Positions 1-64,000 of a DNA stretch of 64,000 bases are shown in pieces. Location: positions 1-64,000 of IMG/VR virus record IMGVR_UViG_3300031469_000005. The stretch is one strand, 5' to 3'. Within the stretch, counting starts at the first letter, position 1. Every line of letters begins with the position of its first letter. This stretch comes from a virus. The position numbers and the translations under genes are program-made. Below the pieces are notes generated by a model. The model did not search any database, had not been told where the DNA came from, and saw nothing but the letters and a program-made list of their open reading frames with translations.

Positions 1-13
1 ATGTGACATTTTT

Positions 14-42
14 GTGTTTCGAACTCAAATCATGTGATAAGG
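14..42 (+). promoter_or_regulatory. Promoter of the KOW-protein gene, with leader
   Basis: GTGTTTC at 14-20 and an extended -10 box TGTGATAAG at 33-41, the same pair of elements seen before many genes here. Transcription would start near 48, giving a leader of about 85 nt with two hairpins and a ribosome binding site, unlike the leaderless genes. Confidence 0.6.
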
Positions 43-53
43 TTAATTTGTAC

Positions 54-107
54 GAACATGCAAACATGTTCTTAACGCTGGATCGCATTTGAAAGTGTTC
101 AAATGCG
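54..107 (+). promoter_or_regulatory. Two perfect hairpins in the 5' leader
   Basis: GAACATG/CATGTTC (54-60 and 65-71, loop CAAA) and CGCATTTGAA/TTCAAATGCG (84-93 and 98-107, loop AGTG) are perfect inverted repeats between promoter and start codon. GTTCTTAAC occurs after each hairpin. They could stabilise the mRNA or be a binding site for the RNA-binding KOW protein encoded next; that link is inference. Confidence 0.6.
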
Positions 108-134
108 AAGGTTCTTAACAAAGGAAAAATCATA

Positions 135-686
135 ATGGAAAATCAGTCCGCTAACAACGAAGAGACGGTCACGAACGAGAACGTGACCGAGGAAACATCC
201 ACCAAGGTTAAGAAAACGAAGTTAACCCCGGATGAGAAGGCAGAACGTAAGGCTGCACGTGAGGTCAAGCGGGCTGAGAAGGAAGCGAATCGTCCTCCCA
301 AGCATTCCGCGAAGGTTGCAACGGCTCGGAACAGGCTTCCGAAGCTCGACAATGACTTGGTGAAGACATTCGATAGCTTGGTTGGGGAACTTACCAACGT
401 TCAGTTGGAGACCCTCTCAAGTCACTTGGCACTCACTGCACGGGAGCGTCGTACGACCTCTGCGGTTGGGAAGACCGTCAAGCAGGGTCAGGTGGTCAGG
501 ATTGTCGATGGTGATGCGGGTTTCGTCGGTCAGATCGGAACCGTCACCAAGGCGAATCGAATTCGGTGCTACGTGGAGGTTCCCGGAGCCGAGAATCCAC
601 TGTACCTGTTCACTTCCGACGTTGAGTCGGTGGAGAACGATGTTGAGATCGAGGATGCAGACCTCTCCGTGGCCGCTTCGGCTTGA
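135..686 (+). CDS. KOW/SH3-like domain protein with charged N-terminus
   Basis: 183 residues. The first 60 are acidic then strongly Lys/Arg/Glu rich (likely disordered or coiled). Residues about 117-165 hold a KOW-like segment (VRIVDGDAGFVGQIGTVTKA) followed by beta-strand-like sequence, as in NusG or ribosomal L24 type RNA-binding domains. AAAGGAAAA lies 9-10 nt before ATG, a good ribosome binding site. It is alone between a structured leader and a terminator, so it is a monocistronic, probably well expressed gene. RNA or nucleic-acid binding is inferred from the KOW motif; the exact function is unknown. Confidence 0.85.
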   Translation: MENQSANNEETVTNENVTEETSTKVKKTKLTPDEKAERKAAREVKRAEKEANRPPKHSAKVATARNRLPKLDNDLVKTFDSLVGELTNVQLETLSSHLALTARERRTTSAVGKTVKQGQVVRIVDGDAGFVGQIGTVTKANRIRCYVEVPGAENPLYLFTSDVESVENDVEIEDADLSVAASA

Positions 687-731
687 AGCCTTCGCTTGCT
701 GGCGGTTTGATTTCTCACCTGGTAGAAATTA

Positions 732-772
732 GTTTGGGGATGGATCGCAGCAAATCAATCACATCCCCAAAC
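732..772. terminator. Hairpin between convergent genes
   Basis: GTTTGGGGATG (732-742) and CATCCCCAAAC (762-772) pair perfectly over 11 bp with a 19-nt loop. It follows the KOW gene and faces the minus-strand gene at 889. There is no clear U tract, so it may need help to terminate. Confidence 0.55.
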
Positions 773-845
773 CTTTCAACTCCTGCTTTTTAACGTTGCT
801 TTCCCCCTTCACTATAAGGGTTCTGCATCGCACATCAGCAGTGAC

Positions 846-880
846 ATCACGATCTCGCTCCTCGCGGGAGCGTTCGTGAT
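846..880. terminator. GC-rich hairpin at the 3' end of the minus-strand gene
   Basis: ATCACGA (846-852) pairs with TCGTGAT (874-880), enclosing an inner CGCTCC/GGAGCG stem. It sits just past the stop of the gene on the minus strand at 889-1131. Confidence 0.5.
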
Positions 881-888
881 GAACTTCA

Positions 889-1131
889 TCAGGCAGCCTG
901 CACCGAAGAATCCGTGTCCTCCTCGTCACCACCGAGCTTCTCGATCTTCCTGATCATGTTCACGTTCTCGGTGATCAGCAACAGAGCCGTGCTGACGGCA
1001 TCGTATGCAGCATAGTGCTGCTTGTCACTGTTCTTCGGGGTTGTCGGGAGCTGAACACCCTCGAGTGCCTTTTGGGCTCCACGGGTCAGCTTCTTGATTC
1101 GGTCCAGGTGAAAGCGAGTCAAATTTTCCAT
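889..1131 (-). CDS. Small helical protein of unknown function
   Basis: 80 residues, predicted helical, with a basic N-terminal third (RFHLDRIKKLTRGAQKAL) and an acidic tail. I recognise no family. It is the only minus-strand gene in the first 17 kb and has its own upstream region and downstream hairpin. Start ATG at 1131; GAAAGG lies about 13 nt upstream, a loose ribosome binding site. Confidence 0.7.
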   Translation of the reverse strand: MENLTRFHLDRIKKLTRGAQKALEGVQLPTTPKNSDKQHYAAYDAVSTALLLITENVNMIRKIEKLGGDEEDTDSSVQAA

Positions 1132-1353
1132 GGTGTGTTACATACCTTTCTTTTTGTCCTCTTTTGAAGAACATCGTTGTGACGGTTCGTTCATGAACAT
1201 GTTTGTAACACGGTGTGTCAATGTCCAACACAACAAAGATGCGAGTTAATGAACAATTTATGTCGCATGATTGTACGTCGTGTGACATTTATGTTACATG
1301 GTACATATTGTCACAATGCTGCAACCCTCGTGATCTCGATTATTCTCGAGATG
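1132..1353. promoter_or_regulatory. Divergent intergenic region
   Basis: About 230 bp between divergent genes. It holds a perfect 10-bp palindrome GTTCATGAAC (1189-1198) and, read on the minus strand, a TTGACA-like box in GGACATTGACACACC (around 1215-1230), so the minus-strand promoter is probably here. I see no open frame of note. Confidence 0.4.
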
Positions 1354-1360
1354 AAAGGAT
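1333..1360 (+). promoter_or_regulatory. Hairpin followed by ribosome binding site
   Basis: ATCTCGA (1333-1339) and TCGAGAT (1346-1352) form a 7-bp stem with a 6-nt loop. AAAGGA follows at once and is spaced correctly for the TTG start at 1367. This argues for the TTG start over the later ATG at 1391. Confidence 0.5.
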
Positions 1361-1366
1361 TAAACC

Positions 1367-1669
1367 TTGACCTTTGAATCATTCGGTGACATGAACTTAG
1401 CGTGGCAACTCGTGATCATAATCGGGACGACCGGAATCATGTGCGGCGCAATCGGCGGTGTGTTCATGCTGCAGGATCGTTGGCACGAGCGCAAGTTCGC
1501 GACGAATGACACTGTCGTGTTCGCGCAAACGATCGATACACGTTTCAAGATCATAGCGAACCGTGTTAAGGATCTTGAAAAGGCGCTCAAAAATTCGAAC
1601 ATCGACCTGGCTGAGGATTTCTCCAAGACTCACGAGTTCGATACGAGAACCCGAGTCTTCAAACGATGA
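1367..1669 (+). CDS. Small single-pass membrane protein
   Basis: 100 residues. One clear membrane segment (about residues 11-34, WQLVIIIGTTGIMCGAIGGV), then a charged, partly coiled region (FKIIANRVKDLEKALKNS). TTG start chosen because AAAGGA lies 7-8 nt before it. Its stop overlaps the next start (ATGA). No family recognised; a membrane-anchored coiled coil could be an anchor or a lysis-related accessory, but nothing proves this. Confidence 0.7.
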   Translation: MTFESFGDMNLAWQLVIIIGTTGIMCGAIGGVFMLQDRWHERKFATNDTVVFAQTIDTRFKIIANRVKDLEKALKNSNIDLAEDFSKTHEFDTRTRVFKR

Positions 1670-1863
1670 AGGTTGACATCATCGATCTCGACCCGGGCGA
1701 CCTGCTCGTGGTTGGATCGTACGTATACATCGTAGTGTCGTTCTCGCATGGCGAGGTCAACGTCCTTTCACCCATGACGAACTCATTGGTTTCGATATCG
1801 ATACAGAGATCAAGATTATTTCTGTCAGGTATTACAACACACGTGAAATGCAATTGTGCATAA
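1666..1863 (+). CDS. PGD-motif small beta protein
   Basis: 65 residues beginning MKVDIIDLDPGDLLVVGSYV. It carries the xPGDLhhh N-terminal motif shared by many small proteins in this genome, followed by alternating hydrophobic residues typical of short beta strands. ATG lies in an ATGA overlap with the preceding membrane-protein gene, so translation is probably coupled. Function unknown. Confidence 0.75.
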   Translation: MKVDIIDLDPGDLLVVGSYVYIVVSFSHGEVNVLSPMTNSLVSISIQRSRLFLSGITTHVKCNCA

Positions 1864-1867
1864 CTTT

Positions 1868-1899
1868 AAAATGTAAATCTTCAGGAATCCTGTTACAAT
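1868..1899 (+). promoter_or_regulatory. Promoter with short leader
   Basis: Extended -10 TGTTACAAT at 1891-1899. The start codon at 1933 is 33 nt away and has GAGG at 1923-1926, so this message has a leader and a ribosome binding site. Confidence 0.5.
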
Positions 1900-1932
1900 G
1901 ACTTTCATCAACGAACATGAAAGAGGAACAAG

Positions 1933-2196
1933 ATGTGCAGGATTTCTTTTAAGATGGGAGACCGTGTCCGTCTCGCGGACGGAAGGTTGGGCTTCGTAGC
2001 TTGTCCCCTGTTGGGACTCGTGATCGATGTCGCTTTCATACGAAACGGTGACATGACGCTCGAAACGGTTCCGAAATGGAATGTTAACAACCTCGAAGCC
2101 AAGGGATCATGCAATACCTGTTCGACGTCGGCATTGAATGAACTTTCGGGAGTTGTCCAATTGGAAATCCATTCAGGTATGCCGAAGCATCGTTGA
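1933..2196 (+). CDS. Small SH3-like protein
   Basis: 87 residues. The N-terminal half (FKMGDRVRLADGRLGFVACP) resembles an SH3-like or KOW-type barrel start, with a GDRV turn. Two Cys in GSCNTCS near residue 57 could bind metal or be incidental. Start supported by GAGG 6-9 nt upstream. No specific family recognised. Confidence 0.65.
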   Translation: MCRISFKMGDRVRLADGRLGFVACPLLGLVIDVAFIRNGDMTLETVPKWNVNNLEAKGSCNTCSTSALNELSGVVQLEIHSGMPKHR

Positions 2197-2253
2197 CCGA
2201 CTCAGGATGGCAATCAACGATCGAGCAAATTGAAATCATGAACGTATAATGTT

Positions 2254-2282
2254 GTGTTTTCCTCAACGAATCCTGATATCAT
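2254..2282 (+). promoter_or_regulatory. Leaderless promoter
   Basis: GTGTTTTC at 2254-2261 and TGATATCAT at 2274-2282, then TAGATC and the ATG at 2289: six nucleotides between -10 box and start codon, no ribosome binding site. Confidence 0.65.
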
Positions 2283-2288
2283 TAGATC

Positions 2289-2606
2289 ATGAACAAGAAC
2301 AACGTCCCTCGTACCGAATCGCTTCCGAGCGTCAACAACGTCACCTTCAAGGTCGGGGATGGCGTTCACTGGGGTTTCAACGGTGACACACGTCCAGGTA
2401 CCGTCGTCGCTGTGAGCAGGTCGGGTCGGGAGGTCACTGTCGTTCTGGATAAATTCGTGATCGACGAGGATGATAAAGGCTTCAAGGAAGGTCCGCGTAA
2501 AGGAACGTTCATTCAAAGACCACGAAACAACCTCGAATGTCCGATGAACGCCGTGAATTCTTTCGACAATGTGGTAAACGTGGTGCGGCGAAATCAAAAC
2601 GTTTGA
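2289..2606 (+). CDS. Small SH3/KOW-like protein
   Basis: 105 residues. Residues 20-55 (VTFKVGDGVHWGFNGDTRPG then TVVAVSR) have the look of a small barrel similar to Tudor/KOW folds, where VGDGVHW and PGTVV are adjacent strands. The ATG lies 6 nt after an extended -10 box, so a leaderless message is predicted. No orthologous function recognised. Confidence 0.75.
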   Translation: MNKNNVPRTESLPSVNNVTFKVGDGVHWGFNGDTRPGTVVAVSRSGREVTVVLDKFVIDEDDKGFKEGPRKGTFIQRPRNNLECPMNAVNSFDNVVNVVRRNQNV

Positions 2607-2765
2607 GGGTTAGCGGGCCCGCTGTCTAAGCCAGCCCCAAACCAGCTGGTAAAACCAGCCCCATTTAAGCCTAGGGGCCAGGCCAGCCCGTTGCAACCTT
2701 TTTAGGGCCTTCTCGAGCCACTCCCCGGGACTAAGGGCTCCTCAACAGCGCGCGTGTTTTCATTC
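2607..2765. other. GC-rich, palindrome-rich non-coding block
   Basis: About 150 bp much richer in GC than its surroundings, with no ATG-started frame of note. It packs GCGGGCCCGC, CCAGCTGG, CCTAGG, CTCGAG, CCCGGG and GCGCGC, plus two copies of CCAGCCCCA. It could be a structured RNA or a foreign insert. I recognise no known RNA family. Confidence 0.5.
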
Positions 2766-2777
2766 AGAATTCGAGAC

Positions 2778-2885
2778 ATGTTCTTTCCCATCGAAAGTGA
2801 TATCGGTGGCCCTTCCGACGATCGATTCGTACCATTGATCGTGTTCTTTTTCCAGACAGTGATGAGGTTCTTTGAGGTCAAGTGA
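2778..2885 (+). CDS. Very short hydrophobic peptide (tentative)
   Basis: 35 residues, ending in FVPLIVFFFQTVMRFFEVK. Its stop overlaps the GTG start of the next gene (GTGA), the coupling style seen across this genome. The promoter at 2841-2868 lies inside it, which weakens the call. Confidence 0.3.
   Translation: MFFPIESDIGGPSDDRFVPLIVFFFQTVMRFFEVK
2841..2868 (+). promoter_or_regulatory. Promoter
   Basis: GTGTTCTTTT at 2841-2850 and TGATGAGGT at 2860-2868. The GTG start at 2882 is 13 nt further on with GAGG between, so a very short leader is likely. Confidence 0.5.
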
Positions 2886-3154
2886 GCGCCTTCGGCGAGG
2901 GTATCGGCGAGGGTATTGACATCCCGTTTACGGAAATACTTCCGGGTGATCTGATCGTACCGCTCTCATGGAAAATTCTGTGCGTGTTATCAATCGTTCG
3001 CGTCGAGCATCCGTACGAGGATTCTTTTTATCGGCTACAATTCCTTGCGAAGCAGGATCGGCTGCGGTGGGTTCATGATTCAGTATCGTACAGGCAACAA
3101 TCGCATTTTGGGGCGAGATACCACTACCGAAACGGTCAATCGTTGAAATTCTAG
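2882..3154 (+). CDS. PGD-motif small protein
   Basis: 90 residues. After a Gly-rich start comes FTEILPGDLIVPLSWKI, the shared PGD motif, followed by beta-like sequence. GTG start, with GAGG 6 nt upstream. Function unknown; member of the repeated small-protein family of this genome. Confidence 0.65.
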   Translation: MSAFGEGIGEGIDIPFTEILPGDLIVPLSWKILCVLSIVRVEHPYEDSFYRLQFLAKQDRLRWVHDSVSYRQQSHFGARYHYRNGQSLKF

Positions 3155-3191
3155 GAACGTGATGCAAATTTGGGTTTTCTGTTTAAATTGT

Positions 3192-3219
3192 TGTTCTTTC
3201 CTCACGAAAGTAATATCCT
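3192..3219 (+). promoter_or_regulatory. Leaderless promoter
   Basis: TGTTCTTTC at 3192-3200, TAATATCCT at 3211-3219, then TAGATC and ATG at 3226 (6 nt). Confidence 0.6.
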
Positions 3220-3225
3220 TAGATC

Positions 3226-3414
3226 ATGAAACACTCCACTCGCATCATCAAGTCCCTCAAGAAGAACCAGCCCACGAACCTCCTCATCAAGTGGGGTGAT
3301 AACACCACCTTGAATCTCAAAGGCGTCGTGAAGAAGGTGAATCATACCAAGCGAGAGATCATGGTCATTTCCAATGGCATCGAGTACACCTTCGGTTTCG
3401 AGAACGTCGTATGA
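3226..3414 (+). CDS. Small beta protein, paralogue of the gene at 4799
   Basis: 62 residues. GVVKKVNHTKREIMVISNG and IEYTFGFENVV align with GIVKKVDGNHAELTV and VEYTFGF of the 60-residue protein at 4799-4981, so the two are paralogues. Leaderless start; its stop overlaps the next ATG. Probably an SH3-like barrel; function unknown. Confidence 0.8.
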   Translation: MKHSTRIIKSLKKNQPTNLLIKWGDNTTLNLKGVVKKVNHTKREIMVISNGIEYTFGFENVV

Positions 3415-3428
3415 ACGACAGGATCAAG

Positions 3429-3455
3429 AAGGCCTCGGACAATGTCCGAGGCCTT
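3429..3455 (+). promoter_or_regulatory. Perfect 12-bp hairpin containing a start codon in its loop
   Basis: AAGGCCTCGGAC (3429-3440) and GTCCGAGGCCTT (3444-3455) pair perfectly around a 3-nt loop AAT. The ATG of the next gene (3442) begins in the loop. Without a U tract it is not a classical terminator; it could hide the start codon. Confidence 0.55.
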
Positions 3456-3597
3456 CGAGAAAGCGAAGACAGAGTACTACGAAGAAGTTGAACTTGCGAG
3501 GAAAGAAAATCGTCCGGTTTCGGAGTTCATCGTCGGAAAATTCAATGGGCTGAGCCTGGCCCGTCACATCGTGTGGAACGTGATAAATGGAAACTAA
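3442..3597 (+). CDS. Small charged helical protein
   Basis: 51 residues (MSEAFEKAKTEYYEEVELAR then a basic and hydrophobic C-terminus). The start lies inside a strong hairpin. Its end overlaps the next gene by 11 nt. An alternative 26-residue frame from 3411 overlaps the previous stop (ATGA). No family recognised. Confidence 0.5.
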   Translation: MSEAFEKAKTEYYEEVELARKENRPVSEFIVGKFNGLSLARHIVWNVINGN

Positions 3598-3850
3598 ACG
3601 ACGACGACGAACTCGCAAAGAACATGCCTGGCATGTTCCTAAATCAAAGGTTCATGTGATCGTACCCGTACGAATCAATTACATACCTCATGTTCGTTCG
3701 ATCACGAACGAGGTTTTCCGCTTTGAAAAATCACTTATCAATCGTAACAAGCGCGTCGAGAGACGATTTGCTGAGAATTTCAACCTGGGTTTGTTGTTAG
3801 AGACTGGGCGGCGCGGAACATTCTCATTAAGGTCGCGGATTTATGACTGA
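3587..3850 (+). CDS. Small basic protein
   Basis: 87 residues with an extremely basic N-terminus (KRRRRTRKEH) and further Arg/Lys clusters, consistent with nucleic-acid binding. Overlaps genes on both sides by 8-11 nt, which fits the coupled operon style. Function unknown. Confidence 0.55.
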   Translation: METKRRRRTRKEHAWHVPKSKVHVIVPVRINYIPHVRSITNEVFRFEKSLINRNKRVERRFAENFNLGLLLETGRRGTFSLRSRIYD

Positions 3851-4007
3851 TGTGCAGAAACGGCTACTCACAATCCGTTTGCGGTTGCGCCTGGAAGAGA
3901 CCCTGAAGATGGCTCGAGAATCTGAAATTAGATGGGCTTCAGAAGAGGCTGAAGAAAAACTTAGGCACGTTTGCACGGCTAGGTGCCCTGTAGACTGCCT
4001 ATGGTGA
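3843..4007 (+). CDS. Small helical protein
   Basis: 54 residues, Arg/Leu/Glu-rich helix (RLRLRLEETLKMARESE) and a Cys-containing tail (CTARCPVDC). Start overlaps the stop of the previous gene. Too short for confident assignment. The following 130 nt up to the next promoter hold nothing I can support. Confidence 0.5.
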   Translation: MTDVQKRLLTIRLRLRLEETLKMARESEIRWASEEAEEKLRHVCTARCPVDCLW

Positions 4008-4141
4008 TTCTTTCTAAGATGATACCGCGGGGGTTCAATAAATGGTGAGTACACCGTCATCCGAAACGGAAAATTGATTAAAGATCGGTCATTTTTATGC
4101 TTCTTTACGAGCTTTTCAATCGTTGGTGCAGAAAGTTTTAA

Positions 4142-4169
4142 TGTTCTTTCACGAGGAACATGATAGGAT
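4142..4169 (+). promoter_or_regulatory. Leaderless promoter
   Basis: TGTTCTTTC at 4142-4150, TGATAGGAT at 4161-4169, then CTAAC and ATG at 4175 (5 nt). GTTC...GAAC forms a dyad in the spacer. Confidence 0.65.
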
Positions 4170-4174
4170 CTAAC

Positions 4175-4417
4175 ATGAATTCTTTTCCGGTTGCTGAAAA
4201 TGCCCGTTTTCGTCATCGCATCATGCGCAGGGATACAACGGCCACTGAATCATGTGGTCGCGATACGATCAGAATGACACGTACACCCGATGGCCTACTG
4301 GCGATCGCTGATCGTCATGCGAACGAAGGTAACTTTGAGGCATCGGAATTTTTTTTGATGATGGCTGAGAACGCAGAACCGCTCGAAATCGAGATTGATT
4401 TCGAACCTCTCGGTTAA
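4175..4417 (+). CDS. Small protein of unknown function
   Basis: 80 residues. A basic, His-containing N-terminal half and an acidic helical C-terminus (DRHANEGNFEASEFFLMMAE). The in-frame ATG at 4160 lies inside the -10 box, so 4175 is the likely start of a leaderless message. No family recognised. Confidence 0.7.
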   Translation: MNSFPVAENARFRHRIMRRDTTATESCGRDTIRMTRTPDGLLAIADRHANEGNFEASEFFLMMAENAEPLEIEIDFEPLG

Positions 4418-4420
4418 TTT

Positions 4421-4449
4421 GTGTTCTTTCGTCAGGAACATGTTAAGAT
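4421..4449 (+). promoter_or_regulatory. Leaderless promoter, best match to the consensus
   Basis: GTGTTCTTTC at 4421-4430 and TGTTAAGAT at 4441-4449, then CAGATC and ATG at 4456. GTTC and GAAC form a dyad within the spacer. Confidence 0.7.
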
Positions 4450-4455
4450 CAGATC

Positions 4456-4710
4456 ATGAACAAGTTCCCCTCCGTTGAATCCCTTCTCGGTCTCTCGCGT
4501 CAGTTCACGATTGGTTATACCGTTACAGTGAACGATGTATTGGGTTACGTTGCTTCATCGAACGAACCAGTCGTCATTGGATCGTCGCCTGCTCTCACAA
4601 TTGCGACATGCACCGATCTCGTTGAAATCGTTGGCACGACGATGCAAGGTAACGTCAAGATGAACCTCGTCAAGATGTTGCCAGACGGTCTTGCGCGATT
4701 GAATGCGTGA
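4456..4710 (+). CDS. Small beta-rich protein
   Basis: 84 residues, rich in Val/Thr/Ile with alternating hydrophobic residues (FTIGYTVTVNDVLGYVASSN) and a C-terminal strand (VKMNLVKMLPDGLARLNA). Leaderless ATG, 6 nt after the -10 box. Likely a small barrel protein; function unknown. Confidence 0.75.
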   Translation: MNKFPSVESLLGLSRQFTIGYTVTVNDVLGYVASSNEPVVIGSSPALTIATCTDLVEIVGTTMQGNVKMNLVKMLPDGLARLNA

Positions 4711-4762
4711 ACGATGTGAACGATCATCGGTGAATTAGCAACGACTCTCGATCAATCGAACC

Positions 4763-4792
4763 TTGTTCATTCAACCACCGATATGGTACTAT
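4763..4792 (+). promoter_or_regulatory. Leaderless promoter
   Basis: TTGTTC at 4763-4768 and TGGTACTAT at 4784-4792, then TAACGT and ATG at 4799 (6 nt). Confidence 0.6.
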
Positions 4793-4798
4793 TAACGT

Positions 4799-4981
4799 AT
4801 GAAGTTCAGAAAGAACGATCAAGTAAATTTAAACGTGAAGTTCGGTGCGAAGACGCTTGCCGTGAATGGTATTGTGAAGAAGGTCGATGGTAATCACGCT
4901 GAGTTGACCGTCGATTGTGGTAACGTTGAGTACACGTTCGGATTCTGTGACATCGTTGAATCTGTATTGAAAAGTGACTGA
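4799..4981 (+). CDS. Small beta protein, paralogue of the gene at 3226
   Basis: 60 residues sharing GIVKKV and VEYTFGF with the protein at 3226-3414, including spacing between them, so a duplicated family. Leaderless start. Function unknown. Confidence 0.8.
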   Translation: MKFRKNDQVNLNVKFGAKTLAVNGIVKKVDGNHAELTVDCGNVEYTFGFCDIVESVLKSD

Positions 4982-5018
4982 ACGAGCAATTCTTGCCGGA
5001 AAATTGAGGTATTACGAC

Positions 5019-5153
5019 ATGAAGCCAGGGATATTCTTTTTGTCGAGATTACGAAGGATTTCAACGAACGTTGTTAGTCATTGGTTCAAGTTCCCCTTAG
5101 AGATTGTTTTTTCGAAAAATTGTACACTTTATGATCGAATATCACCAATGTGA
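5019..5153 (+). CDS. Small basic peptide upstream of the macrodomain gene
   Basis: 44 residues (MKPGIFFLSRLRRISTNVVS then a mixed tail). GAGG lies about 10 nt before ATG. It overlaps the macrodomain start by 23 nt, so it may serve as a coupling leader. Low complexity of evidence. Confidence 0.4.
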   Translation: MKPGIFFLSRLRRISTNVVSHWFKFPLEIVFSKNCTLYDRISPM

Positions 5154-5586
5154 TCTTTTTCTAGCACCCGAAGGTTCTATTCTCGTTCACGCATGTAACG
5201 CGAAAGGTGTATGGGGTTCAGGGATTGCAAAGGAATTCAAACGAAGATTTCCTCTTTCATTTGAACAATACGAAAAATATTGCAAGCAACCTATCGAAAT
5301 CACGAGGGGATCGTGCCTTCTTGTGGGAGAAGGCCAATTCGGCATAGGCTGCCTGATCACATCGAACGGTTATGGAAAACACGTTGACGATCCTGAGACA
5401 ATTTTGCTGGCGACACGATCAGCGTTCAACGAGTTGCTCGAACAGATCGGATCGGACACAGAAATTCACATGCCGAAGATCAATTCAGGTTTGTTCAATG
5501 TTCCTTGGGAGTTGACGGAGCAAGTATTGAACCAGACGTTGAACGATCATTGCAACATTCACAGGTGCGTTGTTTATGAACTTTGA
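5131..5586 (+). CDS. Macrodomain protein (Poa1p/ALC1-like ADP-ribose phosphatase or hydrolase)
   Basis: 151 residues, the size of a lone macrodomain. NAKGVWGSGIAKEFKRRFP (residues 23-41) is the ADP-ribose pyrophosphate and distal ribose loop, and PKINSGLFNVPWE (about 122-134) is the second glycine loop, in the form typical of Poa1p-type ADP-ribose-1''-phosphatases and related ADP-ribosyl hydrolases. A TTG at 5104 is in frame, but ATG 5131 fits the domain start. Its stop overlaps the next gene. It probably reverses ADP-ribosylation or clears ADP-ribose products during infection. The same genome encodes an ADP-ribosyltransferase-like protein at 20201, so the two may act on one signalling layer (inference). 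Confidence 0.88.
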   Translation: MIEYHQCDLFLAPEGSILVHACNAKGVWGSGIAKEFKRRFPLSFEQYEKYCKQPIEITRGSCLLVGEGQFGIGCLITSNGYGKHVDDPETILLATRSAFNELLEQIGSDTEIHMPKINSGLFNVPWELTEQVLNQTLNDHCNIHRCVVYEL

Positions 5587-5905
5587 TAAAAATGATGCAA
5601 AGCGACGGAAAATCATTCGTGAGTACAAAGAAGATCTGACTCAAGCAGGAGGTGAACATTACTTTCTTTGGAGAGAAAATGTGCGACCTGGTACGCTGAT
5701 CATGAATTGTAACGATCCAAAAGTTGATTTCCTTGTCATTTCATGTGAAATTATCTATCATGAGGACTGTGATGATTCGAAGGTAAAAATTCTCGTTCTT
5801 GACATGAAGAGAAAAATAACGTTTACCTGGTACAGGTACGATCGGTATTCCATTTACGATTGGATACTTTTACAACCTTTGAATGTTTCTTCGTTGAACC
5901 TATGA
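5576..5905 (+). CDS. PGT-motif small protein
   Basis: 109 residues. A charged N-terminal helix precedes ENVRPGTLIMNCNDPKVDFL, a variant of the shared PGD motif, and a beta-rich C-terminus with YRYDRYSIYDW. ATG 5576 overlaps the macrodomain stop. Function unknown. Confidence 0.75.
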   Translation: MNFDKNDAKRRKIIREYKEDLTQAGGEHYFLWRENVRPGTLIMNCNDPKVDFLVISCEIIYHEDCDDSKVKILVLDMKRKITFTWYRYDRYSIYDWILLQPLNVSSLNL

Positions 5906-5911
5906 TATGAT
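5884..5911 (+). promoter_or_regulatory. Leaderless promoter
   Basis: TGTTTCT at 5884-5890 and TGATATGAT at 5903-5911, then CAACACC and ATG at 5919 (7 nt). Confidence 0.55.
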
Positions 5912-5918
5912 CAACACC

Positions 5919-6230
5919 ATGATTACGAAGCAATGTTTGCTTACTCGAGGATTCACGAAGTACAAGAATAACGAGGGAAGCTGGGCGGACGAATTCTACA
6001 AGTTGTGCGTTCGGAATTCAAGTAAGAATCTTTTCTTCATCGACATGAAGTACTACCGCAACGTGTCGCAGCCGTGGGCACCGAGCGCTAGAATGTACAG
6101 GAGTTCTGATTGTTCGTTCACGGTTTCCTTTGTCGTGGAAAATAGTTGGACGATCGATCGTTTGATCGCGGAGTTCACTCTGGCATACACATTGATGCAA
6201 TGCGTGCCAGACATTCACAACAATGACTGA
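5919..6230 (+). CDS. Protein of unknown function
   Basis: 103 residues from ATG 5919; an in-frame ATG at 5907 overlaps the -10 box, so the later start is preferred. Mixed alpha/beta composition, Tyr- and Trp-rich middle (KYYRNVSQPWAPSARMYRSS). No family recognised. Confidence 0.7.
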   Translation: MITKQCLLTRGFTKYKNNEGSWADEFYKLCVRNSSKNLFFIDMKYYRNVSQPWAPSARMYRSSDCSFTVSFVVENSWTIDRLIAEFTLAYTLMQCVPDIHNND

Positions 6231-6259
6231 TGTTCTTTCTTAGAAGAACGTGATACAAT
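6231..6259 (+). promoter_or_regulatory. Leaderless promoter
   Basis: TGTTCTTTC at 6231-6239 and TGATACAAT at 6251-6259, then TAATC and ATG at 6265 (5 nt). GTTC and GAAC form a dyad in the spacer. Confidence 0.65.
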
Positions 6260-6264
6260 TAATC

Positions 6265-6762
6265 ATGGGAACCAACAATATCAAAGCGTACCCTCTTGAA
6301 CGCGCCGAAGAGATTCTTAATGGTCCGATGTCGCTTGACAAAGCAATCCTGATCGCCGTCATCGGGCATGCGGGTCAGGAGGATAAGGGCGGTAACAGCT
6401 ACATTCGTCACCCGCTTCGCGTGATGGAGGAACTTGATTCTGAGGATGAAATGATCGCGGGCGTGAGTCATGACCTCGTCGAAGACACAGACATCACGCT
6501 GGAAGATTTGACCGAGGTGGGATTTTCCAACACTCACATCAAGACGATCGATGCTCTCACGAAGCGTGATGGCGAGACGTACGTTGAAAGCATCGAACGC
6601 GTCACGAAGAATCCGACCGCTCGTAAGGTCAAGACAAAGGACATCAAGGACAATTCAAAGCTTTGGCGCCTGAAGTCAAAGAAGCTCGGCCCGAAGGATC
6701 TTGAGAGGATGCAAAATTACATCGACGCTCTCGTCGTCCTGGGAGAGATCGACAAGAAGTGA
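6265..6762 (+). CDS. HD-domain hydrolase, small alarmone hydrolase (MESH1)-like
   Basis: 165 residues from ATG 6265. The metal-binding HD pattern is complete: HAGQEDKGGNSYIRHPLRV (first His and HP), GVSHDLVEDTDIT (HD and ED) and KTKDIKDNSK (distal Asp/Asn region). This arrangement, in a protein of this size without a synthetase domain, is that of MESH1/SAH enzymes that hydrolyse (p)ppGpp, or related nucleotide pyrophosphohydrolases. Leaderless promoter; the gene leads a run of three PGD-motif genes through a GTGA overlap. A phage could use it to remove the host starvation alarmone. Substrate is inference; other HD phosphohydrolase activities are possible. Confidence 0.85.
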   Translation: MGTNNIKAYPLERAEEILNGPMSLDKAILIAVIGHAGQEDKGGNSYIRHPLRVMEELDSEDEMIAGVSHDLVEDTDITLEDLTEVGFSNTHIKTIDALTKRDGETYVESIERVTKNPTARKVKTKDIKDNSKLWRLKSKKLGPKDLERMQNYIDALVVLGEIDKK

Positions 6763-7007
6763 ACATTGTACCCGGTACGTTATTGATGGTACAGACCATC
6801 AATCCAGGGAGGATTCAAGCTCAAATGCTCGACATGCGTCATAAGTTGCATGACATCAAGAGTGGAACGACGGTACTTGTTTTAAGCGTGGAAAAATGTA
6901 AAGAAAGCGTAACATTTACGTACTTCGTTAACGGTCAATTGTTTTGGAATCGGATGAATGCCGAGCATGTTGAATTCCATCACAACTTTGATTTTAAGGT
7001 TCTTTGA
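6759..7007 (+). CDS. PGT-motif small protein
   Basis: 82 residues, MNIVPGTLLMVQTINPG at the start, then beta-rich sequence ending FHHNFDFKVL. GTG start in a GTGA overlap with the HD hydrolase gene. First of three tandem relatives (6759, 7007, 7230). Function unknown. Confidence 0.75.
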   Translation: MNIVPGTLLMVQTINPGRIQAQMLDMRHKLHDIKSGTTVLVLSVEKCKESVTFTYFVNGQLFWNRMNAEHVEFHHNFDFKVL

Positions 7008-7258
7008 TGAACAAGACAAGGTTCGATCAACTCGCTCCCGGTGATCTGTTGCTTGCAACGGCGGGAATGTTATGTAAGCCGATTCAAAGTTTTGTCATTT
7101 CAAGAACGGAACTCGAGATCACAGTGTTGTGCGAGGACATGCACGTGGAATCGTGGGATCTTGACGAGATCAACGAGTCAGATATCACCAGCATCGTAGA
7201 TTCCGAATGGAAATTGATCGAGTATTCTCGTGAAGTACAACGAACTCGTTCCCGGTGA
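7007..7258 (+). CDS. PGD-motif small protein
   Basis: 83 residues, FDQLAPGDLLLATAGML near the start and an acidic middle (DLDEINESDITSIVDSE). ATG at 7007 shares one base with the preceding stop (TGATG). Second of three tandem relatives. Confidence 0.75.
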   Translation: MNKTRFDQLAPGDLLLATAGMLCKPIQSFVISRTELEITVLCEDMHVESWDLDEINESDITSIVDSEWKLIEYSREVQRTRSR

Positions 7259-7436
7259 TTGGTTGATCGAAGCGGACAATCAATTCAATAATGAACGTAC
7301 GTTAATGTGGTGCTTCGTGCTTTCACGCGTCAATGACGAGATCCGGGTAATTGATGAATGCGCAAGAATCATTCACTGGCACAGCCTTGACATGAAGGTT
7401 GACGATGGTTGGATCGTGATCAAAAATGATCGGTAG
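7230..7436 (+). CDS. PGD-motif small protein
   Basis: 68 residues, MKYNELVPGDWLIEADNQF at the start, close to the protein at 27325 (RFNELVPGDIVII). GTG start 29 nt inside the preceding gene. Third of the tandem set, likely from duplication. Confidence 0.7.
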   Translation: MKYNELVPGDWLIEADNQFNNERTLMWCFVLSRVNDEIRVIDECARIIHWHSLDMKVDDGWIVIKNDR

Positions 7437-7668
7437 CTTTGTAAAATTGTACAGGTACGGTTTTTCTCCCACGCCTGATTGGAACAAGTATCGTCTTGTT
7501 TATCCCACCGTCCCGGCTCGTAAACATCCCTCGGCAAGTTTGTTGGGGTTGATATTTGCTATTTACGAAACAAACGCTGGATTCACCGTGGGAATCATTT
7601 TCAATGGTATCGTTTGCTACGACACGCTCAAATCGTTGACAACGCTGAAACAAAACATCGTTGAATGA
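7426..7668 (+). CDS. Small protein of unknown function
   Basis: 80 residues, beta-rich (FVKLYRYGFSPTPDWNKYRL, later FTVGIIFNGIVCYDTL). Overlaps the previous gene by 11 nt with the string ATGATCGGTAG, also seen at the junction near 32732, hinting at a shared origin of the junctions. Possibly a diverged barrel family member. Confidence 0.65.
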   Translation: MIGSFVKLYRYGFSPTPDWNKYRLVYPTVPARKHPSASLLGLIFAIYETNAGFTVGIIFNGIVCYDTLKSLTTLKQNIVE

Positions 7669-7700
7669 TCTCGGCTGGAGATTGAACGAGCAATGAATGC

Positions 7701-8018
7701 ATGTGTAGAATTGATCAACTGATGAAAAAAGAAAAATTGCTTGAGTTCAATGACACCACAAAAAGAACTAAGTTCATTGAATTTCTCGAAGAATATACTT
7801 GTACCGATCTCATTGATGCGTTCAATTCAACCAAGAATCCTCAGGTAAACCTCGTTCCGTTTAAATCTTCGATCCTTAAGGAACAAACGACAATGTCACA
7901 GGAAGTTTACGATCTTTTCAAGAAAGAAATTGATTCTTGTTGGTTATTGACAATAAATGGTGAAAGCATGTTAATTTCTTCTGCAGGAGCATCAAAGTTA
8001 AAAACGTATGGTTTTTGA
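7701..8018 (+). CDS. Protein of unknown function
   Basis: 105 residues, helical N-terminal half (MKKEKLLEFNDTTKRTKFIE) and a C-terminal part with SCWLLTINGESMLISSAGAS. ATG 7701 or ATG 7722 could start it; neither has a clear ribosome binding site. More AT-rich than its neighbours. No family recognised. Confidence 0.6.
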   Translation: MCRIDQLMKKEKLLEFNDTTKRTKFIEFLEEYTCTDLIDAFNSTKNPQVNLVPFKSSILKEQTTMSQEVYDLFKKEIDSCWLLTINGESMLISSAGASKLKTYGF

Positions 8019-8205
8019 TCTTGGTCACGGTGTAACGATTGAAGATCGTTCTAAAACAGGTTTCATTATTCGTGTCAATAAAAATTTTAAAGGTGAACAA
8101 ACGTATCTTGTACGATGGGTACATCCACGAGATGCTGCGGGATCACAAGAAACTATCGTTCATTTAGCATTGTTCACGTTGTACGAAGGCCATTTTAACG
8201 TTTGA
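8008..8205 (+). CDS. Small SH3-like protein
   Basis: 65 residues: VTIEDRSKTGFIIRVNKNF then TYLVRWVHPRD, a pattern like small barrel domains (strand, turn, strand with an aromatic). Overlaps the previous gene. It directly precedes dnaE. Function unknown. Confidence 0.65.
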   Translation: MVFDLGHGVTIEDRSKTGFIIRVNKNFKGEQTYLVRWVHPRDAAGSQETIVHLALFTLYEGHFNV

Positions 8206-8228
8206 ATTTCCGGTTGGGGAAGAAAAAT

Positions 8229-10548
8229 ATGTCTAAGAAAGATATTGACGACCCGTCTGTGAGAATTCCACGCAAATTTGCTGGACTTCATTCTCACGAC
8301 GGGTCGTCCTAGTGCTGCCTTTGATGGGCTTGGTTCACCCTCAGACCACATTGCATGGTGTAAGGAGAATGGTTTAGATGCTTGGGCCGCAACTAATCAT
8401 GGGCAAATGAATTCGTATGCGAACGCCGCATTGTACGTTGAAAAGCTCAACAAGGGTGGCGATAATTTCAAATTTATTCCTGGCTGCGAGCTCTACATCC
8501 ATCCCGATCTCGAACAATGGAAGAAGGATTACGAGCTCGACAAGACAACGAAAGCTGATGAAAAGGAGAAAAAGAAACAAGCGAAGAAGGAGCTTGAAAA
8601 GATCAAGACATTGATCGATGTTGAGCAAGATCCGAATGGAGAAGTCATTGAAATGACGAACTCTCTGACGATTGAGAACGAGGATGAGAGCAAAGGTTCA
8701 ACGAAGTTCTTTAAACCAGTTAATAGACGTCACCATCTCGTTGTCCTTCCAAAGAACTCAAACGGTCTTCTCGATCTTTTCAAGCTCGTATCGGTTGGAT
8801 ACTTGGATGGCTTTTACAGATTCCCTCGAATCGATTTCAAGGCTTTGAAGGAGGCTGGAAAGAAAGGAAATCTGATAGCAAGTTCAGCCTGCTTGGCGGG
8901 TCCGATGTCATGGGAGACACTGAGAGTATGTCAAGAAGTCGAATTTGACAAACTTAATGCGACGATTTTGAACGATGCAACGCTGCTTGATCGTGCTGTG
9001 AAAAACGTCGGTCTGATTCATGAACGTCTCATCGATTGTTTGGGGGAAGAGAATGCATTCTTGGAGATCCAGTTCAATCGATTGGGCGCACAGGATCTAG
9101 TGAATCGTGCTATCATCGAGTACGCAAGACGAAGCAATTTTACGAAGCAATTGATCGTAACATGTGACAGTCACTATCCTCGTCCCGAAAGTTGGCTTAT
9201 TCGCGAAGTGTACAAAAAATTGGGATGGATGAAGTATCAAGACTTCACGCCCGATATGCTTCCAAAGTCTCGCGAAGAGCTGAAATGTGAATTGTACCCG
9301 AAGAACGCGACCCAAGTTTGGGAGGAGTACCAAAATTCTAAAGTTCGTGAAGGTAACGAGTTCTACGATGATACCGAGATCTTTGATGCAATCGAGAGGA
9401 CGCATGATATCGCTCATAACGTGATCGGTGATGTGAAGCTCGATAAGACCCCCAGGTATCCCACGAAGATCGTCCCCGTGGATACGACGGCATTCAAGAT
9501 GTTGACAAAGTTGACGATTGAAGGCCTTCGACAAAAAAAGCTCGACAAGAACAAAGAATATGTAGATCGTCTCAAATTCGAACTCGGTGTTATCAAGCAA
9601 ATGGATAATGCGGCATACTTCGTCACGTTGTCGAAGATGCTGAGCCTTGCTCGAGATGTGGTACTTCTCGGTGTTGCGAGAGGTTCATGCGGTGGCAGTT
9701 TGGTTTGTTACCTTTGTTCTATCACGGATCTCGATCCCATCAAGTATAAGTGTCGTTTTGATCGCTTTATGAATCCTCACCGCGTGGGCCTTCCGGATGC
9801 TGATATCGATGTTTCAGATCGTGATAAAGTTCTAGATGTTTTTCGAAAGGAATTTGGATTCAACAACGTTTTGCCAATTTCGAACGTGAACGTTTTCAAG
9901 ATCAAATCACTTTTGAAAGATCTTTCCAAATTCAATGGTGTTCCATTCGATGAAGCGAATGAAGCGACGCGAACTGTTGAACAGGAGGTTAGAAAGGCGA
10001 CGCATGAAGCTGGAGCCGACAAGAATCTCTTTGTTTTGACGTACGATGATGCGATGAAACACAGTCCTTCTTTTTTGGCATTCATTGAAAAATATCCCGC
10101 GGTTGGTGAACACATGAAAAGCCTCTTCAAGGAACAAAAATCGCTTGGAAGGCACGCGGGTGGTGTGATCATTTTAGATGATGCGGCTTCACAGATTCCA
10201 ATCATAACGTCGAAAGGAGAACCTCAAATGCCTTTCGGGGAGGGGGTGGCACAGAAAACCTGCGAACCATTAGGTTACATTAAGTACGACATTCTAGGTT
10301 TGGAAACTATGAGATTGATCGAACGAACGATATCTCTTATCATCTCACAAAAACTTGGAAAATTGATCCAACTCGAGTTCGATGATGACAATAAAATTGA
10401 ACTTTACGAAAATGAAGAGGTAAAATTAACAACGGGTGAATTCATTCGAGCAAAAGATCTCAATGAGAATCACGATGTCATGATACCTTTCGTAAAAAAT
10501 GGAACGTCCTTACCTTCAACAGAGAACAAAGTACTGGTTTCACACTAA
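8229..10548 (+). CDS. dnaE: DNA polymerase III alpha subunit (DnaE-like), N-terminal piece, with +1 frameshift
   Basis: ATG 8229 has GGGGAAG 10 nt upstream and encodes a start typical of the PHP domain (FAGLHSHDGSS), but that frame meets TAG at 8310. Reading on needs a +1 shift to give SAAFDGLGSPSDH, which continues the PHP domain to 10548. Later come the polymerase catalytic aspartates (GLPDADIDVSDRDK) and SLGRHAGGVII, then YIKYDILGLETMRLIERT, where the intact protein would continue into the piece encoded at 21391. Instead the frame adds about 65 residues with a Hint-like stretch (LTTGEFIRAKDLNENHD) and stops inside the homing endonuclease gene. The start codon at 8278 (TTG) would lack PHP residues. 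Replicative polymerase of the phage. Whether the shift is programmed or a sequence error is open. Confidence 0.88.
8301..8313 (+). other. Apparent +1 frameshift site in dnaE
   Basis: GGG TCG TCC TAG T: a stop codon after TCC, with GGG three bases before TCC. The layout resembles the prfB +1 site (Shine-Dalgarno-like run, slippery codon, stop). Moving +1 at TCC/TAG joins HDGSS to SAAFDGLG. There is no homopolymer at the site. Confidence 0.5.
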
Positions 10549-12322
10549 ATGTGGAAACTTTCGTCTCACTCAAGAAGGTATAGATTTCTTTAGTGAGTTG
10601 CCTAAACTCACTGGTCCACATCCCATACCATCTAGTTGTCCGATTTGTGGAGCAATTCCTCGACAAGGGAAGAATCCTCTTTTAGCTTTGTCGATACATT
10701 TTGCCCGCTTGCATTCTACGGATAAAAGTCAACTAACAATTGCTTCACATTTCAACGGGATCAAACCTGTTTGCAAAGTATGTTCGGCGGACGTGATTCA
10801 TCGTGGTGTGACACATGGATTTAAGATCTTGTGTGAACAATGCGATGATCTTCGTGTCGTTGCAAACACAGCCAAGAAACGAAAATTGAAACACGAAGTT
10901 GCGTGGAACAAAGGTCTCACTCAAGAAACTTCTGATTCCGTCAAGCGAGGAACGATCAATTGTTCAAAAACGTTGACAAAATTCGGAGCGTGGAGCAAAG
11001 ACCTTTCTCTTAAAAAGAATCCTGACAATGAAAGTCTTCAAAAACTTTCTAAGAATACATCAATCGGATTGAAAAAATTCTATGAAACGAACGAATCATG
11101 GTGCACGGGTCTCACGAAGGAAAATAGTGAGATCATTCGTAATCGTGGTCAAAAAATTCATGAAGCATTCGTACGAATCCCCTTAAAAGAACGATTCAGT
11201 GAAAATGGTCGTCGTAATCTGCAAAGTAGCATGCGCCGTGTTCAATTGCTTCAAGCGGAAAAACAAAAAATTCCAATTGAGACGATCATTGAACGAATCA
11301 ATTCAATCAATCATAATTGGACACCTTGTTTTTCGATTGACACAAAAACATTCAAACCAATCTGGTCAATTTGGGCCGGAGAACTTCGAGAATATCAATG
11401 TGTCCATTGCAAACAAGTCTACAAAAACGGCTCGAATGTTTTCATTGGCTGGGATGGTGAAGGAAAGAAATGTCCGTGTCAAAAAACCGGAAATTCAAGG
11501 GCTGAATTCGAAATCGAAGATTTTTTGAAATTACATGAATTGAACGTAAGTAGAAATAATCGATCGGTGATCTCTCCTTGGGAACTAGATTTCATCATTC
11601 CCGAAAAGAAGTTAGCCGTCGAATTCAATGGATTGTATTTTCACAGCGAGATAAAGAAAGCGAATACGATCTGGTATCATGAAAATAAACGCAATATGTG
11701 CGTCAAAAACGATTATTCGTTGTTTCACATTTATGAAGATGAATGGAATAATAAACGCGACATTGTCAAATCAATGATCCTTCAAAAACTTGGTCATGTT
11801 CAACGAAAACTTCACGCTCGTAAATGTGAAATTTTTGAATATCAAGAACCTGGTGAACTTCGATCATGGTTTGATACGAATCATATTGATGGTTACGTGA
11901 ATTCGGAATACGCTTTCGTGTTGAAGGAAAATGATGAAATTGTATTCGCTGTTCTACTTCGTAAACCATTTCATCAAAGAACTTACGGTGACAAAACGAT
12001 TGAAATTGCACGATTTGCATCAATACTGAATTCGAACGTTCGAGGCGCGTTCATGAAATTAATGAATCAAATCAAGCTTTGGTGTTTCAAGAATGGTTTT
12101 GGTAGAATTCTTTCGTATCATGATAACCGATTCGGTGGCTCGGGTGATTGTTATAAACGTGCAGGGATGACATTGCTTCGTACAAGTGGTATTTCATGGT
12201 GGTGGACAAATTATCGTGAACGTGTGAATCGTTTTGAATTCAAAAATAAACAATCTGCCGCGAATGAAGGTTACTATAAAATTGGGGGATGTTCGAACGA
12301 AGTGTACGTGCTTGATTTGTGA
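10499..12322 (+). CDS. Homing endonuclease, Vsr-like (EDxHD) family, inserted in dnaE
   Basis: 607 residues. Zinc-finger-like pairs appear early (CPICGAIPRQ, CKVCSADV, CEQC) and mid (CVHCKQVY, CPCQ). Around residues 345-450 is the nuclease core: SRAEFEIEDFL, PWELDFIIPEKKLAVEFNGL, then FHIYEDEWNNKRDIV, matching the Vsr-like free-standing homing endonucleases of phages. The C-terminal part (RFASILNSNVRGAFMKLM, ISWWWTNY) is the usual DNA-binding extension of that family. The gene is AT-rich relative to its surroundings and begins inside the tail of the first dnaE piece in another frame. It likely cuts an uninterrupted dnaE allele and drives its own spread. Start ATG 10499 is the first available in frame. 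Confidence 0.88.
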   Translation: MERPYLQQRTKYWFHTKCGNFRLTQEGIDFFSELPKLTGPHPIPSSCPICGAIPRQGKNPLLALSIHFARLHSTDKSQLTIASHFNGIKPVCKVCSADVIHRGVTHGFKILCEQCDDLRVVANTAKKRKLKHEVAWNKGLTQETSDSVKRGTINCSKTLTKFGAWSKDLSLKKNPDNESLQKLSKNTSIGLKKFYETNESWCTGLTKENSEIIRNRGQKIHEAFVRIPLKERFSENGRRNLQSSMRRVQLLQAEKQKIPIETIIERINSINHNWTPCFSIDTKTFKPIWSIWAGELREYQCVHCKQVYKNGSNVFIGWDGEGKKCPCQKTGNSRAEFEIEDFLKLHELNVSRNNRSVISPWELDFIIPEKKLAVEFNGLYFHSEIKKANTIWYHENKRNMCVKNDYSLFHIYEDEWNNKRDIVKSMILQKLGHVQRKLHARKCEIFEYQEPGELRSWFDTNHIDGYVNSEYAFVLKENDEIVFAVLLRKPFHQRTYGDKTIEIARFASILNSNVRGAFMKLMNQIKLWCFKNGFGRILSYHDNRFGGSGDCYKRAGMTLLRTSGISWWWTNYRERVNRFEFKNKQSAANEGYYKIGGCSNEVYVLDL

Positions 12323-12392
12323 AATCAAAGAAACGATGCTAGAAAAGTATCGACGAGATGTACGTTATCGACAATTTTAATACGGTAATGGT

Positions 12393-12698
12393 ATGACACA
12401 TTATGTTTATACGTCAAAAAAACCACATGGATACATTGAGGGTGTAGGTGGTGTCGTAAATGGAAACGTGTTTTATCAAACGGTCGATGAGGTTTTAGAT
12501 AATCTTGATCGAGGTGAACGATATTACGTTTCAACACGTATCGGAGAACCGTTGGTTGAAATTCACCCAATGCAAAACGGGCCATTAACGGAAGTTCATC
12601 AAAAACAATTGGGAAGGATTCATCCCGAACGTTCAATTCGAAGTGACGCTGATATAACATCACATAACAATCTTGACAATCTTCCAGAATGTCCTTGA
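12393..12698 (+). CDS. DUF3892-like protein
   Basis: 101 residues. A possible DUF3892 core (YIEGVGGVVNGNVFYQTVDE, then GERYYVSTRIGEPLVEI) and the characteristic ending NNLDNLPECP. The function of DUF3892 is unknown; members occur in phages and bacteria. No ribosome binding site is evident. The 70 nt between the endonuclease and this gene hold nothing else. Confidence 0.7.
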   Translation: MTHYVYTSKKPHGYIEGVGGVVNGNVFYQTVDEVLDNLDRGERYYVSTRIGEPLVEIHPMQNGPLTEVHQKQLGRIHPERSIRSDADITSHNNLDNLPECP

Positions 12699-13162
12699 TC
12701 ATGACAGACATCTCTGAATACGAGTCAACGTACGCTTCGTCATTTCCTCAACTTCCTACGATGCGAAAGCTTTGGCATTCGGATTACTGGGACGGCCCAA
12801 TTAACGGGTTGTGCATAGTGAACGATGAAAAGTGTTGGTACGAGATGATTGAAGAGAATTCTGATAGTGGTCATGACGTTCCCGATGAACCATTACCTTG
12901 GTACCGTCGATACCTCGTCTGGAAATTGACTGATGAACAACTTAATTACGTTGAAGTTCGTCATGAGAAGTTTCGCAGAATGGTAGGAACTCACAGTGAT
13001 TACGTTTATGACGAGAATGATGCCTGTTCAAGAGGAAAGTACCAGCCCAACGGTGAATTAACGAGCCAATACTACGAGGAGGCAAGGATCGAAGCTGATC
13101 TTGAAAAGCCATTGAACATCTCGCCTGCAGTTGAACGTATCATCGGATGGCATGAAACGTGA
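12689..13162 (+). CDS. Protein of unknown function
   Basis: 157 residues, acidic and aromatic-rich (LWHSDYWDGPINGLCIVNDE, LPWYRRYLVWKLTDEQ). ATG 12689 overlaps the previous stop; ATG 12701 is an alternative. The WDGPINGL segment near the start suggests a compact fold, but I recognise no family. Confidence 0.7.
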   Translation: MSLIMTDISEYESTYASSFPQLPTMRKLWHSDYWDGPINGLCIVNDEKCWYEMIEENSDSGHDVPDEPLPWYRRYLVWKLTDEQLNYVEVRHEKFRRMVGTHSDYVYDENDACSRGKYQPNGELTSQYYEEARIEADLEKPLNISPAVERIIGWHET

Positions 13163-13174
13163 TAATTACGAATC

Positions 13175-13303
13175 ATGAAGATCACCCTAAAACAATTGAA
13201 AGATATCATAAAGGAAACAATGGAACGAAACAATTACAAGCCAAATGATCTTTACTGGTTCTCGTTTCCCGATACACCCGAAGAATTGTCGATTTGTCGA
13301 TAA
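13175..13303 (+). CDS. Short protein with LxxLxxIIxE N-terminal helix
   Basis: 42 residues, MKITLKQLKDIIKETMERNN then a short aromatic segment. The first 16 residues match an N-terminal amphipathic helix seen on several larger proteins here (20201, 34742, 35053, 35757, 38966). Too short for other inference. Confidence 0.5.
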   Translation: MKITLKQLKDIIKETMERNNYKPNDLYWFSFPDTPEELSICR

Positions 13304-13339
13304 GATGATTTTTTAGTGTCGTAAAATTTTCAGGAGATT

Positions 13340-13753
13340 ATGAATAGATTTTTGCTGCCTGTTTTATTGATTTCGTTTGCTTGTTCAAGCGAACATGAAC
13401 AATTATTTTGTTCACCTGACGACGGAACGTACGTCGTAAAATTCACCGAAGTTTCGGGTGACTGTAACATGAAATTGAATGGTGACATTGTCGATGAACG
13501 ATTCACGATTGATGGAAAAAATTTAATTAATCCGATGTCGTCTGAAAACTGTGTGAATGATCTTCACCTCGAAGGTTGTGTAATTGTGGGTGATGTCATT
13601 TGTGACATTATGGCTCGTAATGGAACGAACATTCACGTTGAATCGAACATTGATTTCGATACCCGGGGAGAAGGAACTCAAGAATCAAGCGTTGAATTCG
13701 ATTCAGAACCTTTTTGTTCATCGAAGTACTCTACAATCATTATTCAAGAGTGA
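13340..13753 (+). CDS. Lipoprotein
   Basis: 137 residues. Signal peptide with lipobox (FLLPVLLISFACSS; Cys at 15), so lipid-anchored after export, implying a Gram-negative-type envelope target. The mature part is rich in beta and has several Cys. AGGAG lies 5 nt before ATG. Phage lipoproteins of this kind often act in superinfection exclusion or lysis; no specific family recognised. Confidence 0.8.
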   Translation: MNRFLLPVLLISFACSSEHEQLFCSPDDGTYVVKFTEVSGDCNMKLNGDIVDERFTIDGKNLINPMSSENCVNDLHLEGCVIVGDVICDIMARNGTNIHVESNIDFDTRGEGTQESSVEFDSEPFCSSKYSTIIIQE

Positions 13754-13754
13754 T

Positions 13755-13783
13755 GTGTTCTCAACATGATTTCATGTTATGAT
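13755..13783 (+). promoter_or_regulatory. Leaderless promoter of the RNA ligase gene
   Basis: GTGTTC at 13755-13760 and TGTTATGAT at 13775-13783, then TGAAC and ATG at 13789 (5 nt). Confidence 0.65.
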
Positions 13784-13788
13784 TGAAC

Positions 13789-14806
13789 ATGACAGATTTT
13801 CACGTGGATATCGTTCGTCTAGGAAAGATTGAAAATCATCCCAACGCTGATCTTCTCGAGATCACGAATGTGCACGGCGGTTATCCGTGTATCCTGAAAA
13901 AGGGTTCCTTTAAGGAAGGGGATCTCGCAGTTTACATCCCGATAGACACGACGCTACCCGACGTTCCAGAATTCTCGTTCCTTTCGAGCGGGGATCGTCG
14001 CAGGTTGAAAGCAAAGAAGCTTCGCGGAATTTTTTCCATGGGTCTTGTCATTCCCGTCCCAACCACGCTGGGGTCTCTCGAAGAGGGAACCGACGTCGCT
14101 GAGTTGCTCAATATCAAGAAGTTCGATCCAGTTATTGCCCACCCAAAGGTCACTGGTGGTGACTGTGAAGCCGATCCAGAAGGATGGACGTTTCAGAAGT
14201 ACACTGACATCGAACCGCTTCGGCGTAACGGAAACGTTCTCGTTGATGATGAGGAGGTGATCCTCACTGAGAAGGTTCATGGATCGAATTATCGAGTTGT
14301 TCATGATGGTACACGTCTTTGGGTTGGATCGCGTACGCAAATCAAGAAACGACCCGATGTGATCAACGAACAAACACCCGTCTGGTGGAGAATCGCTGAT
14401 CGTTACGATCTTGAGACAAAGCTCGCATCGTATCCGAAGTTGATCTTTTTTTGGCGAGGTATACGGTCCGGGAGTTCAAGACTTGAAGTACTCGTGCAAT
14501 GATCAATCACTGCGTATCTTTGATGTCTTAGACGTTTCAACGGGTAGATACCTCGATTATGATTCCGCAAAAGCGATCGCTGATGATCTGAAGCTCGAAT
14601 GGGTTCCAATCTTGTACCGAGGATCTTGGAAACGTGATGAATTGCTTTCTCTTTGTGAAGGAAAGACGACGATTGGTAAAGGCGATCATTGCCGTGAGGG
14701 GTTCGTTGTTCGCCCAACAACCGAACGTTGGGATCGTCGAGTAGGTCGTGTGGTTCTCAAGATGGTGGGTTCAGATTACCTTTTGAGAAAGTCTGACAAG
14801 TCATGA
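13789..14806 (+). CDS. RNA ligase (DraRnl/Rnl5-like), frame broken in a T7 run
   Basis: The first frame (to 14502) has an N-terminal OB-like domain (HPNADLLEITNV, GDLAVYIPIDTTLP) and ligase motif I TEKVHGSN with the nucleotidyl-accepting Lys. At 14446-14452 there are seven T; with six, the frame would read FFGEVYGPGVQDLKYS, the conserved ligase motif, and continue as NDQSLRIFDVLDV and EGFVVRP (motif IV) to 14806. So the gene is one ligase of about 335 residues with one extra base. N-terminal OB plus this core is the DraRnl/Rnl5 type, which seals nicked RNA. It could repair tRNA or mRNA cut by host anti-phage nucleases. The indel may be a sequencing error, polymerase slippage or a true mutation. 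Confidence 0.85.
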
Positions 14807-15113
14807 ACGGTCGATTCAAGGATCTCTTTGAAAAAAAGCATTCAATCAATCGTCGATTGGGTTCGTTCGATACGAAAAGAAAGAACTTGATGAACACATC
14901 GATACAACTTTGTTGTTCAAGTCTTGCACGAAGAAACGTCGATACGAAGCATTCGGTGAGGCTTTCGTGAAAGCCCTTCAGTACGAACAGGTCGTGTACG
15001 ACTGTGATATTTGTAACGCATTTCATCTTGCAAGTTGTGATAAACAACGTTTCGAGCGTTTTGTTAAGAACGTTAATAAATACACGTCATTGATTCCTCT
15101 GGTGGATCGTTGA
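14803..15113 (+). CDS. Small protein, apparently frameshifted
   Basis: ATG 14803 (ATGA overlap with the ligase stop) opens MNGRFKDLFEKKHSINRR, and a different frame from about 14871 to 15113 encodes KKELDEHID and CTKKRRYEAFGEAFVKALQ with good coding character (later YDCDICNAFHLASC). A -1 shift near the A-run at 14875-14878 joins them to about 103 residues. Function unknown; two CxxC-like pairs could bind zinc. Confidence 0.5.
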
Positions 15114-15163
15114 TGTGTAATTCTCACTGACACGTGTTAGTATTCTAGAGAGGTTTTGAACTA

Positions 15164-15361
15164 ATGAAAGATAGTGATTTATCATCGTACGTTGATGCAT
15201 TGACGACCGTTCAAGGAGCGACCGTATTGACGGTTGATGACGGTTGGGTAATGATCTTTACGAAGGAACGTTTGATCGAACTTCTCGAAAAAGCGAATGA
15301 TTCTGATAAGGTGATGATCTTTATCAAGAGCAGCGAAAAATCAGAAGTTCTCAAGAACTAA
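15164..15361 (+). CDS. Small protein upstream of the VWA gene
   Basis: 65 residues, mixed alpha/beta (ATVLTVDDGWVMIFTKERLI). AGAGAGG lies about 12 nt upstream of ATG and TGTTAGTAT before that resembles a -10 box. Separated from the VWA gene by only 19 nt. Function unknown. Confidence 0.65.
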   Translation: MKDSDLSSYVDALTTVQGATVLTVDDGWVMIFTKERLIELLEKANDSDKVMIFIKSSEKSEVLKN

Positions 15362-15380
15362 AAGAAAGAAAAACAACAAA

Positions 15381-16538
15381 ATGTCAAAAATGGCAAAGAA
15401 GAAGGTAACGAACGTGGAATCGCCTCGAGATCGCAAGAATCGTCTTGCACGTGAACGGCGGGCAGCAAAGAAGGGTACCGTTGCAAATGCAAAGCCCGTT
15501 TCTTCGCCTTCCAGCATCGTCAAAAAGAAGGTGACTCGTGTGGGATTCGTTCTCGATCGTAGCGGATCGATGCAAGCAATTCTTCCCGCTGCAATTCGTT
15601 CCTTGAATGAGAACGTCGACGTCATCAAGAAGAGTGCCACCGAAACGGGGCAAAGTGCTACCATTTCATTGATGGTGTTCGATTCTGAGACTGAGGTCAA
15701 ATTCTTGAATCGTAGCACTGACAATTATGTGAACGTTGCTGAGAATTCGATTCGTTCGCAAGGTATGACGGCGTTGCTTGATGCCACGGGAGAAATGATC
15801 AACTTGCTCAGAGCGGAACCTGTATCCGACGATGAGGACGTTGCATACCTTCTATTCGTGATCACCGACGGTCAGGAGAACCAATCTCGTAAGTACACTG
15901 CAACATCGCTGAAGACTCTCATGAAGGAAGTTCAAGGAACTGATCGTTGGACGTTGACGTTCCTTGTTCCAGTTGGTGACGCGAAGGCATTGATCAACAA
16001 TTTCGGTATCCCCGAAGGAAACGTTGCTGAATGGGAGGCATCCAGGCACGGCGTTGAAACGTACACCGCTCAGAACAATGCGGGTCTTCGTAACTACATG
16101 TCTAGTCGTGCTGTTGGTACGAACAGCGTGAAGACGTTCTACACGGATCTTTCGAAGGTGACGTTGAAGGATGTTTCTCAGCTGAAGGATGTATCCAACC
16201 TCACAACGTTGTTGACGGTTCCTCAGGATGCGAACATTCGTGAATTCATCGAATCGCAAGGTAAAACCTTCATCAAGGGCGCGGCATTCTACCAGCTCGT
16301 TCCCGGAAAGAGGGAGGCCGACAAGGTCCAGAACTACAAGGAGGTTCTTATCTTTGATAAGCGATCGAACAAGGTCTTCGGTGGCGATGACGCCAGGCAA
16401 GTTCTAGGGCTGCCATTGAACGAGATGAAGATTCGTCCAGGTAACCATGGCAACTTTGATATCTTCGTTCAAAGTACTAGCGTCAACCGTAAGGTGAAGG
16501 CGGGAACGAAGGTCATTTTCATGCCTTCCGCAGTCTAA
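15381..16538 (+). CDS. von Willebrand factor A (VWA) domain protein
   Basis: 385 residues. A Lys/Arg-rich N-terminus (1-50) precedes a VWA domain: MIDAS motif DRSGSM at 59-64, the Thr of SQGMTALLDAT and the Asp of FVITDGQEN. The last 130 residues form a separate domain (ADKVQNYKEVLIFDKRSNKV, KVKAGTKVIFMPSAV). VWA proteins bind partners through the metal site. MoxR ATPases (53161) and a metallopeptidase-VWA (56805) elsewhere in the window suggest a shared chaperone-like system. The gene is followed by a large inverted repeat. Confidence 0.85.
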   Translation: MSKMAKKKVTNVESPRDRKNRLARERRAAKKGTVANAKPVSSPSSIVKKKVTRVGFVLDRSGSMQAILPAAIRSLNENVDVIKKSATETGQSATISLMVFDSETEVKFLNRSTDNYVNVAENSIRSQGMTALLDATGEMINLLRAEPVSDDEDVAYLLFVITDGQENQSRKYTATSLKTLMKEVQGTDRWTLTFLVPVGDAKALINNFGIPEGNVAEWEASRHGVETYTAQNNAGLRNYMSSRAVGTNSVKTFYTDLSKVTLKDVSQLKDVSNLTTLLTVPQDANIREFIESQGKTFIKGAAFYQLVPGKREADKVQNYKEVLIFDKRSNKVFGGDDARQVLGLPLNEMKIRPGNHGNFDIFVQSTSVNRKVKAGTKVIFMPSAV

Positions 16539-16559
16539 TCTTCTTCGGGTTCTTATCTT

Positions 16560-16620
16560 AACATTCTGGTTTTTGAAGGCGGTCCGCGTTTCAGTACGGC
16601 GATTCAAAAACCAGAATGTT
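16560..16620. repeat. 18-bp perfect inverted repeat with 25-nt loop
   Basis: AACATTCTGGTTTTTGAA (16560-16577) and its exact complement (16603-16620) flank a 25-nt GC-richer loop. It sits between the VWA stop and the next promoter. It may end VWA transcription, although no U tract follows. The arms are unusually long for a terminator. Confidence 0.6.
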
Positions 16621-16649
16621 GTGTTTTCTTCAGCGAATCATGTTAGATT
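16621..16649 (+). promoter_or_regulatory. Leaderless promoter
   Basis: GTGTTTTC at 16621-16628 and TGTTAGATT at 16641-16649, then GAGATC and ATG at 16656 (6 nt). Confidence 0.6.
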
Positions 16650-16655
16650 GAGATC

Positions 16656-16901
16656 ATGAACAATCGTACCTTTCAAACACTGTTACAAGCGATTCGTGAC
16701 AACGTGGACTCGTACATTCGAACCGGTGACACGAAATTCCTTGATGAAAACAAGGGGGTTTGGATTCAGTTGCATCAGGCAGGACGAGGTCTTGAAGCAT
16801 CCAAGATCTTTCAAAAAGAGGCTCTTAAAGAGATGGATGAGGCAATCTCCGACATCACGAAGGATGTCGTTGCATTCAAAAGTGCTTTGATGAATCGATA
16901 A
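16656..16901 (+). CDS. Small helical protein
   Basis: 81 residues, almost wholly helical by composition (FQTLLQAIRDNVDSYIRTGD, then ALKEMDEAISDITKDVVAF). Leaderless. No family recognised. Confidence 0.75.
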   Translation: MNNRTFQTLLQAIRDNVDSYIRTGDTKFLDENKGVWIQLHQAGRGLEASKIFQKEALKEMDEAISDITKDVVAFKSALMNR

Positions 16902-16941
16902 CGAATCAAACCGCATAATCAAGATCTGGAGGCGAATCATC

Positions 16942-17256
16942 ATGTTAAAGTACAATGTTGAAACTTTTGTCATCGAGGGAAGCGTTGGAAAGTACATTGT
17001 ACGCGCTGTCAACCTCTCCAAACAACGAGCTGCGACCGTTCGTGATTCATTCGCAGCGAATGGAGACATCACTCGAATCGTTCCCGCAGGCGCTTTACCA
17101 GAGGTGGTTCACGGTTACGCGATCATGAACGACAACCTCAAGTTCCTGAAAATGTTCACCGACGCGACGGTCGATCAAAATGTGATGGAGGGGATGTGCG
17201 CCGCTCTCGAGGACGCATTAGTTGAATTCCGAGATGCTTCTTCAAGAAAGATCTGA
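16942..17256 (+). CDS. Protein of unknown function
   Basis: 104 residues, beta N-terminus (NVETFVIEGSVGKYIVRAVN) and helical C-terminus (VMEGMCAALEDALVEFRDA). GGAGG lies 11 nt before ATG. Shares one base with the next start (TGATG). No family recognised. Confidence 0.75.
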   Translation: MLKYNVETFVIEGSVGKYIVRAVNLSKQRAATVRDSFAANGDITRIVPAGALPEVVHGYAIMNDNLKFLKMFTDATVDQNVMEGMCAALEDALVEFRDASSRKI

Positions 17257-17564
17257 TGTCGGCTAAAAAGTGCAAGTTCCAGGTCGGTGACCTGTTGGTA
17301 CGACGTGAATTCGACCCTTCTTCTCGCGGACATCGCTCGAACGCAAGTACTCGCGACTACAATTTCAGGACGTTGAAGGTTGGTCATTCGTATCTTCTAC
17401 GCGGAAAAGAAATACTTTTGGTCGTCGCTTCGTTTAAACGATCATTCTCAGTCAAAAATGACATGTTGTTAATGACGAACGAAGGCAAGTTCATTGTTTA
17501 CGTTCATTGCGATCAGGCTCATGATCAATTCGTGCTTTCGAACAAATTGTTAAAGAGAAGTTAA
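17256..17564 (+). CDS. GD-motif small protein
   Basis: 102 residues, CKFQVGDLLVRREFDPSS near the start: a VGD variant of the shared PGD motif. Beta-rich centre (YLLRGKEILLVVASFKRSFS). Translation probably coupled to the previous gene through TGATG. Confidence 0.7.
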   Translation: MSAKKCKFQVGDLLVRREFDPSSRGHRSNASTRDYNFRTLKVGHSYLLRGKEILLVVASFKRSFSVKNDMLLMTNEGKFIVYVHCDQAHDQFVLSNKLLKRS

Positions 17565-17589
17565 GGCTGACGTGTTACTTTCTCGTGGT

Positions 17590-17607
17590 TAAGTTAATAT
17601 TAACTTA
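17590..17607. promoter_or_regulatory. 18-bp perfect palindrome, operator-like
   Basis: TAAGTTAAT joined directly to ATTAACTTA, about 30 nt before the start at 17638. It overlaps the likely -10 region, as a repressor site would. A second short dyad TCGAT-TG-ATCGA follows. Confidence 0.45.
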
Positions 17608-17637
17608 TCGGTCGATTGATCGAGAGAAAGAACATAA

Positions 17638-17853
17638 ATGCCGATCGTTATTTTCATCTTGAGCTTTGCGGGATTCGTTGGTATCGTTGAAACCGCGAAG
17701 GACGGATCAGCGAAGGAAGCTCGAGAGCTCGCAGAGAATCAATTTTGCAAGGTTCGTGAACCCGCACCCAAGTGCCCGAAACGATTCCATGAGCGAGCCG
17801 CTCGTCAACGCGAATTCTTGAAGAAGAACAACGCGTGGAATCTCATGCACTAA
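17638..17853 (+). CDS. Small membrane-anchored or exported protein
   Basis: 71 residues. A hydrophobic N-terminus (MPIVIFILSFAGFVGIVETA) acts as signal anchor; the rest is basic with RHxxR-like stretches (KRFHERAARQREFLKKNN). GAGAGAAAG upstream is a weak binding site. It converges with the membrane protein at 17856. Function unknown. Confidence 0.65.
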   Translation: MPIVIFILSFAGFVGIVETAKDGSAKEARELAENQFCKVREPAPKCPKRFHERAARQREFLKKNNAWNLMH

Positions 17854-17855
17854 AA

Positions 17856-18260
17856 TCACTTAGAATGAAGGATTGTCATAATGATACCCAGTACGACCGC
17901 GGCAAAACCCACTGCCGACACGATCACTGACCAGCCCTTGGATATTCCAACTCTTTGATCGTCACGTGAATTCAATCGAACGGTTAAAACTTCAATCTTC
18001 TCCGTCAATGAACGTAGCACTTGATCGAATTCGCTTCGCGGAAGCAACATTCTTGAATTATCATTCAGAGCCTCTCTGAATTCATTCACATTTTCAAATC
18101 TTTTTTCAGTTGAAATTTCAGCTTTTGTCACAGCTCTTTGTGCTGCGTCCAAGGCAGCGGATGTGCTTTTCTCGATCGTTATGAATCGAAGATCAACGTA
18201 CTCACGGAGCGTGATTGGTGTTTCCTTGTAAATCACCGTATCCGAATCATTCTTTGCCAC
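17856..18260 (-). CDS. Coiled-coil protein with C-terminal membrane anchor
   Basis: 134 residues. ITLREYVDLRFITIEKSTSA then an Ala/Glu-rich coiled coil with TEKRFENVNEFREALND, and a C-terminal membrane segment (WSVIVSAVGFAAVVLGIIMT). This architecture and the phrase EKRFExVNEFR recur in phage proteins found next to holins and lysins. Likely an inner-membrane lysis accessory; that role is inference. Isolated minus-strand gene. Confidence 0.75.
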   Translation of the reverse strand: MAKNDSDTVIYKETPITLREYVDLRFITIEKSTSAALDAAQRAVTKAEISTEKRFENVNEFREALNDNSRMLLPRSEFDQVLRSLTEKIEVLTVRLNSRDDQRVGISKGWSVIVSAVGFAAVVLGIIMTILHSK

Positions 18261-18304
18261 CTCATAAATATGATGTAAATCGCTTGATTGTAAATGACAT
18301 TGAG

Positions 18305-18409
18305 ATGAATTTTCGACTAATTAATGGATTTTCCTCCATTGAAATTGAAAGACTCTCTCAAGACAAAGATAGATTTAGTGTTCATTTTCACAAAATGATG
18401 GTAGGATGA
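18305..18409 (+). CDS. Very short protein (tentative)
   Basis: 34 residues (MNFRLINGFSSIEIERLSQD then a His-containing tail). TGAG before ATG is not convincing. It lies divergently from the minus-strand membrane protein. Low confidence. Confidence 0.35.
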   Translation: MNFRLINGFSSIEIERLSQDKDRFSVHFHKMMVG

Positions 18410-18428
18410 TTTATGGAACGGAGATCGT

Positions 18429-18611
18429 TTGAAAACTCGTAAACAATTACGCGAAGAGTACAGAAACGCTTGTCAGGAACGACAAGAGCTTTTCAAGAAG
18501 CTTTCGAAGAACGAAGGGAAGATCGGACTCGCTTTATGGAGCGATCCTCGAATGGTCGAAATTCACGCTGAGTGCGAACGCCTCGGCGGGGAATGGCGTG
18601 AATCAGAATGA
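18429..18611 (+). CDS. Small helical protein
   Basis: 60 residues, charged helix (MKTRKQLREEYRNACQERQE) and a Trp-containing C-terminus. TTG start with GGAG 8 nt before it. Its stop overlaps the next ATG (ATGA). Confidence 0.6.
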   Translation: MKTRKQLREEYRNACQERQELFKKLSKNEGKIGLALWSDPRMVEIHAECERLGGEWRESE

Positions 18612-18775
18612 ATGCGAACATGATCACTGAGGCTCAAGCTCGTGTTCTATCGAATTCTGAGTTGTTGGCTGAGTTCGAGCAGGTCGCTGAAGATCAACGT
18701 GAATTCGATTGCACGAACGCACTGTCAGTTCTTCGCACGGAGCTAAAGCGACGTTTGAAGGTGAAGGTAAAATAA
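18608..18775 (+). CDS. Small helical protein
   Basis: 55 residues, MITEAQARVLSNSELLAEFE then a basic end. ATGA overlap upstream and stop immediately followed by the next ATG (TAAATG). Clear operon member; function unknown. Confidence 0.65.
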   Translation: MNANMITEAQARVLSNSELLAEFEQVAEDQREFDCTNALSVLRTELKRRLKVKVK

Positions 18776-19147
18776 ATGGCAAAAACTGATTGTTGTTCGA
18801 CGGTATCAATCGATAAGACGACGCTTCTCGAAATGTGCGAGAATTCCGTGAGATTCATCGAAATGCGGCGCGCTGAGCAAACGAAAGATCTTCAGCGGCG
18901 TCGTACTGTGTATAGTTTGTTGCCTTGGTACAAGAAGTGGTTCACGAACTTTGAAACTCATCCCGGCGAAATTCGTTGGATCTCTGGCGGTGATGTCTTC
19001 ATACTGTACGAATTCGCTGACCACATTTTTGATCAGATCAACGATCTGATTCAAGCATTGAAGGTTGAGACAACGAACGATGTTCGTGTTTCTGTCAAGC
19101 TTTTGAGCGAAATCAAGAGACACGGCGGCGTCTCGAACGAGAAATGA
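18776..19147 (+). CDS. Protein of unknown function
   Basis: 123 residues, helical at both ends with a Trp-rich centre (LLPWYKKWFTNFETHPGEIR). ATGA overlap with the next gene. No family recognised. Confidence 0.75.
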   Translation: MAKTDCCSTVSIDKTTLLEMCENSVRFIEMRRAEQTKDLQRRRTVYSLLPWYKKWFTNFETHPGEIRWISGGDVFILYEFADHIFDQINDLIQALKVETTNDVRVSVKLLSEIKRHGGVSNEK

Positions 19148-19338
19148 TCTCCTTATCTGACAAGCGAAAGATCATCAGCAAACGATGCGTGATGAAATCA
19201 ATCCACATGCAACCAGCGGGATTGAGGCGTCTCGCAAAGTTCCTGAAACTTCGCACGCATTCCATGAAGACGCATCAAATTGCTGAGCTAGTATGGTGGC
19301 GATTATCAAAGTTTGAAAATGATAACAACATACGGTGA
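19144..19338 (+). CDS. Small basic protein
   Basis: 64 residues, basic helices (MQPAGLRRLAKFLKLRTHS) resembling a small DNA-binding helix-turn-helix, but without a clear match. Overlaps both neighbours. Confidence 0.65.
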   Translation: MISLSDKRKIISKRCVMKSIHMQPAGLRRLAKFLKLRTHSMKTHQIAELVWWRLSKFENDNNIR

Positions 19339-19558
19339 ACTTCTTCCGGGCGATCTTTTAACTTATCGAGAATTGCCTCCTTGGTGCATCATTGCAATTC
19401 ACCACGTTCAATACGATTGTGAGAACTATTTTAGTGTCATATTGATCGTGTTTGAAACTGGTAGAAAATCCCAACCTAACAGCAGAATCATGAGGTATTA
19501 TGGAATGTCGGATGAAAAACACACGTACAATGTGCAAAGAATTCGTTCAAATCGTTAA
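19319..19558 (+). CDS. PGD-motif small protein
   Basis: 79 residues from ATG 19319: MITTYGELLPGDLLTYRELP carries the shared motif; beta-rich middle (YFSVILIVFETGRK). A TTG two codons earlier is in frame. Overlaps genes on both sides. Confidence 0.7.
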   Translation: MITTYGELLPGDLLTYRELPPWCIIAIHHVQYDCENYFSVILIVFETGRKSQPNSRIMRYYGMSDEKHTYNVQRIRSNR

Positions 19559-19736
19559 CAACAGGTACACGATTCTAGAAAGCCAGCATTGGACGTTGAC
19601 GATCGATGGTCGACCTTCGTACTGGTCACTGGGTCTTATACAGTTGAACCGCGCCAGCAAAAAGGTTCGATTGTTCTACTTGTCGTTGGGTCCAATCGAA
19701 CTTCGTCATTGCAACATTTCAAAGGGAAACCAGTAA
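19500..19736 (+). CDS. Small beta-rich protein
   Basis: 78 residues; a long overlap (59 nt) with the previous gene, then NNRYTILESQHWTLTIDGRP and KVRLFYLSLGPIEL. The stop is shared with the next start (TAATG). Internal starts are possible. Function unknown. Confidence 0.5.
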   Translation: MECRMKNTRTMCKEFVQIVNNRYTILESQHWTLTIDGRPSYWSLGLIQLNRASKKVRLFYLSLGPIELRHCNISKGNQ

Positions 19737-19924
19737 TGAAATGGGGAATGTACTCGAAGCAAGGATCCTATCTAAACGATTCGGGTGAGCTCGATGCGTT
19801 GCTTTTGCGCAACATCGACATTAATTGGAGGTTCGTGAAGAATGTTGATGATTTCGTCTTCATTGGTTACCAGTGGGTCGCGGATCGTTACGTGATGTAC
19901 ACGATCAAGAAAATTGTCGATTGA
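19736..19924 (+). CDS. Small protein of unknown function
   Basis: 62 residues, MKWGMYSKQGSYLNDSGELD then a beta-like end (FVFIGYQWVADRYVMYTIKK). AAAGGG 8 nt before ATG supports this start over the longer frame opening at 19589. TAATG overlap upstream, TTGA overlap downstream. Confidence 0.65.
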   Translation: MKWGMYSKQGSYLNDSGELDALLLRNIDINWRFVKNVDDFVFIGYQWVADRYVMYTIKKIVD

Positions 19925-20178
19925 ATTCCATCGACTCACTTTGCAGGTCGAATTCGAATTCTTCTCTGAGTGATTCACAGCCAGGTGATCTGTTCGTGTA
20001 CGTTGATGAGGTTCTTGATCAACGTTTCATCGTTTTCGTGATCTCAGGGTTGTTGGACGACGTTATCGTCATGCAAAATCTTCGTAATCGTGTGGTATTT
20101 GTGAAATTTTCCATTAACGGCAGTTTGTCAGGCATGATTTTCTTGTTGAAGGCCAAAACAGAGCGTCTGAACGTTTGA
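19921..20178 (+). CDS. PGD-motif small protein
   Basis: 85 residues from a TTG that overlaps the preceding stop (TTGA). SDSQPGDLFVYVDEVLDQRF holds the shared motif after a Ser/Asn-rich lead; strand-rich remainder (FIVFVISGLLDDVIVM). Longer in-frame starts exist but run through the previous gene. Confidence 0.65.
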   Translation: MNSIDSLCRSNSNSSLSDSQPGDLFVYVDEVLDQRFIVFVISGLLDDVIVMQNLRNRVVFVKFSINGSLSGMIFLLKAKTERLNV

Positions 20179-20200
20179 GGATCACGGGATAATTACATAC

Positions 20201-21136
20201 ATGAATTCTGAGCAGCAATTGCGTACCTTTATTAAGGAGGTTCTCAATAGAACGTTCAATCAAAGTATTTTTGATGATTTGTGCTCTCAGACAACGATGA
20301 CGTACGACAACACGAAAAACGTCATTAAGGACATCATTTTGAACGATCCGTCAAGTGATAAGCGGTATTCAAAGTGGATGATGAATGAATTCGAGCGTTC
20401 AGAAATGTCATCAAGCACGATGAGTAAGTACGTTCAAATTTTTGATGAAAATCGTGATCTGTTTGATGACAACATATATCAATTTTCATCATTAAGGGAG
20501 TTGATCGCCGCTTTGAAAGCTGCGAATCTCAACACGGAAATAGATCAAAACATTTTCAAATTTCCTTCACCCGAAGGTTTTGCTCAGTCTGTCGCGGATA
20601 ACATTCCTTCAGGTTCTTCAAATTCGATCAGGCCAATGGCACCTGAATTGATAATGATTAAATCGATGGAAAAGAAGGAACGTCAATTATCGAAATTGAC
20701 AAGCAAAAAACAGAAGGCCGCAGTGAAAATGTTCACGGGTTCGACGAACGATGATGAACAAAATTTGAAAGAATTCATTGACATTGCTATGTCGTCAAAT
20801 TGTACTTGTGATGGCACGTTTTTCAGAGGTATTCGTTTACCGGAAAATCAATTTTTGAAGTTATCAAAAAGTGGAACTTACAACCTTAATGAATTTGCAT
20901 CAGTGACAGCGGTCTCACAGGTCGCGGCAAGATTCGGTTATTCGTTCAAGCAAAAATCTTCCTACGAACTAGGAATCATTTTCATCATTCAAGCAAAGAA
21001 CGTGATTCCTATCTCGAAATTGAGCGATTACGCTTGGCAAGCGGAAGGATTGCTAGTGAATTCGACATTGAACATAGACAAAATCTACTACGATAAACGA
21101 ATCGACAGATGGTTGATAACGTGTGAAGAAGTTTAA
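20201..21136 (+). CDS. ADP-ribosyltransferase-like protein
   Basis: 311 residues. The N-terminus (MNSEQQLRTFIKEVLNRTF) is the amphipathic helix shared with likely virion proteins. The C-terminal half fits the arginine-type ADP-ribosyltransferase fold: Arg in GTFFRGIRLPENQF, the S-x-T-like strand FASVTAVSQVAARFG, and YAWQAEGLLVNS, where Glu of the ExE-type loop would sit. Phages such as T4 inject ADP-ribosyltransferases (Alt) that modify host RNA polymerase or other proteins; a similar role is likely, but the target is unknown. The first 170 residues are helical and unassigned. Motif agreement is by eye and the second Glu is not certain. Confidence 0.65.
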   Translation: MNSEQQLRTFIKEVLNRTFNQSIFDDLCSQTTMTYDNTKNVIKDIILNDPSSDKRYSKWMMNEFERSEMSSSTMSKYVQIFDENRDLFDDNIYQFSSLRELIAALKAANLNTEIDQNIFKFPSPEGFAQSVADNIPSGSSNSIRPMAPELIMIKSMEKKERQLSKLTSKKQKAAVKMFTGSTNDDEQNLKEFIDIAMSSNCTCDGTFFRGIRLPENQFLKLSKSGTYNLNEFASVTAVSQVAARFGYSFKQKSSYELGIIFIIQAKNVIPISKLSDYAWQAEGLLVNSTLNIDKIYYDKRIDRWLITCEEV

Positions 21137-21142
21137 ATTTGA

Positions 21143-21394
21143 ATGTTCAAACCGGGTGACGTTTGTCTTGTCATACAAGATTGGAGTTGTTTTCCTTTGC
21201 CGGGAGAGCAATTGGTTGACAGGATCGTAAGGAAGAACGATTTGTGTCTTGTCATTCAACACGATTCCAAGATCGTAGCACGAAATGAATTCAGCGATAT
21301 CAACGTTCTCGTTCTCATAAAGGGTCGTTTGGGTCGAATGAATGCTCGGGCAATCGCTCGTTACACGTTGGTCAGACAAGTTAGTAAGATTTGA
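21143..21394 (+). CDS. PGD-motif small protein
   Basis: 83 residues, MFKPGDVCLVIQDWSCFPLP then a second similar strand pair (NDLCLVIQHDSKIV). Two copies of xDxCLVIQ suggest an internal repeat. TTGA overlap with the next dnaE piece. Confidence 0.75.
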   Translation: MFKPGDVCLVIQDWSCFPLPGEQLVDRIVRKNDLCLVIQHDSKIVARNEFSDINVLVLIKGRLGRMNARAIARYTLVRQVSKI

Positions 21395-22314
21395 ACGTGG
21401 CTAAACTGAAATCAAGGTCGGTCGTATCATCATCACCTTCCTTTCAGGAAGTGAAGAAATGGTATCATGACAATCTGCACCCCGATGCAAACAATTACGA
21501 TGATCCGAACGTGTATAAATACGTATACCACGAATCTCGCTTCGCAGGTATCTTTCAATGCACCTCGAGCGGTGCTCAAAAGTTCTTCGTAAGGGGGAAA
21601 CCTGAATCAATTACGGACATCGCCGCGCTAACTTCAATATATCGCCCGGGGCCGCTTTCTGCGAAAGTTGATCGCATATATCTTGACGCAAAGAACGGAA
21701 AGAAGTTCGAGTGGGGTCACCCCATCTTTGAAGAGGTTCTGGGTGATACGTACAACGCTTTGGTGTTTCAGGAATCCGTGATGGATCTTGCGGAAAAGGT
21801 CGGTGGTTTTCCTAAGGATCAGTGCGACAACGTTCGAAGGGCGATCATGAAACGTGATCATTCGAAGGGAGCCGCCGCGATCAAGGAAATGAAGGACATG
21901 GAGGAAGCCTTCGTAAAGGGTGCGATGGCGAAAGGTATCAAGGAAGAAACCGCAAAGAGAAGTTACGAGACGATTTGTTTCATGAGCGGTTACGGCTTCA
22001 ACAGATGTGTATCATTTCAACAACTTATAAACATTTACGGTGTCACCGGTCAAAAAGATGGAACCAAGAAACTCAAAGATGTCAAACCGGGAGATCTCGT
22101 TCTATCTCGTGACGAAAAAATAAAGAAGAACGTTCTCGTCAAGGTTAAAAAAGTCCATTTTAATGGAACGAAACCACTTGTTCGGGTTACATTGAAATCT
22201 GGAGAAGTAATCGAGTGTACGAGGGATCACAAGTTCAGGGTGAAGGAAACGGGACAGATGCTCCCACTTCACGAGATAATCGACCGACAACTTTCGATCG
22301 TGGTATCTTCTTAG
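21391..22314 (+). CDS. dnaE: DnaE middle piece fused to N-half of a split intein
   Basis: 307 residues. Residues about 16-205 continue the polymerase begun at 8229: FAGIFQCTSSGAQ, TSIYRPGPLSAK, VFQESVMDLAEK and FMSGYGFNR, the fingers region. At residue 206 an intein begins with Cys (CVSFQQLINIYGVTG), has a Hint-type KPGDLVLSRD and block B (GEVIECTRDHKFRV, with TRDH), and ends at a stop after about 102 residues. So the product is an extein plus intein-N fragment that should splice in trans to the piece at 23389. TTG 21391 or GTG 21397 is the start; the former overlaps the preceding stop (TTGA). Confidence 0.9.
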   Translation: MNVAKLKSRSVVSSSPSFQEVKKWYHDNLHPDANNYDDPNVYKYVYHESRFAGIFQCTSSGAQKFFVRGKPESITDIAALTSIYRPGPLSAKVDRIYLDAKNGKKFEWGHPIFEEVLGDTYNALVFQESVMDLAEKVGGFPKDQCDNVRRAIMKRDHSKGAAAIKEMKDMEEAFVKGAMAKGIKEETAKRSYETICFMSGYGFNRCVSFQQLINIYGVTGQKDGTKKLKDVKPGDLVLSRDEKIKKNVLVKVKKVHFNGTKPLVRVTLKSGEVIECTRDHKFRVKETGQMLPLHEIIDRQLSIVVSS

Positions 22315-23499
22315 AGTGAACTATGACATTTCTCAAAACAAGATTTACAAAAAAGATTGGTAAAAATAATCAATCTTACAAAAAAGTGATCAGCGAATAT
22401 TCGTGCGACTTTTGTAAATCATCGTTTGAACGTGGTGGTAAAGAAAATTCAAAGTATAGATACTGTGACAAATCTTGTCAAGATCAATCACGATGTAGAG
22501 GAACTTCTACGGGTGATGCGACAAGACTGAAAATTTCAAAAGCAGCAAACGAAAGATTTAATGATCCCATAAGGGGGTCATTACTTCGTGAAAAGCATTC
22601 GATTTCTATCAAGTTGGCACATCAAAATGATCCCACGATCGGTAAAAGATCCAAACAAACTTGTATTTTACGACACGGAAAATCGGCGTTGCAATTGGCA
22701 CGTAAATCATTTGTAGAAAAATATAATGTTTCCTCGCCTGGGTGTTTAAACCACGTTAAAGAAATTGCACGTGCCAATATGAAATCACTTCATTCTTCCG
22801 GGAGGCTAAAACAAGCTTTCATTGATTCAATGGGAGTTGATAATCCGTGGAAATCTCGTGTCGTTCAAGAAAAATGCAAAAAAACTTCTTTTGAACGTTT
22901 TGGAGTTCCAAATAGTTTCATGCTTGATGAAACAAAAAAGAATTCTCATTCGAAGGAATCAATGCAAAAACGACATCAAACAATGAAGAAAAATGGAACA
23001 TACCATACTTCGAATGCAGAGGAATTCATGTATGCAATTTTGTTGAATAATTATCAACACGTTGTTCGCCAACATAAATTTCCAATCGGAGGATTAAGCG
23101 ATTTTTACATTTCTTCGATTCAAACATATGTTCAGGTTGACGGTGATTATTGGCATGGATTTAATCGAACCATTGAAGAAGTTGAATTATTTGTTACTCC
23201 CCGTGATCGACAAATTTTTGTCACTATGAACAACGATTTGAAGCAAAATGAATTCTTCGCTTCAAGACAAACTGATTTTTGTTTATTTCGAATTTCAGAG
23301 TCAATCATAGTAAAAATGAAAGATCAACTAGAACAGATTACAATTGCTGGCATCGAAAATGCGAAACTTCTGGGATTGAATAAAATTTATGTCTAATATT
23401 CTCTCAGTTGAAGAAATTGGAAATCATGAAACTTGTGATCTTGAAGTTGATCATTGTGATCACCAGTTTTATCTCGCTAATGGTATTCTAACATCGAAC
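22006..23499 (+). mobile_element. Split intein with embedded homing endonuclease in dnaE
   Basis: Intein-N (22006-22311), free-standing endonuclease (22323-23396) and intein-C (23389-23499) together interrupt DnaE exactly between GYGFNR and SHATAYA, a strongly conserved polymerase motif. First residue Cys, last residue Asn (GILTSN), next extein residue Ser. The usual penultimate His is replaced by Ser. Such fractured genes with split inteins were described from marine metagenomes. The segment is AT-rich. Confidence 0.88.
22323..23396 (+). CDS. Homing endonuclease inside the split intein
   Basis: 357 residues. Zinc-finger-like start (YSCDFCKSSFERGGKE, YCDKSCQD), then repeated modules of the type SFVEKYNVSSPG and TSFERFGVPNSF that resemble DNA-binding repeats, then a nuclease core in the last 140 residues (GGLSDFYISSIQTYVQVDGD, YWHGF, RDRQIFVTMNNDLKQNEFF). 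It shares this layout with the protein at 31051-31932 (YVQFDGVYWHGLDRP), so they are paralogues, probably in the PD-(D/E)XK/Vsr-like superfamily. Lies between the intein halves with 8 nt before and 8 nt overlap after. No metal-ligand set can be proved here. Confidence 0.82.
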   Translation: MTFLKTRFTKKIGKNNQSYKKVISEYSCDFCKSSFERGGKENSKYRYCDKSCQDQSRCRGTSTGDATRLKISKAANERFNDPIRGSLLREKHSISIKLAHQNDPTIGKRSKQTCILRHGKSALQLARKSFVEKYNVSSPGCLNHVKEIARANMKSLHSSGRLKQAFIDSMGVDNPWKSRVVQEKCKKTSFERFGVPNSFMLDETKKNSHSKESMQKRHQTMKKNGTYHTSNAEEFMYAILLNNYQHVVRQHKFPIGGLSDFYISSIQTYVQVDGDYWHGFNRTIEEVELFVTPRDRQIFVTMNNDLKQNEFFASRQTDFCLFRISESIIVKMKDQLEQITIAGIENAKLLGLNKIYV

Positions 23500-24429
23500 A
23501 GCCATGCCACGGCTTACGCTATTGATTCATATATGTGTTCCTGGCTCATGTACCATCACGAGACTCAATGGCTCACGGCTTACCTCGAATCAATGTCGGG
23601 TAACGACGATTCTCGTGCTAAGGCATTCGCTGAGGTTCGTGCAATGGGTTACGACATCGTTCCTATCGATATCATGCATGCAACCTCAGGTTGGACGGTT
23701 CTCCCCGGAAAAAAATTAATGCCAGCGCTGACGACCGCGAAAGGCGTTGGTGGTACTGCCGCAGAGGAATTGCAATCGCTTCGTCCGTTCGATTCATTCG
23801 AAGAATTGTTATGGGATGAGAATGGCACATGGCGTCTCGGCAAGTTCAATAAGCGCGCTCTCGAGGCGTTGATAAACGTCGAAGCCTTCAATAGCTTGGA
23901 TTGTGTAGGACCGGGAAAGTTGTTTGACAACTATAAACAAATGGGAATGATCGTGATCGATAGGATCAACGACATCAAGAAGACGACGAGGAAGGATCCT
24001 CATCTTGGAAGGAAACGTTTCTACGAACTTCTCCAAGAAACCCGAGGCGTGGAACCTTACACGAAGCTCGAACGCATCTTGCGAAGCATCAAACATTTCG
24101 GTACTGCGGACGTGAACATGATCATCTCCGAGGAGATGAAAAAAGGCTTGGCAAACATGGGTATCAAGTCGATCGACGAGTACGAAGAAAAGGGAACGTA
24201 CTGGTTTTGCATCGCTGAAACAACGCCCAAGCAATCGAAGACGGGGAAGAAGTACCTGATGTTGAAGGTACAGGGGCCGTCTGGAAAGACGTACAAGATG
24301 TTCATGTGGGGCTGGAACGGTACGAAGAAGTTCGATAAGTACGCTCTCATTGGAGCTGAGATCAGCAATGATCCAGAATTTGGTTTTTCGACATCAATGT
24401 TCAAAATGCGTGAACTTGACGACGGTTGA
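23389..24429 (+). CDS. dnaE: C-half of split intein fused to DnaE C-terminal piece
   Basis: 346 residues. Residues 1-37 are intein-C (EEIGNHETCDLEVDHCDHQF then YLANGILTSN), very like the gp41-1 type C-inteins. SHATAYAIDSYMCSW starts the extein, which goes on as the DnaE C-terminus: DIVPIDIMHATSGW, LTTAKGVGGTAAEELQS and LEALINVEAFNSL (helix-hairpin-helix area), then an OB-like domain (TYWFCIAETTPKQSKTGKKY). Together with the pieces at 8229 and 21391 this rebuilds a full family C polymerase. ATG 23389 overlaps the endonuclease stop. Confidence 0.9.
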   Translation: MSNILSVEEIGNHETCDLEVDHCDHQFYLANGILTSNSHATAYAIDSYMCSWLMYHHETQWLTAYLESMSGNDDSRAKAFAEVRAMGYDIVPIDIMHATSGWTVLPGKKLMPALTTAKGVGGTAAEELQSLRPFDSFEELLWDENGTWRLGKFNKRALEALINVEAFNSLDCVGPGKLFDNYKQMGMIVIDRINDIKKTTRKDPHLGRKRFYELLQETRGVEPYTKLERILRSIKHFGTADVNMIISEEMKKGLANMGIKSIDEYEEKGTYWFCIAETTPKQSKTGKKYLMLKVQGPSGKTYKMFMWGWNGTKKFDKYALIGAEISNDPEFGFSTSMFKMRELDDG

Positions 24430-24471
24430 AATTTAAAATGTAATGTCGTGCATTACGTGTTACGATGAACG

Positions 24472-24480
24472 TGTAAGGAT
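24472..24480 (+). promoter_or_regulatory. Leaderless promoter (-10 only)
   Basis: TGTAAGGAT at 24472-24480, then AAAAT and ATG at 24486 (5 nt). The upstream GTGTT box is at an unusual distance. Confidence 0.45.
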
Positions 24481-24485
24481 AAAAT

Positions 24486-24866
24486 ATGACAAATTCAGAT
24501 CGAGTTTTTAAGAACGTTGTTAGGTCGATGATCGAACTTTACGAAAGTGGAAGAATCGGTTGGTGTCGAAAGTCAATTGCGAAGGATTCAAATGGGCGTG
24601 ATTGTGATATCAACGATCCAAACCTTGCGAGATGTTGCGTTCTTGGTTCGATGGATATCGTTATCAAGAATCGCCACCTCAGCAGAAAGGAAGAAGTCAA
24701 TCTTCAAAGTTTCGTCAGCTACCGTCTAACAACGGAGGCACGGAAATTGCCTTTGATGGGTGATCAAAATCGTATGAACCTATCAATTCCAGGTTTTAAT
24801 GACGGAGTTTGCAAACGAAAGTCTGATCTGGTTCGTTTTCTCAAGAAGGTTGTCAAGGAATCTTGA
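24486..24866 (+). CDS. DUF6197-like protein
   Basis: 126 residues. WCRKSIAKDSNGRDCDIND followed by ARCCVLGSMDI is the typical pattern of the DUF6197 family (WxxxxxAxDxxGxxxxxxDPxAxxxCxxGAL), common in phages and actinobacteria, function unknown. Leaderless start; the stop abuts the next ATG. Confidence 0.65.
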   Translation: MTNSDRVFKNVVRSMIELYESGRIGWCRKSIAKDSNGRDCDINDPNLARCCVLGSMDIVIKNRHLSRKEEVNLQSFVSYRLTTEARKLPLMGDQNRMNLSIPGFNDGVCKRKSDLVRFLKKVVKES

Positions 24867-25430
24867 ATGTTGATGTCGTTCAAGAAAACGAAGAAGCCTT
24901 TTAAGCAACGGATCATAATCCTTGAAGGCGTCGACATGAGCGGCAAAACTGAAATTTCTCATGAACTTTCGAAACGTCTTGACATTCCCCGATTCAAGGC
25001 TTCAAACGAACACGATGTGTTCTTGAATCGTTCTGAGAACCACTTCATCAAGCACCTCCAGTATGCTGATCCCCGAGTCGTCGATCTTCTTTCACAGACA
25101 AAACAATCACTGATCATGGATCGTGCCTATCCTTCAGAATGGGTCTACAGTAAGGTCTTAGGACGTGAAACGGACGATCGAATGCTAGAAAAAATCGATC
25201 AATCATTTGCAAATCTCGGTGCGTGGATCATAATCTGTCACAGATCTTCATACGCATCGATCGTCGATGATCTCGATTCTTCAATCGATGCATCGGTTCT
25301 TGATCGTCTTGACAATGAGTACAGGCGTTTCTTGAAGTTCACGAAATGCAAGACGATGCTTTTGAATGTTGATGACGAGAACCTACAACGTGAAATCAAT
25401 GACATCATGTTCGTGATTGGAGATGAATAA
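24867..25430 (+). CDS. Thymidylate kinase-like dNMP kinase
   Basis: 187 residues. P-loop ILEGVDMSGKT (about residues 19-29) in the form typical of thymidylate kinases, LIMDRAYPSEWVYSKVL as the DR-type substrate motif and a LID region rich in Arg/Asp. It phosphorylates deoxynucleoside monophosphates, probably dTMP, feeding DNA synthesis. ATG directly follows the stop of the previous gene; ATG two codons later is an alternative. Confidence 0.8.
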   Translation: MLMSFKKTKKPFKQRIIILEGVDMSGKTEISHELSKRLDIPRFKASNEHDVFLNRSENHFIKHLQYADPRVVDLLSQTKQSLIMDRAYPSEWVYSKVLGRETDDRMLEKIDQSFANLGAWIIICHRSSYASIVDDLDSSIDASVLDRLDNEYRRFLKFTKCKTMLLNVDDENLQREINDIMFVIGDE

Positions 25431-25432
25431 GA

Positions 25433-25987
25433 ATGGGACTTGATTCCAGTAAACTTGCAAACAGCGTTCCCGAATGGATTAAACCAGAACTCGAAAAATC
25501 GAGAGGTGCGTTCACGAGTCATGAAACGTTCACGTATTCGCAATTAAAAGACGACTCATCATACAGGTGGAATACACCAAAAAATGTCACGATACAGTTT
25601 GTATCACGTAATCGCCACTACAACACGGATTCAAGATTCAGGATCGCGATCTACAGTGATATTGAAATCACGAATCAACGATTCTACATTGCATACGATG
25701 ATACGACGGGACATTACATTCAGGATCATCACACGTACCACATTCTAAGCAAGCATGATACGTTGAACGCCGCTCAAGTTTCAATGAGCAACCTTGCAAA
25801 AAAGCACTTTCAACCGATTCTTAGGGAAATTGCTCTTAAGAAATCTGAATCCATAATTGACACGCCCGGTCAACTTTGCAAGACACAAATCGGATTCAAC
25901 AATCGATGTCTACCGGTCCGTATCGGCGATCACGTGATTTACGATGACAAGATTTACAAGGGATGGATATTCGTTGTAGAACAGTAA
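25433..25987 (+). CDS. Protein of unknown function
   Basis: 184 residues, alpha/beta, with RFYIAYDDTTGHYIQDHHTY and an end PVRIGDHVIYDDKIYKGWIF that looks like a small barrel with an IGD motif, related in style to the PGD family. The same frame stays open after the TAA stop to 26191. No family recognised. Confidence 0.75.
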   Translation: MGLDSSKLANSVPEWIKPELEKSRGAFTSHETFTYSQLKDDSSYRWNTPKNVTIQFVSRNRHYNTDSRFRIAIYSDIEITNQRFYIAYDDTTGHYIQDHHTYHILSKHDTLNAAQVSMSNLAKKHFQPILREIALKKSESIIDTPGQLCKTQIGFNNRCLPVRIGDHVIYDDKIYKGWIFVVEQ

Positions 25988-26023
25988 GATTTACAACGGG
26001 TAGCAAAGTTACGAATTCATGCT

Positions 26024-26191
26024 GTGTACTGCGGTCTCGAACAAAAGAAACCTCGTATTAAGAGGATGTGCGTCAACTCGTATAGTTTGCAACATGTCGA
26101 CATTTTAGCTTTGGGCCAATCGTTTCAACGATTGAAAACTATCATTGACAACGTTGTCAAGGCAAAGCAGATGAATCATGAAAAAGAATGA
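26024..26191 (+). CDS. Small protein, in frame after the previous stop
   Basis: 55 residues from GTG (VYCGLEQKKPRIKRMC then SLQHVDILALGQSFQRLKTI). The coding-looking frame begins right after the TAA of the 25433 gene, so either a small separate gene or a lost readthrough extension. ATG 26072 preceded by AAGAGG is an alternative start. Confidence 0.4.
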   Translation: MYCGLEQKKPRIKRMCVNSYSLQHVDILALGQSFQRLKTIIDNVVKAKQMNHEKE

Positions 26192-26510
26192 ACATATTTG
26201 CAAGTGGCATCTCATTCACCCTCGAGGCCTGAAATGTCATCCCGATTATGATTTCTGTATTGGGGGTGAATGTGGGGGTTCCGCACCGGATGAAACAAGA
26301 CAACGAGTCATTGAACAAGAATCGATTAATTCAGCCTTAACAACATTGCTTGCAATAAACGTAATTGTTCTTTTGGGAGGATTGGGTTATGAAATTCTGG
26401 CATTGTTTTGTTCAGTTATTTACATGACAATTTCAATGGTTGCCTTTCCTCTCATTCGAGCAATACGTTCTTCAAGAAAACGTTCCAACGGTAAAATTGG
26501 CACGTGGTAG
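26178..26510 (+). CDS. Membrane protein
   Basis: 110 residues. Cys/His-rich N-terminus (HICKWHLIHPRGLKCHPDYD, CIGGECGG) that may bind metal, then two membrane segments (LTTLLAINVIVLLGGLGYEI and LFCSVIYMTISMVAFPLI) and a basic tail. Small overlap with the preceding frame. Function unknown. Confidence 0.65.
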   Translation: MKKNEHICKWHLIHPRGLKCHPDYDFCIGGECGGSAPDETRQRVIEQESINSALTTLLAINVIVLLGGLGYEILALFCSVIYMTISMVAFPLIRAIRSSRKRSNGKIGTW

Positions 26511-26538
26511 TGACATTTTTTGTCGTGTATGATAAATT
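26510..26538 (+). promoter_or_regulatory. Leaderless promoter
   Basis: TGACAT at 26511-26516 and TGATAAATT at 26530-26538, then CAATC and ATG at 26544 (5 nt). The GTGTTC box is replaced by a TTGACA-like one. Confidence 0.5.
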
Positions 26539-26543
26539 CAATC

Positions 26544-26759
26544 ATGAACAAAAACGTCGTTCGCAAGAAGAACCTCATCGCATTCGTTCGCTCTCAAGGT
26601 GTCACCGACGGGAAGACGTTCAACGAGATCATGCGGGCTTACAAGAACGAAGTTTCCCAGTGGGGTGCGTACGGACGAAATTTTTCGTTTAACGAGCTCG
26701 GTTCGCACTTTTACATTTGGACACGACTCGGTAAGATCACAGAATCTATTCATGCTTAA
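26544..26759 (+). CDS. Small protein of unknown function
   Basis: 71 residues: FVRSQGVTDGKTFNEIMRAY and SFNELGSHFYIWTRLGKITE. Short helical DNA-binding-like composition; no family recognised. Leaderless; its stop overlaps the next start. Confidence 0.7.
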   Translation: MNKNVVRKKNLIAFVRSQGVTDGKTFNEIMRAYKNEVSQWGAYGRNFSFNELGSHFYIWTRLGKITESIHA

Positions 26760-27090
26760 GTACTTACGAATTGCTTCACACGTCAGCGTCAAGGGAAATC
26801 AGTACCGTAGAGCGTACTTGGGCGCTATCGGTGTACGTTCCGACGGAACGGTCGTTCAATCGTACAACGGAAGTTCCTTTGAAAGGGCACCTGATGCTCA
26901 TGCTGAGGCGCGATTGTCGAGAAAGCTCGACCACGGTTCGACGGTGTACGTTGCCCGGACACGTCGCGATAATGGCAAGATTGCGATGGCGAAACCTTGT
27001 AAAATGTGTCAGGCCGTGATGAGGAATCGGGGAATCACGAAGGTGTTCTACACGATAAACGAAAGTTCCTGGGGAACGATTGAGCTTTGA
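26752..27090 (+). CDS. Cytidine deaminase-fold protein
   Basis: 112 residues. Zinc site of the deaminase superfamily: HAE at 50-52 (PDAHAEARLSRKL) and PCKMC at 82-86, with the catalytic Glu in HAE and a following strand GITKVFYTI. Size and spacing fit a small CDA-like deaminase. Substrate may be a free nucleotide, nucleoside or modified base; not predictable here. Overlaps both neighbours. Confidence 0.8.
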   Translation: MLKYLRIASHVSVKGNQYRRAYLGAIGVRSDGTVVQSYNGSSFERAPDAHAEARLSRKLDHGSTVYVARTRRDNGKIAMAKPCKMCQAVMRNRGITKVFYTINESSWGTIEL

Positions 27091-27328
27091 AAAATTCATC
27101 CCGGGAAAGATCTACAGAATATCGTACGGATATTTGAAAGAGGTCGTTAGCGATTGCACGTGCATTGGTTCAGTTGATAACGAATCTGGATCATGGGTAA
27201 CGTTGCTCTACAACAATGGAACGATAACGAAAATGTTCATCTCAAAGTTCAAAGATGATCTGTGGGATCTGTATTCAAAATCGAGTGATCAACTTGGAAT
27301 GCGAGTCACGATTCTTTTAATTGAATGA
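27080..27328 (+). CDS. PGK-motif small protein
   Basis: 82 residues, MSFEKFIPGKIYRISYGYLK, a PGK variant of the shared motif, then beta-rich sequence. TTG start with GGGGAAC 7 nt upstream. Stop overlaps the next ATG (ATGA). Confidence 0.7.
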   Translation: MSFEKFIPGKIYRISYGYLKEVVSDCTCIGSVDNESGSWVTLLYNNGTITKMFISKFKDDLWDLYSKSSDQLGMRVTILLIE

Positions 27329-27528
27329 AAACACGATTCAATGAACTTGTCCCCGGTGATATTGTCATCATCAATGATGACTTAATTTTGAGCAAAATTG
27401 ATCGTAAAATTTATCTCGTCATACAGTACAGTCATACGATGTTTTACGTATTGAACAATCAAGGCAAAATTGAACGATTTTCTTGTAAGGGTACGTTGTC
27501 ATTTTACAATTTAAGGTGTGTTATATGA
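27325..27528 (+). CDS. PGD-motif small protein
   Basis: 67 residues, MKTRFNELVPGDIVIINDDL, nearest to the protein at 7230. Strand-rich throughout. ATGA overlaps at both ends. Confidence 0.75.
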   Translation: MKTRFNELVPGDIVIINDDLILSKIDRKIYLVIQYSHTMFYVLNNQGKIERFSCKGTLSFYNLRCVI

Positions 27529-28847
27529 GAATGCTAATTCAGACTCAATTGTCTTCAATTACACGTGAAGGTAGATTCGATCTTGCAACGGACTCTGGAT
27601 ACCAAATGGTCATGGGTCGTTGTCGAGCAATGCTAAAACTTGATCCCGATCTTCGCATCGATGTGATGTGTCCTCATGCGAAGGATTGTGTTCTTTCTCC
27701 GTACGATCTTAGTTCTGATCTCATCAAGAAGTTCGGAGGCAAGTTGAACTTCTTGCACCATACAATCCTGCCGAACGCTCTTGCGACTAGGTTCGATTTC
27801 AACTTTGATGATTTGAATCTGTTACTTTCAACGAACAAGATGAAATATGACATCGTCTATTTAAACGATCCGTTGCATCTCAGAAATTTCAAGGCCTTGT
27901 TCAATGCGATGGGGCACCGTCCCAAGTTTGTCGTTCATTCCCATTTCATTGACAACAAGTCTCGACCAAAGTTCAAGTTGTGGGCGGGAACTGAGAATGA
28001 AGAGATTTCACCTCTCTGGCATGGCCAGGTGGAAGCAGCAATCGGGGCCGATCTGAACTTTTGGCAATGTGAATCTGCGATGGATATTTTCTTCAATGAA
28101 ATGTCACACGATTACAGCAAGACGCTTCTCGAAGAGGTGATCGAGAAAAGTCATGCTTCTGATGATGGATATTCCTCTGAAGAGATCAACGTCTATCCCG
28201 ATGATTCAAAGATCAGAATTGATCAAGAGCGGTTTTACGACGCCATCGCTCAAACAAAACAACACCCCGAGGGGAAGGTTGTTTTGTTTGTTCCAAATCG
28301 TTTTGGTGATAACGAAAATTACTACACGAACGTCTGGCGATTCATGTTCAACGTTCTTCCGGAACTCAGGAAGCTTCGAGATGATTTTATCGTGATATGT
28401 GGGTGTTCATCCAAACGATTATCGAATGAACAACTCGAATCAACGTTGGGTCAGCACGGCTATTTTAGCGTGGTACCCGACAGTTTGAACCGTGATGAGT
28501 ACAAATGGATCGCAAAGAACTCAGACATCGTGGGTGCATTTTACTCTGATGATAGTTTTGGTGGGACAGCCAGTCGCGAATGCATCGATTTGGGAATGAT
28601 GCCGCTTTGGCTCGATAACTACGAGTACTCAACGATTTCACGCGAAGCAAATTATCCTCGTGAATTCATTGCAAATCCCGATTTTTCTGATCTTGCGCAG
28701 GCTGCAAGTCGATTGATTGATCATGTTAAACTTGGAAAACAAGGTGATGATTGGAACCGACTTCAAAAGGTAGTTCGTAAACGATCATCATACGAAGAAA
28801 CGATGGAAAAAGCATACGCTTTAATGAAAGGATTGTTCAATGAATGA
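27525..28847 (+). CDS. GT-B-like glycosyltransferase
   Basis: 440 residues from ATG 27525 (ATGA overlap). A Rossmann-like first half (YDIVYLNDPLHLRNFKALFN, HRPKFVVHSHFIDNK) and a second half with VVLFVPNRFG, FIVICGCSSKRL, and near the end SDDSFGGTASRECIDLGMMP, the acidic nucleotide-sugar pocket pattern (E/D-x-FGxxxxEAxxxG-like) of GT-B enzymes. It may glycosylate phage DNA bases, proteins or surface sugars. No close family recognised, so the acceptor is open. Confidence 0.65.
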   Translation: MRMLIQTQLSSITREGRFDLATDSGYQMVMGRCRAMLKLDPDLRIDVMCPHAKDCVLSPYDLSSDLIKKFGGKLNFLHHTILPNALATRFDFNFDDLNLLLSTNKMKYDIVYLNDPLHLRNFKALFNAMGHRPKFVVHSHFIDNKSRPKFKLWAGTENEEISPLWHGQVEAAIGADLNFWQCESAMDIFFNEMSHDYSKTLLEEVIEKSHASDDGYSSEEINVYPDDSKIRIDQERFYDAIAQTKQHPEGKVVLFVPNRFGDNENYYTNVWRFMFNVLPELRKLRDDFIVICGCSSKRLSNEQLESTLGQHGYFSVVPDSLNRDEYKWIAKNSDIVGAFYSDDSFGGTASRECIDLGMMPLWLDNYEYSTISREANYPREFIANPDFSDLAQAASRLIDHVKLGKQGDDWNRLQKVVRKRSSYEETMEKAYALMKGLFNE

Positions 28848-29061
28848 TATTGTGCACTTGATTGAGTACGCTTCACAACCTGATATTCAATTCGTTTGTG
28901 ACAAGGAATGGTCGACACCTTCGTGGCCTTCCGATGCCTGGAGAAAAGGCATTGTCTTGCCTGAAGGGATTTATCTCGCAGACAACAAGCGACGATACAC
29001 GTTTGAAAAAAGCAAGACAACTTGTGAATGTTGCCTGAAACTGGCAACGAAGAGTTTGTAG
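28840..29061 (+). CDS. Small protein with Cys cluster
   Basis: 73 residues. WSTPSWPSDAWRKGIVLPEG in the middle and TTCECCLKLA near the end; the CxCC set may bind metal. Start overlaps the glycosyltransferase stop by 8 nt. Function unknown. Confidence 0.7.
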   Translation: MNDIVHLIEYASQPDIQFVCDKEWSTPSWPSDAWRKGIVLPEGIYLADNKRRYTFEKSKTTCECCLKLATKSL

Positions 29062-29071
29062 TATTTGTTAG

Positions 29072-29881
29072 ATGTCTCAAGAAAATTCTCCCGATTTTCA
29101 TCGTTCAATTTTTGTTGGTATCCTTAAACCGCTAAAATACGCTCAGTTGGTAAGTCCTCGCGGACAACTGATCAAGGAACTTGAGAACTACTCTTACACG
29201 CTTCCTTACGAGGTTCGATTTCAAAGCTTTGCTTGTCGAAAGTTCAAGTTGAATTACGTGAAGCAGGAAGTTTTGTGGTATTTGCGGGGCGATAAGTTCG
29301 ATTTATCGATCTGTGATAAGGCAAAGATGTGGAAAGATCTTGTCAATCACGATGGATCAATCAACAGCAATTACGGACAATACATCTTCAATTCTACTTC
29401 GAATCAATTCAACAACGTTGTTAATACATTGAAACTTGATAAAGATAGTCGACGAGCGTCGATGACAATCTTGAATTCTGAACACTTGTTCTCGAATACC
29501 AAAGATGTTCCTTGTACATACGCATTGAATTTTCGAATTCGAAAGAACGTTCTCAACATGAGCGTCCTGATGAGATCCCAGGATGCATTCTTTGGGATGG
29601 CGAACGACGCGCCTGCTTTCAGCATCATGTTCGAAATGATGTTTCATGCGTTGAAAGAATTCTACCCGGATCTCGAACAAGGTTCGTATCATCATCATTG
29701 CAATTCGTTTCACGTGTACGAGAGACACTTCGAAATGCTTGACAATATTTTGGCAGGTGATGAATATTCGCTAATTAAGTGTCCAGAAATTTCGGGTTTC
29801 GACGAAGTGAAGTTCCTTCGTGAGTTGAATTTTTCAACAATTCCTGATCGGTTCGAATTTTCTAAATGGCTCACATCGTAA
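29072..29881 (+). CDS. Thymidylate synthase/dCMP hydroxymethylase family enzyme
   Basis: 269 residues. Catalytic Cys148 in KDVPCTYALNF, followed by VLMRSQDAFFGMANDAPAFS and the His-rich SYHHHCNSFHVYERHF. The family shares the fold of ThyA. The residue equivalent to ThyA Asn177, which selects uracil over cytosine, appears to be Asp179, as in dCMP hydroxymethylases. If the alignment is right, the substrate is dCMP and the phage may make a modified cytosine. Otherwise it makes dTMP from dUMP, which fits the dCMP deaminase and thymidine kinase nearby. Confidence 0.85.
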   Translation: MSQENSPDFHRSIFVGILKPLKYAQLVSPRGQLIKELENYSYTLPYEVRFQSFACRKFKLNYVKQEVLWYLRGDKFDLSICDKAKMWKDLVNHDGSINSNYGQYIFNSTSNQFNNVVNTLKLDKDSRRASMTILNSEHLFSNTKDVPCTYALNFRIRKNVLNMSVLMRSQDAFFGMANDAPAFSIMFEMMFHALKEFYPDLEQGSYHHHCNSFHVYERHFEMLDNILAGDEYSLIKCPEISGFDEVKFLRELNFSTIPDRFEFSKWLTS

Positions 29882-29958
29882 ACGAAGAGATCACCGCTCT
29901 CGATTACACAAAGTATCGGCAGGTAGGCAACGCGCGCTCATCTGCCATCAAATCTTGA
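29866..29958 (+). CDS. Very short peptide overlapping the synthase end (tentative)
   Basis: 30 residues (MAHIVNEEITALDYTKYRQV then NARSSAIKS). Overlaps the synthase stop by 16 nt, and its stop overlaps the next TTG (TTGA). Confidence 0.35.
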   Translation: MAHIVNEEITALDYTKYRQVGNARSSAIKS

Positions 29959-30224
29959 CCAGTCTTCTGGCCCGGCGTTGGCCCGGCTGGTACTGGTGGA
30001 AATGCCCGTGCGCGGTGGTGAATCCACAAGATTTGAAACGAAATGACCTATTCATTGCGTATACGGGGTCAAATTTAGAACAATGGTTCATAATTGACGT
30101 CATATGTGGTGGTGAACGTTTCACCGCTTGGACGAGCGTAATGTATCTTTGTCGTTCAAAAGTTAGAACGTTGAGTTGTTCGAGGTTTCGTTTACTACAA
30201 GGCATGTTGGTACGCAATGAGTAA
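29955..30224 (+). CDS. Small protein with Trp-rich N-terminus
   Basis: 89 residues from TTG in a TTGA overlap: LARRWPGWYWWKCPCAVV, then DLKRNDLFIAYTGSNLEQWF, a diverged PGD-type start. The first 60 nt are far richer in GC than the rest. GTG at 30015 or 30018 would start a shorter protein at the barrel. Flanking CAAATCTTG (29949) and CAAGATTTG (30027) are inverted repeats around the GC block. Function unknown. Confidence 0.55.
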   Translation: MTSLLARRWPGWYWWKCPCAVVNPQDLKRNDLFIAYTGSNLEQWFIIDVICGGERFTAWTSVMYLCRSKVRTLSCSRFRLLQGMLVRNE

Positions 30225-31065
30225 AATGGGTTACAGGCCGTACACGTTTTTTTCGGGAGAATTTCGCGTCTCGATGCCAGCCGTTTTTTCGATGGACAAC
30301 TGGCAACATTCAAGCACGGCAGAACGCTTGATAGTTCGTGAAGGACTTGTCTACAGAGAGCGCCGTCCAAATGATCCTGTCGATGGGATCATTCATTTTG
30401 CTGACCTCGTTGACAAGGACATTGAACGTAACAATTATCAGGTTGTAATCGATAGTGGTTTACATTGCTGGCCCAATCCAAAGGTTCTTCTTCGAATGAT
30501 CGATCGATACGATGTTCTTGATGAATGCGTGCGAAGTGGATTCATAGATCACGAAATTCACATCAACACGCAACTTGACACCGACGCATTGTATGACATG
30601 TTTGATTTTACGAAGAGCGGGAAGCTCGTTGTCAAGATGGGAAACGTCCATCGAGGCGAAGGAAAATTTCTCATTGAGAACGTTGAACAATTTCCCGCAG
30701 TCACGTCCAGGTTTTCAATTGAATCGTACTTTGAGGGAATTTCGGTACGTTCATTGATCATTGGTGGTGATACGTTCGGAATTCGAGTTGAGAACGATCG
30801 TTCTTGGATAAAGAATTCAGCTGGTGCCGACATTGATGATTACGAGCTCTCAAAAGAGTTGATTGAACATTCACGAAATGTTGCGTATAATTTCGAATTG
30901 GACGTTGCAGGAGTTGATTACATCGTCGAAAAAGATGGAAATTTCAAGTTGCTTGAAATCAATTTCTGTCCCGGTGTTTCGGGATCCGATCGCATCGAAG
31001 AGTGCGCGAAGGAATTCTTTAAAAAGAAGATGCGTGAAATCGAGGAGCGATCACGTAAGAAATGA
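30217..31065 (+). CDS. ATP-grasp ligase, RimK-like
   Basis: 282 residues. ATP-grasp core: KLVVKMGNVHRGEGKFLIEN (Lys and Gly-rich loop), SIESYFEGISVRSLIIGG, IRVENDRSWIKNSAGAD, VDYIVEKDGNFKLLEINFCP (metal-binding Glu/Asn). This matches the C-terminal ATP-grasp domain of RimK-type ligases, which add amino acids to proteins or small acids. The first 95 residues are unassigned. Target could be a host protein or a peptide cap; not predictable. Confidence 0.8.
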   Translation: MSKMGYRPYTFFSGEFRVSMPAVFSMDNWQHSSTAERLIVREGLVYRERRPNDPVDGIIHFADLVDKDIERNNYQVVIDSGLHCWPNPKVLLRMIDRYDVLDECVRSGFIDHEIHINTQLDTDALYDMFDFTKSGKLVVKMGNVHRGEGKFLIENVEQFPAVTSRFSIESYFEGISVRSLIIGGDTFGIRVENDRSWIKNSAGADIDDYELSKELIEHSRNVAYNFELDVAGVDYIVEKDGNFKLLEINFCPGVSGSDRIEECAKEFFKKKMREIEERSRKK

Positions 31066-31932
31066 ATCGATGTAGGAAATAATTGGAGAAATGCCAAAAA
31101 GTTCGAATTGAACGTCTGTTATTCTAAACAATTTAACGTTGTGTTCCTTAAACCACTCATTTTGTTCTTGGTCGTTCATCCATTTTTGGTAAATTCCGAT
31201 ATCACGTGGTTTTTTTGATGCCTTGATTTTTTCGATCGGTCGATCAAGTCCATGCCAGTAAACACCGTCAAATTGAACGTAAATATCGAATTGTTCGATG
31301 TGAATGTCAATTAGCCATTTATGTACTCGTTTTTGTCGATTTATCGTTCCGTATTTTTCTTCGAGAATTTTCGATAGTTTGATCTCGCCAACCGATGACC
31401 ATTTGTTGGGAAATTTAGTCATTTTTAGAAATAGATTTTCTCGACATTTTTCTTGTGGAAATGGTCTGTATGGAACACCGTAGTTCTTTAACCAGGTTTC
31501 TTCACGCTTTTCTCGTAATTTTTTTGACTGGAACGTGTACTTCACACCGTGATTTTTTATCATCGTTGCTGTGTACTTTTCAAGCTGTTCTGGAACACCC
31601 CACATTGAGGCACTGCCGTATTTTTCAATTCTTGTGTTGATACCTTTTTGGGTTACGGATTTGTTTTGTGCCGCCCAAGATGTTCCATATCGTTCTAAGC
31701 ACGTTTTTTCGCCCTCTAGTTGAACCTTGCTTCCCTTTTTTGAACTTGCGAATTTACAATGATTTGAACAAAAATGCATACCAGATTTAGAATTAATTTT
31801 GCGTTTTGCGCCGTGTTCATATTCAACGCCGCAATCAACGTTATCACACTTTAAAACGTACAGAATTTTAGGTTTTTTGAACTGATTTCCTTTGTAAGTA
31901 AAATGAATTTTTTCTATCGTTCTCAAAAACAT
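31051..31932 (-). CDS. Free-standing homing endonuclease
   Basis: 293 residues. Zinc-finger-like YVLKCDNVDCGVEYEHGAKR with MHFCSNHC, then three repeats of the type CLERYGTSWAAQN, RIEKYGSASMWG, WLKNYGVPYRPF, then a nuclease core: LIDIHIEQFDIYVQFDGVYW followed by HGLDRP and NDQEQNEWF. Paralogue of the intein-borne endonuclease at 22323. AT-rich, on the opposite strand to its neighbours, between the ATP-grasp and thymidine kinase genes, overlapping the former by 15 nt. Confidence 0.82.
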   Translation of the reverse strand: MFLRTIEKIHFTYKGNQFKKPKILYVLKCDNVDCGVEYEHGAKRKINSKSGMHFCSNHCKFASSKKGSKVQLEGEKTCLERYGTSWAAQNKSVTQKGINTRIEKYGSASMWGVPEQLEKYTATMIKNHGVKYTFQSKKLREKREETWLKNYGVPYRPFPQEKCRENLFLKMTKFPNKWSSVGEIKLSKILEEKYGTINRQKRVHKWLIDIHIEQFDIYVQFDGVYWHGLDRPIEKIKASKKPRDIGIYQKWMNDQEQNEWFKEHNVKLFRITDVQFELFGISPIISYIDSFLT

Positions 31933-31955
31933 GATAATAGATATTCGACATAAGT

Positions 31956-32513
31956 ATGAAAGTACCTGAATTTATTGTATATTGCGGTCCGATGTTCAGC
32001 GGTAAGACGTCTAATCTTCTCTCGTACATTGATAAGTGCAAGTACCAGAAACGTAGTGTGATCGCGTTCAAGCCATCGCTTGACAATCGTTACAGTCAAT
32101 CATCGATCGTTTCTCATAACGGTTGGCAAACTGATGCAATCGTGATTTCAAGCATTGATGAGTTGTACGAGCACATCGTAAGGCTGGATGAAAAACCGAA
32201 CGTTGTTGCGTTCGACGAGGTTTTCATGCTTGAAGGTACAGCCGATGCATTGATATGGATGTTCAAAGAGGGAATAACCATCGTCGCTTCGAGTCTCGAC
32301 ATTGGTTACAATGGGAAGACGTTCAAGGAGGTCGAAAGGATACTACCTTGGGCGACAAAGATAGAAAAATGTCCCGCGGTTTGCACGGTTTGCGGTAATG
32401 ACGCTTTCTATACCCACAAAAAGGTTTTCAACGAAAACGAGATAGAAATTGGTGGAGTTGATCTTTATGAATCGAGATGTTTTGAACACCATCCATTTGT
32501 GAGAAATGCTTAA
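31956..32513 (+). CDS. tdk: Thymidine kinase (type II)
   Basis: 185 residues, the normal size. P-loop GPMFSGKT (11-18), Walker B-like VVAFDEVFML, lasso region with KCPAVCTVCGNDAFYTHKK (zinc Cys pairs) and GVDLYESRC. It phosphorylates thymidine, salvaging dTMP for phage DNA. Confidence 0.93.
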   Translation: MKVPEFIVYCGPMFSGKTSNLLSYIDKCKYQKRSVIAFKPSLDNRYSQSSIVSHNGWQTDAIVISSIDELYEHIVRLDEKPNVVAFDEVFMLEGTADALIWMFKEGITIVASSLDIGYNGKTFKEVERILPWATKIEKCPAVCTVCGNDAFYTHKKVFNENEIEIGGVDLYESRCFEHHPFVRNA

Positions 32514-32742
32514 GATTTTTGACAGCGCGAAATTCTTTACACGGTTGAACGGTCATAACATGACACCCCGTGAAAGGACGAGGAATCTTAAGGGAAAATT
32601 GTTATTGGTATTGGGAAGAACAAAGCATCGTCAAACATTGCACTGGCCGATCGTTTATGTTCTTTGTGAGGGAAACATGTACACAAAAACGTATTCAACG
32701 ATTGAAATGTTGAATAATGACTGGAAATTCGATGATCGGTAG
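32506..32742 (+). CDS. Small protein of unknown function
   Basis: 78 residues; basic lead, then LKGKLLLVLGRTKHRQTLHW and PIVYVLCEGNMYTKTY, strand-rich and reminiscent of the small barrel proteins. Overlaps both neighbours. Confidence 0.65.
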   Translation: MLKIFDSAKFFTRLNGHNMTPRERTRNLKGKLLLVLGRTKHRQTLHWPIVYVLCEGNMYTKTYSTIEMLNNDWKFDDR

Positions 32743-33058
32743 ATTGATCGGGATTGGTACCGAGGGTGAATGTTGTGAAAAGTGGAAGGCACTCAGCCAC
32801 ATGTTCAACGAGGGATCCGATTGTTCGACAAGAATGAGGTCGATTCAAATTAACAATCAATTCTTGATGGTCCTTTCAATGACGAAACAAAATGCTCATG
32901 TAGATCTGTGGAAAATCATTTACATGAAACAGAATGGTAAAACACTGTTTCAGTTCTATGAGCCCCGCTGGATGAAACAATTTAAAGATTTCGTAGATCA
33001 ACACACGATTGCTCGAGCATTGAACGAACCATCGTTAGTGTTGTACGTTAACACATGA
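32732..33058 (+). CDS. Protein of unknown function
   Basis: 108 residues from ATG 32732 (an in-frame ATG at 32717 lies deeper in the previous gene). IGIGTEGECCEKWKALSHMF and FLMVLSMTKQNAHVDLWKII. The junction ATGATCGGTAG recurs from 7426. Stop overlaps the next ATG. Confidence 0.65.
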   Translation: MIGRLIGIGTEGECCEKWKALSHMFNEGSDCSTRMRSIQINNQFLMVLSMTKQNAHVDLWKIIYMKQNGKTLFQFYEPRWMKQFKDFVDQHTIARALNEPSLVLYVNT

Positions 33059-33147
33059 AGAATTTTTTGACGGGTGCTGTCACTTTTTTGATTTGTACGC
33101 TGGCAGCGTTTTCTCTCTATTATTGTTCGGTCGTCGGAATCAAATGA
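33055..33147 (+). CDS. 30-residue membrane peptide
   Basis: MKNFLTGAVTFLICTLAAFS followed by a short tail: one membrane helix. ATGA overlap with the previous gene and 2 nt before the next ATG. Micro-protein of unknown role. Confidence 0.5.
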   Translation: MKNFLTGAVTFLICTLAAFSLYYCSVVGIK

Positions 33148-33148
33148 A

Positions 33149-33757
33149 ATGATTGATGCACGAATACCCTGGCCACGTCTTTGGATGAACATCGCTCACC
33201 AGATCGCGAATGCAAGATCGCTCGACCCACGACTAAAGGTGGGGTGTATTATCGTTCCCGAAGATAACACACGAATTCTGGCTATGGGTTACAATGGTAA
33301 GGCAAAAGGAGAAAGTAATGAACCAGACAGTTTAGAACCTGGACAATCGGGAATGGTTCACGCTGAGCAGAATTCATTGATAAAACTTGATTTTAATGAT
33401 CATAAAAGAAAAATCATGTATGTTACAACGGAACCTTGTTTAATATGTTCACGCATGATTATTAATGCTGGTATTACCACAGTAGTTTATGATAAATCAT
33501 ATCGTGATCATTCTGGTTTATTTTTGTTAAAAAAATCTGGAATTAATGTGTTTCAGATTAATGAAATGAATTCGATTCAACCAAAATTTAATGCGTTTTC
33601 TTCTGATATCGGAAATAAATGTTGTGAATATGTAGATCATGATCGCAAAGAGAAAAAATTGCAAACGAATTTCTTTAGAAGAAATCGAATACACAAATTT
33701 TTTACAACCACAATCAAGCAAATTATTACGACAATTTCATTTCAATCAAAAACTTGA
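33149..33757 (+). CDS. dCMP deaminase
   Basis: 202 residues. HAEQNSLIKL with His71/Glu73 and TEPCLICSRMIINAGI with Cys97/Cys100 form the zinc site; MGYNGKAKGE is the substrate loop. It makes dUMP from dCMP for thymidylate synthesis. From about 33370 the codon use turns strongly AT-rich, and after VFQINEMN (near residue 140) the frame runs on with unrelated basic sequence overlapping the next gene. The natural C-terminus is therefore unclear and may have been replaced when the adjacent endonuclease gene arrived. Confidence 0.88.
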   Translation: MIDARIPWPRLWMNIAHQIANARSLDPRLKVGCIIVPEDNTRILAMGYNGKAKGESNEPDSLEPGQSGMVHAEQNSLIKLDFNDHKRKIMYVTTEPCLICSRMIINAGITTVVYDKSYRDHSGLFLLKKSGINVFQINEMNSIQPKFNAFSSDIGNKCCEYVDHDRKEKKLQTNFFRRNRIHKFFTTTIKQIITTISFQSKT

Positions 33758-34733
33758 TCATATACCTTCGTGCATTATTACAGGTTTACCTGCACATTTT
33801 TGTTCTCATAAAAATAAATACGAAGTTGTTTGTAGTGAACTTTTTACTGAATTTGTTAAACATGACCCCCATATAAACGTTGATCCGTTAAAATGGTTAA
33901 ATTTGTTCATATCGGGTGCGACCGTCTATGAACTTCGTATTTTAAAAAAACAACGTTTTTTTCATCGATTTCGTAATTTTTTTCAGAATTGTCATACGAA
34001 ATCTGAATTCATTGCTAGATTAGTTGAAAAAGAGTATTTATTACATGCGGCGGAAGCTCTTGTGGGGGATTTCGATTCAAAAATTTGGACAACGATTTTA
34101 TCGTTTGTAGAACGATTTAATACGTCAACAAGACACGTTAAAAATAATTCGATTCAATGGTTTGTTTTACGAGGTTATTCCGAAATTGAAGCTAAGCAAA
34201 AATTAGCTGTTTTCTGTAATGTTTGGTCAAGAATTGTAAAACCAAAAATTGAAAATGATAAACAAGAAATGGAACGCTGGATTGAAAGTAGAATGCATGG
34301 AATGCGTGCACAAAATCATTCTTCAAAAATTGAAAATCTTTTAGTGGAAGAACTTTCAAAGAAATTTTTAGTCAAAAAACAACTAATGATTAAATTTACA
34401 GAAAAACCTTCAAAATTTGATGAAATCAAAAATAAAGGTCGATTTGTTGTCGATATGCTGGTAAATGATACTCATTTAATTGAGTACTATGGCAGTTATT
34501 GGCATTTTGATATTTTTAGACGAAAATCGAATGCTACGCTTGAAGAATATTCTGCTCAAATTAAAAGGTTAAAATTTTTACATGAAATTTCACAATACAA
34601 CATTATCGTATTGTGGGAACATGATTTTCAAAATATTGAAACTACGTTAAAAACTATCGAAAATTTCATTTCGAATGGGAAAGAATTTAATTCCATTCAA
34701 CAAATTGATCATAAAATTTATAACGAACTCTAG
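33639..34733 (+). CDS. Homing endonuclease-like protein, Vsr-like core
   Basis: 364 residues. The last third carries a nuclease-like core: SSKIENLLVEELSKKF, RFVVDMLVNDTHLIEYYGSY with WHF, then RLKFLHEISQYNIIVLWE with HDF, as in Vsr-like endonucleases (D...E...H patterns). Earlier parts include CSHKNKYEVVCSELF. Very AT-rich, begins inside the 3' end of the dCMP deaminase gene. Likely a mobile gene that spread by cutting the deaminase locus. Start could be later than ATG 33639. Confidence 0.72.
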   Translation: MIAKRKNCKRISLEEIEYTNFLQPQSSKLLRQFHFNQKLDHIPSCIITGLPAHFCSHKNKYEVVCSELFTEFVKHDPHINVDPLKWLNLFISGATVYELRILKKQRFFHRFRNFFQNCHTKSEFIARLVEKEYLLHAAEALVGDFDSKIWTTILSFVERFNTSTRHVKNNSIQWFVLRGYSEIEAKQKLAVFCNVWSRIVKPKIENDKQEMERWIESRMHGMRAQNHSSKIENLLVEELSKKFLVKKQLMIKFTEKPSKFDEIKNKGRFVVDMLVNDTHLIEYYGSYWHFDIFRRKSNATLEEYSAQIKRLKFLHEISQYNIIVLWEHDFQNIETTLKTIENFISNGKEFNSIQQIDHKIYNEL

Positions 34734-34741
34734 TTACTATT

Positions 34742-35020
34742 ATGAAAGTTCTCACCGAATCAGACGTTCTTCGTATCATGCGAGAAGAATGGGAAGCGAA
34801 GGTAGCATCCTTGACTGAAGACCTGAAACTTGCTGCTCGTGTCAAAGGAGAATCTCAGCCCGTTCTCGCTCCCGAAACAAAAATAGTTCATATCAAAAGT
34901 GGAATTCGATATACGGTAAATGCGGTGAATTTTGGTGAACGATATGTTGAACTAAGAACTCCCGAGGGTGAATTATTTACCATCCGGGGCGATGATTTAG
35001 AAGAATATAATGTGGCGTGA
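34742..35020 (+). CDS. Small protein with LxRIMREEW N-terminal helix
   Basis: 92 residues. MKVLTESDVLRIMREEWEAK resembles the helix on other likely virion proteins; the second half (SGIRYTVNAVNFGERYVELR) is a beta-barrel-like segment. Function unknown. First gene of the long operon to 45.4 kb. Confidence 0.75.
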   Translation: MKVLTESDVLRIMREEWEAKVASLTEDLKLAARVKGESQPVLAPETKIVHIKSGIRYTVNAVNFGERYVELRTPEGELFTIRGDDLEEYNVA

Positions 35021-35052
35021 ATCAATGACACGCGAAACATACTTAGGACATA

Positions 35053-35760
35053 ATGGAAAAGTTTAAGGATCTTCTAAATGACATCGATCTTAAAAAGATC
35101 GTTCGTGAATCGATCAATGGAACAAAGCAACCTCTGAAGGAAGCATACGTTTCCAAGCAAAAGACGTTCAATCAGGTCTCTGAGTTCGTCTCGCAAAAGA
35201 CGAAGGATGCTCACACGAAGCTCTACGCTGGTTACGTTGATTCCAGCAACAAGACATCTGCTGAACTCGACACTGTGAATCGTTCACCTGATGAGGTCAA
35301 TTCATCACACAGCAAGTACCGCTCGCTGAAGCTCGATGAGACGTACAACCTGAACGCGAAGTGGTTGCATGAGCTTTACTTCGCCAACTGCTACGACCCG
35401 CATTCAGAAATTTTCATGGATACACTTTCGTACATGAAGATCCAGCGTGACTTTGGCGACTTCGATTCCTGGCAAAAGGACATGATCGCTTGCGGTCTTG
35501 CGGCCGGTAACGGTTGGGCGGTTCTCGCTTACAACATGCACTTGCAGCGTTACGTTAACACGATCGTTAGCAATCACTCAGGCGACGTCATGATGGGATT
35601 GTTCCCCGTTCTCGTCATTGACATGAATGAACATGCTTATTCACGTGATTACCTCGATGACAAAAAAAGTTATCTCGTCGCGATGATGCGTGAGATCAAT
35701 TGGAACGTTGTTGAGGAACGTTTCACCAAGGCAGAAAAGATTGCTCAGGTACTGAAGTGA
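35053..35760 (+). CDS. Iron/manganese superoxide dismutase homologue
   Basis: 235 residues. After a 45-residue lead with the shared helix (LNDIDLKKIVRESING) the SOD fold can be followed: His54 in KDAHTKLYAGYVD, His106 in AKWLHELYFANCY, then FGDFDSWQKDM, and Asp190/His194 in LVIDMNEHAYSRDYL, i.e. all four metal ligands, with DxNEHAY in place of the usual DxWEHAY. It could detoxify superoxide or be a structural protein built on the SOD fold. The gene lies in an operon of virion-like proteins; a role in or on the particle is inference. Confidence 0.75.
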   Translation: MEKFKDLLNDIDLKKIVRESINGTKQPLKEAYVSKQKTFNQVSEFVSQKTKDAHTKLYAGYVDSSNKTSAELDTVNRSPDEVNSSHSKYRSLKLDETYNLNAKWLHELYFANCYDPHSEIFMDTLSYMKIQRDFGDFDSWQKDMIACGLAAGNGWAVLAYNMHLQRYVNTIVSNHSGDVMMGLFPVLVIDMNEHAYSRDYLDDKKSYLVAMMREINWNVVEERFTKAEKIAQVLK

Positions 35761-36341
35761 AGATCAAGCTTTCAGAGTTACGACGTGTCATCGCGAACGA
35801 CTTTCGTTCGGGGGGTAATGTTTCCCCTTCCTCGGTGATGCGAAAGCTTCGTGAAACAACGTCGAATCCGGATCACGTTGAGAACGGCACGTCGCTTGAT
35901 GCTCAGGTCGATCGTTACTTCACTGAGTACGAGAACGGCGCAAAAGCGGCGAAGACCGAAGGAAACGATTTCTTTCGTACGTTTCGCAAGCTCATGGAGG
36001 CCGAAGGAGACGAGGAAGAAATGGGAGACGATGAGCCAACCGAAGAAGCTCCCGCTGAACCAACTCAGCCTACGAAGATGACGGTCGAAGACATCGATGT
36101 CGGTGCATTCGTGAACGATGTCGCCCGTTTGATCGAGAACTACGATAATCTTTTAGAGGTTCGCAGCACGATAATCAAACGTTCCATCAATTTCATTTCG
36201 AAGAGCTACGATTCAGATGTCGTCAAGGCCTTGAAAGACGCGTTCAAGAATGAACATTCGATGGTCGCAGACAAGACTGAAAGCGAACACGAAACGGATG
36301 ATTTTGTTGCTCCTCGGGCAGCCGAGGCGGGGCCTCTCTAA
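35757..36341 (+). CDS. Acidic protein with shared N-terminal helix
   Basis: 194 residues. MKIKLSELRRVIANDFRSGG start, a long acidic Pro/Glu stretch (EEMGDDEPTEEAPAEPTQPT) and a helical C-terminal domain (VNDVARLIENYDNLLEVRST). GTG start in GTGA overlap with the SOD gene. Likely virion or scaffolding-type; no family recognised. Confidence 0.75.
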   Translation: MKIKLSELRRVIANDFRSGGNVSPSSVMRKLRETTSNPDHVENGTSLDAQVDRYFTEYENGAKAAKTEGNDFFRTFRKLMEAEGDEEEMGDDEPTEEAPAEPTQPTKMTVEDIDVGAFVNDVARLIENYDNLLEVRSTIIKRSINFISKSYDSDVVKALKDAFKNEHSMVADKTESEHETDDFVAPRAAEAGPL

Positions 36342-36683
36342 ATGAAAATTCGTTCTGATTTCATGGAGGATCGCAAAAGCATCCATGTTGGATTGCGAAA
36401 GGAAGTGTACCTCGAATTCAGGAAGAAGATGTTCGACATGAACATCACTATTCAGGCAGCGCTCGAAGAGTTCTGCAAGCTCGTTGTCGCTGACTACGCT
36501 CCTGCGACTCGGATGCTGGAAAAGATTTCACTCGCTATAGTGAAAGGCGAGATCGAGAAGTACTACTCGAAATCAAAGAAAAACGATAAGATCGATGCAC
36601 TCGATCATGATGCGTTGTACAATCTCATTAACCAGAAGTTAAAGGAAACCGATGATGAAATCTCTGATGCAGAAATTGACTGA
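36342..36683 (+). CDS. Ribbon-helix-helix-like protein
   Basis: 113 residues. Residues 11-47 (KSIHVGLRKEVYLEFRKKMF then NITIQAALEEFCKLV) fit a ribbon-helix-helix DNA-binding domain with a strand and two helices; a charged C-terminal helix follows. Probably a small regulator. ATG directly follows the preceding stop. Confidence 0.65.
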   Translation: MKIRSDFMEDRKSIHVGLRKEVYLEFRKKMFDMNITIQAALEEFCKLVVADYAPATRMLEKISLAIVKGEIEKYYSKSKKNDKIDALDHDALYNLINQKLKETDDEISDAEID

Positions 36684-36933
36684 AGGTTACATTTCTCAAT
36701 CCCCCGCCTTTGTTTCCTTGAAACAACAAGTTGATGAGAACGAGAAAGTCATTGAGAGGCAAAACAGTGTCATTGCAAGCTTGCTTGAATCTCTTGAAGG
36801 GCTGAATTTAATCGTTCAAAAGCACGATGAGATCATTTTTGATCTTTTGGAAGCTTTCGCGCCGAGCAATTCTTTTGACCTGAATGGGTTGGGAATGCCC
36901 GAGACCAAAGTAGATAAGTCGAAGTTGAACTAA
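36652..36933 (+). CDS. Coiled-coil protein
   Basis: 93 residues. MQKLTEGYISQSPAF start (compare LSDLHEGYIRQ at 40030), then a coiled coil (LKQQVDENEKVIERQNSVIA) and a Gly/Pro tail. Overlaps the previous gene by 32 nt, shares TAATG with the next. Function unknown. Confidence 0.7.
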   Translation: MMKSLMQKLTEGYISQSPAFVSLKQQVDENEKVIERQNSVIASLLESLEGLNLIVQKHDEIIFDLLEAFAPSNSFDLNGLGMPETKVDKSKLN

Positions 36934-37334
36934 TGAACATTTTTCTAAAAAAAGCAGTTGCATTCTTCAAGAAGCATTGGGCAATAATTCTCGTCGTTGT
37001 TGGGGGAATAGTCGCTTTCATTGCGACGAAAGGTAAGAAAATTCCGAACTTCGCTGATGATTTCATGAAGGTTCGAAAGATTCATGAAGACGAGCTTGCA
37101 AAGATCGAAACCGTTCGTAAGGAAGAAATCGTTCAAAAGCAAGCGGTCAAGGATGCACGTGATGCTTCGTTGAAGACGATTGAGGTTGAGACGTCAGACG
37201 CGAAGAAAGCGTTCGAAGCAAAGAAAATCGAAGAAACGAACGCGCTTTTGGATGCAACAAAGAACGACGCTGAAAAACTCGCGGATGAACTTAGCAAGAC
37301 GACAAAATTCAAAGTAATTCCTCCAAAGGATTGA
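36933..37334 (+). CDS. Membrane-anchored coiled-coil protein, possible inner-membrane spanin
   Basis: 133 residues: an N-terminal membrane anchor (HWAIILVVVGGIVAFIATKG) followed by a long Lys/Glu/Ala coiled coil, the layout of i-spanins. The neighbouring exported protein (37978) and holin-like protein (38506) support a lysis region. Spanin role is inference; no o-spanin lipoprotein is adjacent. Confidence 0.6.
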   Translation: MNIFLKKAVAFFKKHWAIILVVVGGIVAFIATKGKKIPNFADDFMKVRKIHEDELAKIETVRKEEIVQKQAVKDARDASLKTIEVETSDAKKAFEAKKIEETNALLDATKNDAEKLADELSKTTKFKVIPPKD

Positions 37335-37336
37335 TC

Positions 37337-37978
37337 GTGGCAAAATCGATAATCGATGAAAAGGTTTTAACCGAAGAAGGCTCAGACATCAAAATCACAG
37401 CGTGTACCGTTGATGATACGACTAGAAAGTCCTTGAATGTCGGAGACGTAAAAATTCCTCCGATTTACAATGAAATTGAAAATTACTTGTCCGGCGGTCT
37501 CAAGTCGAAGACTACGACAACGTATAAAAGTACAACGTTCGATTTTGGTATTTCAAGTGCCGCACATCCTCTTTACTTGTTTGATTTTCGTCAAGAAGGT
37601 AAAACGGTTTGCAGGTCACGATTCGATGTTGCAAAACGAATGTTCATTGATACCATCCCCGACGTAATTCCTAGAAATGAATTAAATGAATACGCGTTCA
37701 AGGCTTGCAACGAGTACATGAACCTTTCAAGCTCACTGAAAACTCTGAAAAATTTGCTTCCTAAGAAAAACTTGACACCAGTTCAAAAGGTTTTGAATTT
37801 TTTTGACAGTACCTTCGGAAGATGCTTATTGTTCGCTTGGTTCGTGTTATGCGGCATATACACAGGATGCGTTCTTGGAGCGATGCCCGAATGCGTTCCA
37901 GGTCGCAGACCGATTCCACAATTAGTTTGTGATAAGGGTGGCCATTGGGTCGTTACGGAAAAAAGTTGGAACGAATGA
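37337..37978 (+). CDS. Membrane protein in lysis-like cluster
   Basis: 213 residues from GTG 37337 (TTG 37331 is also possible). Soluble N-terminal domain with two Cys, then a membrane segment (FGRCLLFAWFVLCGIYTGCV) and a Cys/Pro-rich tail. No family recognised. Stop overlaps the next ATG. Confidence 0.7.
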   Translation: MAKSIIDEKVLTEEGSDIKITACTVDDTTRKSLNVGDVKIPPIYNEIENYLSGGLKSKTTTTYKSTTFDFGISSAAHPLYLFDFRQEGKTVCRSRFDVAKRMFIDTIPDVIPRNELNEYAFKACNEYMNLSSSLKTLKNLLPKKNLTPVQKVLNFFDSTFGRCLLFAWFVLCGIYTGCVLGAMPECVPGRRPIPQLVCDKGGHWVVTEKSWNE

Positions 37979-38475
37979 TGAAACGATTCTTAAGTTGCGT
38001 TATGTTGGGATCCCTGCTGGCGACGAACATCGTTCATGCTCAGGACGTTGTTCTTCCGCCCGTACCAGTGATGGAATTGAATGAACCGAACGTTGGTGAA
38101 GCTATCTCGCCTCTAAAACTCGGACAAAAGGCTCCGTTCACCGGCATCCTGTTCTCACCCGCCGCGGCGGCGAAAATCAACACCGAACTCAAGAACGTCC
38201 CCGAACAGATCAACATTGAGATCGACCGTGTCAACAAGATCTGTAACGCGGAATGTCAATTCAAGTTGAACAATGTCACGATTGAACGACGTACGGATCA
38301 ACAAATTGCTTCGGCTCGTCTTTCATCCGCAGTGTCTGAAAATGAGTTGCTCGTCAACCGCATCAAGAAGCTCGAGAATTCGCAATCAAATGTTTTGTGG
38401 TGGACAATTGGTGGGTTCGCTGGTGGGGCTCTCGTGACCGTTCTCGTGGTCGTGAGCACGTCTTTAGGCTACTAA
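37978..38475 (+). CDS. Exported protein with C-terminal membrane anchor
   Basis: 165 residues. Signal peptide MKRFLSCVMLGSLLATNIVH cut after HA, then a conserved-looking phrase QKAPFTGILFSPAAAAKI seen in envelope proteins of many phages, a coiled coil (SAVSENELLVNRIKKLENS) and a C-terminal membrane helix (WWTIGGFAGGALVTVLVVVS). The double anchor with coiled coil is spanin-like (unimolecular). ATG at 37975 is equally possible. Confidence 0.7.
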   Translation: MKRFLSCVMLGSLLATNIVHAQDVVLPPVPVMELNEPNVGEAISPLKLGQKAPFTGILFSPAAAAKINTELKNVPEQINIEIDRVNKICNAECQFKLNNVTIERRTDQQIASARLSSAVSENELLVNRIKKLENSQSNVLWWTIGGFAGGALVTVLVVVSTSLGY

Positions 38476-38505
38476 ATAAGTCTCGAGCTGAAGATACTTA
38501 AGTTC

Positions 38506-38838
38506 ATGAGCGATCCTGAAAAACAAGTAGTTGAAGTTCAGCAACCCCCAAACGTAACGATCACGAAGACTGAAACTGACGACGGTACCACGAAGACCGA
38601 GGTCGAGATCACGCCACAACTTAAGGACAAATGGTGGTTGGTTGGGGACAATAAAGGTAATGGATCGGTGAGCACCACCCTCCTCGTCGTTGCTTTCGTT
38701 GTCACGACAATTTCGTACGTCCTGAACATGTTCAATATTCCTTGGCTTCGACCGTTCGATGTTGCTGCGGTCGGTGTGTATACCGTTCCGATCATCAGTC
38801 TTTATTTTGGAAGAACTTGGACAAAATCTAAAGAATAG
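38506..38838 (+). CDS. Holin-like membrane protein
   Basis: 110 residues: soluble Thr/Lys/Glu N-terminus, two membrane segments (STTLLVVAFVVTTISYVLNM and VAAVGVYTVPIISLYFGRTW) and a charged end. The size and Y-F-G-R-x-W ending resemble small holins of T4-like and jumbo phages. Likely opens the inner membrane at lysis. Function by topology only. Confidence 0.65.
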   Translation: MSDPEKQVVEVQQPPNVTITKTETDDGTTKTEVEITPQLKDKWWLVGDNKGNGSVSTTLLVVAFVVTTISYVLNMFNIPWLRPFDVAAVGVYTVPIISLYFGRTWTKSKE

Positions 38839-38965
38839 TAGATTTTCGTTTTTCAGTTGCAAGTTTTTTTCATCAAGCGTGAGATCAATGTACACATAAT
38901 ACATGTTCAAACGTAAAAAATTAACCTTCAAGGTAAACCGAGTGCAAAGTAGATAGTTACTCTTT

Positions 38966-39283
38966 GTGAACAAGTCGATCAAAGAGAGCGAGCTTCGTGT
39001 CATGATCAAAGAACTTTTCGGTGGAAGTGAAAATCCATCGCAAACTCTCTTGAACATGCCTCCTCCGAACGTTCCTAACTACGGAAATCCTGAAGATGAT
39101 GTTGTTAACGTTAATGCGATTGTCGATCATGACACTGCGGATGATTGTGACATTGTACGGGCCGAGCGTCGAAAGGACGAAGAAGAGTACGACGACGCGT
39201 TGTTCATAGACGTTGGAACACATACTTTTCAGGAACGCGTTGAATTGACGATTCGTGAAGAGATTCGAAGGTTGATCAAGTAA
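38966..39283 (+). CDS. Acidic protein with shared N-terminal helix
   Basis: 105 residues; MNKSIKESELRVMIKELFGG then an acidic, Asp/Asn-rich body and a second helix VELTIREEIRRLIK at the end that repeats the first motif. GTG start. Between 38839 and 38965 there is no gene; ATGTACACATAATACATGTT there has -10-like character. The stop abuts the nitrilase start. Confidence 0.65.
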   Translation: MNKSIKESELRVMIKELFGGSENPSQTLLNMPPPNVPNYGNPEDDVVNVNAIVDHDTADDCDIVRAERRKDEEEYDDALFIDVGTHTFQERVELTIREEIRRLIK

Positions 39284-40033
39284 ATGCAAACTATCGTCTC
39301 AGCAATTCAATTCGCTCCCAAGCTTTTGGACGTTCGTTCCAACATCGTTCAAGCTCAAATGCTCGTGCATGAAGCTGCGATCAAGGGAGCCCGAGTCATC
39401 GTTCTACCCGAGTTGTGCCTGAGCGGGTTCGTCATTCGTGAAGCTCGAGAAGCGTTCGATTGTTGTCAACAAAAGGACGGTTACCAGACCGAAGCATTCG
39501 CTCCGTTCGCTCAGATGTACAATTGCCACATCGTTCTTGGTTACATCGAACTTTACGAGGGGAAACTTTACAATAGCGCGGTGACGATTGGACCCAGCGG
39601 TATCACTGCGAACGCTCAAAAACGAAACCTCCACGGCAACGATGCGTTGTGGGCGACCCCCAGTGAACGTATGTCGGAGATCACCGTTACCGATCACGGT
39701 CGTCTTGGAGCACTGATTTGCAAGGACATTGCGAACAACTTTCGTGAATCATACAAGTTCTTCAGACCAGAACATAAATTCTACCATAAAGGCTCGGTTG
39801 ACACGATCTGTCTTCCTACGAATTGGGGAAACGGATTTTCGTATCCCGATTCGAGTTGGGTTGATTTGTCGGAAAGCATGAACTGCAACGTTATCGTTGC
39901 AAATCGTGTAGGTCGTGAGCGTGACATGAAATTCAAGGGTGGTTCTGCAGTCATTGATCGCAATCAGAAGATCTATACGAATGGAAGTAATTTTGTCACT
40001 TCGGCCGTTGTAGGTGGTATGATTTGTCTATGA
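39284..40033 (+). CDS. Nitrilase-superfamily amidohydrolase
   Basis: 249 residues. The catalytic triad is present: Glu43 in VLPELCLSG, Lys113 in AQKRNLHG and Cys146 in LGALICKD. Size and order fit carbon-nitrogen hydrolases of the amidase branch such as N-carbamoylputrescine amidase or Nit1 types. It cleaves a C-N bond in an unknown small molecule; a link with polyamine or NAD metabolism is possible. ATG overlaps the preceding stop region, and the next gene overlaps its end by 4 nt. Uncommon in phages. Confidence 0.85.
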   Translation: MQTIVSAIQFAPKLLDVRSNIVQAQMLVHEAAIKGARVIVLPELCLSGFVIREAREAFDCCQQKDGYQTEAFAPFAQMYNCHIVLGYIELYEGKLYNSAVTIGPSGITANAQKRNLHGNDALWATPSERMSEITVTDHGRLGALICKDIANNFRESYKFFRPEHKFYHKGSVDTICLPTNWGNGFSYPDSSWVDLSESMNCNVIVANRVGRERDMKFKGGSAVIDRNQKIYTNGSNFVTSAVVGGMICL

Positions 40034-40401
40034 AACTTTCAGACCTTCATGAGGGATACATACGTCAAGCGGAGCGGCCTCTATTCGGGGGTCATCGCAT
40101 GCCCATCACTGCGATCACAAGCGATTCAAAACCGATCATTGCGATCGAAAAATGGCGCATTCGTGATGAAGGTCTTGAAAAGAAGTACGCATTCATGAAC
40201 GATGTTCTCAGGAACAAGTTTCTGAACTTTGTTTTCGAATTCGAAGCGGAGGCGGGACACCACGCTCAAATGACGATAGATCATCTTCAAGTGTTCCTGA
40301 GACTACAAACGAAGGACGTCGGAAAGATCACCGAGCTTGATAAAGAATTTGCACGCTTTTGCGATGCAACCTTCAAAGACGTAATGTACAATGAGTTGTA
40401 A
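40030..40401 (+). CDS. Pterin-4a-carbinolamine dehydratase-like protein
   Basis: 123 residues. MKLSDLHEGYIRQAERPLFG leads into KWRIRDEGLEKKYAFMNDVL and AEAGHHAQMTIDHLQVFLRL, where HH matches the catalytic pair of pterin dehydratases, then TKDVGKITELDKEFARF. The usual second-shell THxxGLTxxD appears as TKDVGKITELD, so one active-site His is replaced by Lys. It may have the PCD fold with altered chemistry. Overlaps the nitrilase stop. Confidence 0.65.
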   Translation: MKLSDLHEGYIRQAERPLFGGHRMPITAITSDSKPIIAIEKWRIRDEGLEKKYAFMNDVLRNKFLNFVFEFEAEAGHHAQMTIDHLQVFLRLQTKDVGKITELDKEFARFCDATFKDVMYNEL

Positions 40402-40559
40402 TGCCAACAAAGTCGCCCGGAAGCAAACGAGCTCGTAAGTCAAGGATCAATCGTTGGAAACCGTGTGGCAGCGATTGCATCATTTGCCAACCTAAATTGA
40501 TGTTACCAAAGTTTCGTCTCAAGCGTGATGCCTTGAAAGGTACCGACCGCAATGAATGA
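40401..40559 (+). CDS. Small basic Cys-rich protein
   Basis: 52 residues, very basic (GSKRARKSRINRWKPCGSDC then IICQPKLMLPKFRLKRD). Cys in a CxxxCxxC pattern may bind zinc. TAATG overlap with the previous gene and 8-nt overlap with the next. Possible nucleic-acid binder. Confidence 0.6.
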   Translation: MPTKSPGSKRARKSRINRWKPCGSDCIICQPKLMLPKFRLKRDALKGTDRNE

Positions 40560-41052
40560 AAAACTCAACATCCTTGGAATGGATTACAACGACATGAAGG
40601 TTGCGAATCCCATTCCTTACAAGGATTTGCCAGGCAACGTGATGATGTCTGATTCGTTGAAGGGGCTTCTCCCCGATAACCTCATGAACGATGATCTAGT
40701 AAAACTTCAAGAAAATACATGGCACGCGGTTGTCGAAGTTGTTTTCAGAAATGACGAACGTTTGAATATCGTAGGGATGTTGACGGACTTGAGTGAGAAT
40801 GATTTCAAACGTTCGATTTCTTTAAAAACGGATGCGATGGATGCAATGATGCTTCAGGTTCGTTTCATGAATCAAGGAAACATCATTGCATTCGACAAGA
40901 TCGTTTCATTGCAATTAAGCAATGGAAATGTCGATGAACCCGTATCGTTCGACGTGAAGACCTGGTCACTAAAAGGTTGCAGGGTTCACGACATCGACTA
41001 CAAATCGAACCTTGCATGTCTTTCGTTGTCGTTTACACGAGATGGAGAATAG
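40552..41052 (+). CDS. Protein of unknown function
   Basis: 166 residues. NTWHAVVEVVFRNDERLNIV, FKRSISLKTDAMDAMMLQVR, FDVKTWSLKGCRVHDIDYKS: beta-rich and of the size of tail tube-like proteins, but no motif proves this. In the virion-like operon. Confidence 0.7.
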   Translation: MNEKLNILGMDYNDMKVANPIPYKDLPGNVMMSDSLKGLLPDNLMNDDLVKLQENTWHAVVEVVFRNDERLNIVGMLTDLSENDFKRSISLKTDAMDAMMLQVRFMNQGNIIAFDKIVSLQLSNGNVDEPVSFDVKTWSLKGCRVHDIDYKSNLACLSLSFTRDGE

Positions 41053-41059
41053 TTAGAAC

Positions 41060-41206
41060 ATGAACTTTGACAAATTCATGGACGAGATTCTCGTAAAAGA
41101 AGTCCAAAAGAAGAAAAATCCTCAAAAGACTGAGACGGGACAAAGAACTCGTGTCAAGCTTTATCAAGAGAAACCTTCGAATCGAACCAAGTGGGTGAAG
41201 AAATGA
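41060..41206 (+). CDS. Small basic protein
   Basis: 48 residues: MNFDKFMDEILVKEVQKKKN then a basic tail. N-terminal helix like the group at 34742-41203. ATGA overlap with the next gene. Confidence 0.6.
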   Translation: MNFDKFMDEILVKEVQKKKNPQKTETGQRTRVKLYQEKPSNRTKWVKK

Positions 41207-41820
41207 AGACCATTGGATCAATGATCGATCAAATCATTCTCGAAGCATCGAACAAGAACGATGTTGCTTTGAACGAGAAAGAAAAACAAGTTCACCTCTC
41301 CGCAAAAAATTCAGATTCAGGCGGGGGAGACTCATCGTCAGCACAGTCAAGCGCTTCAACGAAACCACGTGATGATGACAAGGAGCAGGTCAACCAAGAA
41401 AAAGAAAAGGACGATGTCGCAGCGATGCAAACCGCACCCGATGTTGATCAGATCATCGAGAAGCTCAATTCAATTCGTTCCGGTAAATCACTACACGATA
41501 GCGCTGTGAAGGAACGATTCGAAGGTTACATCAACGATCTCAAAGATCCTGAGAAAGTTGCTTTGTTCGCGTTCTTAAAGGGAATTGCGCAAATCATAAC
41601 GGGCGACCTAGAACCGACTCAAGCTGTTGAGCCCGAGGATGATCCGGCAAAGGTTCACATGCACAAAAAGGATCGTGATCAACATAACGGAAAGAAATTG
41701 CAAAAGGTTCACCCAAAGACGAATGTCATCAAGAAGCAAACTCCATCGAATGGTAAGGGTTCATCGTCGGGGGCGGAAGATTCTACACCTCCGGCACCCG
41801 TAATTCCAAAAAATCGTTAA
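41203..41820 (+). CDS. Low-complexity acidic protein with N-terminal helix
   Basis: 205 residues from ATG 41203. MKTIGSMIDQIILEASNKND start, Ser/Asp/Lys-rich disordered stretches, a compact central helical segment (DVDQIIEKLNSIRSGKSLHD, EKVALFAFLKGIAQIITGDL) and a Pro/Ser tail. Likely virion or scaffolding. No family recognised. The following 133 nt (to 41953) are AT-rich without a gene; ACGGGGGG there is too far to be a binding site. Confidence 0.75.
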   Translation: MKTIGSMIDQIILEASNKNDVALNEKEKQVHLSAKNSDSGGGDSSSAQSSASTKPRDDDKEQVNQEKEKDDVAAMQTAPDVDQIIEKLNSIRSGKSLHDSAVKERFEGYINDLKDPEKVALFAFLKGIAQIITGDLEPTQAVEPEDDPAKVHMHKKDRDQHNGKKLQKVHPKTNVIKKQTPSNGKGSSSGAEDSTPPAPVIPKNR

Positions 41821-41953
41821 TCAATATTTTTAAATCATTTTCATTTTGAATTTGTTTGCATATGCTTTCAGAAATTCTGAGTAATTGTATTTTCAATGGA
41901 TTTAATCATTTCATGATACGTATTCATGAACGGGGGGTATTGTACTAGTAGTT

Positions 41954-42178
41954 ATGAGCGAGATCAGATCATTGTCGGGTGAATTCGTTGATAAACGATC
42001 CATAGAGCTACCGAACGGTCAAATGCTTGAGATCGAAATGACTCAAGCATTCATCACTCGTCTTGTTGAACAATTCAAGCTTGCGTTCGCCAGTGAGTTA
42101 ACCGATGACATGATTCGCTTGTACGTCTGGGGTTCATTGAAAAATGCGACAGACAAAGCTGAAAAGGAGATCAAGTGA
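41954..42178 (+). CDS. Small protein of unknown function
   Basis: 74 residues; MSEIRSLSGEFVDKRSIELP, a helical C-terminal half. Stop overlaps the GTG start of the methyltransferase (GTGA). Confidence 0.7.
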   Translation: MSEIRSLSGEFVDKRSIELPNGQMLEIEMTQAFITRLVEQFKLAFASELTDDMIRLYVWGSLKNATDKAEKEIK

Positions 42179-42636
42179 CCGAAAGAGGATTCTTTGCAAT
42201 CGGCATCGAACGATGCAAGACGGGACAAAACTTGGGATCACTGTGGAGGTCTGCGTACTTGAACAACGCGAGCTTCATTTTCACTGTCGGTAGACGATAC
42301 TCATTGAAGAAAGATGTCGGAATTGCTGATACAGTGAAAGCCTGGCGATCGATTCCGTTGATGCATTTCGATACCGTCGACCATTTGATCGAAGGTCTTC
42401 CGTATTCAACGCCCCTGATCGGAATTGAACTCGACGATAGGGCAAAGATGTTATCTGAGTTCACGCATCCCGAACGAGGATGCTACGTTTTGGGTTCGGA
42501 GGATCACGGTCTTTCGAAGGAAATGATCTCAAGATGTCATTCGCTTGTTAAGCTACCTGGTACGATGTCGATGAACGTTGCATGTGCGGGGGCCATCGTG
42601 ATGTACGATAGGTTCACGAAAAGAGAACAAAAATGA
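42175..42636 (+). CDS. SpoU/TrmH-family RNA 2'-O-methyltransferase
   Basis: 153 residues. SPOUT motifs: early NLGSLWRSAYLNNA, then YVLGSEDHGLSKEM (motif 2) and LVKLPGTMSMNVACAGAIVM (motif 3, knotted AdoMet site). Size and motifs fit TrmL/TrmH enzymes that methylate tRNA or rRNA. It may protect or tune tRNA during infection; target unknown. GTG start; stop coupled to the next gene (ATGA). Confidence 0.88.
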   Translation: MTERGFFAIGIERCKTGQNLGSLWRSAYLNNASFIFTVGRRYSLKKDVGIADTVKAWRSIPLMHFDTVDHLIEGLPYSTPLIGIELDDRAKMLSEFTHPERGCYVLGSEDHGLSKEMISRCHSLVKLPGTMSMNVACAGAIVMYDRFTKREQK

Positions 42637-42860
42637 GTGCAGAAATTTCAGATACAGAAAGATTTGACATGCTCGTTAGCAGTATTCGTTTGCTGGAAGA
42701 GAAACTAAAATCTGCGAACGATCGCAATGCACGTCTCGTGACAATGAACGATGAACTTCGTGATCGAGCCACGATGGCCGAAAAAACGATTGAAGACATG
42801 AAAAAATTGATTGAAATCTATTCAAAGAATTTATTCGAACATGAAAGAACAAGCATATGA
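42633..42860 (+). CDS. Coiled-coil protein
   Basis: 75 residues, one long coiled coil (FDMLVSSIRLLEEKLKSAND then RARM-like charged repeats). ATGA overlaps on both sides. Function unknown. Confidence 0.75.
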   Translation: MSAEISDTERFDMLVSSIRLLEEKLKSANDRNARLVTMNDELRDRATMAEKTIEDMKKLIEIYSKNLFEHERTSI

Positions 42861-44080
42861 CGGGGGCGGCTGGGCATATCAGTCATTTGTATGAAAATCT
42901 TGATCTGACATTTTCGGACATTAAAAACGTCTTAACGCTTGCTTCGAAAGGAGAGCTTGAATCCGTCACTGAAAAGATCGACGGGATCAACCTCATGTTC
43001 TCTTTCGATGCCCAGAAGGGCCTTCGAGTCGCTCGTTCGACCACCGAAATGAAGATCGGTGGATTGGGTTCAATCGATCTTTCAGAGAAATTCGCCGATC
43101 GAGGCAACGTTAAAGCAGCATTCAGCACGGGCTTTGAGATGCTCGAAAAAGCAATCAGCGTCATTCCTGAGCACGATATCCTCAAGATCTTTGGAACGAA
43201 ATTGAACCGTTGGTTCTCCGTCGAGATAGTGTACTCACCCTTGGTTAACGTCATCAATTACGATGGAAACCATCTCGTTTTTCATGAATCGCCCGTCATT
43301 GAGATGAATCATGGATTGATTGCGAAATCTGCGAACGTCAACCTCGGAAAATCACTTGGAATGTACATGCACTCGATGCAAACCGCGTTGACGATGAAGA
43401 ACTGGAAAGTTTCAGCCCCCGTCTTCATCAAAATGCAAGCAATGAGCGATGGGTCGGTATTGACGAAACACTTGAGCGCGATAGAATCCGCAATGACGAT
43501 TGCGAACGTGAACGATTCAAATACGATTCGTGACTACCTGTACGGCATGGCAACATTCGAACTTGAATCGTTCGGTTGGCAACGCAAGATCGTTGATGCT
43601 ATTGCAAATCGCATTGCAAAGAAGCCAGATGCTCAGAACCTCATTCAATTGAAAAAGTTGGTGGGTTCGGCGGATCGTGATCGTTTGGATGCGTTCGTAA
43701 AGAACGAGAACACGATGAAGAAACGTTGGCTTCAACCGATCGAAAGCGCGATAACAAGCCTATCGATTGACATTCTCGGGTCACTTCGATCATCTTTTAT
43801 GGGTAACCATGCATCGGAAGTGAAGAGGCTTAGAGACCGTCTCACGAAAGCAATCGGTGCCATTCAACAAAGCAACGATGCGAATGCGGTGAACGTATTG
43901 ACGACGCAAATGCAACGTTTAGGAGATGTTGATAACGTGTCAAGCTCAATGGAAGGAATCGTCTTTACGTACAAAGGTCAGACGTACAAGTTCTGCGGAG
44001 CTTTCGCGCTGTTGAATCAGATCTTGGCTTTATTCAAGTTCGGGTCAATGTCGAGCTTCGATCTTGACGCTGGACTGTGA
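42857..44080 (+). CDS. Nucleotidyltransferase (ligase-fold) protein
   Basis: 407 residues. GHISHLYENLDLTFSDIKNV leads to TEKIDGINLMFSF, a KxDG-type ligase motif I, and the end has SMEGIVFTYKGQTYKFCGAF, resembling motifs IV-V (EGIVF...K). Such phage proteins resemble ATP-dependent ligases but are often called DUF6267-like. With the NTase protein at 44558 it suggests an RNA or DNA end-processing pair. Catalysis is predicted, substrate unknown. Confidence 0.7.
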   Translation: MTGAAGHISHLYENLDLTFSDIKNVLTLASKGELESVTEKIDGINLMFSFDAQKGLRVARSTTEMKIGGLGSIDLSEKFADRGNVKAAFSTGFEMLEKAISVIPEHDILKIFGTKLNRWFSVEIVYSPLVNVINYDGNHLVFHESPVIEMNHGLIAKSANVNLGKSLGMYMHSMQTALTMKNWKVSAPVFIKMQAMSDGSVLTKHLSAIESAMTIANVNDSNTIRDYLYGMATFELESFGWQRKIVDAIANRIAKKPDAQNLIQLKKLVGSADRDRLDAFVKNENTMKKRWLQPIESAITSLSIDILGSLRSSFMGNHASEVKRLRDRLTKAIGAIQQSNDANAVNVLTTQMQRLGDVDNVSSSMEGIVFTYKGQTYKFCGAFALLNQILALFKFGSMSSFDLDAGL

Positions 44081-44460
44081 ACGATTCGAGCGTGTTCGGG
44101 CAAACGTATCATCTTTCATCAAAGAAAACACAAGATTGTTCATGGTATATAATTGACTTGATGTACGGAAAACAGGTTTACTTTTGCAACAATTGCGGTT
44201 CAAAGAAGTACACGGAACTTCCGAACGTCATGGGGCGGGCGTGGCGTTGTTGTTCCAGCAAGTGTCTCAATGACATCCTTTTGAAGGAATCACGGTCAAT
44301 ATGTGGGGATTCGAGCGAGGATCCAGATGTTGCATTTCGTCGAATGGTTACCGACGCAGAAGAAGCGCTGAGAAAATGTCGAGAGGGTGAAATTCAACCA
44401 CCGATCGTCGTTCAAGATGGGGCAAGAGGTTATACCACACCACGAGGTGACACGAAATGA
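44077..44460 (+). CDS. Zinc-ribbon-like protein
   Basis: 127 residues, GTG start in a GTGA overlap. YFCNNCGSKKYTELP with CCSSKCLND makes a four-Cys zinc ribbon; the rest is helical and charged. May bind nucleic acid. Function unknown. Confidence 0.75.
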   Translation: MNDSSVFGQTYHLSSKKTQDCSWYIIDLMYGKQVYFCNNCGSKKYTELPNVMGRAWRCCSSKCLNDILLKESRSICGDSSEDPDVAFRRMVTDAEEALRKCREGEIQPPIVVQDGARGYTTPRGDTK

Positions 44461-44561
44461 ACATATTCGACGTTGCAGGAACGATGATGTTCATCTATGG
44501 GATCATTTTGATTGTCATGTATTTTGTGAAAAGGAATTCTTCGAAGAGGAAATCAAAGTGA
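44457..44561 (+). CDS. 34-residue membrane peptide
   Basis: MNIFDVAGTMMFIYGIILIV with a basic end. One membrane helix. ATGA overlap before it and a GTGA overlap after it support translation. Confidence 0.55.
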   Translation: MNIFDVAGTMMFIYGIILIVMYFVKRNSSKRKSK

Positions 44562-45382
44562 ACGAAGGTGGGAGGGTATTTCCCACCTCGATGCCGGTGT
44601 CATTGGGTCAGTACGCAAAGTTCATTCGCACCGAGCTCTACGAATTCCTACGAAAATACGACTTGGATAACTTCCACGGTATCGGTTCAACTGGCAAAGC
44701 TCCGACAATGCAGGACGTTGATCTCGCTTGCGAAAGCGAGTTGACTCGTAATGAGGTATACGACAAGCTCGTCCAGGACTTGGGAACAGAGAAGGTCAAG
44801 AAAGTTGGATCAATCGGGTTATCATTGCTGTACAACGACGAAATTCAGGTCGACGTGTTCATTGGTGACATTCGATACCTGCGATGGTCGAGAGCGTCAT
44901 GCTCATACAGGAACGGTTACGGGTTGCTCAAGGGCGCGTTTCGAAACATGCTTCTGAACTCGACATTGAGGGTTCAATCATCGAAGGAATTCAAGAGCGA
45001 AGATCCGTTGCTTAGAACGCGACGAACGCTCGATTTCGACACGGGTTTCTACCTCGTGAAGCAAACGAAGCACGGAAAAACGGTTGAGCTAAAGGATTGG
45101 AAAACGACGGATCGAGAATTCATCACTAACGTTCCGGATGACATTGTCTATGCAATCCTGGGCAACGACGGATGGCAATGGAAATCACGGTACGTACGCT
45201 CCGTCGAGGAGCTTGTTCCACTTTTGAAGCGATCAATCAAGACTCGAGACTACGCTCAAGAGATCTTTGAAGAATTCATGAAGGACGTTAACTCGCTCGA
45301 CAGGTCCGTCAAGATGTTCGGAAAGCAACCCGACCTCGTGCTCGATCTGCTTCAGAACGTGATCGATAACAAGGACGTTTAG
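44558..45382 (+). CDS. Nucleotidyltransferase-fold protein (pol beta-like)
   Basis: 274 residues from GTG 44558. FHGIGSTGKAPTMQDVDLAC (about residues 40-59) is the GSxxKxxxxxDxDL signature of minimal nucleotidyltransferases, with a third acidic strand in DEIQVDVFIG. It may add nucleotides to RNA ends or proteins. A longer in-frame start exists but overlaps two genes. Ends at a bidirectional terminator. Confidence 0.75.
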   Translation: MNEGGRVFPTSMPVSLGQYAKFIRTELYEFLRKYDLDNFHGIGSTGKAPTMQDVDLACESELTRNEVYDKLVQDLGTEKVKKVGSIGLSLLYNDEIQVDVFIGDIRYLRWSRASCSYRNGYGLLKGAFRNMLLNSTLRVQSSKEFKSEDPLLRTRRTLDFDTGFYLVKQTKHGKTVELKDWKTTDREFITNVPDDIVYAILGNDGWQWKSRYVRSVEELVPLLKRSIKTRDYAQEIFEEFMKDVNSLDRSVKMFGKQPDLVLDLLQNVIDNKDV

Positions 45383-45386
45383 TTGT

Positions 45387-45408
45387 TCAAATAAAGATAT
45401 TTATTTGA
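45387..45408. terminator. Bidirectional terminator
   Basis: TCAAATAAA (45387-45395), loop GATA, TTTATTTGA (45400-45408): a perfect 9-bp AT-rich stem between convergent genes. The stop codon of the minus-strand gene lies in one arm. Confidence 0.65.
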
Positions 45409-45766
45409 GATTCAAAGCGTTGCGGACGTTGCATACGTCGGCGAGAATGACGGCTACTTTCTTCGCAAGCTCGAGCTCAACCTCAGAAGGAACGTGAGGT
45501 TTCACTTTGGCTTGGCTTTGTGCAAGCAATGTCTTAGCGAGCGAAAGCGTCATCGTCACATTTCGAATCACTACGTCGTCGAGCGAAAAACGTTGAGCCG
45601 AACCTAGAACGTGAGAAACACGGGCCAATTTAGTTGAGCGACTCGCAGAGTACGCATAGACGTCAGGTTGGCAAACTACCTGTTTCTTGACGAGATCTAA
45701 GTTGATGACCACGAATTGTTCGCCCGTGGCCTTCACCGTTGCGACTCGTTGTGTGTTCGTTTCCAT
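45401..45766 (-). CDS. Protein of unknown function
   Basis: 121 residues. METNTQRVATVKATGEQFVV has a barrel-like start, then VPSEVELELAKKVAVILADV helical end. Predicted leaderless start (6 nt after the -10). No family recognised. Confidence 0.75.
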   Translation of the reverse strand: METNTQRVATVKATGEQFVVINLDLVKKQVVCQPDVYAYSASRSTKLARVSHVLGSAQRFSLDDVVIRNVTMTLSLAKTLLAQSQAKVKPHVPSEVELELAKKVAVILADVCNVRNALNLK

Positions 45767-45772
45767 ATGCTG

Positions 45773-45801
45773 ATCTTATCACGATTCATGAAAGAAAACA
45801 C
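45773..45801 (-). promoter_or_regulatory. Leaderless promoter (minus strand)
   Basis: On the minus strand GTGTTTTCTTTC (45801-45790), TGATAAGAT (45781-45773), CAGCAT, then ATG at 45766 (6 nt). Confidence 0.65.
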
Positions 45802-45811
45802 AAAAATGACA

Positions 45812-45822
45812 TGTCTTATAAT
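45812..45822 (+). promoter_or_regulatory. Promoter, divergent from the preceding one
   Basis: TGTCTTATAAT at 45812-45822, then TGATC and ATG at 45828 (5 nt): a leaderless layout with a consensus TATAAT, lacking the GTGTTC box. Confidence 0.5.
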
Positions 45823-45827
45823 TGATC

Positions 45828-46751
45828 ATGCGTTCAATCCACGATGCCTTGATTCAAGAGACGCAAACAAAGAAGCTCGTGAAGCTCTTCAACCTGAAGA
45901 AACGGAACTCGAAAGAGGTTCGTAAAGCGTCGCGTCTTGAATTGTTCCAGTGGATCGCGTTGCATGAACGAAACGTTCGTAATGGGGCATTCTACGATGA
46001 TGTCAGCCTGCAGCTTCGTCATGGACGAAACAGCGACGAAGGAGTTGGGCATTCTGAATTGGCAATCAGGCATATGTTGGGCCTTGAGTTGAACACGAAC
46101 GGTACCACGAGCTCTCTCGACATCAAGGAGGAGAATTACCAAGGCGAGATAAAAGAAGTTCAGGGGACCGACGGAGCATTCATTGAAATAAAACTCAACA
46201 AGAACGCAAGGGAAGCTTGGAACGATTGTAGAAGGCGTATTCAAGAACATCCCGCTTTTTCTTCGTTGAATTCCGAATTGCTTCGATCGATTGAACGCGG
46301 TGAACTCGCATGTGGAACGATATCAAGGCTACCACTTGAGTTAAAGAAGATCATTGACGTTGATCTCGACCCGGTATTGACAATGAGGCACGAACGCAGG
46401 ATGTACTGTGGAGCAAAAGAATGCTACGTCGTGATTGAAAATGACGATTATCGACATGCGTGGATCAAGCCTCATGTCACGATGGGAGGATGCATCAAGT
46501 ACTCGTTGTCACGCCGCTACCTCGTTCTCAGAATCCTGAGGTTGCTCGCTCGTCCCGATTTTGAGTCGATTGAGATTCAATCAAGAAACAAACGAAGCGA
46601 AAGATCGTTCGTCGTGAAGGTAAACGAACGATCTTTCGAACACGATGATTGTCACATGAGAATTGACGAGAAGGAATACTCATTGAGAAACGTCATCAGT
46701 TCCTACGAACGATTGTTCAAGAATTTGATGTTGCCGCTATCCGCGCCTTGA
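45828..46751 (+). CDS. Protein of unknown function
   Basis: 307 residues from ATG 45828. Basic, mixed alpha/beta (KKLVKLFNLKKRNSKEVRKA; YCGAKECYVVIENDDYRHAW; SLSRRYLVLRILRLLARPDF). Leaderless. No family recognised. The only plus-strand gene inside the 45.4-56.4 kb minus-strand block. Confidence 0.75.
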   Translation: MRSIHDALIQETQTKKLVKLFNLKKRNSKEVRKASRLELFQWIALHERNVRNGAFYDDVSLQLRHGRNSDEGVGHSELAIRHMLGLELNTNGTTSSLDIKEENYQGEIKEVQGTDGAFIEIKLNKNAREAWNDCRRRIQEHPAFSSLNSELLRSIERGELACGTISRLPLELKKIIDVDLDPVLTMRHERRMYCGAKECYVVIENDDYRHAWIKPHVTMGGCIKYSLSRRYLVLRILRLLARPDFESIEIQSRNKRSERSFVVKVNERSFEHDDCHMRIDEKEYSLRNVISSYERLFKNLMLPLSAP

Positions 46752-46792
46752 TCGATCGACAAAGGTATTTGAAACGAGCACCGCCTTCATTT

Positions 46793-47191
46793 TTACCAAA
46801 AATCTTTCCGAAAAACGAATTGTCTGATCATTGATCCCAGCATCGTTCGTAGCCTTCGTTGCAATGCTGCGTCAAGAATGTTCCCGTAGATGCTTTTCAA
46901 GAGGATGCAAAGCAATTCAATTTTCGTTGAAAAATTCTTGACGCACTCATCCTTCATTGAGTCGCTGCAATTTTCGAAGTTCGTCCCATTTGCCCAACGC
47001 ATCGATGTTTGCATGTCTTTCATGCAAGATTCGACCGCGGGGAACGATTCAAAGATCCATGAAATGTCGATGTACAGTACGTTTCCAGCAATGAAATCAA
47101 TGACATCGTTCACGTCAGATTCAACGGATTCCGCTTTCAGAACCTCTCGCATCTCGTTGATGCTTTCTTGTTGATCTATCGTCAACATCAT
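46793..47191 (-). CDS. Helical protein of unknown function
   Basis: 132 residues, helical and Met/Cys-containing (SFPAVESCMKDMQTSMRWAN). ATGA overlap with the acyltransferase stop places it in that operon. Confidence 0.7.
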   Translation of the reverse strand: MMLTIDQQESINEMREVLKAESVESDVNDVIDFIAGNVLYIDISWIFESFPAVESCMKDMQTSMRWANGTNFENCSDSMKDECVKNFSTKIELLCILLKSIYGNILDAALQRRLRTMLGSMIRQFVFRKDFW

Positions 47192-48279
47192 GCCTCAACC
47201 TTACCATGCAATCTACCTTGAAATAGTACATTCGTTCTCTCGATGACGTTCTTTCTCCAGCGAACCAAGGTTGCATTCGATTCCACGAGATTGAATCCCA
47301 GATGCGACGCAATCATGACCAAGGTTACCAATACAACCCATTCAAAGAACTCTGCAAGACCGTTCTGGGGCCTTCCAAGAAAGTGTAGCATCACACCCAT
47401 GACGATGTAGTGAAACAAGTACGTTGAATACGATGTCTCACCGAACCTAACGAGAAGTTTCGTTATCGAACCCGTTCGAGGAATCACTGGCTCGAACAAG
47501 AGACCCGCGGTGACAATCCCGAAGGCTGACAGCAACCTCATGCCATCGAGGTCGAGATACAGGAAGCTTAGCGAGGGAGCGAGAATCATTGATGCGATTA
47601 ACGTGGAATTCTTTTCAACGAGACATGAAATGCGAGGAATGTATTTCTTGAATGTTTCAACGTTCAAGTACGACCAACCCAGCACGATTCCCAAGACGAA
47701 CTCGTAGAGCTTTCGGGTTCCCAACACCGCCCCGTAGAACCAATCCCTTTGCCAGACGATAGGTACAAGCATGAGAACGATACAACATGTTACGAAGCGA
47801 AACCTTCGTCCGAATGAAAAACACAATGCGAGCAAAACGTAGAAGAAGATTTCGATGTTCAACGTCCAACCAACGATCAGTGGAGGAAACGGTCCCAATC
47901 CCGCGGGATTTTCAGTTGGAACGAACAACAGGCTCGAAATCAATGTCTTGATGTTCCAGTCTGTGTACGAAAACTCGGCTGGAAAGATGAACTTCATCGA
48001 GATGATGATGAATGTTGCCAACCAGTACGCAGGAACGATCCTGAACATTCGGTTCAACAGGAATGTCTTTGCATCGTGCTCCTTCGACGTTGCAGCATAA
48101 AAAATGATGAAACCGCTGATGATGAAGAAAATGTCGACGCCGAAGTTTCCTTGCTGGGCAAAAAACCCCGCGAACGTTGATGACAACTCTCTGCCGAAAT
48201 GATGAAGAACGACGAGCCAGGCAGCGAGAGCCCTCAGGATCTGAATTGATTGAATGCTTGAACGAGTGTTGGAATTCAT
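47188..48279 (-). CDS. Acyltransferase 3 family membrane protein
   Basis: 363 residues with about ten membrane segments. IQILRALAAWLVVLHHFGRE (catalytic-type His in the first loop), DIFFIISGFIIFYA and FLLNRMFRIVPAYWLATFI are hallmarks of OafA/Acyltransferase_3 proteins, which O-acetylate surface polysaccharides. In a phage this would alter the host O-antigen and block adsorption of other phages (seroconversion), as known for temperate phages. Here it sits in a lytic-looking genome. Operon with small membrane protein genes on the minus strand. Confidence 0.88.
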   Translation of the reverse strand: MNSNTRSSIQSIQILRALAAWLVVLHHFGRELSSTFAGFFAQQGNFGVDIFFIISGFIIFYAATSKEHDAKTFLLNRMFRIVPAYWLATFIIISMKFIFPAEFSYTDWNIKTLISSLLFVPTENPAGLGPFPPLIVGWTLNIEIFFYVLLALCFSFGRRFRFVTCCIVLMLVPIVWQRDWFYGAVLGTRKLYEFVLGIVLGWSYLNVETFKKYIPRISCLVEKNSTLIASMILAPSLSFLYLDLDGMRLLSAFGIVTAGLLFEPVIPRTGSITKLLVRFGETSYSTYLFHYIVMGVMLHFLGRPQNGLAEFFEWVVLVTLVMIASHLGFNLVESNATLVRWRKNVIERTNVLFQGRLHGKVEA

Positions 48280-48470
48280 TGTTGAAATTTATCCCGTTGT
48301 GATTTTGCCCAGACGAAACCGGATTGTATAATCTTATCACAACTTTCGTGTGATGAACCAAATCGTGGATGCCAGGATGAAAGAACTTTGCAATGATCGA
48401 CCTCGAACGTGAAAGCGACCCAGATCGTGATCCACACGATCAGTATTGCGAACGTGGTGTACTTTTTCAT
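48276..48470 (-). CDS. Small exported or membrane-anchored protein
   Basis: 64 residues from ATG 48470 (ATGA overlap): MKKYTTFAILIVWITIWVAF is a membrane anchor or signal, followed by a short soluble part. Ends at the acyltransferase start, probably coupled. Confidence 0.65.
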   Translation of the reverse strand: MKKYTTFAILIVWITIWVAFTFEVDHCKVLSSWHPRFGSSHESCDKIIQSGFVWAKSQRDKFQQ

Positions 48471-48718
48471 TTGTTCTTTCGTCTTGGAACGTGCATCCAG
48501 TACTTCACGCTGAAGTGCGTGAAGAAATTGTCTATGATTCCGTTCGTGCAAAGCAATGTTGTTAGGAACTTATCATGATCGATGAAAAGCACGATACAAG
48601 CCTTCATTGAACCTTGATCTTGAGACTTTGATACCACTAAGTCGCCAGGCATGATGCATTCAAAGTGATCACATTCCTGTATCGAACAACTTGGCGTGTT
48701 CTCGTCAATGAATATCAT
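48467..48718 (-). CDS. PGD-motif small protein
   Basis: 83 residues; CSIQECDHFECIMPGDLVVS carries the motif mid-protein, later a beta/helical end with HVPRRKNK. Overlaps genes on both sides. Confidence 0.65.
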   Translation of the reverse strand: MIFIDENTPSCSIQECDHFECIMPGDLVVSKSQDQGSMKACIVLFIDHDKFLTTLLCTNGIIDNFFTHFSVKYWMHVPRRKNK

Positions 48719-48854
48719 TTCTTACCATGTACGCAAGAAAGTTTTCGCAATCAAGGGCACTTTGGTTATTGGGTCTTTTGGTGACCCTGAAGTGCTCAAC
48801 CATCATTGCTGCGAATCGTGCATCCGACATCGTCTTTTGCTTTGATGTTTCCAT
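48705..48854 (-). CDS. Small protein with a perfect ribosome binding site
   Basis: 49 residues (METSKQKTMSDARFAAMMVE then FRVTKRPNNQSALD). AAGGAGG lies 5 nt before ATG, the strongest such site in the window, in contrast to the many leaderless genes. Function unknown. Confidence 0.65.
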   Translation of the reverse strand: METSKQKTMSDARFAAMMVEHFRVTKRPNNQSALDCENFLAYMVRNDIH

Positions 48855-48874
48855 GCGACCTCCTTGGTCAAAAA

Positions 48875-49048
48875 TTATTCTTCGTTGCAGGCGAGCTTGT
48901 TAGCTCTGCGTGCTGCTTTACGAGATCGGCGGACGTATTCTTTTCGAACGCGTTCCACGCCGTTGTGCCCCGCCTTGACGGTCCCGAACGAGCAACACCC
49001 GTAGTAGCAGGACCGATTCTGGATTCGAGAATTTCCGTAGGCTTTCAT
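48875..49048 (-). CDS. Small basic Cys-rich protein
   Basis: 57 residues: MKAYGNSRIQNRSCYYGCCS then a strongly basic Arg/Lys/Ala helix. Similar short CYYGCC proteins occur widely in phages; function unknown. Leaderless promoter inside the upstream gene. Confidence 0.7.
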   Translation of the reverse strand: MKAYGNSRIQNRSCYYGCCSFGTVKAGHNGVERVRKEYVRRSRKAARRANKLACNEE

Positions 49049-49262
49049 GATCTAAACCTATCACTTTCGACAAGGAAGAACACTTATTCCGAGAAGTTTT
49101 TGCATCAAGCGCATCAACGAAACGCATGTCATGTTGATCGACCGTTTTGTCATTGGGATCGCGAGACGCGTTGTACGTTGCCCTTGCATCTTTGATGCTC
49201 ATGCCCGTGACATCGATACCGCAGTTCTTCCCGAGAGCAACAATGTTTGCGTTAACCTTCAT
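48918..49262 (-). CDS. Small protein, likely frameshifted near its end
   Basis: The start (MKVNANIVALGKNCGIDVTG then DARATYNASRDPNDK, RFVDALDAK) looks genuine and is leaderless. After DALDAK the frame runs 130 nt over the next gene. With one more A in the A5 run (49097-49101) it would end neatly as NFSE and stop near 49084, before the next promoter. So a homopolymer deletion is likely. Confidence 0.6.
   Translation of the reverse strand: MKVNANIVALGKNCGIDVTGMSIKDARATYNASRDPNDKTVDQHDMRFVDALDAKTSRNKCSSLSKVIGLDHESLRKFSNPESVLLLRVLLVRDRQGGAQRRGTRSKRIRPPIS
49055..49083 (-). promoter_or_regulatory. Leaderless promoter (minus strand)
   Basis: GTGTTCTTC, then TGATAGGTT at 49063-49055, TAGATC, ATG at 49048 (6 nt). 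Confidence 0.6.
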
Positions 49263-49268
49263 GATCAG

Positions 49269-49296
49269 ATCATATCATGTTCGGAAACGAAAACAC
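49269..49296 (-). promoter_or_regulatory. Leaderless promoter (minus strand)
   Basis: GTGTTTTCG, TGATATGAT at 49277-49269, CTGATC, ATG at 49262 (6 nt). Confidence 0.65.
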
Positions 49297-49517
49297 TATG
49301 ATGTGTAGTAGATCTGCTCGGGATCGAATCCGGCTTTTCTGCATGCCGTTTCGGCTTCCGGGGCACTCGAGAAATATCCGTGCCATCCGTGCTTTAGGTT
49401 ACCATCTTTTCCGGCGGCACGGAACCATGTGAATCCTCCGGATCGGTCGTACACCAGCGTGGACTTAGCCTCCACCTGAGCGTCGGTTGCGACCGGTTTA
49501 TAAATCGCTTTATTCAT
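49296..49517 (-). CDS. Small protein of unknown function
   Basis: 73 residues from ATG 49517; upstream in-frame codons lie in the promoter. FTWFRAAGKDGNLKHGWHGY followed by SAPEAETACRKAGFDPEQIY. No family recognised. Leaderless. Confidence 0.7.
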   Translation of the reverse strand: MNKAIYKPVATDAQVEAKSTLVYDRSGGFTWFRAAGKDGNLKHGWHGYFSSAPEAETACRKAGFDPEQIYYTS

Positions 49518-49524
49518 AGAGAGA

Positions 49525-49553
49525 ATCATATCATGTTCGGAGACGAAAAACAC
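49525..49553 (-). promoter_or_regulatory. Leaderless promoter (minus strand)
   Basis: GTGTTTTTCG, TGATATGAT at 49533-49525, TCTCTCT, ATG at 49517 (7 nt). Confidence 0.6.
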
Positions 49554-49858
49554 TATTTGTTTGGTTCAAATCGAACGGATTCTTCGTTGAAGTACAAGCA
49601 ACCGAGAGCATGACGATTCTTCCGTCGATCCTGTGTGTAAAGGATGACGGAACCACGATCAATCGCGACCTGATCAAGAACGCCGCGACCCGTTTGTGTC
49701 AAATTGATGCTTGAACACATGCTTCCAAGCTTTGTCAAGAATTCGCGATTCGGATCGATCGGAGAGATCTTTATCGTGATTCGATCCGCGGCGATCGTTA
49801 TCTTGCTGTGACTTCCTCCGTCACGAGTTGGAACGATCTCAATTTTTTTGCCTGACAT
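49553..49858 (-). CDS. Protein of unknown function
   Basis: 101 residues, beta-rich (KITIAADRITIKISPIDPNR). AGGAGA lies 6 nt before ATG. No family recognised. Confidence 0.75.
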   Translation of the reverse strand: MSGKKIEIVPTRDGGSHSKITIAADRITIKISPIDPNREFLTKLGSMCSSINLTQTGRGVLDQVAIDRGSVILYTQDRRKNRHALGCLYFNEESVRFEPNK

Positions 49859-49867
49859 TGTGTTCTC

Positions 49868-50197
49868 CTAAAGTTTGAACAGCGAATCATCGTTTCGTGA
49901 ATCGAGGATCGCATTCTCGATCTTGTACCGTCTCACGTTGAATTCGTGAATCCTAAGATCGTTGAGCAACGCTAACATTCTTGTCTTGAGATCATCGAAC
50001 GAATTCCCCCTACCCGTGCAAAACGCATCGTTGTTGCTGATCTCGAATTCCTTGCTTTTTCGTTTCTCCATGAGAAGCTTTGCAACGTGAAACGATCTTT
50101 CCTTGCAAAGTTGCTTGAAAAGATCGAGTCGTTCATCGAACACGGGATCGATGGTAACGTGAGATTCGTAGTAGAGGGAAAATGTATCGAGGTTCAT
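49868..50197 (-). CDS. Conserved phage-type hypothetical protein
   Basis: 109 residues from ATG 50197 (ATGA overlap). YYESHVTIDPVFDERLDLFK, VAKLLMEKRKSKE, and NVRRYKIENAILDSRNDDSL. The phrases ESHVTIxPVFDER and RYKIExxxLDSR recur in phage proteins of unknown function. The longer in-frame start is less likely. Confidence 0.7.
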   Translation of the reverse strand: MNLDTFSLYYESHVTIDPVFDERLDLFKQLCKERSFHVAKLLMEKRKSKEFEISNNDAFCTGRGNSFDDLKTRMLALLNDLRIHEFNVRRYKIENAILDSRNDDSLFKL

Positions 50198-50538
50198 TCG
50201 GTTCTTTTTGATCGCTGTAACTTCGCTTCGATGCATTCGAGCGCCGTCTGAAATTCTGCTCGATCGTCACGTTCCGCGGCATCGATCGCGTCCTCGAGAA
50301 GATCTGTGACGTCGTTCACCGCCGCGGCCTTATCGGCGTTCGATGAATTGTTGTCGTAGTTCGCCAGGAATTGTCGAGGAGTCACACCATTGATCGACAT
50401 CGAGTGGGAGAGAGTCCTGAGAACGTTCACGCTCGTCGATGCTTGTCCGAATTGATCAACGAACGGGGGCTTCTCGACCTCGGCTTTTCGCACGTACTTG
50501 ATCTTGAGCTTGCTGTTCGATTCGGGTTTTTGAGGCAT
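50194..50538 (-). CDS. Protein of unknown function
   Basis: 114 residues; basic lead (SKLKIKYVRKAEVEKPPFVD) and acidic helical end (DLLEDAIDAAERDDRAEFQT). Leaderless start; coupled to the next gene. Confidence 0.75.
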   Translation of the reverse strand: MPQKPESNSKLKIKYVRKAEVEKPPFVDQFGQASTSVNVLRTLSHSMSINGVTPRQFLANYDNNSSNADKAAAVNDVTDLLEDAIDAAERDDRAEFQTALECIEAKLQRSKRTE

Positions 50539-50543
50539 ATTTC

Positions 50544-50570
50544 ATTGTATCATCGTTTCAAACAAATGAC
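50544..50570 (-). promoter_or_regulatory. Leaderless promoter (minus strand)
   Basis: TGATACAAT at 50552-50544, then GAAAT and ATG at 50538 (5 nt). Upstream TTTGTTTGAAAC is a weaker version of the distal box. Confidence 0.55.
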
Positions 50571-50866
50571 ACGATCCAATCGGCTCGATGCAATTCTTGG
50601 TTGACGTGGTACGTGTGATGCCTCAATTTTTGATTTGAGTTGATCGTCGTGATCTGAACGAAGACGTCATCACTCGGCTTTACGCTGACTCCAACCGATT
50701 CAAGGATACCCGTACACGATACAACTGATATGACGAGCTCCACCGGATATCGAGCCCAAAAATTTGTCGTTCCCGCCGTTCTGGTGATGAACATTTTCTT
50801 GTTGAGAAGCATTGTTCCCGGCTTGATGTCGAGCCAGTGAATGCGTGTGTCAAGACTTTGCGACAT
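50558..50866 (-). CDS. PGT-motif small protein
   Basis: 102 residues from ATG 50866: IHWLDIKPGTMLLNKKMFIT holds the motif, followed by strand-rich sequence (VELVISVVSCTGILESVGVS). Overlaps the ligase stop by 17 nt. Confidence 0.7.
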   Translation of the reverse strand: MSQSLDTRIHWLDIKPGTMLLNKKMFITRTAGTTNFWARYPVELVISVVSCTGILESVGVSVKPSDDVFVQITTINSNQKLRHHTYHVNQELHRADWIVSFV

Positions 50867-52229
50867 GAGCTTCGTATGCACGGACAACTTGCGGATCTAC
50901 ATCACATTCTTCCCGCCACCTTTTAAAAACGGGAAATCTTACTTTGAGATCGGGTGTCAAAAATTGACCCTTAATTTCCATGATCTTCCCATAATATGTC
51001 TCGGGGCCAACGAGCTGAAATTCAGCACGTTGAGCATCCTTCCAACCACCACCGCATCTCGTGGTCACACCGTCCTTCGAGAGGCCGATGAAGCCCCCGA
51101 ATTGACCTTCGCGCTTCGTGTTGGTATGTCCTTGGTACCAACCGACGACCACCAACTCGTGAGTGGTCACGGGCTTGAACTTTCGAATTGCCTTCGAACG
51201 TTCGAACACGTACGGAGAATAGAGATCCTTGAGCATGACACCCTCGAATCCCGCTTCGAGACTTTCGAAGAAGAACTCAAGCAGCTCGGGCTCGTTCGAG
51301 ATGATCTTACCTTCAACGGCCACGATGTTGGGGTGATTCAAGGCGGCGACGATTGTTTTCACGTTCGAGATGCGTTCACCGAACCACGTTCCACAGAGTT
51401 GACTCGACCATTCGGTGATCGTCATCGTGTCGAACACGTTGATCTTGATCTGGCTGTCATCCTTCAGATTCTTGCTCGAAAGCAGAACGCTTGCAGACAT
51501 CTCCCAGTTATCGCACATTGCTTCGCAATCGAGGACGAAGTTATCGAACTTCGACGCTTCAAGAACCTTCTTGATCGTGGGGAGGGTATCGAATTGCTTC
51601 CCGTTGCGGGAGAACATTTCAACGACACCATCTTTCTTGATGACGACGCACCGGAAGCCGTCGATCTTACGGTCAGCGTAGACGGGGTACGAGATTCGCT
51701 CGTTGATCTTCACATCGTAGCCGCGTGGGCTGTCGTGATTCTCCACGACCTTCGCCTCGAGAGGTTCCGCGAGAGATACCGCGAACTTCTTCACCAGACC
51801 CGGCCAGAACTTCTCGACAAGGTTGTCCGAAACGCCGCAGCGCATGTTCCTGAGCAGGATTCGGTGACACCATTTTTGTTCGAGTTCGAGCATTTCAGCG
51901 AAACTGTTCACGACTGCATCCTTCGCAGCATTCCCCGAAAGTTCTCGAACGTTGAGACGATCCAGCAAGTCAATGAACTTTGAAATTTCGCGATCCGATT
52001 CCTGCGAAAGATACGCATCGACATCATCAATACCGTCGCAGTAACGTGATGCAGAACCCGGAGCGGAGGGCATCTTGAACTTCACCACACCGAAGTTCGC
52101 AAACGGGTCGCCCACGATCTGGAAGATCCGCTTCAGAAGCTCGTTGTTCGCGTGTTGCTCGAGAATTGCTTCCTTCGCAAGACGCGAGTTGTCAGCTTCG
52201 AGGGCTTCGAGAATGTCTACTACGTTCAT
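50850..52229 (-). CDS. ATP-dependent DNA ligase
   Basis: 459 residues, near the size of T4 gp30. Motif I YADRKIDGFR with Lys188, motif III VLDCEAM, motif IV FEGVMLKD, motif V AIRKFKP, and a C-terminal OB part with FPVFKRWRE. An N-terminal helical DNA-binding domain precedes. Joins nicks in replicating phage DNA. Leaderless promoter. Confidence 0.93.
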   Translation of the reverse strand: MNVVDILEALEADNSRLAKEAILEQHANNELLKRIFQIVGDPFANFGVVKFKMPSAPGSASRYCDGIDDVDAYLSQESDREISKFIDLLDRLNVRELSGNAAKDAVVNSFAEMLELEQKWCHRILLRNMRCGVSDNLVEKFWPGLVKKFAVSLAEPLEAKVVENHDSPRGYDVKINERISYPVYADRKIDGFRCVVIKKDGVVEMFSRNGKQFDTLPTIKKVLEASKFDNFVLDCEAMCDNWEMSASVLLSSKNLKDDSQIKINVFDTMTITEWSSQLCGTWFGERISNVKTIVAALNHPNIVAVEGKIISNEPELLEFFFESLEAGFEGVMLKDLYSPYVFERSKAIRKFKPVTTHELVVVGWYQGHTNTKREGQFGGFIGLSKDGVTTRCGGGWKDAQRAEFQLVGPETYYGKIMEIKGQFLTPDLKVRFPVFKRWREECDVDPQVVRAYEAHVAKS

Positions 52230-52235
52230 GTGTTG

Positions 52236-52264
52236 ATCCTATCATCTTTCGTTGAAGAGAACAC
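52236..52264 (-). promoter_or_regulatory. Leaderless promoter of the DNA ligase gene
   Basis: GTGTTCTC, TGATAGGAT at 52244-52236, CAACAC, ATG at 52229 (6 nt). Confidence 0.65.
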
Positions 52265-52504
52265 CTAAAATCTCAACGAGTTCGCACGTAATCGATCGCG
52301 TACCAGTCGATCGTCGATGATCGTGATCGCTGCGGGATTAAGAGTTTTAATGTGGTACATTGCGATCGGATTTTCTGAACCCCCACCCCAAAGAACGCAG
52401 ATCGTTTGACCGTCATTTGCAATGACGAGACCCGACACGACGTGTATGTTCTTCTTAGTTGGACCGTTGTAAGGTACAGATCGTGGACCGCGATTGTCGA
52501 ACAA
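52265..52504 (-). CDS. Small beta protein
   Basis: 79 residues, VVSGLVIANDGQTICVLWGG and MYHIKTLNPAAI: barrel-like. TTG start with GGGGAA 9 nt upstream. Its end lies next to the ligase promoter. Function unknown. Confidence 0.65.
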   Translation of the reverse strand: MFDNRGPRSVPYNGPTKKNIHVVSGLVIANDGQTICVLWGGGSENPIAMYHIKTLNPAAITIIDDRLVRDRLRANSLRF

Positions 52505-52554
52505 TAGCGAAGTTCCCCGGCAAAAGGTTCTTAGTGGTTAGTGGTTTGACGTTG

Positions 52555-52887
52555 TCAATCATCGTTCATTTTCGATTCTGAACATGCGATTTTAACGATC
52601 TGTTTTTCGTCAAGTTTCTTTTGGTTGATCACGAAGTCGCAATTGATGTGTCCGACGGCCATGAAAACGATGATCTCCCAATTCGCTGGAACCGTCTTAA
52701 CAACCCAAGATTCCAAAGCGAAATGAAAGGCACTTCTCGGGTGACCGATCGTTGACCAGGTCTTGCCTTTCTTTGACCACCTTGGTGAACCAATACCATC
52801 ATTCAGAAAAAGGCCCGTGGACCGATCTCGAACCTTGAACGAACACGCAAATTTAGGTGGTTGTTCTTGCCGTGACATTGAATTCAT
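52555..52887 (-). CDS. Protein of unknown function
   Basis: 110 residues; DRSTGLFLNDGIGSPRWSKK and SAFHFALESWVVKTVPANWE. ATG 52887 or ATG 52878. Overlaps the next upstream gene by 35 nt. No family recognised. Confidence 0.7.
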   Translation of the reverse strand: MNSMSRQEQPPKFACSFKVRDRSTGLFLNDGIGSPRWSKKGKTWSTIGHPRSAFHFALESWVVKTVPANWEIIVFMAVGHINCDFVINQKKLDEKQIVKIACSESKMNDD

Positions 52888-53095
52888 TACGATTCTTGTA
52901 AATTTGTTTCTCGATGAGACCGTTCGAGATCGTGGTAGCGAGAACTGCTTGTCGATTGGCTGAACACCTGACGATGCTAATGATCATTCTAATCTTTGGA
53001 ACCACGGTATCATCACCGTAATTGACGGGTGCACGATAGACATGATCTACGATCATATCACCCGGTCGAAGCTCATGAAATGATATCAGATTCAT
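52853..53095 (-). CDS. PGD-motif small protein
   Basis: 80 residues, MNLISFHELRPGDMIVDHVY with the motif, then IRMIISIVRCSANRQAVLAT. Preceded by a strong hairpin; no own promoter seen. Confidence 0.7.
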   Translation of the reverse strand: MNLISFHELRPGDMIVDHVYRAPVNYGDDTVVPKIRMIISIVRCSANRQAVLATTISNGLIEKQIYKNRNEFNVTARTTT

Positions 53096-53102
53096 ACATG
53101 AC

Positions 53103-53126
53103 TTCGGGGCGATTGCTCGCCCCGAA
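53103..53126. terminator. Strong hairpin after the MoxR gene
   Basis: TTCGGGGCGA (53103-53112) and TCGCCCCGAA (53117-53126), a perfect 10-bp stem. On the minus strand the loop is GCAA, a stable GNRA type. It ends or stabilises the moxR message; there is no U tract. Confidence 0.6.
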
Positions 53127-53160
53127 CCACCAACCTAAACGACTCTCAACAACTTATGAA

Positions 53161-54336
53161 CTAAGATTGGTTAGTAAAAATACTCGGGATGTTCGGTACA
53201 ACCCCGATCCCAGCCTCCCCGGCGGGGACGCCGAAGACATCCAGGACCAATTCTGCGCACCACTTGTGGACCGCAACCGAAAGGGAGAGGTTATCGATTC
53301 CCTTCGCGGTCATCTCGGTCCAGAACTTGATCCGAAGCTCATGAGGAAGATCCTTCATGAACGCCTGGATGTTCTTTCCCTGCTTCTCGGTGAGATCGGT
53401 CATTCCCGTGGTGTTGCTGTGGGCAACAACCTTGTCGATGAGCTCGTTCCAGAGATCCTGGGTGGTACCGTTTCCCGTGTTGTTCAACTTCTTCTGAACC
53501 TTCTTCAAGGTATAGGAATTCAACACATCCTCGGCCGAGATCTGGCGGTCGATCGTCTTGACGTAGCTGCGGAACTTCAGCGCGGCCTCCATGCCGAGGT
53601 AACCGATGCAGGTGTTCAGGAATCTGCTATCATCGGGATCCTCGATCAGGCCGTTCTTCTTGAAGGCCAGGTCGACGAACTCCCAGGATCGACGTGAGGG
53701 TGCGACATCCGAGGGATTTGCCTTGTCCTTGGGGGTGTCGAGCCACACCTCATTCGTGCGGATGAAGTCCACGATGTTGGCGTGGATTCGTTGCTTCCCC
53801 GTCTTCTCGTCCGTTGCCTGTGCCCAATCCATCCAGTCGGAAACGGAGGGGGTCAGATCGACCACGAAGAAGCGATCCAGAAGGGCGGGATCCATTTCGT
53901 TCACCGTGTACTGCGCCGAGGTGTTCACCGCCGCGACCACCATCGTCTCGGGGTGCAACTTTCGACCGGCAAGTTCTCGATCCAGAACGATCTGGAAAGC
54001 AGCCTGCATGATCTCGGTGTTCGCCCGGTTCATCTCGTCGAGGAACAACAGGCAAGGGGATTCGCATGCCTTGTTGAACCATTCCATGGGATTCCACCGG
54101 GTGACGTTTCCGTCCGTCGAGGGAAGACCCAGCATGTCACCGTCGGTCATCTGCGATAGACGTTGATCGATTACTTCACGTTCGATACCATCGATCTTCT
54201 GACGAAGCTTTGCAAGCAATCGTACGACCTGGCTCTTTCCCATACCGTGGTCCGCCCGAAGCAACAGGCTGGTCTCCACTGGCAGCGAGGTCGCAACCTC
54301 GAGAAACGACTTGATGTTCATTGCTGCGTTAGACAT
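53161..54336 (-). CDS. MoxR-type AAA+ ATPase
   Basis: 391 residues. Walker A ADHGMGKSQ (about 29-37), Walker B CLLFLDEMNRA, sensor 1 VVAAVNTSA, and the typical MEMDPALLDRFF-like EMDPALLDRFFVVDL. MoxR ATPases act with VWA proteins as chaperones that insert metal cofactors or remodel complexes. The window has two VWA proteins (15381, 56805). AAAGGAAAA lies about 10 nt before ATG. Confidence 0.9.
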   Translation of the reverse strand: MSNAAMNIKSFLEVATSLPVETSLLLRADHGMGKSQVVRLLAKLRQKIDGIEREVIDQRLSQMTDGDMLGLPSTDGNVTRWNPMEWFNKACESPCLLFLDEMNRANTEIMQAAFQIVLDRELAGRKLHPETMVVAAVNTSAQYTVNEMDPALLDRFFVVDLTPSVSDWMDWAQATDEKTGKQRIHANIVDFIRTNEVWLDTPKDKANPSDVAPSRRSWEFVDLAFKKNGLIEDPDDSRFLNTCIGYLGMEAALKFRSYVKTIDRQISAEDVLNSYTLKKVQKKLNNTGNGTTQDLWNELIDKVVAHSNTTGMTDLTEKQGKNIQAFMKDLPHELRIKFWTEMTAKGIDNLSLSVAVHKWCAELVLDVFGVPAGEAGIGVVPNIPSIFTNQS

Positions 54337-54389
54337 TTACGATATTTTTCCTTTGTGAGAGTTGCAGATTTCTGCGGGTTGGTTTGTTA

Positions 54390-54418
54390 AGTTTATCATG
54401 TTCCTCGAAAAGGAACAC
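54390..54418 (-). promoter_or_regulatory. Promoter of the MoxR gene with leader
   Basis: GTGTTCC, TGATAAACT at 54398-54390, with a GTTC...GAAC dyad. The ATG is 54 nt downstream, so this mRNA has a leader and binding site. Confidence 0.6.
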
Positions 54419-54750
54419 TAGATTTTTGGAGTTGGATCACCAAACGCTTCGAGAACGAATGGTGCAAGTGCGTCATGGATTCGTTTGATTCTTGTGAAGT
54501 CTGAACAATCACGAGTCACGAACGTCCAAACATCAAGTCGATCATCGTAGTTCAATGACGCAAATTTTTTGCGAATATTACTAAGATCCTCCGTCGAAAG
54601 TTCTTCGTTCAAAGCGCAATGAAAGAACTGAAACGTTTCATTGTTCGCGTATTTCGCAATATGTTCATCGTTCGTGAGCATGTTGTCATTGTGCTCACGA
54701 GTGAGCTTACAGTCAAGAGTCCCGCATGAATGAGCCATTTGTTTTATCAT
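54418..54750 (-). CDS. Protein of unknown function
   Basis: 110 residues; His/Cys-containing start (MAHSCGTLDCKLTREHND), helical centre, then LDVWTFVTRDCSDFTRIKRI. Predicted leaderless. No family recognised. Confidence 0.75.
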   Translation of the reverse strand: MIKQMAHSCGTLDCKLTREHNDNMLTNDEHIAKYANNETFQFFHCALNEELSTEDLSNIRKKFASLNYDDRLDVWTFVTRDCSDFTRIKRIHDALAPFVLEAFGDPTPKI

Positions 54751-54757
54751 TTGTTTG

Positions 54758-54786
54758 ATCCTATCATTTCATTGAAGAAAGAACAC
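54758..54786 (-). promoter_or_regulatory. Leaderless promoter (minus strand)
   Basis: GTGTTCTTTC, TGATAGGAT at 54766-54758, CAAACAA, ATG at 54750 (7 nt). Confidence 0.6.
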
Positions 54787-54791
54787 GATTG

Positions 54792-55247
54792 TTATCCACA
54801 ACAATCTTCGCAACGATATTCTTGCAATTTTGTTTTGCGTGTAACCGTACAATTGTTGTCATTATATTTGCAACCATGAGTTACACAACAATGTCGAGTG
54901 TGAACATCGCTTTTCAATTCAGAAAGAACTTCGATTTCATCATCATGGTGAACCATTTTACGTGCATTTTCATCACGCTCAGCGTAATTCTCGAAACGCC
55001 AATTCGTCATTCCGTCCTCGGATTCAAGTTCTGGACCGTTAACACAAATTGCCTTGATCTCGCCGAAATCAGCGAGATGGGATTCATCGAGCAACACAAT
55101 GTAACCGAACACGACGTGCACAAACGAAACACCGACGACGGTTCCGTAATGTCGTTTTCCGAGGTACGAGTCTGGAATCTTCACGCGAGTGTTCATTGGA
55201 ACAGGCTTGTGCATTGTGGGCGTGGGAGTTTTGTACGTAGTTGTCAT
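54792..55247 (-). CDS. Barrel-plus-zinc-finger-like protein
   Basis: 151 residues. VPMNTRVKIPDSYLGKRHYG then TVVGVSFVHVVFGYIVLL resembles a small barrel; the end RHCCVTHGCKYNDNNC with YRCEDCC carries several Cys/His that could bind zinc. Function unknown. Promoter with a 10-nt gap to ATG. Confidence 0.75.
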   Translation of the reverse strand: MTTTYKTPTPTMHKPVPMNTRVKIPDSYLGKRHYGTVVGVSFVHVVFGYIVLLDESHLADFGEIKAICVNGPELESEDGMTNWRFENYAERDENARKMVHHDDEIEVLSELKSDVHTRHCCVTHGCKYNDNNCTVTRKTKLQEYRCEDCCG

Positions 55248-55257
55248 GATTTGTTTT

Positions 55258-55286
55258 ATTCTATCACTTCAAAGAAGAAAGAACAC
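55258..55286 (-). promoter_or_regulatory. Promoter (minus strand), near leaderless
   Basis: GTGTTCTTTC, TGATAGAAT at 55266-55258, then 10 nt to ATG at 55247; a leader of three or four bases at most. Confidence 0.55.
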
Positions 55287-55440
55287 GAAAATGTTCATCG
55301 GCTCGACTGATACCCATTCTGTACAATTTCATGTCGCTTAAAATGACTAGTTCGTAGTAAAAATTCAAACGAAAATCAGAATCCAGCGTCTTGCTTGAAA
55401 GCACAATGAAAGATTGAATTCTTCTTGAAGAACGTATCAT
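55264..55440 (-). CDS. Small protein or C-terminal half of the 55376 gene (tentative)
   Basis: 58 residues from ATG 55440: RIQSFIVLSSKTLDSDFRLN and YYELVILSDMKLYRMG. Overlaps the 55376 gene by 65 nt in another frame and runs through the next promoter. It may be the real end of that gene if a base is missing. Confidence 0.4.
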   Translation of the reverse strand: MIRSSRRIQSFIVLSSKTLDSDFRLNFYYELVILSDMKLYRMGISRADEHFRVLSSLK

Positions 55441-55567
55441 CGCTACCCAAACGGCCAGGCCGTTTGTGATCTTTGTACTTTTGTCCCCAGTGGCCCATAC
55501 CGCCCACCAACACGATATCACCTATCGTGGGAAAACGAGGGCCATTCTCAGACGGTACGAGTTCCAT
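55376..55567 (-). CDS. GD-motif small protein
   Basis: 63 residues: PRFPTIGDIVLVGGMGHWGQ, a GD variant of the shared motif. Ends FKQDAGF. Possible frame break with the 55264 frame. Confidence 0.6.
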   Translation of the reverse strand: MELVPSENGPRFPTIGDIVLVGGMGHWGQKYKDHKRPGRLGSDDTFFKKNSIFHCAFKQDAGF

Positions 55568-55576
55568 CTTCGAATC

Positions 55577-56353
55577 TTATACGAATTGACCCTTTTTGAA
55601 GAGACCGGTTTCCTCGAGACCGAGGACGAACGTCTTACCGCTGCACCCGAACCGATTCTTCCTGTTCGAGAAGATCCTCTCACCCCAGGTCTCGGAACGC
55701 TTGTCGAGATCGATGTAGAGGTGAAGGTGCATGTCAAGCATGTGCTTCACAGAATTCTTCCCCGCGAACTCCCCGCCCTTAGTAACCTGACCGACGAACA
55801 AGGCAATGACGTTCGTACGTTGCTTCACGAACTCGGTGATCTGCTTCGCAACCCTGACGTGGGTGTTCCCATTCATTCCACCGTCAGCGTACTTCCCATC
55901 GTTCATGCATTGCAAGGAATCGATGAGCATGAACACCTTCTTGTTCGGATTCTTATCCGAAAGTGCCGCAGTGTACTCGATGAGCTTGGGTGTCAAGGGT
56001 TCCTGTCCCACCATGAAACCGCTCTTCAACTTGAGGCGTTCACGAGTTAAACCGACCTGGTACAGCGATTCCTCAACCGTGTTGAAGAGGGCAATGTGAC
56101 CCGTGCTAGTGATTGAATCAGCCAGTTGCAACATGAAGGTGGTTTTACCACCGCCCGGAGAACCCGTGATCATCCCGCAGGTGGTCGGAGTGAAACCAAA
56201 TCCGCCGACGCATTCATCGACCCACGGGATTCCGCACGACACCTTTTCCTTGATATGCGTAGGAACGTTGATGTCGAGAACGTTGGAACCTAGCTCGAAC
56301 TCCTGAATCGGCTCAAAATCGACGAAATTATCATTCTTGGATGACCTTGCCAT
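55577..56353 (-). CDS. RadA/Sms-like RecA-fold ATPase
   Basis: 258 residues from ATG 56353 with GAGGAA 6 nt upstream. Walker A TGSPGGGKTTF, NTVEESLYQVGLTRERL, Walker B-like VFMLIDSLQCM, and SNRKNRFGCSGKTFVLG, the KNRFG motif specific to RadA. The zinc finger and Lon-like end of bacterial RadA are absent. RadA drives branch migration in recombination; here it would aid recombination-dependent replication. Confidence 0.85.
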   Translation of the reverse strand: MARSSKNDNFVDFEPIQEFELGSNVLDINVPTHIKEKVSCGIPWVDECVGGFGFTPTTCGMITGSPGGGKTTFMLQLADSITSTGHIALFNTVEESLYQVGLTRERLKLKSGFMVGQEPLTPKLIEYTAALSDKNPNKKVFMLIDSLQCMNDGKYADGGMNGNTHVRVAKQITEFVKQRTNVIALFVGQVTKGGEFAGKNSVKHMLDMHLHLYIDLDKRSETWGERIFSNRKNRFGCSGKTFVLGLEETGLFKKGQFV

Positions 56354-56375
56354 TGAATTCCTCGGGTGAAAGAGA

Positions 56376-56405
56376 ATCTTATCACAGTTTCCCAGAATGA
56401 ACAAC
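56376..56405 (-). promoter_or_regulatory. Promoter of the RadA-like gene
   Basis: TGTGATAAGAT at 56386-56376 on the minus strand, with TTGTTGTTC upstream. The ATG is 22 nt further, with a binding site. Confidence 0.5.
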
Positions 56406-56448
56406 AAAAAGGAAAATAGCAAAGGATTTCGTGGATGATGGTGTTTTG

Positions 56449-56477
56449 TTGTTCATTTGTGTTTCGTATGATATGAT
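56449..56477 (+). promoter_or_regulatory. Leaderless promoter
   Basis: TTGTTC near 56449 and TGATATGAT at 56469-56477, then TGATC and ATG at 56483 (5 nt). Divergent from the RadA-like gene promoter. Confidence 0.6.
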
Positions 56478-56482
56478 TGATC

Positions 56483-56728
56483 ATGAATGACAAAACGTTG
56501 GTTGCAGCGCAAGAAATTGTGAACGTTCTGTACAGCGATTCCCGCATTATTCTCGACGTGAACGAGGTCGCTGAGATACTTCAGGGTGACGTCAACATTA
56601 ACGAGGTTGAACTCCCGACGAGCGATGAGATCAGCATATTGGTGTGCGGTGACGAAGATGGTGTCATTTCAGATGATCTGAAGATGCGGTACCCCGACAC
56701 CTACAATTTTCTTGCAGAACAATTTTGA
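56483..56728 (+). CDS. Small acidic protein
   Basis: 81 residues, acidic (DVNEVAEILQGDVNINEVEL). An in-frame ATG at 56477 lies in the -10 box and is rejected. No family recognised. Confidence 0.7.
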   Translation: MNDKTLVAAQEIVNVLYSDSRIILDVNEVAEILQGDVNINEVELPTSDEISILVCGDEDGVISDDLKMRYPDTYNFLAEQF

Positions 56729-56804
56729 TTGTTTTCTGTTCGCTGTTTGTGATACGATGAATTCTCACTCAGCAATGCGATCACCGCATTGTGTTAGGAC
56801 GTAA

Positions 56805-58127
56805 ATGTTCACCTCAGTTCAATCGACATACAACATCCAAAAGCACACGATTCATCTCATGAGCGATGTTCCGTTCTATGCGGAAATCTCGAGGCACGTT
56901 GCAAAGATGCCGACCGATCAGATTCCGACGATGGCTGTCGCCTACGATCCTCGAACTGAGGATCTTTGCATGGGTTACAATCCCAAATTCTGTGAAAAGT
57001 TGACCGACTGGCAAGTGAGGAACGTGCTCATCCATGAGTTCCTCCATCTTATCTTCGGACATCTCTCCGCTCGTCGTAAGACTCCACCGAAGTTGTGGAA
57101 CGTTGCAACCGATTGCGCAATCAACTCGCTGATCATTGATGATGCTCAAAAGTTCAAGAGCGGTTACGCAAACGTTGATCGCAATCGCCCGCTTCCTCCG
57201 GGTTGTTTGATTCCCGGTGAGTGGCCCACGATGCCCGATGGTCGTGAATTGAACGAGGAAGAAAAGAAGGGTGCAACCCTGGGTCACATCCTTTCGAAGC
57301 TGCCTCCGATGAAATCGTCCGAGTTCTACTACTTCAAGATCCTCGAAGAGGCCGAGAAGATGGGCAAGGGGGCCGAGACGGGCGAGGGTGGTGAGGGATT
57401 CGACTTTGATTCCTTCGATGATCACGGTTTCTGGGATTCGGTACCCGATGACAAGAAAGATCTCGTTGAATCGAAGATCAAGGACATGCTGGGAAAGGCG
57501 GTCAAGAACGCCGATACTTCCGACGGTTGGGGAAACATCTCGGCCGAGCTTCGGGACGACATTCGTCGATCGGTCACCAGGATCGTTGACTGGAAAGCGG
57601 TCCTTCGGCAATTCACGGGTTCCTTGATTCGAGGCAAGAAGCGAACCTCCATCAAGAGGATCAACCGAAGGTTCCCGTACATTCATGCGGGTCAAACGAA
57701 GGGTTACACCGCACGGTTGTTGGTTTGCATTGATCAATCGGGATCGGTTGATGATGGGATGCTTCAGATGTTCTTCTCCGAACTGAGAAGCCTCAACAAG
57801 AATGTCGAGATCGATTACCTTCCCTTCGATTGCGAGGCTTACGACAAGGACATCGTCACCTGGAATCGAGGTCGGTGTCCCGATGCGAAAAGGACTCGGG
57901 CCGGTGGTACAGACTTTTCGGCTCCTACCAGAGTAGCAAATGATCCGAAGAATCGTGGACGTTGGGATGGGGTTCTGATCTTTACTGATGGTGAATGTTC
58001 GCAACCGATTCCAAGCCGACTGAAACGGGGATGGATTATTGGGCAGGGGCAAAAGTTGCTCTTCAACACAACGGAAACTGTAATCTCTCTCAACGATGGA
58101 AAAATCAATACCGGAGCTTGGCGCTGA
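56805..58127 (+). CDS. DUF2201/VWA-like metallopeptidase
   Basis: 440 residues. Zinc-peptidase motif VLIHEFLHLIFGH (HExxH at 77-81), a Glu/Gly-rich linker and a C-terminal VWA-like domain with LLVCIDQSGSVDDGM (MIDAS DxSxS) and GVLIFTDGECS. This domain pair is the usual partner of MoxR ATPases, as at 53161. Possibly a MoxR-VWA-protease module that remodels host or virion proteins. AGGA lies 7 nt before ATG. Confidence 0.9.
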   Translation: MFTSVQSTYNIQKHTIHLMSDVPFYAEISRHVAKMPTDQIPTMAVAYDPRTEDLCMGYNPKFCEKLTDWQVRNVLIHEFLHLIFGHLSARRKTPPKLWNVATDCAINSLIIDDAQKFKSGYANVDRNRPLPPGCLIPGEWPTMPDGRELNEEEKKGATLGHILSKLPPMKSSEFYYFKILEEAEKMGKGAETGEGGEGFDFDSFDDHGFWDSVPDDKKDLVESKIKDMLGKAVKNADTSDGWGNISAELRDDIRRSVTRIVDWKAVLRQFTGSLIRGKKRTSIKRINRRFPYIHAGQTKGYTARLLVCIDQSGSVDDGMLQMFFSELRSLNKNVEIDYLPFDCEAYDKDIVTWNRGRCPDAKRTRAGGTDFSAPTRVANDPKNRGRWDGVLIFTDGECSQPIPSRLKRGWIIGQGQKLLFNTTETVISLNDGKINTGAWR

Positions 58128-58197
58128 AGATTGCCTTCTAGGGGGAAATGCTAACTTATTGATCATTCGTGACGGCAAACAAATTTATCCCTAACGA

Positions 58198-58226
58198 GTG
58201 TTTCTTTTCTGAATTGGTGATATGAT
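58198..58226 (+). promoter_or_regulatory. Leaderless promoter
   Basis: GTGTTTCTTTTC at 58198-58209 and TGATATGAT at 58218-58226, then CAATC and ATG at 58232 (5 nt). Confidence 0.65.
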
Positions 58227-58231
58227 CAATC

Positions 58232-58528
58232 ATGCACAAGATTCACATGTTCCTGCAATACGTCTCGGCAACAACCGGTTACGCGGGAATCATCAAGTTC
58301 ATCTACCCGGGCAACGTCCGCGTCTGTGCAACGCTTTCTGCGAACATCAACGAATGCTTGATCGCAATTCCTCGTGATAACGGTCTCAACATGGTGGGGG
58401 ACAGCGTCATCGATCATCTCGATTCGCTCGATCGGGAAACGACGTTCAGCCTACCAGCGAGCATCATGAACGAAGCAAAGGTACGAGCATGTGTCTCGAT
58501 GAAATACCGTTGCGTCAACGTGGGATAA
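58232..58528 (+). CDS. Protein of unknown function
   Basis: 98 residues; GYAGIIKFIYPGNVRVCATL, then INECLIAIPRDNGLNMVGDS. Beta-rich. Shares TAATG with the next gene. No family recognised. Confidence 0.75.
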   Translation: MHKIHMFLQYVSATTGYAGIIKFIYPGNVRVCATLSANINECLIAIPRDNGLNMVGDSVIDHLDSLDRETTFSLPASIMNEAKVRACVSMKYRCVNVG

Positions 58529-58791
58529 TGACCAAGATCTTGGGAGAAGTTCCTCGGAAGAGTCTTGCTGGCTCAACGAGGTTCATTGAGAACTTCCAAC
58601 CGGGATTTCTTATTTCCGATAGAATGGACAAGAAGGTTCTGTTGGTCATCGCGGTCGATAACATGTGCAAGAAAACCTTTCACGTTGATGGGTACAGCAC
58701 GACGTTAACATTTCACGATTTGACTCAACTGGATTTTGCGAATGGTACGAGTGAATTTCACGCACAATTGTACGTTGTTGGCATCTTGTGA
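58528..58791 (+). CDS. PG-motif small protein
   Basis: 87 residues from ATG 58528: RFIENFQPGFLISDRMDKKV then LLVIAVDNMCKKTF. A PGF variant of the shared motif. Confidence 0.7.
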   Translation: MTKILGEVPRKSLAGSTRFIENFQPGFLISDRMDKKVLLVIAVDNMCKKTFHVDGYSTTLTFHDLTQLDFANGTSEFHAQLYVVGIL

Positions 58792-58820
58792 GTGTTCGTT
58801 AATGTTCAACGTGTTAGGAT
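58792..58820 (+). promoter_or_regulatory. Leaderless promoter
   Basis: GTGTTC at 58792-58797 and TGTTAGGAT at 58812-58820, then AGATC and ATG at 58826 (5 nt). Confidence 0.65.
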
Positions 58821-58825
58821 AGATC

Positions 58826-59041
58826 ATGACTGATTCTCACGCTTCGATGGCTCAGGCCTGGCTCGATATTGAAGAAGAGGTTCTTCAAGGCGGGGTTCCC
58901 GAGCTCGAGAACGAGTACTTTCGAATGGTTCGTAACCAGCGTCTCATCAACAGCCAACAGGAACTTGACGAGATCAACGAGGACCCCGAAATCAACGCTC
59001 TTTACGAGCTCGATGCACTCGAGAGGAGCTCGTTTCGATGA
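58826..59041 (+). CDS. Small acidic helical protein
   Basis: 71 residues (AQAWLDIEEEVLQGGVPELE, QELDEINEDPEINALYELDA). Leaderless; stop in an ATGA overlap with the next peptide. Confidence 0.7.
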   Translation: MTDSHASMAQAWLDIEEEVLQGGVPELENEYFRMVRNQRLINSQQELDEINEDPEINALYELDALERSSFR

Positions 59042-59121
59042 CAATCTTCGCTTACTTCGCTGCTCTCGCAATCATCATCTTCATTGATGATTCGTACCAC
59101 AACTGGGAAGCGAATCAATAA
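59038..59121 (+). CDS. 27-residue membrane peptide
   Basis: MTIFAYFAALAIIIFIDDSY plus a short polar tail. ATGA overlap supports translation. The 93 nt after it hold no gene I can see. Confidence 0.5.
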   Translation: MTIFAYFAALAIIIFIDDSYHNWEANQ

Positions 59122-59214
59122 ATCAACGACGCAAGATAGATCCGCGAACTGGCACCTCAGCAGGCGTTCTGGGGTTTCGTTGTATCAACCGCTATTAACA
59201 TTCATTAACACATC

Positions 59215-59649
59215 ATGCCAGGGAAGATAATTTTTGGGACGTACTTTACGAAGGACATGATCGAATCGTCGGTCAACATCAGCCACATGCTTGGAAAGTA
59301 CCGTGCGTGGTTGTTCACCGAATTGATGTTCGTGAAATGTCCTTACTTGGATCTTGCCTACGTGGGTAAATGCGTGTGCAACATCGAAAGCGTTGACGAC
59401 ATCAGCAGCGCGTACTCTCAGGATCGATTATCGTTGGATGATCGCTTGAATTCGTTAGTGATGGTCAAGCGAATTCCCTGTGAGTTGCGAGAAGTCCTGC
59501 CACTTGCTGATCTCTACGTCGTCGGGTGTTCGCTGGTGTCGGATCGTCCTCGACCGAAGAATCTCGTTGAAAATGCGAATTATCGCAAAATTGGTTATTT
59601 ACACGACTCTGATGTCGTAGATGTGTACACAGACACATTAAAGTTGTAG
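59215..59649 (+). CDS. Protein of unknown function
   Basis: 144 residues, mixed alpha/beta with CPYLDLAYVGKCVCNIESVD and EVLPLADLYVVGCSLVSDRP. No ribosome binding site obvious. No family recognised. Confidence 0.7.
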   Translation: MPGKIIFGTYFTKDMIESSVNISHMLGKYRAWLFTELMFVKCPYLDLAYVGKCVCNIESVDDISSAYSQDRLSLDDRLNSLVMVKRIPCELREVLPLADLYVVGCSLVSDRPRPKNLVENANYRKIGYLHDSDVVDVYTDTLKL

Positions 59650-59661
59650 GATCAAGTTCAC

Positions 59662-59997
59662 ATGGCATGGAATGTCGTGATCACGCAAGTTGATCCAAAT
59701 GGTGACGGTCACGGATTCGTTGCAACTGATTCAGCCTCTGGCGAGGTGATTCGCGGAACGGTCGGGAGGTATCCGCCTCACTTGAGGGTGATGCCGAAAG
59801 CATTCTTCAATGCTATCGCGATCGCTGTTTCAAACGTCAAACGTGATGAATCGTTCGACGATCAGACACAACCGATCGAGCCTTCTAGAATGATCGAAAT
59901 TGTTCAAGAATCTTCTCATCGTGCTGAAACGGTGATAAACGCCCCCTTAGCAAAATGGAACGGATGGAAAACCTTCCAGAAACCACGATACAAGTAA
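59662..59997 (+). CDS. Protein of unknown function
   Basis: 111 residues, MAWNVVITQVDPNGDGHGFV and a helical middle (KAFFNAIAIAVSNVKRDESF). Shares TAATG with the next gene. Confidence 0.7.
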   Translation: MAWNVVITQVDPNGDGHGFVATDSASGEVIRGTVGRYPPHLRVMPKAFFNAIAIAVSNVKRDESFDDQTQPIEPSRMIEIVQESSHRAETVINAPLAKWNGWKTFQKPRYK

Positions 59998-60185
59998 TGT
60001 TTAAACGAATCAAGAATGGAATTGAAAAGGTTACGAACGTTGTCGATGCACGAGCAATCGTGAAATCAATGTCGTCGCCTAAGGTCGTCGCTGTTGCAAA
60101 GGTGTTCATCGCCACCGTCGCGCTTTTTCAGGCGCTGGACGCTTTGACTGATTCTAGCAGGAAGATTGGATTCAAGACGAAATGA
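59997..60185 (+). CDS. Small protein with one membrane-like segment
   Basis: 62 residues, ATG 59997 in TAATG. SPKVVAVAKVFIATVALFQA is a weak membrane helix; the rest is basic. ATGA overlap with the PEP carboxykinase gene. Confidence 0.65.
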   Translation: MFKRIKNGIEKVTNVVDARAIVKSMSSPKVVAVAKVFIATVALFQALDALTDSSRKIGFKTK

Positions 60186-61753
60186 AGTACAATTTGTCTC
60201 CTTCGGAACTCTTTGAAGAAGCCATCATCAACGGCGAAGGTTACGTTGGTGAGAACGGGCAACTATGCGTTGCTACCGGAGAACACACGGGGCGAGCAGC
60301 GAACGACAAGTACATCGTCAAGAATGATGCATTGACTGATGTTTCCTACGGAAAGGCTGGAACGCCGCTGGAACCGTCAACGTTCACGCAACTAGGGGAC
60401 CTAACGGTAGGTTACCTTAAGGCGAAGGCAACGACGGGATGCTACATTGTTGATTTTTATGCAGCGGGAAAAAAGTGTCGTCTCATTGCGGAAAAAGCAT
60501 GGCATGCATTGTTCGTCACTCGAATGTTCGAACAATCTGAACATTCGCAAGTGACTGCGGAAACGTTGCTTGACCCCTCGATCGAGCTTGACCACTCGAT
60601 CGATCTGACGATCATCGATGTGCCAGATCTTCAAGTGAAACTGCCCGAATTGCGCAGTTCAACCTTCATTGCATGCGATTTCATCAATGGGTTCGTCTTG
60701 ATCGGTGGAACTAACTACGCCGGAGAAATCAAAAAGAGCGTGTTCTCATTCCTGGCATACAAGTTTCCAGAAGAAAACATCCTTCCGATGCATTCGAGCG
60801 TGACAGCTTCGAGCAACGGGAACGATTCATGCAATTGCGAAGGTCATTGTAATTGTGCTGGCAAGAACGTGACAGTATTCTTCGGTCTATCCGGTACGGG
60901 TAAAACGACCCTGAGTGCAAACAAGGGAAGTCGATTGCTCGGTGACGATGAACATGGTTGGTCTGGTGACGGCGTCTTCAACTTTGAAACGGGTTGCTAC
61001 GCAAAGGTGATCGATCTTTCCGAAAAGAATGAGCCCGCTATCTGGAACGCGTGTAACCAACACTTGACCGTCCTTGAAAACGTCAGGATGACTGACAACA
61101 GAAGGATCGATTTCATGGATCGAACGTTGACAGAGAACACACGTGCTGCATATCAACTGAATCGTATTCAAGGTGCCTTACCAAACAATCTCGTGGTAAC
61201 TCACCCACGAAACATCATCATGTTGACATGCGATGCATTCGGTGTTCTTCCCGCCGTGGCAAAGCTCAATAAATTCTCCGCGGCATATCACTTCGTGATG
61301 GGTTACACGGCGAAGGTTGCCGGAACTGAAAAGGGAACGACGGAACCGACAGCGACGTTCAGTTGCTGTTTTGGTGCACCTTTCATGCTGAAGAACGTCA
61401 TGGTGTACGCCGATCTCCTCATGAAGAGAATTGATGAGCACCAACCAGACATCTTTTTAGTGAATACGGGCTGGTTTGGCGGCGGATATGGCGTTGGAAA
61501 TCGAATTTCAATTCAAGAAACGCGAAAAATTATTGACAATATCGTTTCGGGACAATATAAAAATGCGCCTTGTAAACTTAACAAGACGTTTAATTTGAAC
61601 GTCATCGAAGGTTCATTCAATGAAGATCCTCGTTCATCGTGGAATGATAAAAAGTCATACGATGATATGGCCAAAGAATTAGTTGAAAAATTTCGAGAAA
61701 ATGCGAAGACATATCAAATGTCGGATGAAATTTTAAATGCCGGAATTTTCTAA
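60182..61753 (+). CDS. pckA: Phosphoenolpyruvate carboxykinase (ATP type)
   Basis: 523 residues, close to the normal 530-540. TGEHTGRAANDKYIV (substrate loop), GGTNYAGEIKKSVFSF, LPMHSSV (metal His), P-loop FFGLSGTGKTTLS, LLGDDEHGWSGDGVFNFETG (lid and metal Asp/Glu) and FSCCFGAPFML are all kept. Between LPMHSSV and the P-loop there is an extra Cys-rich run, CNCEGHCNCAG, not present in bacterial enzymes. It converts oxaloacetate to PEP or the reverse, so it may redirect host carbon flow during infection. From about 61480 the gene becomes AT-rich, and its 3' end appears to have been replaced (see the remnant at 61851). ATGA overlap with the preceding gene. Confidence 0.92.
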   Translation: MKYNLSPSELFEEAIINGEGYVGENGQLCVATGEHTGRAANDKYIVKNDALTDVSYGKAGTPLEPSTFTQLGDLTVGYLKAKATTGCYIVDFYAAGKKCRLIAEKAWHALFVTRMFEQSEHSQVTAETLLDPSIELDHSIDLTIIDVPDLQVKLPELRSSTFIACDFINGFVLIGGTNYAGEIKKSVFSFLAYKFPEENILPMHSSVTASSNGNDSCNCEGHCNCAGKNVTVFFGLSGTGKTTLSANKGSRLLGDDEHGWSGDGVFNFETGCYAKVIDLSEKNEPAIWNACNQHLTVLENVRMTDNRRIDFMDRTLTENTRAAYQLNRIQGALPNNLVVTHPRNIIMLTCDAFGVLPAVAKLNKFSAAYHFVMGYTAKVAGTEKGTTEPTATFSCCFGAPFMLKNVMVYADLLMKRIDEHQPDIFLVNTGWFGGGYGVGNRISIQETRKIIDNIVSGQYKNAPCKLNKTFNLNVIEGSFNEDPRSSWNDKKSYDDMAKELVEKFRENAKTYQMSDEILNAGIF

Positions 61754-61864
61754 AACTCTTAACAATTCTTCGTCGCCCGGTCGTGCACGATTATGTTCTA
61801 ATCGCCATTTCGCTCGTTGTTTTAGTTGAGCGTTGCTGTTGTTTTTATTTTGATAAGGATGCAT
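61733..61864 (-). CDS. Antisense fragment, possible endonuclease relic
   Basis: A 43-residue minus-strand frame (MHPYQNKNNSNAQLKQRAKW then EHNRARPGDEELLRVLENSG). It spans the end of pckA and the junction with the remnant. The phrase ARPGDEELLRxLE and its AT-rich codons look like the C-terminus of a mobile endonuclease. Probably a fossil rather than an active gene; weak evidence. Confidence 0.3.
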   Translation of the reverse strand: MHPYQNKNNSNAQLKQRAKWRLEHNRARPGDEELLRVLENSGI

Positions 61865-62007
61865 ACGATGCGACCGCAACAAAGCTCGTTGGAATGTTCA
61901 ACGAAAATGCGAAGCAATTCCTGCTCGATTTGACTGTCTATCAAGCGGGAATGCCGACGTTGGTAACCGCAAGCGAACAACACACAATCTTCAAGAAGAA
62001 TTCATGA
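61783..62007 (+). pseudogene. Displaced 3' end of an earlier pckA
   Basis: An open frame from GTG 61783. From about 61850 it reads DKDAYDATATKLVGMFNENA, then KQFLLDLTVYQAGMP, the standard C-terminus of PEP carboxykinases (compare KKSYDDMAKELVEKFREN in the intact gene). It ends in an ATGA overlap with the next gene, as operon genes do here. So this is likely the original pckA 3' end, cut off when a new 3' end came in. Codons before 61850 are unrelated. Confidence 0.65.
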
Positions 62008-62267
62008 ACACATTACCATACAAAGTCATCAACATTGCAACGAAGTTCGTGCAACACGAAGGTCGAATCGGATTCGACGCCGCGGCCCTGTTGACCCCCA
62101 AAAGCATACTGAGCATTCCTTGTGGGCGGTTCATTGTTGTGAACACTGAACTTGATCTCAATGGAAGCGAAGCAAGCTTGATCGTCTTTGTCAATGTCAA
62201 CAAGTCCGTACTGCTTGAGGCATCGACCGCCTACGTAAGCTCCAGTCATAATACGATCTTAGCATAA
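62004..62267 (+). CDS. Protein of unknown function
   Basis: 87 residues; FVQHEGRIGFDAAALLTPKS and GRFIVVNTELDLNGSEASLI: small alpha/beta or barrel fold. ATGA overlap with the pckA remnant. Confidence 0.7.
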   Translation: MNTLPYKVINIATKFVQHEGRIGFDAAALLTPKSILSIPCGRFIVVNTELDLNGSEASLIVFVNVNKSVLLEASTAYVSSSHNTILA

Positions 62268-62288
62268 ACATCTCGTTCACGTAGCTTA

Positions 62289-63086
62289 ATGAGTTCCTCA
62301 TACACAAACGTGAGTCGGATAAAGTTCCTCTCAAAAGGAGGCGTTGCAGGTGAGATTCCTGTCGTGAACGAGAAGTTTGATATTCCCATTCAAGAGATCC
62401 GTATCGGCGATTTGATCATTGATCACAACAACCATATTTTCTTATTGATCGCAAGTCAACTTGAATTCGACGGATCGATGCTGATGACGTTTGCATACAA
62501 TTCTTCCAGATGGAATCGTGATTCACAACTTGAATCGAAACGATTCTTGGTATTTACTTTACCGTTTTTTCAACTTTTTACGGAGCTAAATTCTGGTCAA
62601 GGGACGAACAACATGTTTGATTTTGTGTGTGTAGGATTCTTTTTGGGCATCGCAGTGACGTACTTCTCAATTCGCTACGCTCCCCGATTGAGGTCGGGCG
62701 GTCATTCGTGTGGAACATGTAGGGTTGACAAGACGCTTTCAAAGGTTTCCTATTCAATCTGTGCAACGTTCAGAGATGGTAACAAGCAAATTTACCACAA
62801 CGTTGGAGCACATGAATTTCTTGTTCAACGGAACGGCGGAAGATCGGATTTCGTATCAAAAAACGTCTCAGGCGTCTATGATACGAATGGAAAGCTCGTA
62901 GTTAAAGTTCCGTTCAATTTCATCAAAGAATGGTGGTTCTTGAGCCAAAAAGATCACTTTTCGAAGCTTGAAACGGAAGATGTGAATCGAATTCTTGATT
63001 TCATCGTCACTGATGCGATCTGTTGGATCAATGCTCCGCCCGACTTGAAGTTGTTGATTGCAAAACTCAAAGAAGACAAAAAATGA
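62289..63086 (+). CDS. Fusion of a GD-motif barrel and a membrane-anchored protein
   Basis: 265 residues. First part: EIRIGDLIIDHNNHIFLLIA, the GD motif and strands typical of the small family. From Met 109 (ATG 62613) comes MFDFVCVGFFLGIAVTYFSI, a membrane anchor, then a Cys-containing soluble domain (SCGTCRVDKT). Everywhere else such barrels stand alone, so this is probably two genes joined by a lost stop. ATGA overlap with the next gene. Confidence 0.65.
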   Translation: MSSSYTNVSRIKFLSKGGVAGEIPVVNEKFDIPIQEIRIGDLIIDHNNHIFLLIASQLEFDGSMLMTFAYNSSRWNRDSQLESKRFLVFTLPFFQLFTELNSGQGTNNMFDFVCVGFFLGIAVTYFSIRYAPRLRSGGHSCGTCRVDKTLSKVSYSICATFRDGNKQIYHNVGAHEFLVQRNGGRSDFVSKNVSGVYDTNGKLVVKVPFNFIKEWWFLSQKDHFSKLETEDVNRILDFIVTDAICWINAPPDLKLLIAKLKEDKK

Positions 63087-63265
63087 AACGAAACATCTTA
63101 GCTTTACTTTTTATCACATCATGCGTTTCTTCATCGCTTCCTTCCCCCGATCGATTTCGAAAGGATGATCTGTACTGTTGGATCAAAACCTCTCAAGGCG
63201 AATGGGTTGCACGTGGAATCCCAGAATCGTGTCCAGAAGGTACGTCAACGCTTGACGTTGAATGA
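63083..63265 (+). CDS. Lipoprotein
   Basis: 60 residues from ATG 63083. MKRNILALLFITSCVSSSLP has a lipobox with Cys14. A short soluble part with CWIKTSQGEWVARGIPESC follows. Likely anchored in the outer or inner membrane; function unknown. Confidence 0.75.
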   Translation: MKRNILALLFITSCVSSSLPSPDRFRKDDLYCWIKTSQGEWVARGIPESCPEGTSTLDVE

Positions 63266-63307
63266 AAATTGATTTGAACGTTGCTTCAATGATGATTATG
63301 GTATCTC

Positions 63308-63427
63308 ATGATCGGTGACCACGCTCGGTGGCGAGGCCGAATTGTTCGCATAACTGACGAGTATTGGGGCGTTGTGATGTTCACGCTAAAAGGCAAGCAT
63401 TACGAAGCGATGATTTCAGAGCTCTAA
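63308..63427 (+). CDS. Small SH3-like protein
   Basis: 39 residues, ARWRGRIVRITDEYWGVVMF then LKGKHYEAMISEL: a single KOW/SH3-like core, the smallest of these proteins. TGATTATGG lies 6 nt before ATG, a poor match to the leaderless promoter. Confidence 0.55.
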   Translation: MIGDHARWRGRIVRITDEYWGVVMFTLKGKHYEAMISEL

Positions 63428-63527
63428 CCGATTCACTTACGAATCTTAAGGTAAAATGACGACAGAATCTTTCAGAAATAAAGTTAACAATTTACATTTA
63501 GAAAAGTCGAAAAAAAATTAGTCTATT

Positions 63528-64000
63528 GAACACGGGTGACAGGATCGTTTCGACGTACCTCAACGAACTTCGTAAGTACCCACAGCTTGAACATGAAGAA
63601 GTTGTTGAGCTCTTTAAGAAGATCGAAAACAAGGCAATCGACTGTAACGCAGCAAGAAAGAGGTTGATCGAATGCAACCTCCGTCTCGTCGTCTCGATTG
63701 CAAAGAAGTACAAGAACTACAATCTCCCAATCGAAGATCTGATTCAAGAGGGCAACCTGGGTCTGATCAAGGGCATCGAGCGTTTCGACTGGTCGAAGGG
63801 ATTCAAGTTCAGCACGTACGCATCTTGGTGGATTCAACAAGCCATCGGGCAACACGTGTTAAAGCGTCGTAGGACGATCAGGTTGCCTGGACATGCTGCC
63901 ACAGCCCAAAGCAAGATCATGAATGTTTCAGAGGTATATCGGTTGAAGTTCAACATGAGTCCCTCAATTGAGGAGATCGTTGCGGCGACAGGAATTTCTG
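63528..64000 (+). CDS. Sigma-70 family RNA polymerase sigma factor, cut by the window end
   Basis: The first 157 residues are present. TTG start (about 63528) gives region 1.2 ([20 protein letters not shown]), region 2 with [39 protein letters not shown] and the -10-binding [18 protein letters not shown], then region 3 ([17 protein letters not shown]). It resembles primary sigma factors (RpoD/RpoS), not the short T4 gp55 type. It may redirect host RNA polymerase to the phage promoters described here. Region 4 lies outside the window. No good binding site before TTG. Confidence 0.9.

What the first reader, a model, noticed from the sequence alone, without database searches (positions are those of the whole stretch)
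22006..23499. DnaE interrupted by a split intein with a homing endonuclease between the halves
Intein-N, a free-standing endonuclease and intein-C lie between GYGFNR and SHATAYA of DnaE. The two polymerase parts are separate genes and need trans-splicing. Ser replaces the penultimate His of the intein. The arrangement is like the fractured genes reported in marine metagenomes, here in the replicative polymerase of a phage.
Basis: partly seen in the sequence, partly recalled or inferred. Interest (0 to 1): 0.82.

Follow-up and report, generated by a model that had tools for sequence, protein, structure and literature searches.

The report
Phage DNA polymerase in three pieces
A virus of bacteria encodes its DNA-copying enzyme as three separate proteins: two carry matching halves of a protein-splicing element, with a DNA-cutting gene parked between them, that should weld them together, and the third probably docks through a leftover piece of a similar element.

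Summary
At 22006-23499 a split intein (IntN 102 aa, IntC 37 aa) with a free-standing homing endonuclease gene between its halves interrupts DnaE at GYGFNR|SHATAYA. All splicing residues are present. The same site carries the same intein in about 30 other IMG/VR virus contigs, in every state: empty, contiguous, split without endonuclease, split with endonuclease, and split with kilobases between the halves. Its closest relatives are the cyanobacterial DnaE split inteins, inserted four residues upstream; their penultimate residue is also Ser/Ala, so the 'odd' Ser is ordinary. The window's endonuclease is unrelated to the one found here in 18 related contigs, so the endonuclease was swapped.

DnaE is in three pieces: PHP+palm (8278-10548), fingers+IntN, IntC+tail. 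Break 1 cannot splice: it lacks Cys1 and the terminal Asn. Piece 1 ends in a ~45-aa tail that resembles the second half of an intein (Hint) fold, followed by another homing endonuclease. Five other phages share it, and the tail of T4 topoisomerase gp39, at the gp39/gp60 split, looks alike. I infer non-covalent docking there. Trans-splicing and docking are untested.

The parts
8278..10356 (+). DnaE piece 1 (extein): PHP domain and palm with all three catalytic Asp regions (PDADID, KYDILGL); TTG start
   Evidence: Pfam PHP 7e-18 and DNA_pol3_alpha 1.4e-46; matches PRK05673 23-600; 60% identical to L001
10357..10548 (+). Tail of piece 1: Hint-like half domain (KLIQLEFDDDNKIELYENEEVKLTTGEFIRAKDLNENHDVMIPF...), no Cys1, no block A, TxxH replaced by YENE; stop codon 10546-10548
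   Evidence: Similar tails at the same DnaE position in L276, L284 and L240, L174, L250; AF2 pLDDT about 84 over first 50 aa; 13 of top 16 Foldseek PDB hits are inteins, none individually significant
10499..12322 (+). Homing endonuclease gene next to break 1 (exact start uncertain)
   Evidence: PHROG 3339 homing endonuclease 9e-56; same family in L276 and L284 at the same place, 31-33% identity
21391..21432 (+). Head of piece 2: (MN)VAKLKSRSVVSS, resembles the first strand of an IntC but has no terminal Asn; start TTG 21391 or GTG 21397
   Evidence: within the best 1.5% of ORF starts against an IntC first-strand matrix; five heads together about 5e-4 (Fisher, my arithmetic)
21433..22005 (+). 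DnaE piece 2 (extein): fingers, ends GYGFNR
   Evidence: Pfam DNA_pol3_finger 1e-32; 64-66% identical to L001 and L004
22006..22314 (+). Intein-N, 102 aa: Cys1, VKPGDLVLS, TRDH block B; stop 22312-22314
   Evidence: TIGR01445 27.5 bits; Npu DnaE intein
22323..23396 (+). Free-standing homing endonuclease ORF, 357 aa, Vsr-like core (VDGDYWH)
   Evidence: PHROG 3339 2.5e-11, Vsr 8e-4 below cut-off; not related to the endonuclease in this gap in relatives
23389..23499 (+). Intein-C, 37 aa: ...DLEVDHCDHQFYLANGILTSN; start overlaps the endonuclease stop by 8 nt
   Evidence: 60-74% identical IntC plus extein in L001, L013, L083
23500..24429 (+). DnaE piece 3 (extein), Ser+1: end of fingers, HhH, C-terminal part
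   Evidence: Pfam HHH_6 3e-8; PRK05673 752-1019

Best explanation
The replicative polymerase DnaE of this phage is made as three polypeptides. Pieces 2 and 3 carry the two halves of a class-1 split intein (Cys1, TxxH, terminal Asn, Ser+1) of the cyanobacterial DnaE kind. The halves associate, splice in trans and leave ...GYGFNR-SHATAYA... The endonuclease gene between them copies the whole cassette into intein-free dnaE genes by homing. In this lineage it replaced the endonuclease family usual at the site. Piece 1 (PHP and palm) is separated from piece 2 by a second endonuclease insertion that cannot splice. It most likely joins non-covalently: its tail (half of a Hint fold) and the short head of piece 2 (one strand) form a docking unit, as shown by others for the MobE-split NrdA of phage Aeh1. 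Shown here: gene anatomy, homology, intact splicing residues, recurrence and empty sites. Inferred: trans-splicing (about 0.88), homing (about 0.7), docking (about 0.5).
For: Parts and frames; intein models and PDB kin; three pieces tile PRK05673 as 23-600, 573-752, 752-1019 without loss; same-site intein in four phages first found and about 30 contigs in all, always [TV]SN before SH, with empty sites in most relatives including L004 at 66% identity; inteins more alike than their exteins (mean 55% vs 41% over 23 contigs; window vs L187 56% vs 29%), as expected of a mobile element; tree groups them with cyanobacterial DnaE inteins (84/85). Break 1: second contig L237 100% identical over window 2998-14837; same break in L276, L284, L240, L174, L250, absent from 137 of 146 distinct palm/linker sequences; tail similarity z 13 and 8; Hint-like by fold and profile.
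Against: No activity was measured for any step. The endonuclease core scores under the Vsr cut-off. Every structural hit of the tail has E of 0.5 or more against the PDB and 0.02 or more against viral models, and the sequence-profile link of tails to inteins is modest (P about 1e-4, probability 50%). With a profile that lacks the related tails, the window tail alone is not significant (E 0.94). The L250 and L174 tails are not clearly related to the others by sequence. The right-hand junction of break 1 (21.4 kb) rests on one contig. No terminase was found in this 113-kb partial genome.
Confidence: 0.72

Rival explanations
1. It is an ordinary contiguous intein with an inserted endonuclease domain whose reading frame is broken by sequencing or assembly errors.
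For: IntN and IntC are in the same frame, and contiguous versions exist at this site (L190, L192, L208).
Against: The endonuclease has its own start and stop in another frame; the same three-ORF layout recurs in about 18 other contigs with a different endonuclease, and six contigs are split with no endonuclease at all.
Confidence: 0.03
2. The intein is dead and pieces 2 and 3 also associate without splicing.
For: The same gene already has a break that cannot splice. Cys1 is the minority state at this site (4 Cys, 19 Ser).
Against: Cys1, TRDH, terminal Asn and Ser+1 are all intact and conserved; a dead intein would drift.
Confidence: 0.08
3. Break 1 is a plain endonuclease-made gene fission whose tails are not intein-derived; the resemblance to a Hint fold is a coincidence of a small beta domain.
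For: PDB Foldseek E-values of 0.5 or more; profile probability 50%; such fissions are known in T-even phages (PMC2988022).
Against: Two separate models return mostly inteins (13 of top 16; 18 of top 25), and NrdJ-1 and Sonic hedgehog rank 2 and 3 by profile; the heads resemble IntC first strands.
Confidence: 0.35
4. Break 1 is an assembly artefact.
For: The genes between 12.3 and 21.4 kb have no counterpart near dnaE in relatives.
Against: L237 repeats 2998-14837 exactly; five other phages break at the same linker.
Confidence: 0.04

Closest known systems
Fractured genes (Dassa et al. 2009, NAR 37:2560; full text not held, from my own knowledge and its citations)
   Same: Conserved enzyme gene interrupted by a split intein with a free-standing endonuclease gene between the halves
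   Different: Host gene here is a phage DnaE; I could not check whether a DnaE case was in that set. The gene has a second, non-splicing break, and the endonuclease differs from the one usual at this site
Cyanobacterial DnaE split intein (Npu, Ssp)
   Same: Same kind of intein by sequence, same half lengths (102 and 36-37 aa), Ser or Ala before the terminal Asn, same protein, same fingers segment
   Different: Inserted four residues upstream (FAEY|C); halves at distant loci; no endonuclease gene between them
Phage Aeh1 NrdA split by MobE (Friedrich 2007; Crona 2011, NAR 39:1381, cited in PMC3267527)
   Same: Endonuclease insertion breaks an essential gene; tails born of the insertion assemble the parts without splicing
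   Different: Different gene; whether its tails are Hint-like was not tested here
T4 topoisomerase II gp39/gp60 split at mobA (PMC2988022; PDB 8yo3)
   Same: Tail of gp39 absent from unsplit homologues, like the DnaE tails by profile (P 1e-4) and by fold (rank 4); head strand on gp60; endonuclease gene between in AC4, SJ_PmiM, NP4, 50AhydR13PP
   Different: Different gene; its tails do not match the intein-N profile directly (P 0.33)

Membership tests
Split intein, class 1 | Cys or Ser at position 1, block A and block B with TxxH | tested here: met
   C at 22006, VKPGDLVLS, TRDH; TIGR01445 27.5 bits over cut-off 24.5
Split intein, class 1 | C-terminal Asn followed by Cys, Ser or Thr | tested here: met
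   ...LTSN|SHA at 23499/23500
Split intein, class 1 | Penultimate His | tested here: not met
   Ser; not required in the DnaE kind, where Ser or Ala is usual (PMC5874633)
Split intein, class 1 | Trans-splicing activity | not testable with these tools
   Needs expression
Fractured gene | Free-standing endonuclease ORF between intein halves of a conserved gene | tested here: met
   ORF 22323-23396, PHROG 3339 2.5e-11
Fractured gene | Vsr-like (EDxHD) endonuclease family | tested here: inconclusive
   Pfam Vsr E 8e-4, TIGR00632 8e-4, both below cut-off
Fractured gene | Homing into empty sites | not testable with these tools
   Empty sites and intein-extein incongruence fit; cleavage untested
Cyanobacterial DnaE split intein | Same insertion site | tested here: not met
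   Cyanobacteria FAEY|C, here GYGFNR|S, four residues downstream
Cyanobacterial DnaE split intein | Sister by sequence | tested here: met
   84/85 support with 20 inteins; best PDB hits; moderate support only
Endonuclease-made genes in pieces (break 1) | Endonuclease gene at the break, tails absent from uninterrupted homologues, no splicing signals | tested here: met
Endonuclease-made genes in pieces (break 1) | Pieces assemble into an active enzyme through the tails | not testable with these tools
   Inferred from Aeh1 NrdA
Hint fold (tail of piece 1) | Hint-like fold or sequence | tested here: inconclusive
   Foldseek top hits mostly inteins but E 0.5 or more; hhalign P 1.6e-4, probability 50%

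The most novel reading that the evidence does not exclude
Endonuclease-split phage genes are reassembled by a common non-splicing device: half of a Hint (intein) domain, with the endonuclease sitting where intein endonucleases always sit, holds the two polypeptides together by strand complementation. It would be shared by DnaE break 1 in six phages and by T4 topoisomerase gp39/gp60, with a contiguous form in some Aeromonas phages, and would answer how such split enzymes assemble.
Probability: 0.42. Interest if true: 0.86.

Novelty: new variant of a known kind. Interest (0 to 1): 0.72.

Why it matters
The cyanobacterial DnaE split intein, a workhorse of protein engineering, has, as far as I know, had no relatives showing how it became split. 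Here one insertion site in phage dnaE shows every step: empty, contiguous, split, split with endonuclease, halves kilobases apart. It also yields a stock of natural Ser1 and Cys1 DnaE-type split inteins. Related phages take this to extremes (DnaE in four pieces in L013, at least six in L174). The second break suggests that phages use a half-intein as glue rather than as a splicer, which can be checked at once against the solved T4 topoisomerase.

Tried and rejected
RNA splicing of break 1: no Rfam family reached its threshold anywhere in the window. A second intact DnaE in this genome: only one palm and one finger match. An ordinary intein at break 1: no Cys1, block A or terminal Asn. Direct detection of the break-1 tail with a general intein profile failed (E 0.94), which is why relatives were sought. 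A chance resemblance of tail to intein was favoured until L276, L284 and L240 showed the same tail. T4 gp39 tail against single intein sequences: not significant (120 of 1000 shuffles). Genome-collection scan with the three phage IntN: nothing. Cyanobacterial IntN were then fetched with the Npu sequence. The Dassa 2009 and Crona 2011 papers are not held.

Full report
WHAT IS THERE. The finding is correct in detail. DnaE fingers end at GYGFNR (22005). IntN follows in frame (22006-22311, 102 aa). Then comes an ORF of 357 aa in another frame (22323-23396), then IntC (23389-23499, 37 aa), whose start overlaps the ORF's stop, then DnaE from SHATAYA. IntN passes the NCBIfam intein_Nterm cut-off, and the NCBIfam models of the two halves of the cyanobacterial split DnaE (PRK09532, PRK07373) match the two pieces, intein parts included. 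IntN+IntC finds the Npu DnaE intein first in the PDB (1e-11; profile of four phage inteins: about 1e-19), then gp41-1. The ORF is a homing endonuclease by PHROG with a Vsr-like core below the curated cut-off.

Piece 2 starts at the fingers. The PHP domain and palm are a separate gene, 8278-10548. The three pieces cover PRK05673 as 23-600, 573-752 and 752-1019, so DnaE is complete but in three polypeptides. Genome-wide searches found a single match each for piece 1 and for the fingers. The record is a 112,886-base IMG/VR virus sequence. No terminase was found in it, but a syntenic relative (L004, record G002) has terminase and portal genes (my reading of the proteins).

SAME SITE IN OTHER PHAGES. 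Of the first 81 relatives of piece 2, nearly all run straight through the site, including L004 at 66% identity. L001 and L013 have the same intein at the same site, and L083 was found next. A search with IntC plus extein gave about 30 distinct contigs: contiguous mini-inteins (L190, L192, L208); split halves next to each other without endonuclease (L178, L188, L193, L195, L196, L209); split with an endonuclease gene between (17 distinct contigs plus L001, all one endonuclease family); and halves 3.5-4.7 kb apart with other genes between (L201, L203). All end in TSN or VSN before SH; position 1 is Cys or Ser (4 to 19). The window's endonuclease does not belong to the family usual at the site but is 29% identical to another endonuclease of its own genome (31051-31932, minus strand). 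The intein stayed and the endonuclease was exchanged. Inteins of different phages are more alike than their exteins (55% vs 41% on average; window vs L187 56% vs 29%), which speaks for horizontal spread.

KINSHIP. In a tree of 20 IntN sequences the phage inteins form one group with the cyanobacterial DnaE split inteins as neighbours (84/85; moderate support, long branches). The cyanobacterial site is FAEY|C, four residues upstream.

BREAK 1. Piece 1 leaves DnaE after SLIISQKLG and continues with about 45 residues of conserved tail and a stop. An endonuclease gene follows (10499-12322; PHROG 3339 9e-56), then 9 kb of other genes, then piece 2 with a short head. A second contig, L237, is identical over 2998-14837. 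The same break, at the same linker, occurs in L276, L284, L240, L174 and L250, and not in 137 of 146 distinct sequences examined. L276 and L284 carry the same endonuclease family next to it; L240 is the compact form, with DnaE1, endonuclease and DnaE2 following one another directly. Tails of the window, L276 and L284 are homologous (z 13, 8 and 5.5). They have neither Cys1 nor block A, and the heads have no Asn, so known splicing chemistry is impossible. By profile the tails resemble the second half of IntN (hhalign P 1.6e-4, probability 50%). AlphaFold2 gives confident small beta folds, and PDB fold searches return mostly inteins (13 of the top 16; 18 of the top 25), though no single hit is significant. 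Heads resemble the first strand of IntC as a group. I read the pair as half of a Hint domain, cut where intein endonucleases sit, serving as a docking unit. This is an inference.

LINK TO T4. The fold search of the window's tail also hit T4 topoisomerase (8yo3_C, rank 4, 28% identity), whose sequence entry is gp39-gp60. The aligned region within that chain was not shown, so the link rests also on sequence: the gp39 tail is absent from unsplit homologues, which match only residues 1-66 of the query, and it resembles the DnaE tails by profile (P 1.1e-4, probability 57%), though not inteins directly (P 0.33). In phages AC4, SJ_PmiM, NP4 and 50AhydR13PP an endonuclease gene lies between the two topoisomerase parts. 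In Aeromonas phages G2 and avDM6 the insertion is contiguous. Viral fold hits include pieces of ribonucleotide reductase, topoisomerase and PhoH from phages. Non-splicing assembly of endonuclease-split enzymes is known (PMC2988022; Crona 2011 as cited in PMC3267527, its abstract recalled from my own knowledge). The suggestion that the glue is a half-Hint is, as far as I know, new. I could search only the held literature.

VERDICT. The split intein is a new member of the fractured-gene kind and a relative of the cyanobacterial DnaE intein. Together with the non-splicing second break it is a new variant. Splicing, homing and docking remain to be shown at the bench.

Noticed in passing
L174:1330-9122 (contig IMGVR_UViG_3300037010_002844, 309 kb): DnaE in at least six pieces: four split inteins (one IntC at the palm, then three complete pairs) plus the non-splicing break 1, with endonuclease genes in the gaps.
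   Followed up: partly
L013:3938-13046: DnaE in four pieces joined by three different split inteins (palm GPGRG|C, fingers GVFQ|C, GYGFNK|C), each with an endonuclease gene between halves.
   Followed up: partly
L482 and L483 (Aeromonas phages G2 and avDM6), topoisomerase large subunit: Unsplit large subunit keeps a contiguous insertion (SGDFYRNGDLVVAENDEMIVNGKWVQTRDIITGNDW...) like the gp39 tail plus gp60 head.
   Followed up: partly
window 31051-31932 (-) and 33639-34733 (+): Two more endonuclease-like ORFs; the first matches PHROG homing endonucleases and is the window relative of the intein's endonuclease, the second has no family match.
   Followed up: partly
window 60182-61753 (+): ATP-dependent phosphoenolpyruvate carboxykinase gene (Pfam PEPCK_ATP 2e-157), unusual for a virus.
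   Followed up: no
L170 (record of L083): RecA/UvsX-like gene also split, with an intein C half before TTPGGKALKH; same phage as the multi-split DnaE.
   Followed up: no
L211-L228: Contiguous inteins with a similar C-terminal motif in very large proteins, some with two or three inteins, possibly RNA polymerase subunits of jumbo phages.
   Followed up: no
L481 (Campylobacter phage IBB_35) 1121-2632: gp39-like topoisomerase with a related tail, followed directly by thymidylate kinase and dUTPase genes rather than an endonuclease.
   Followed up: no
window 53161-54336 (-) and 56805-58127 (+): MoxR-like AAA ATPase and a protein with a VWA-like C-terminal part in the same phage; a separate VWA-like protein at 15381-16538.
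   Followed up: no
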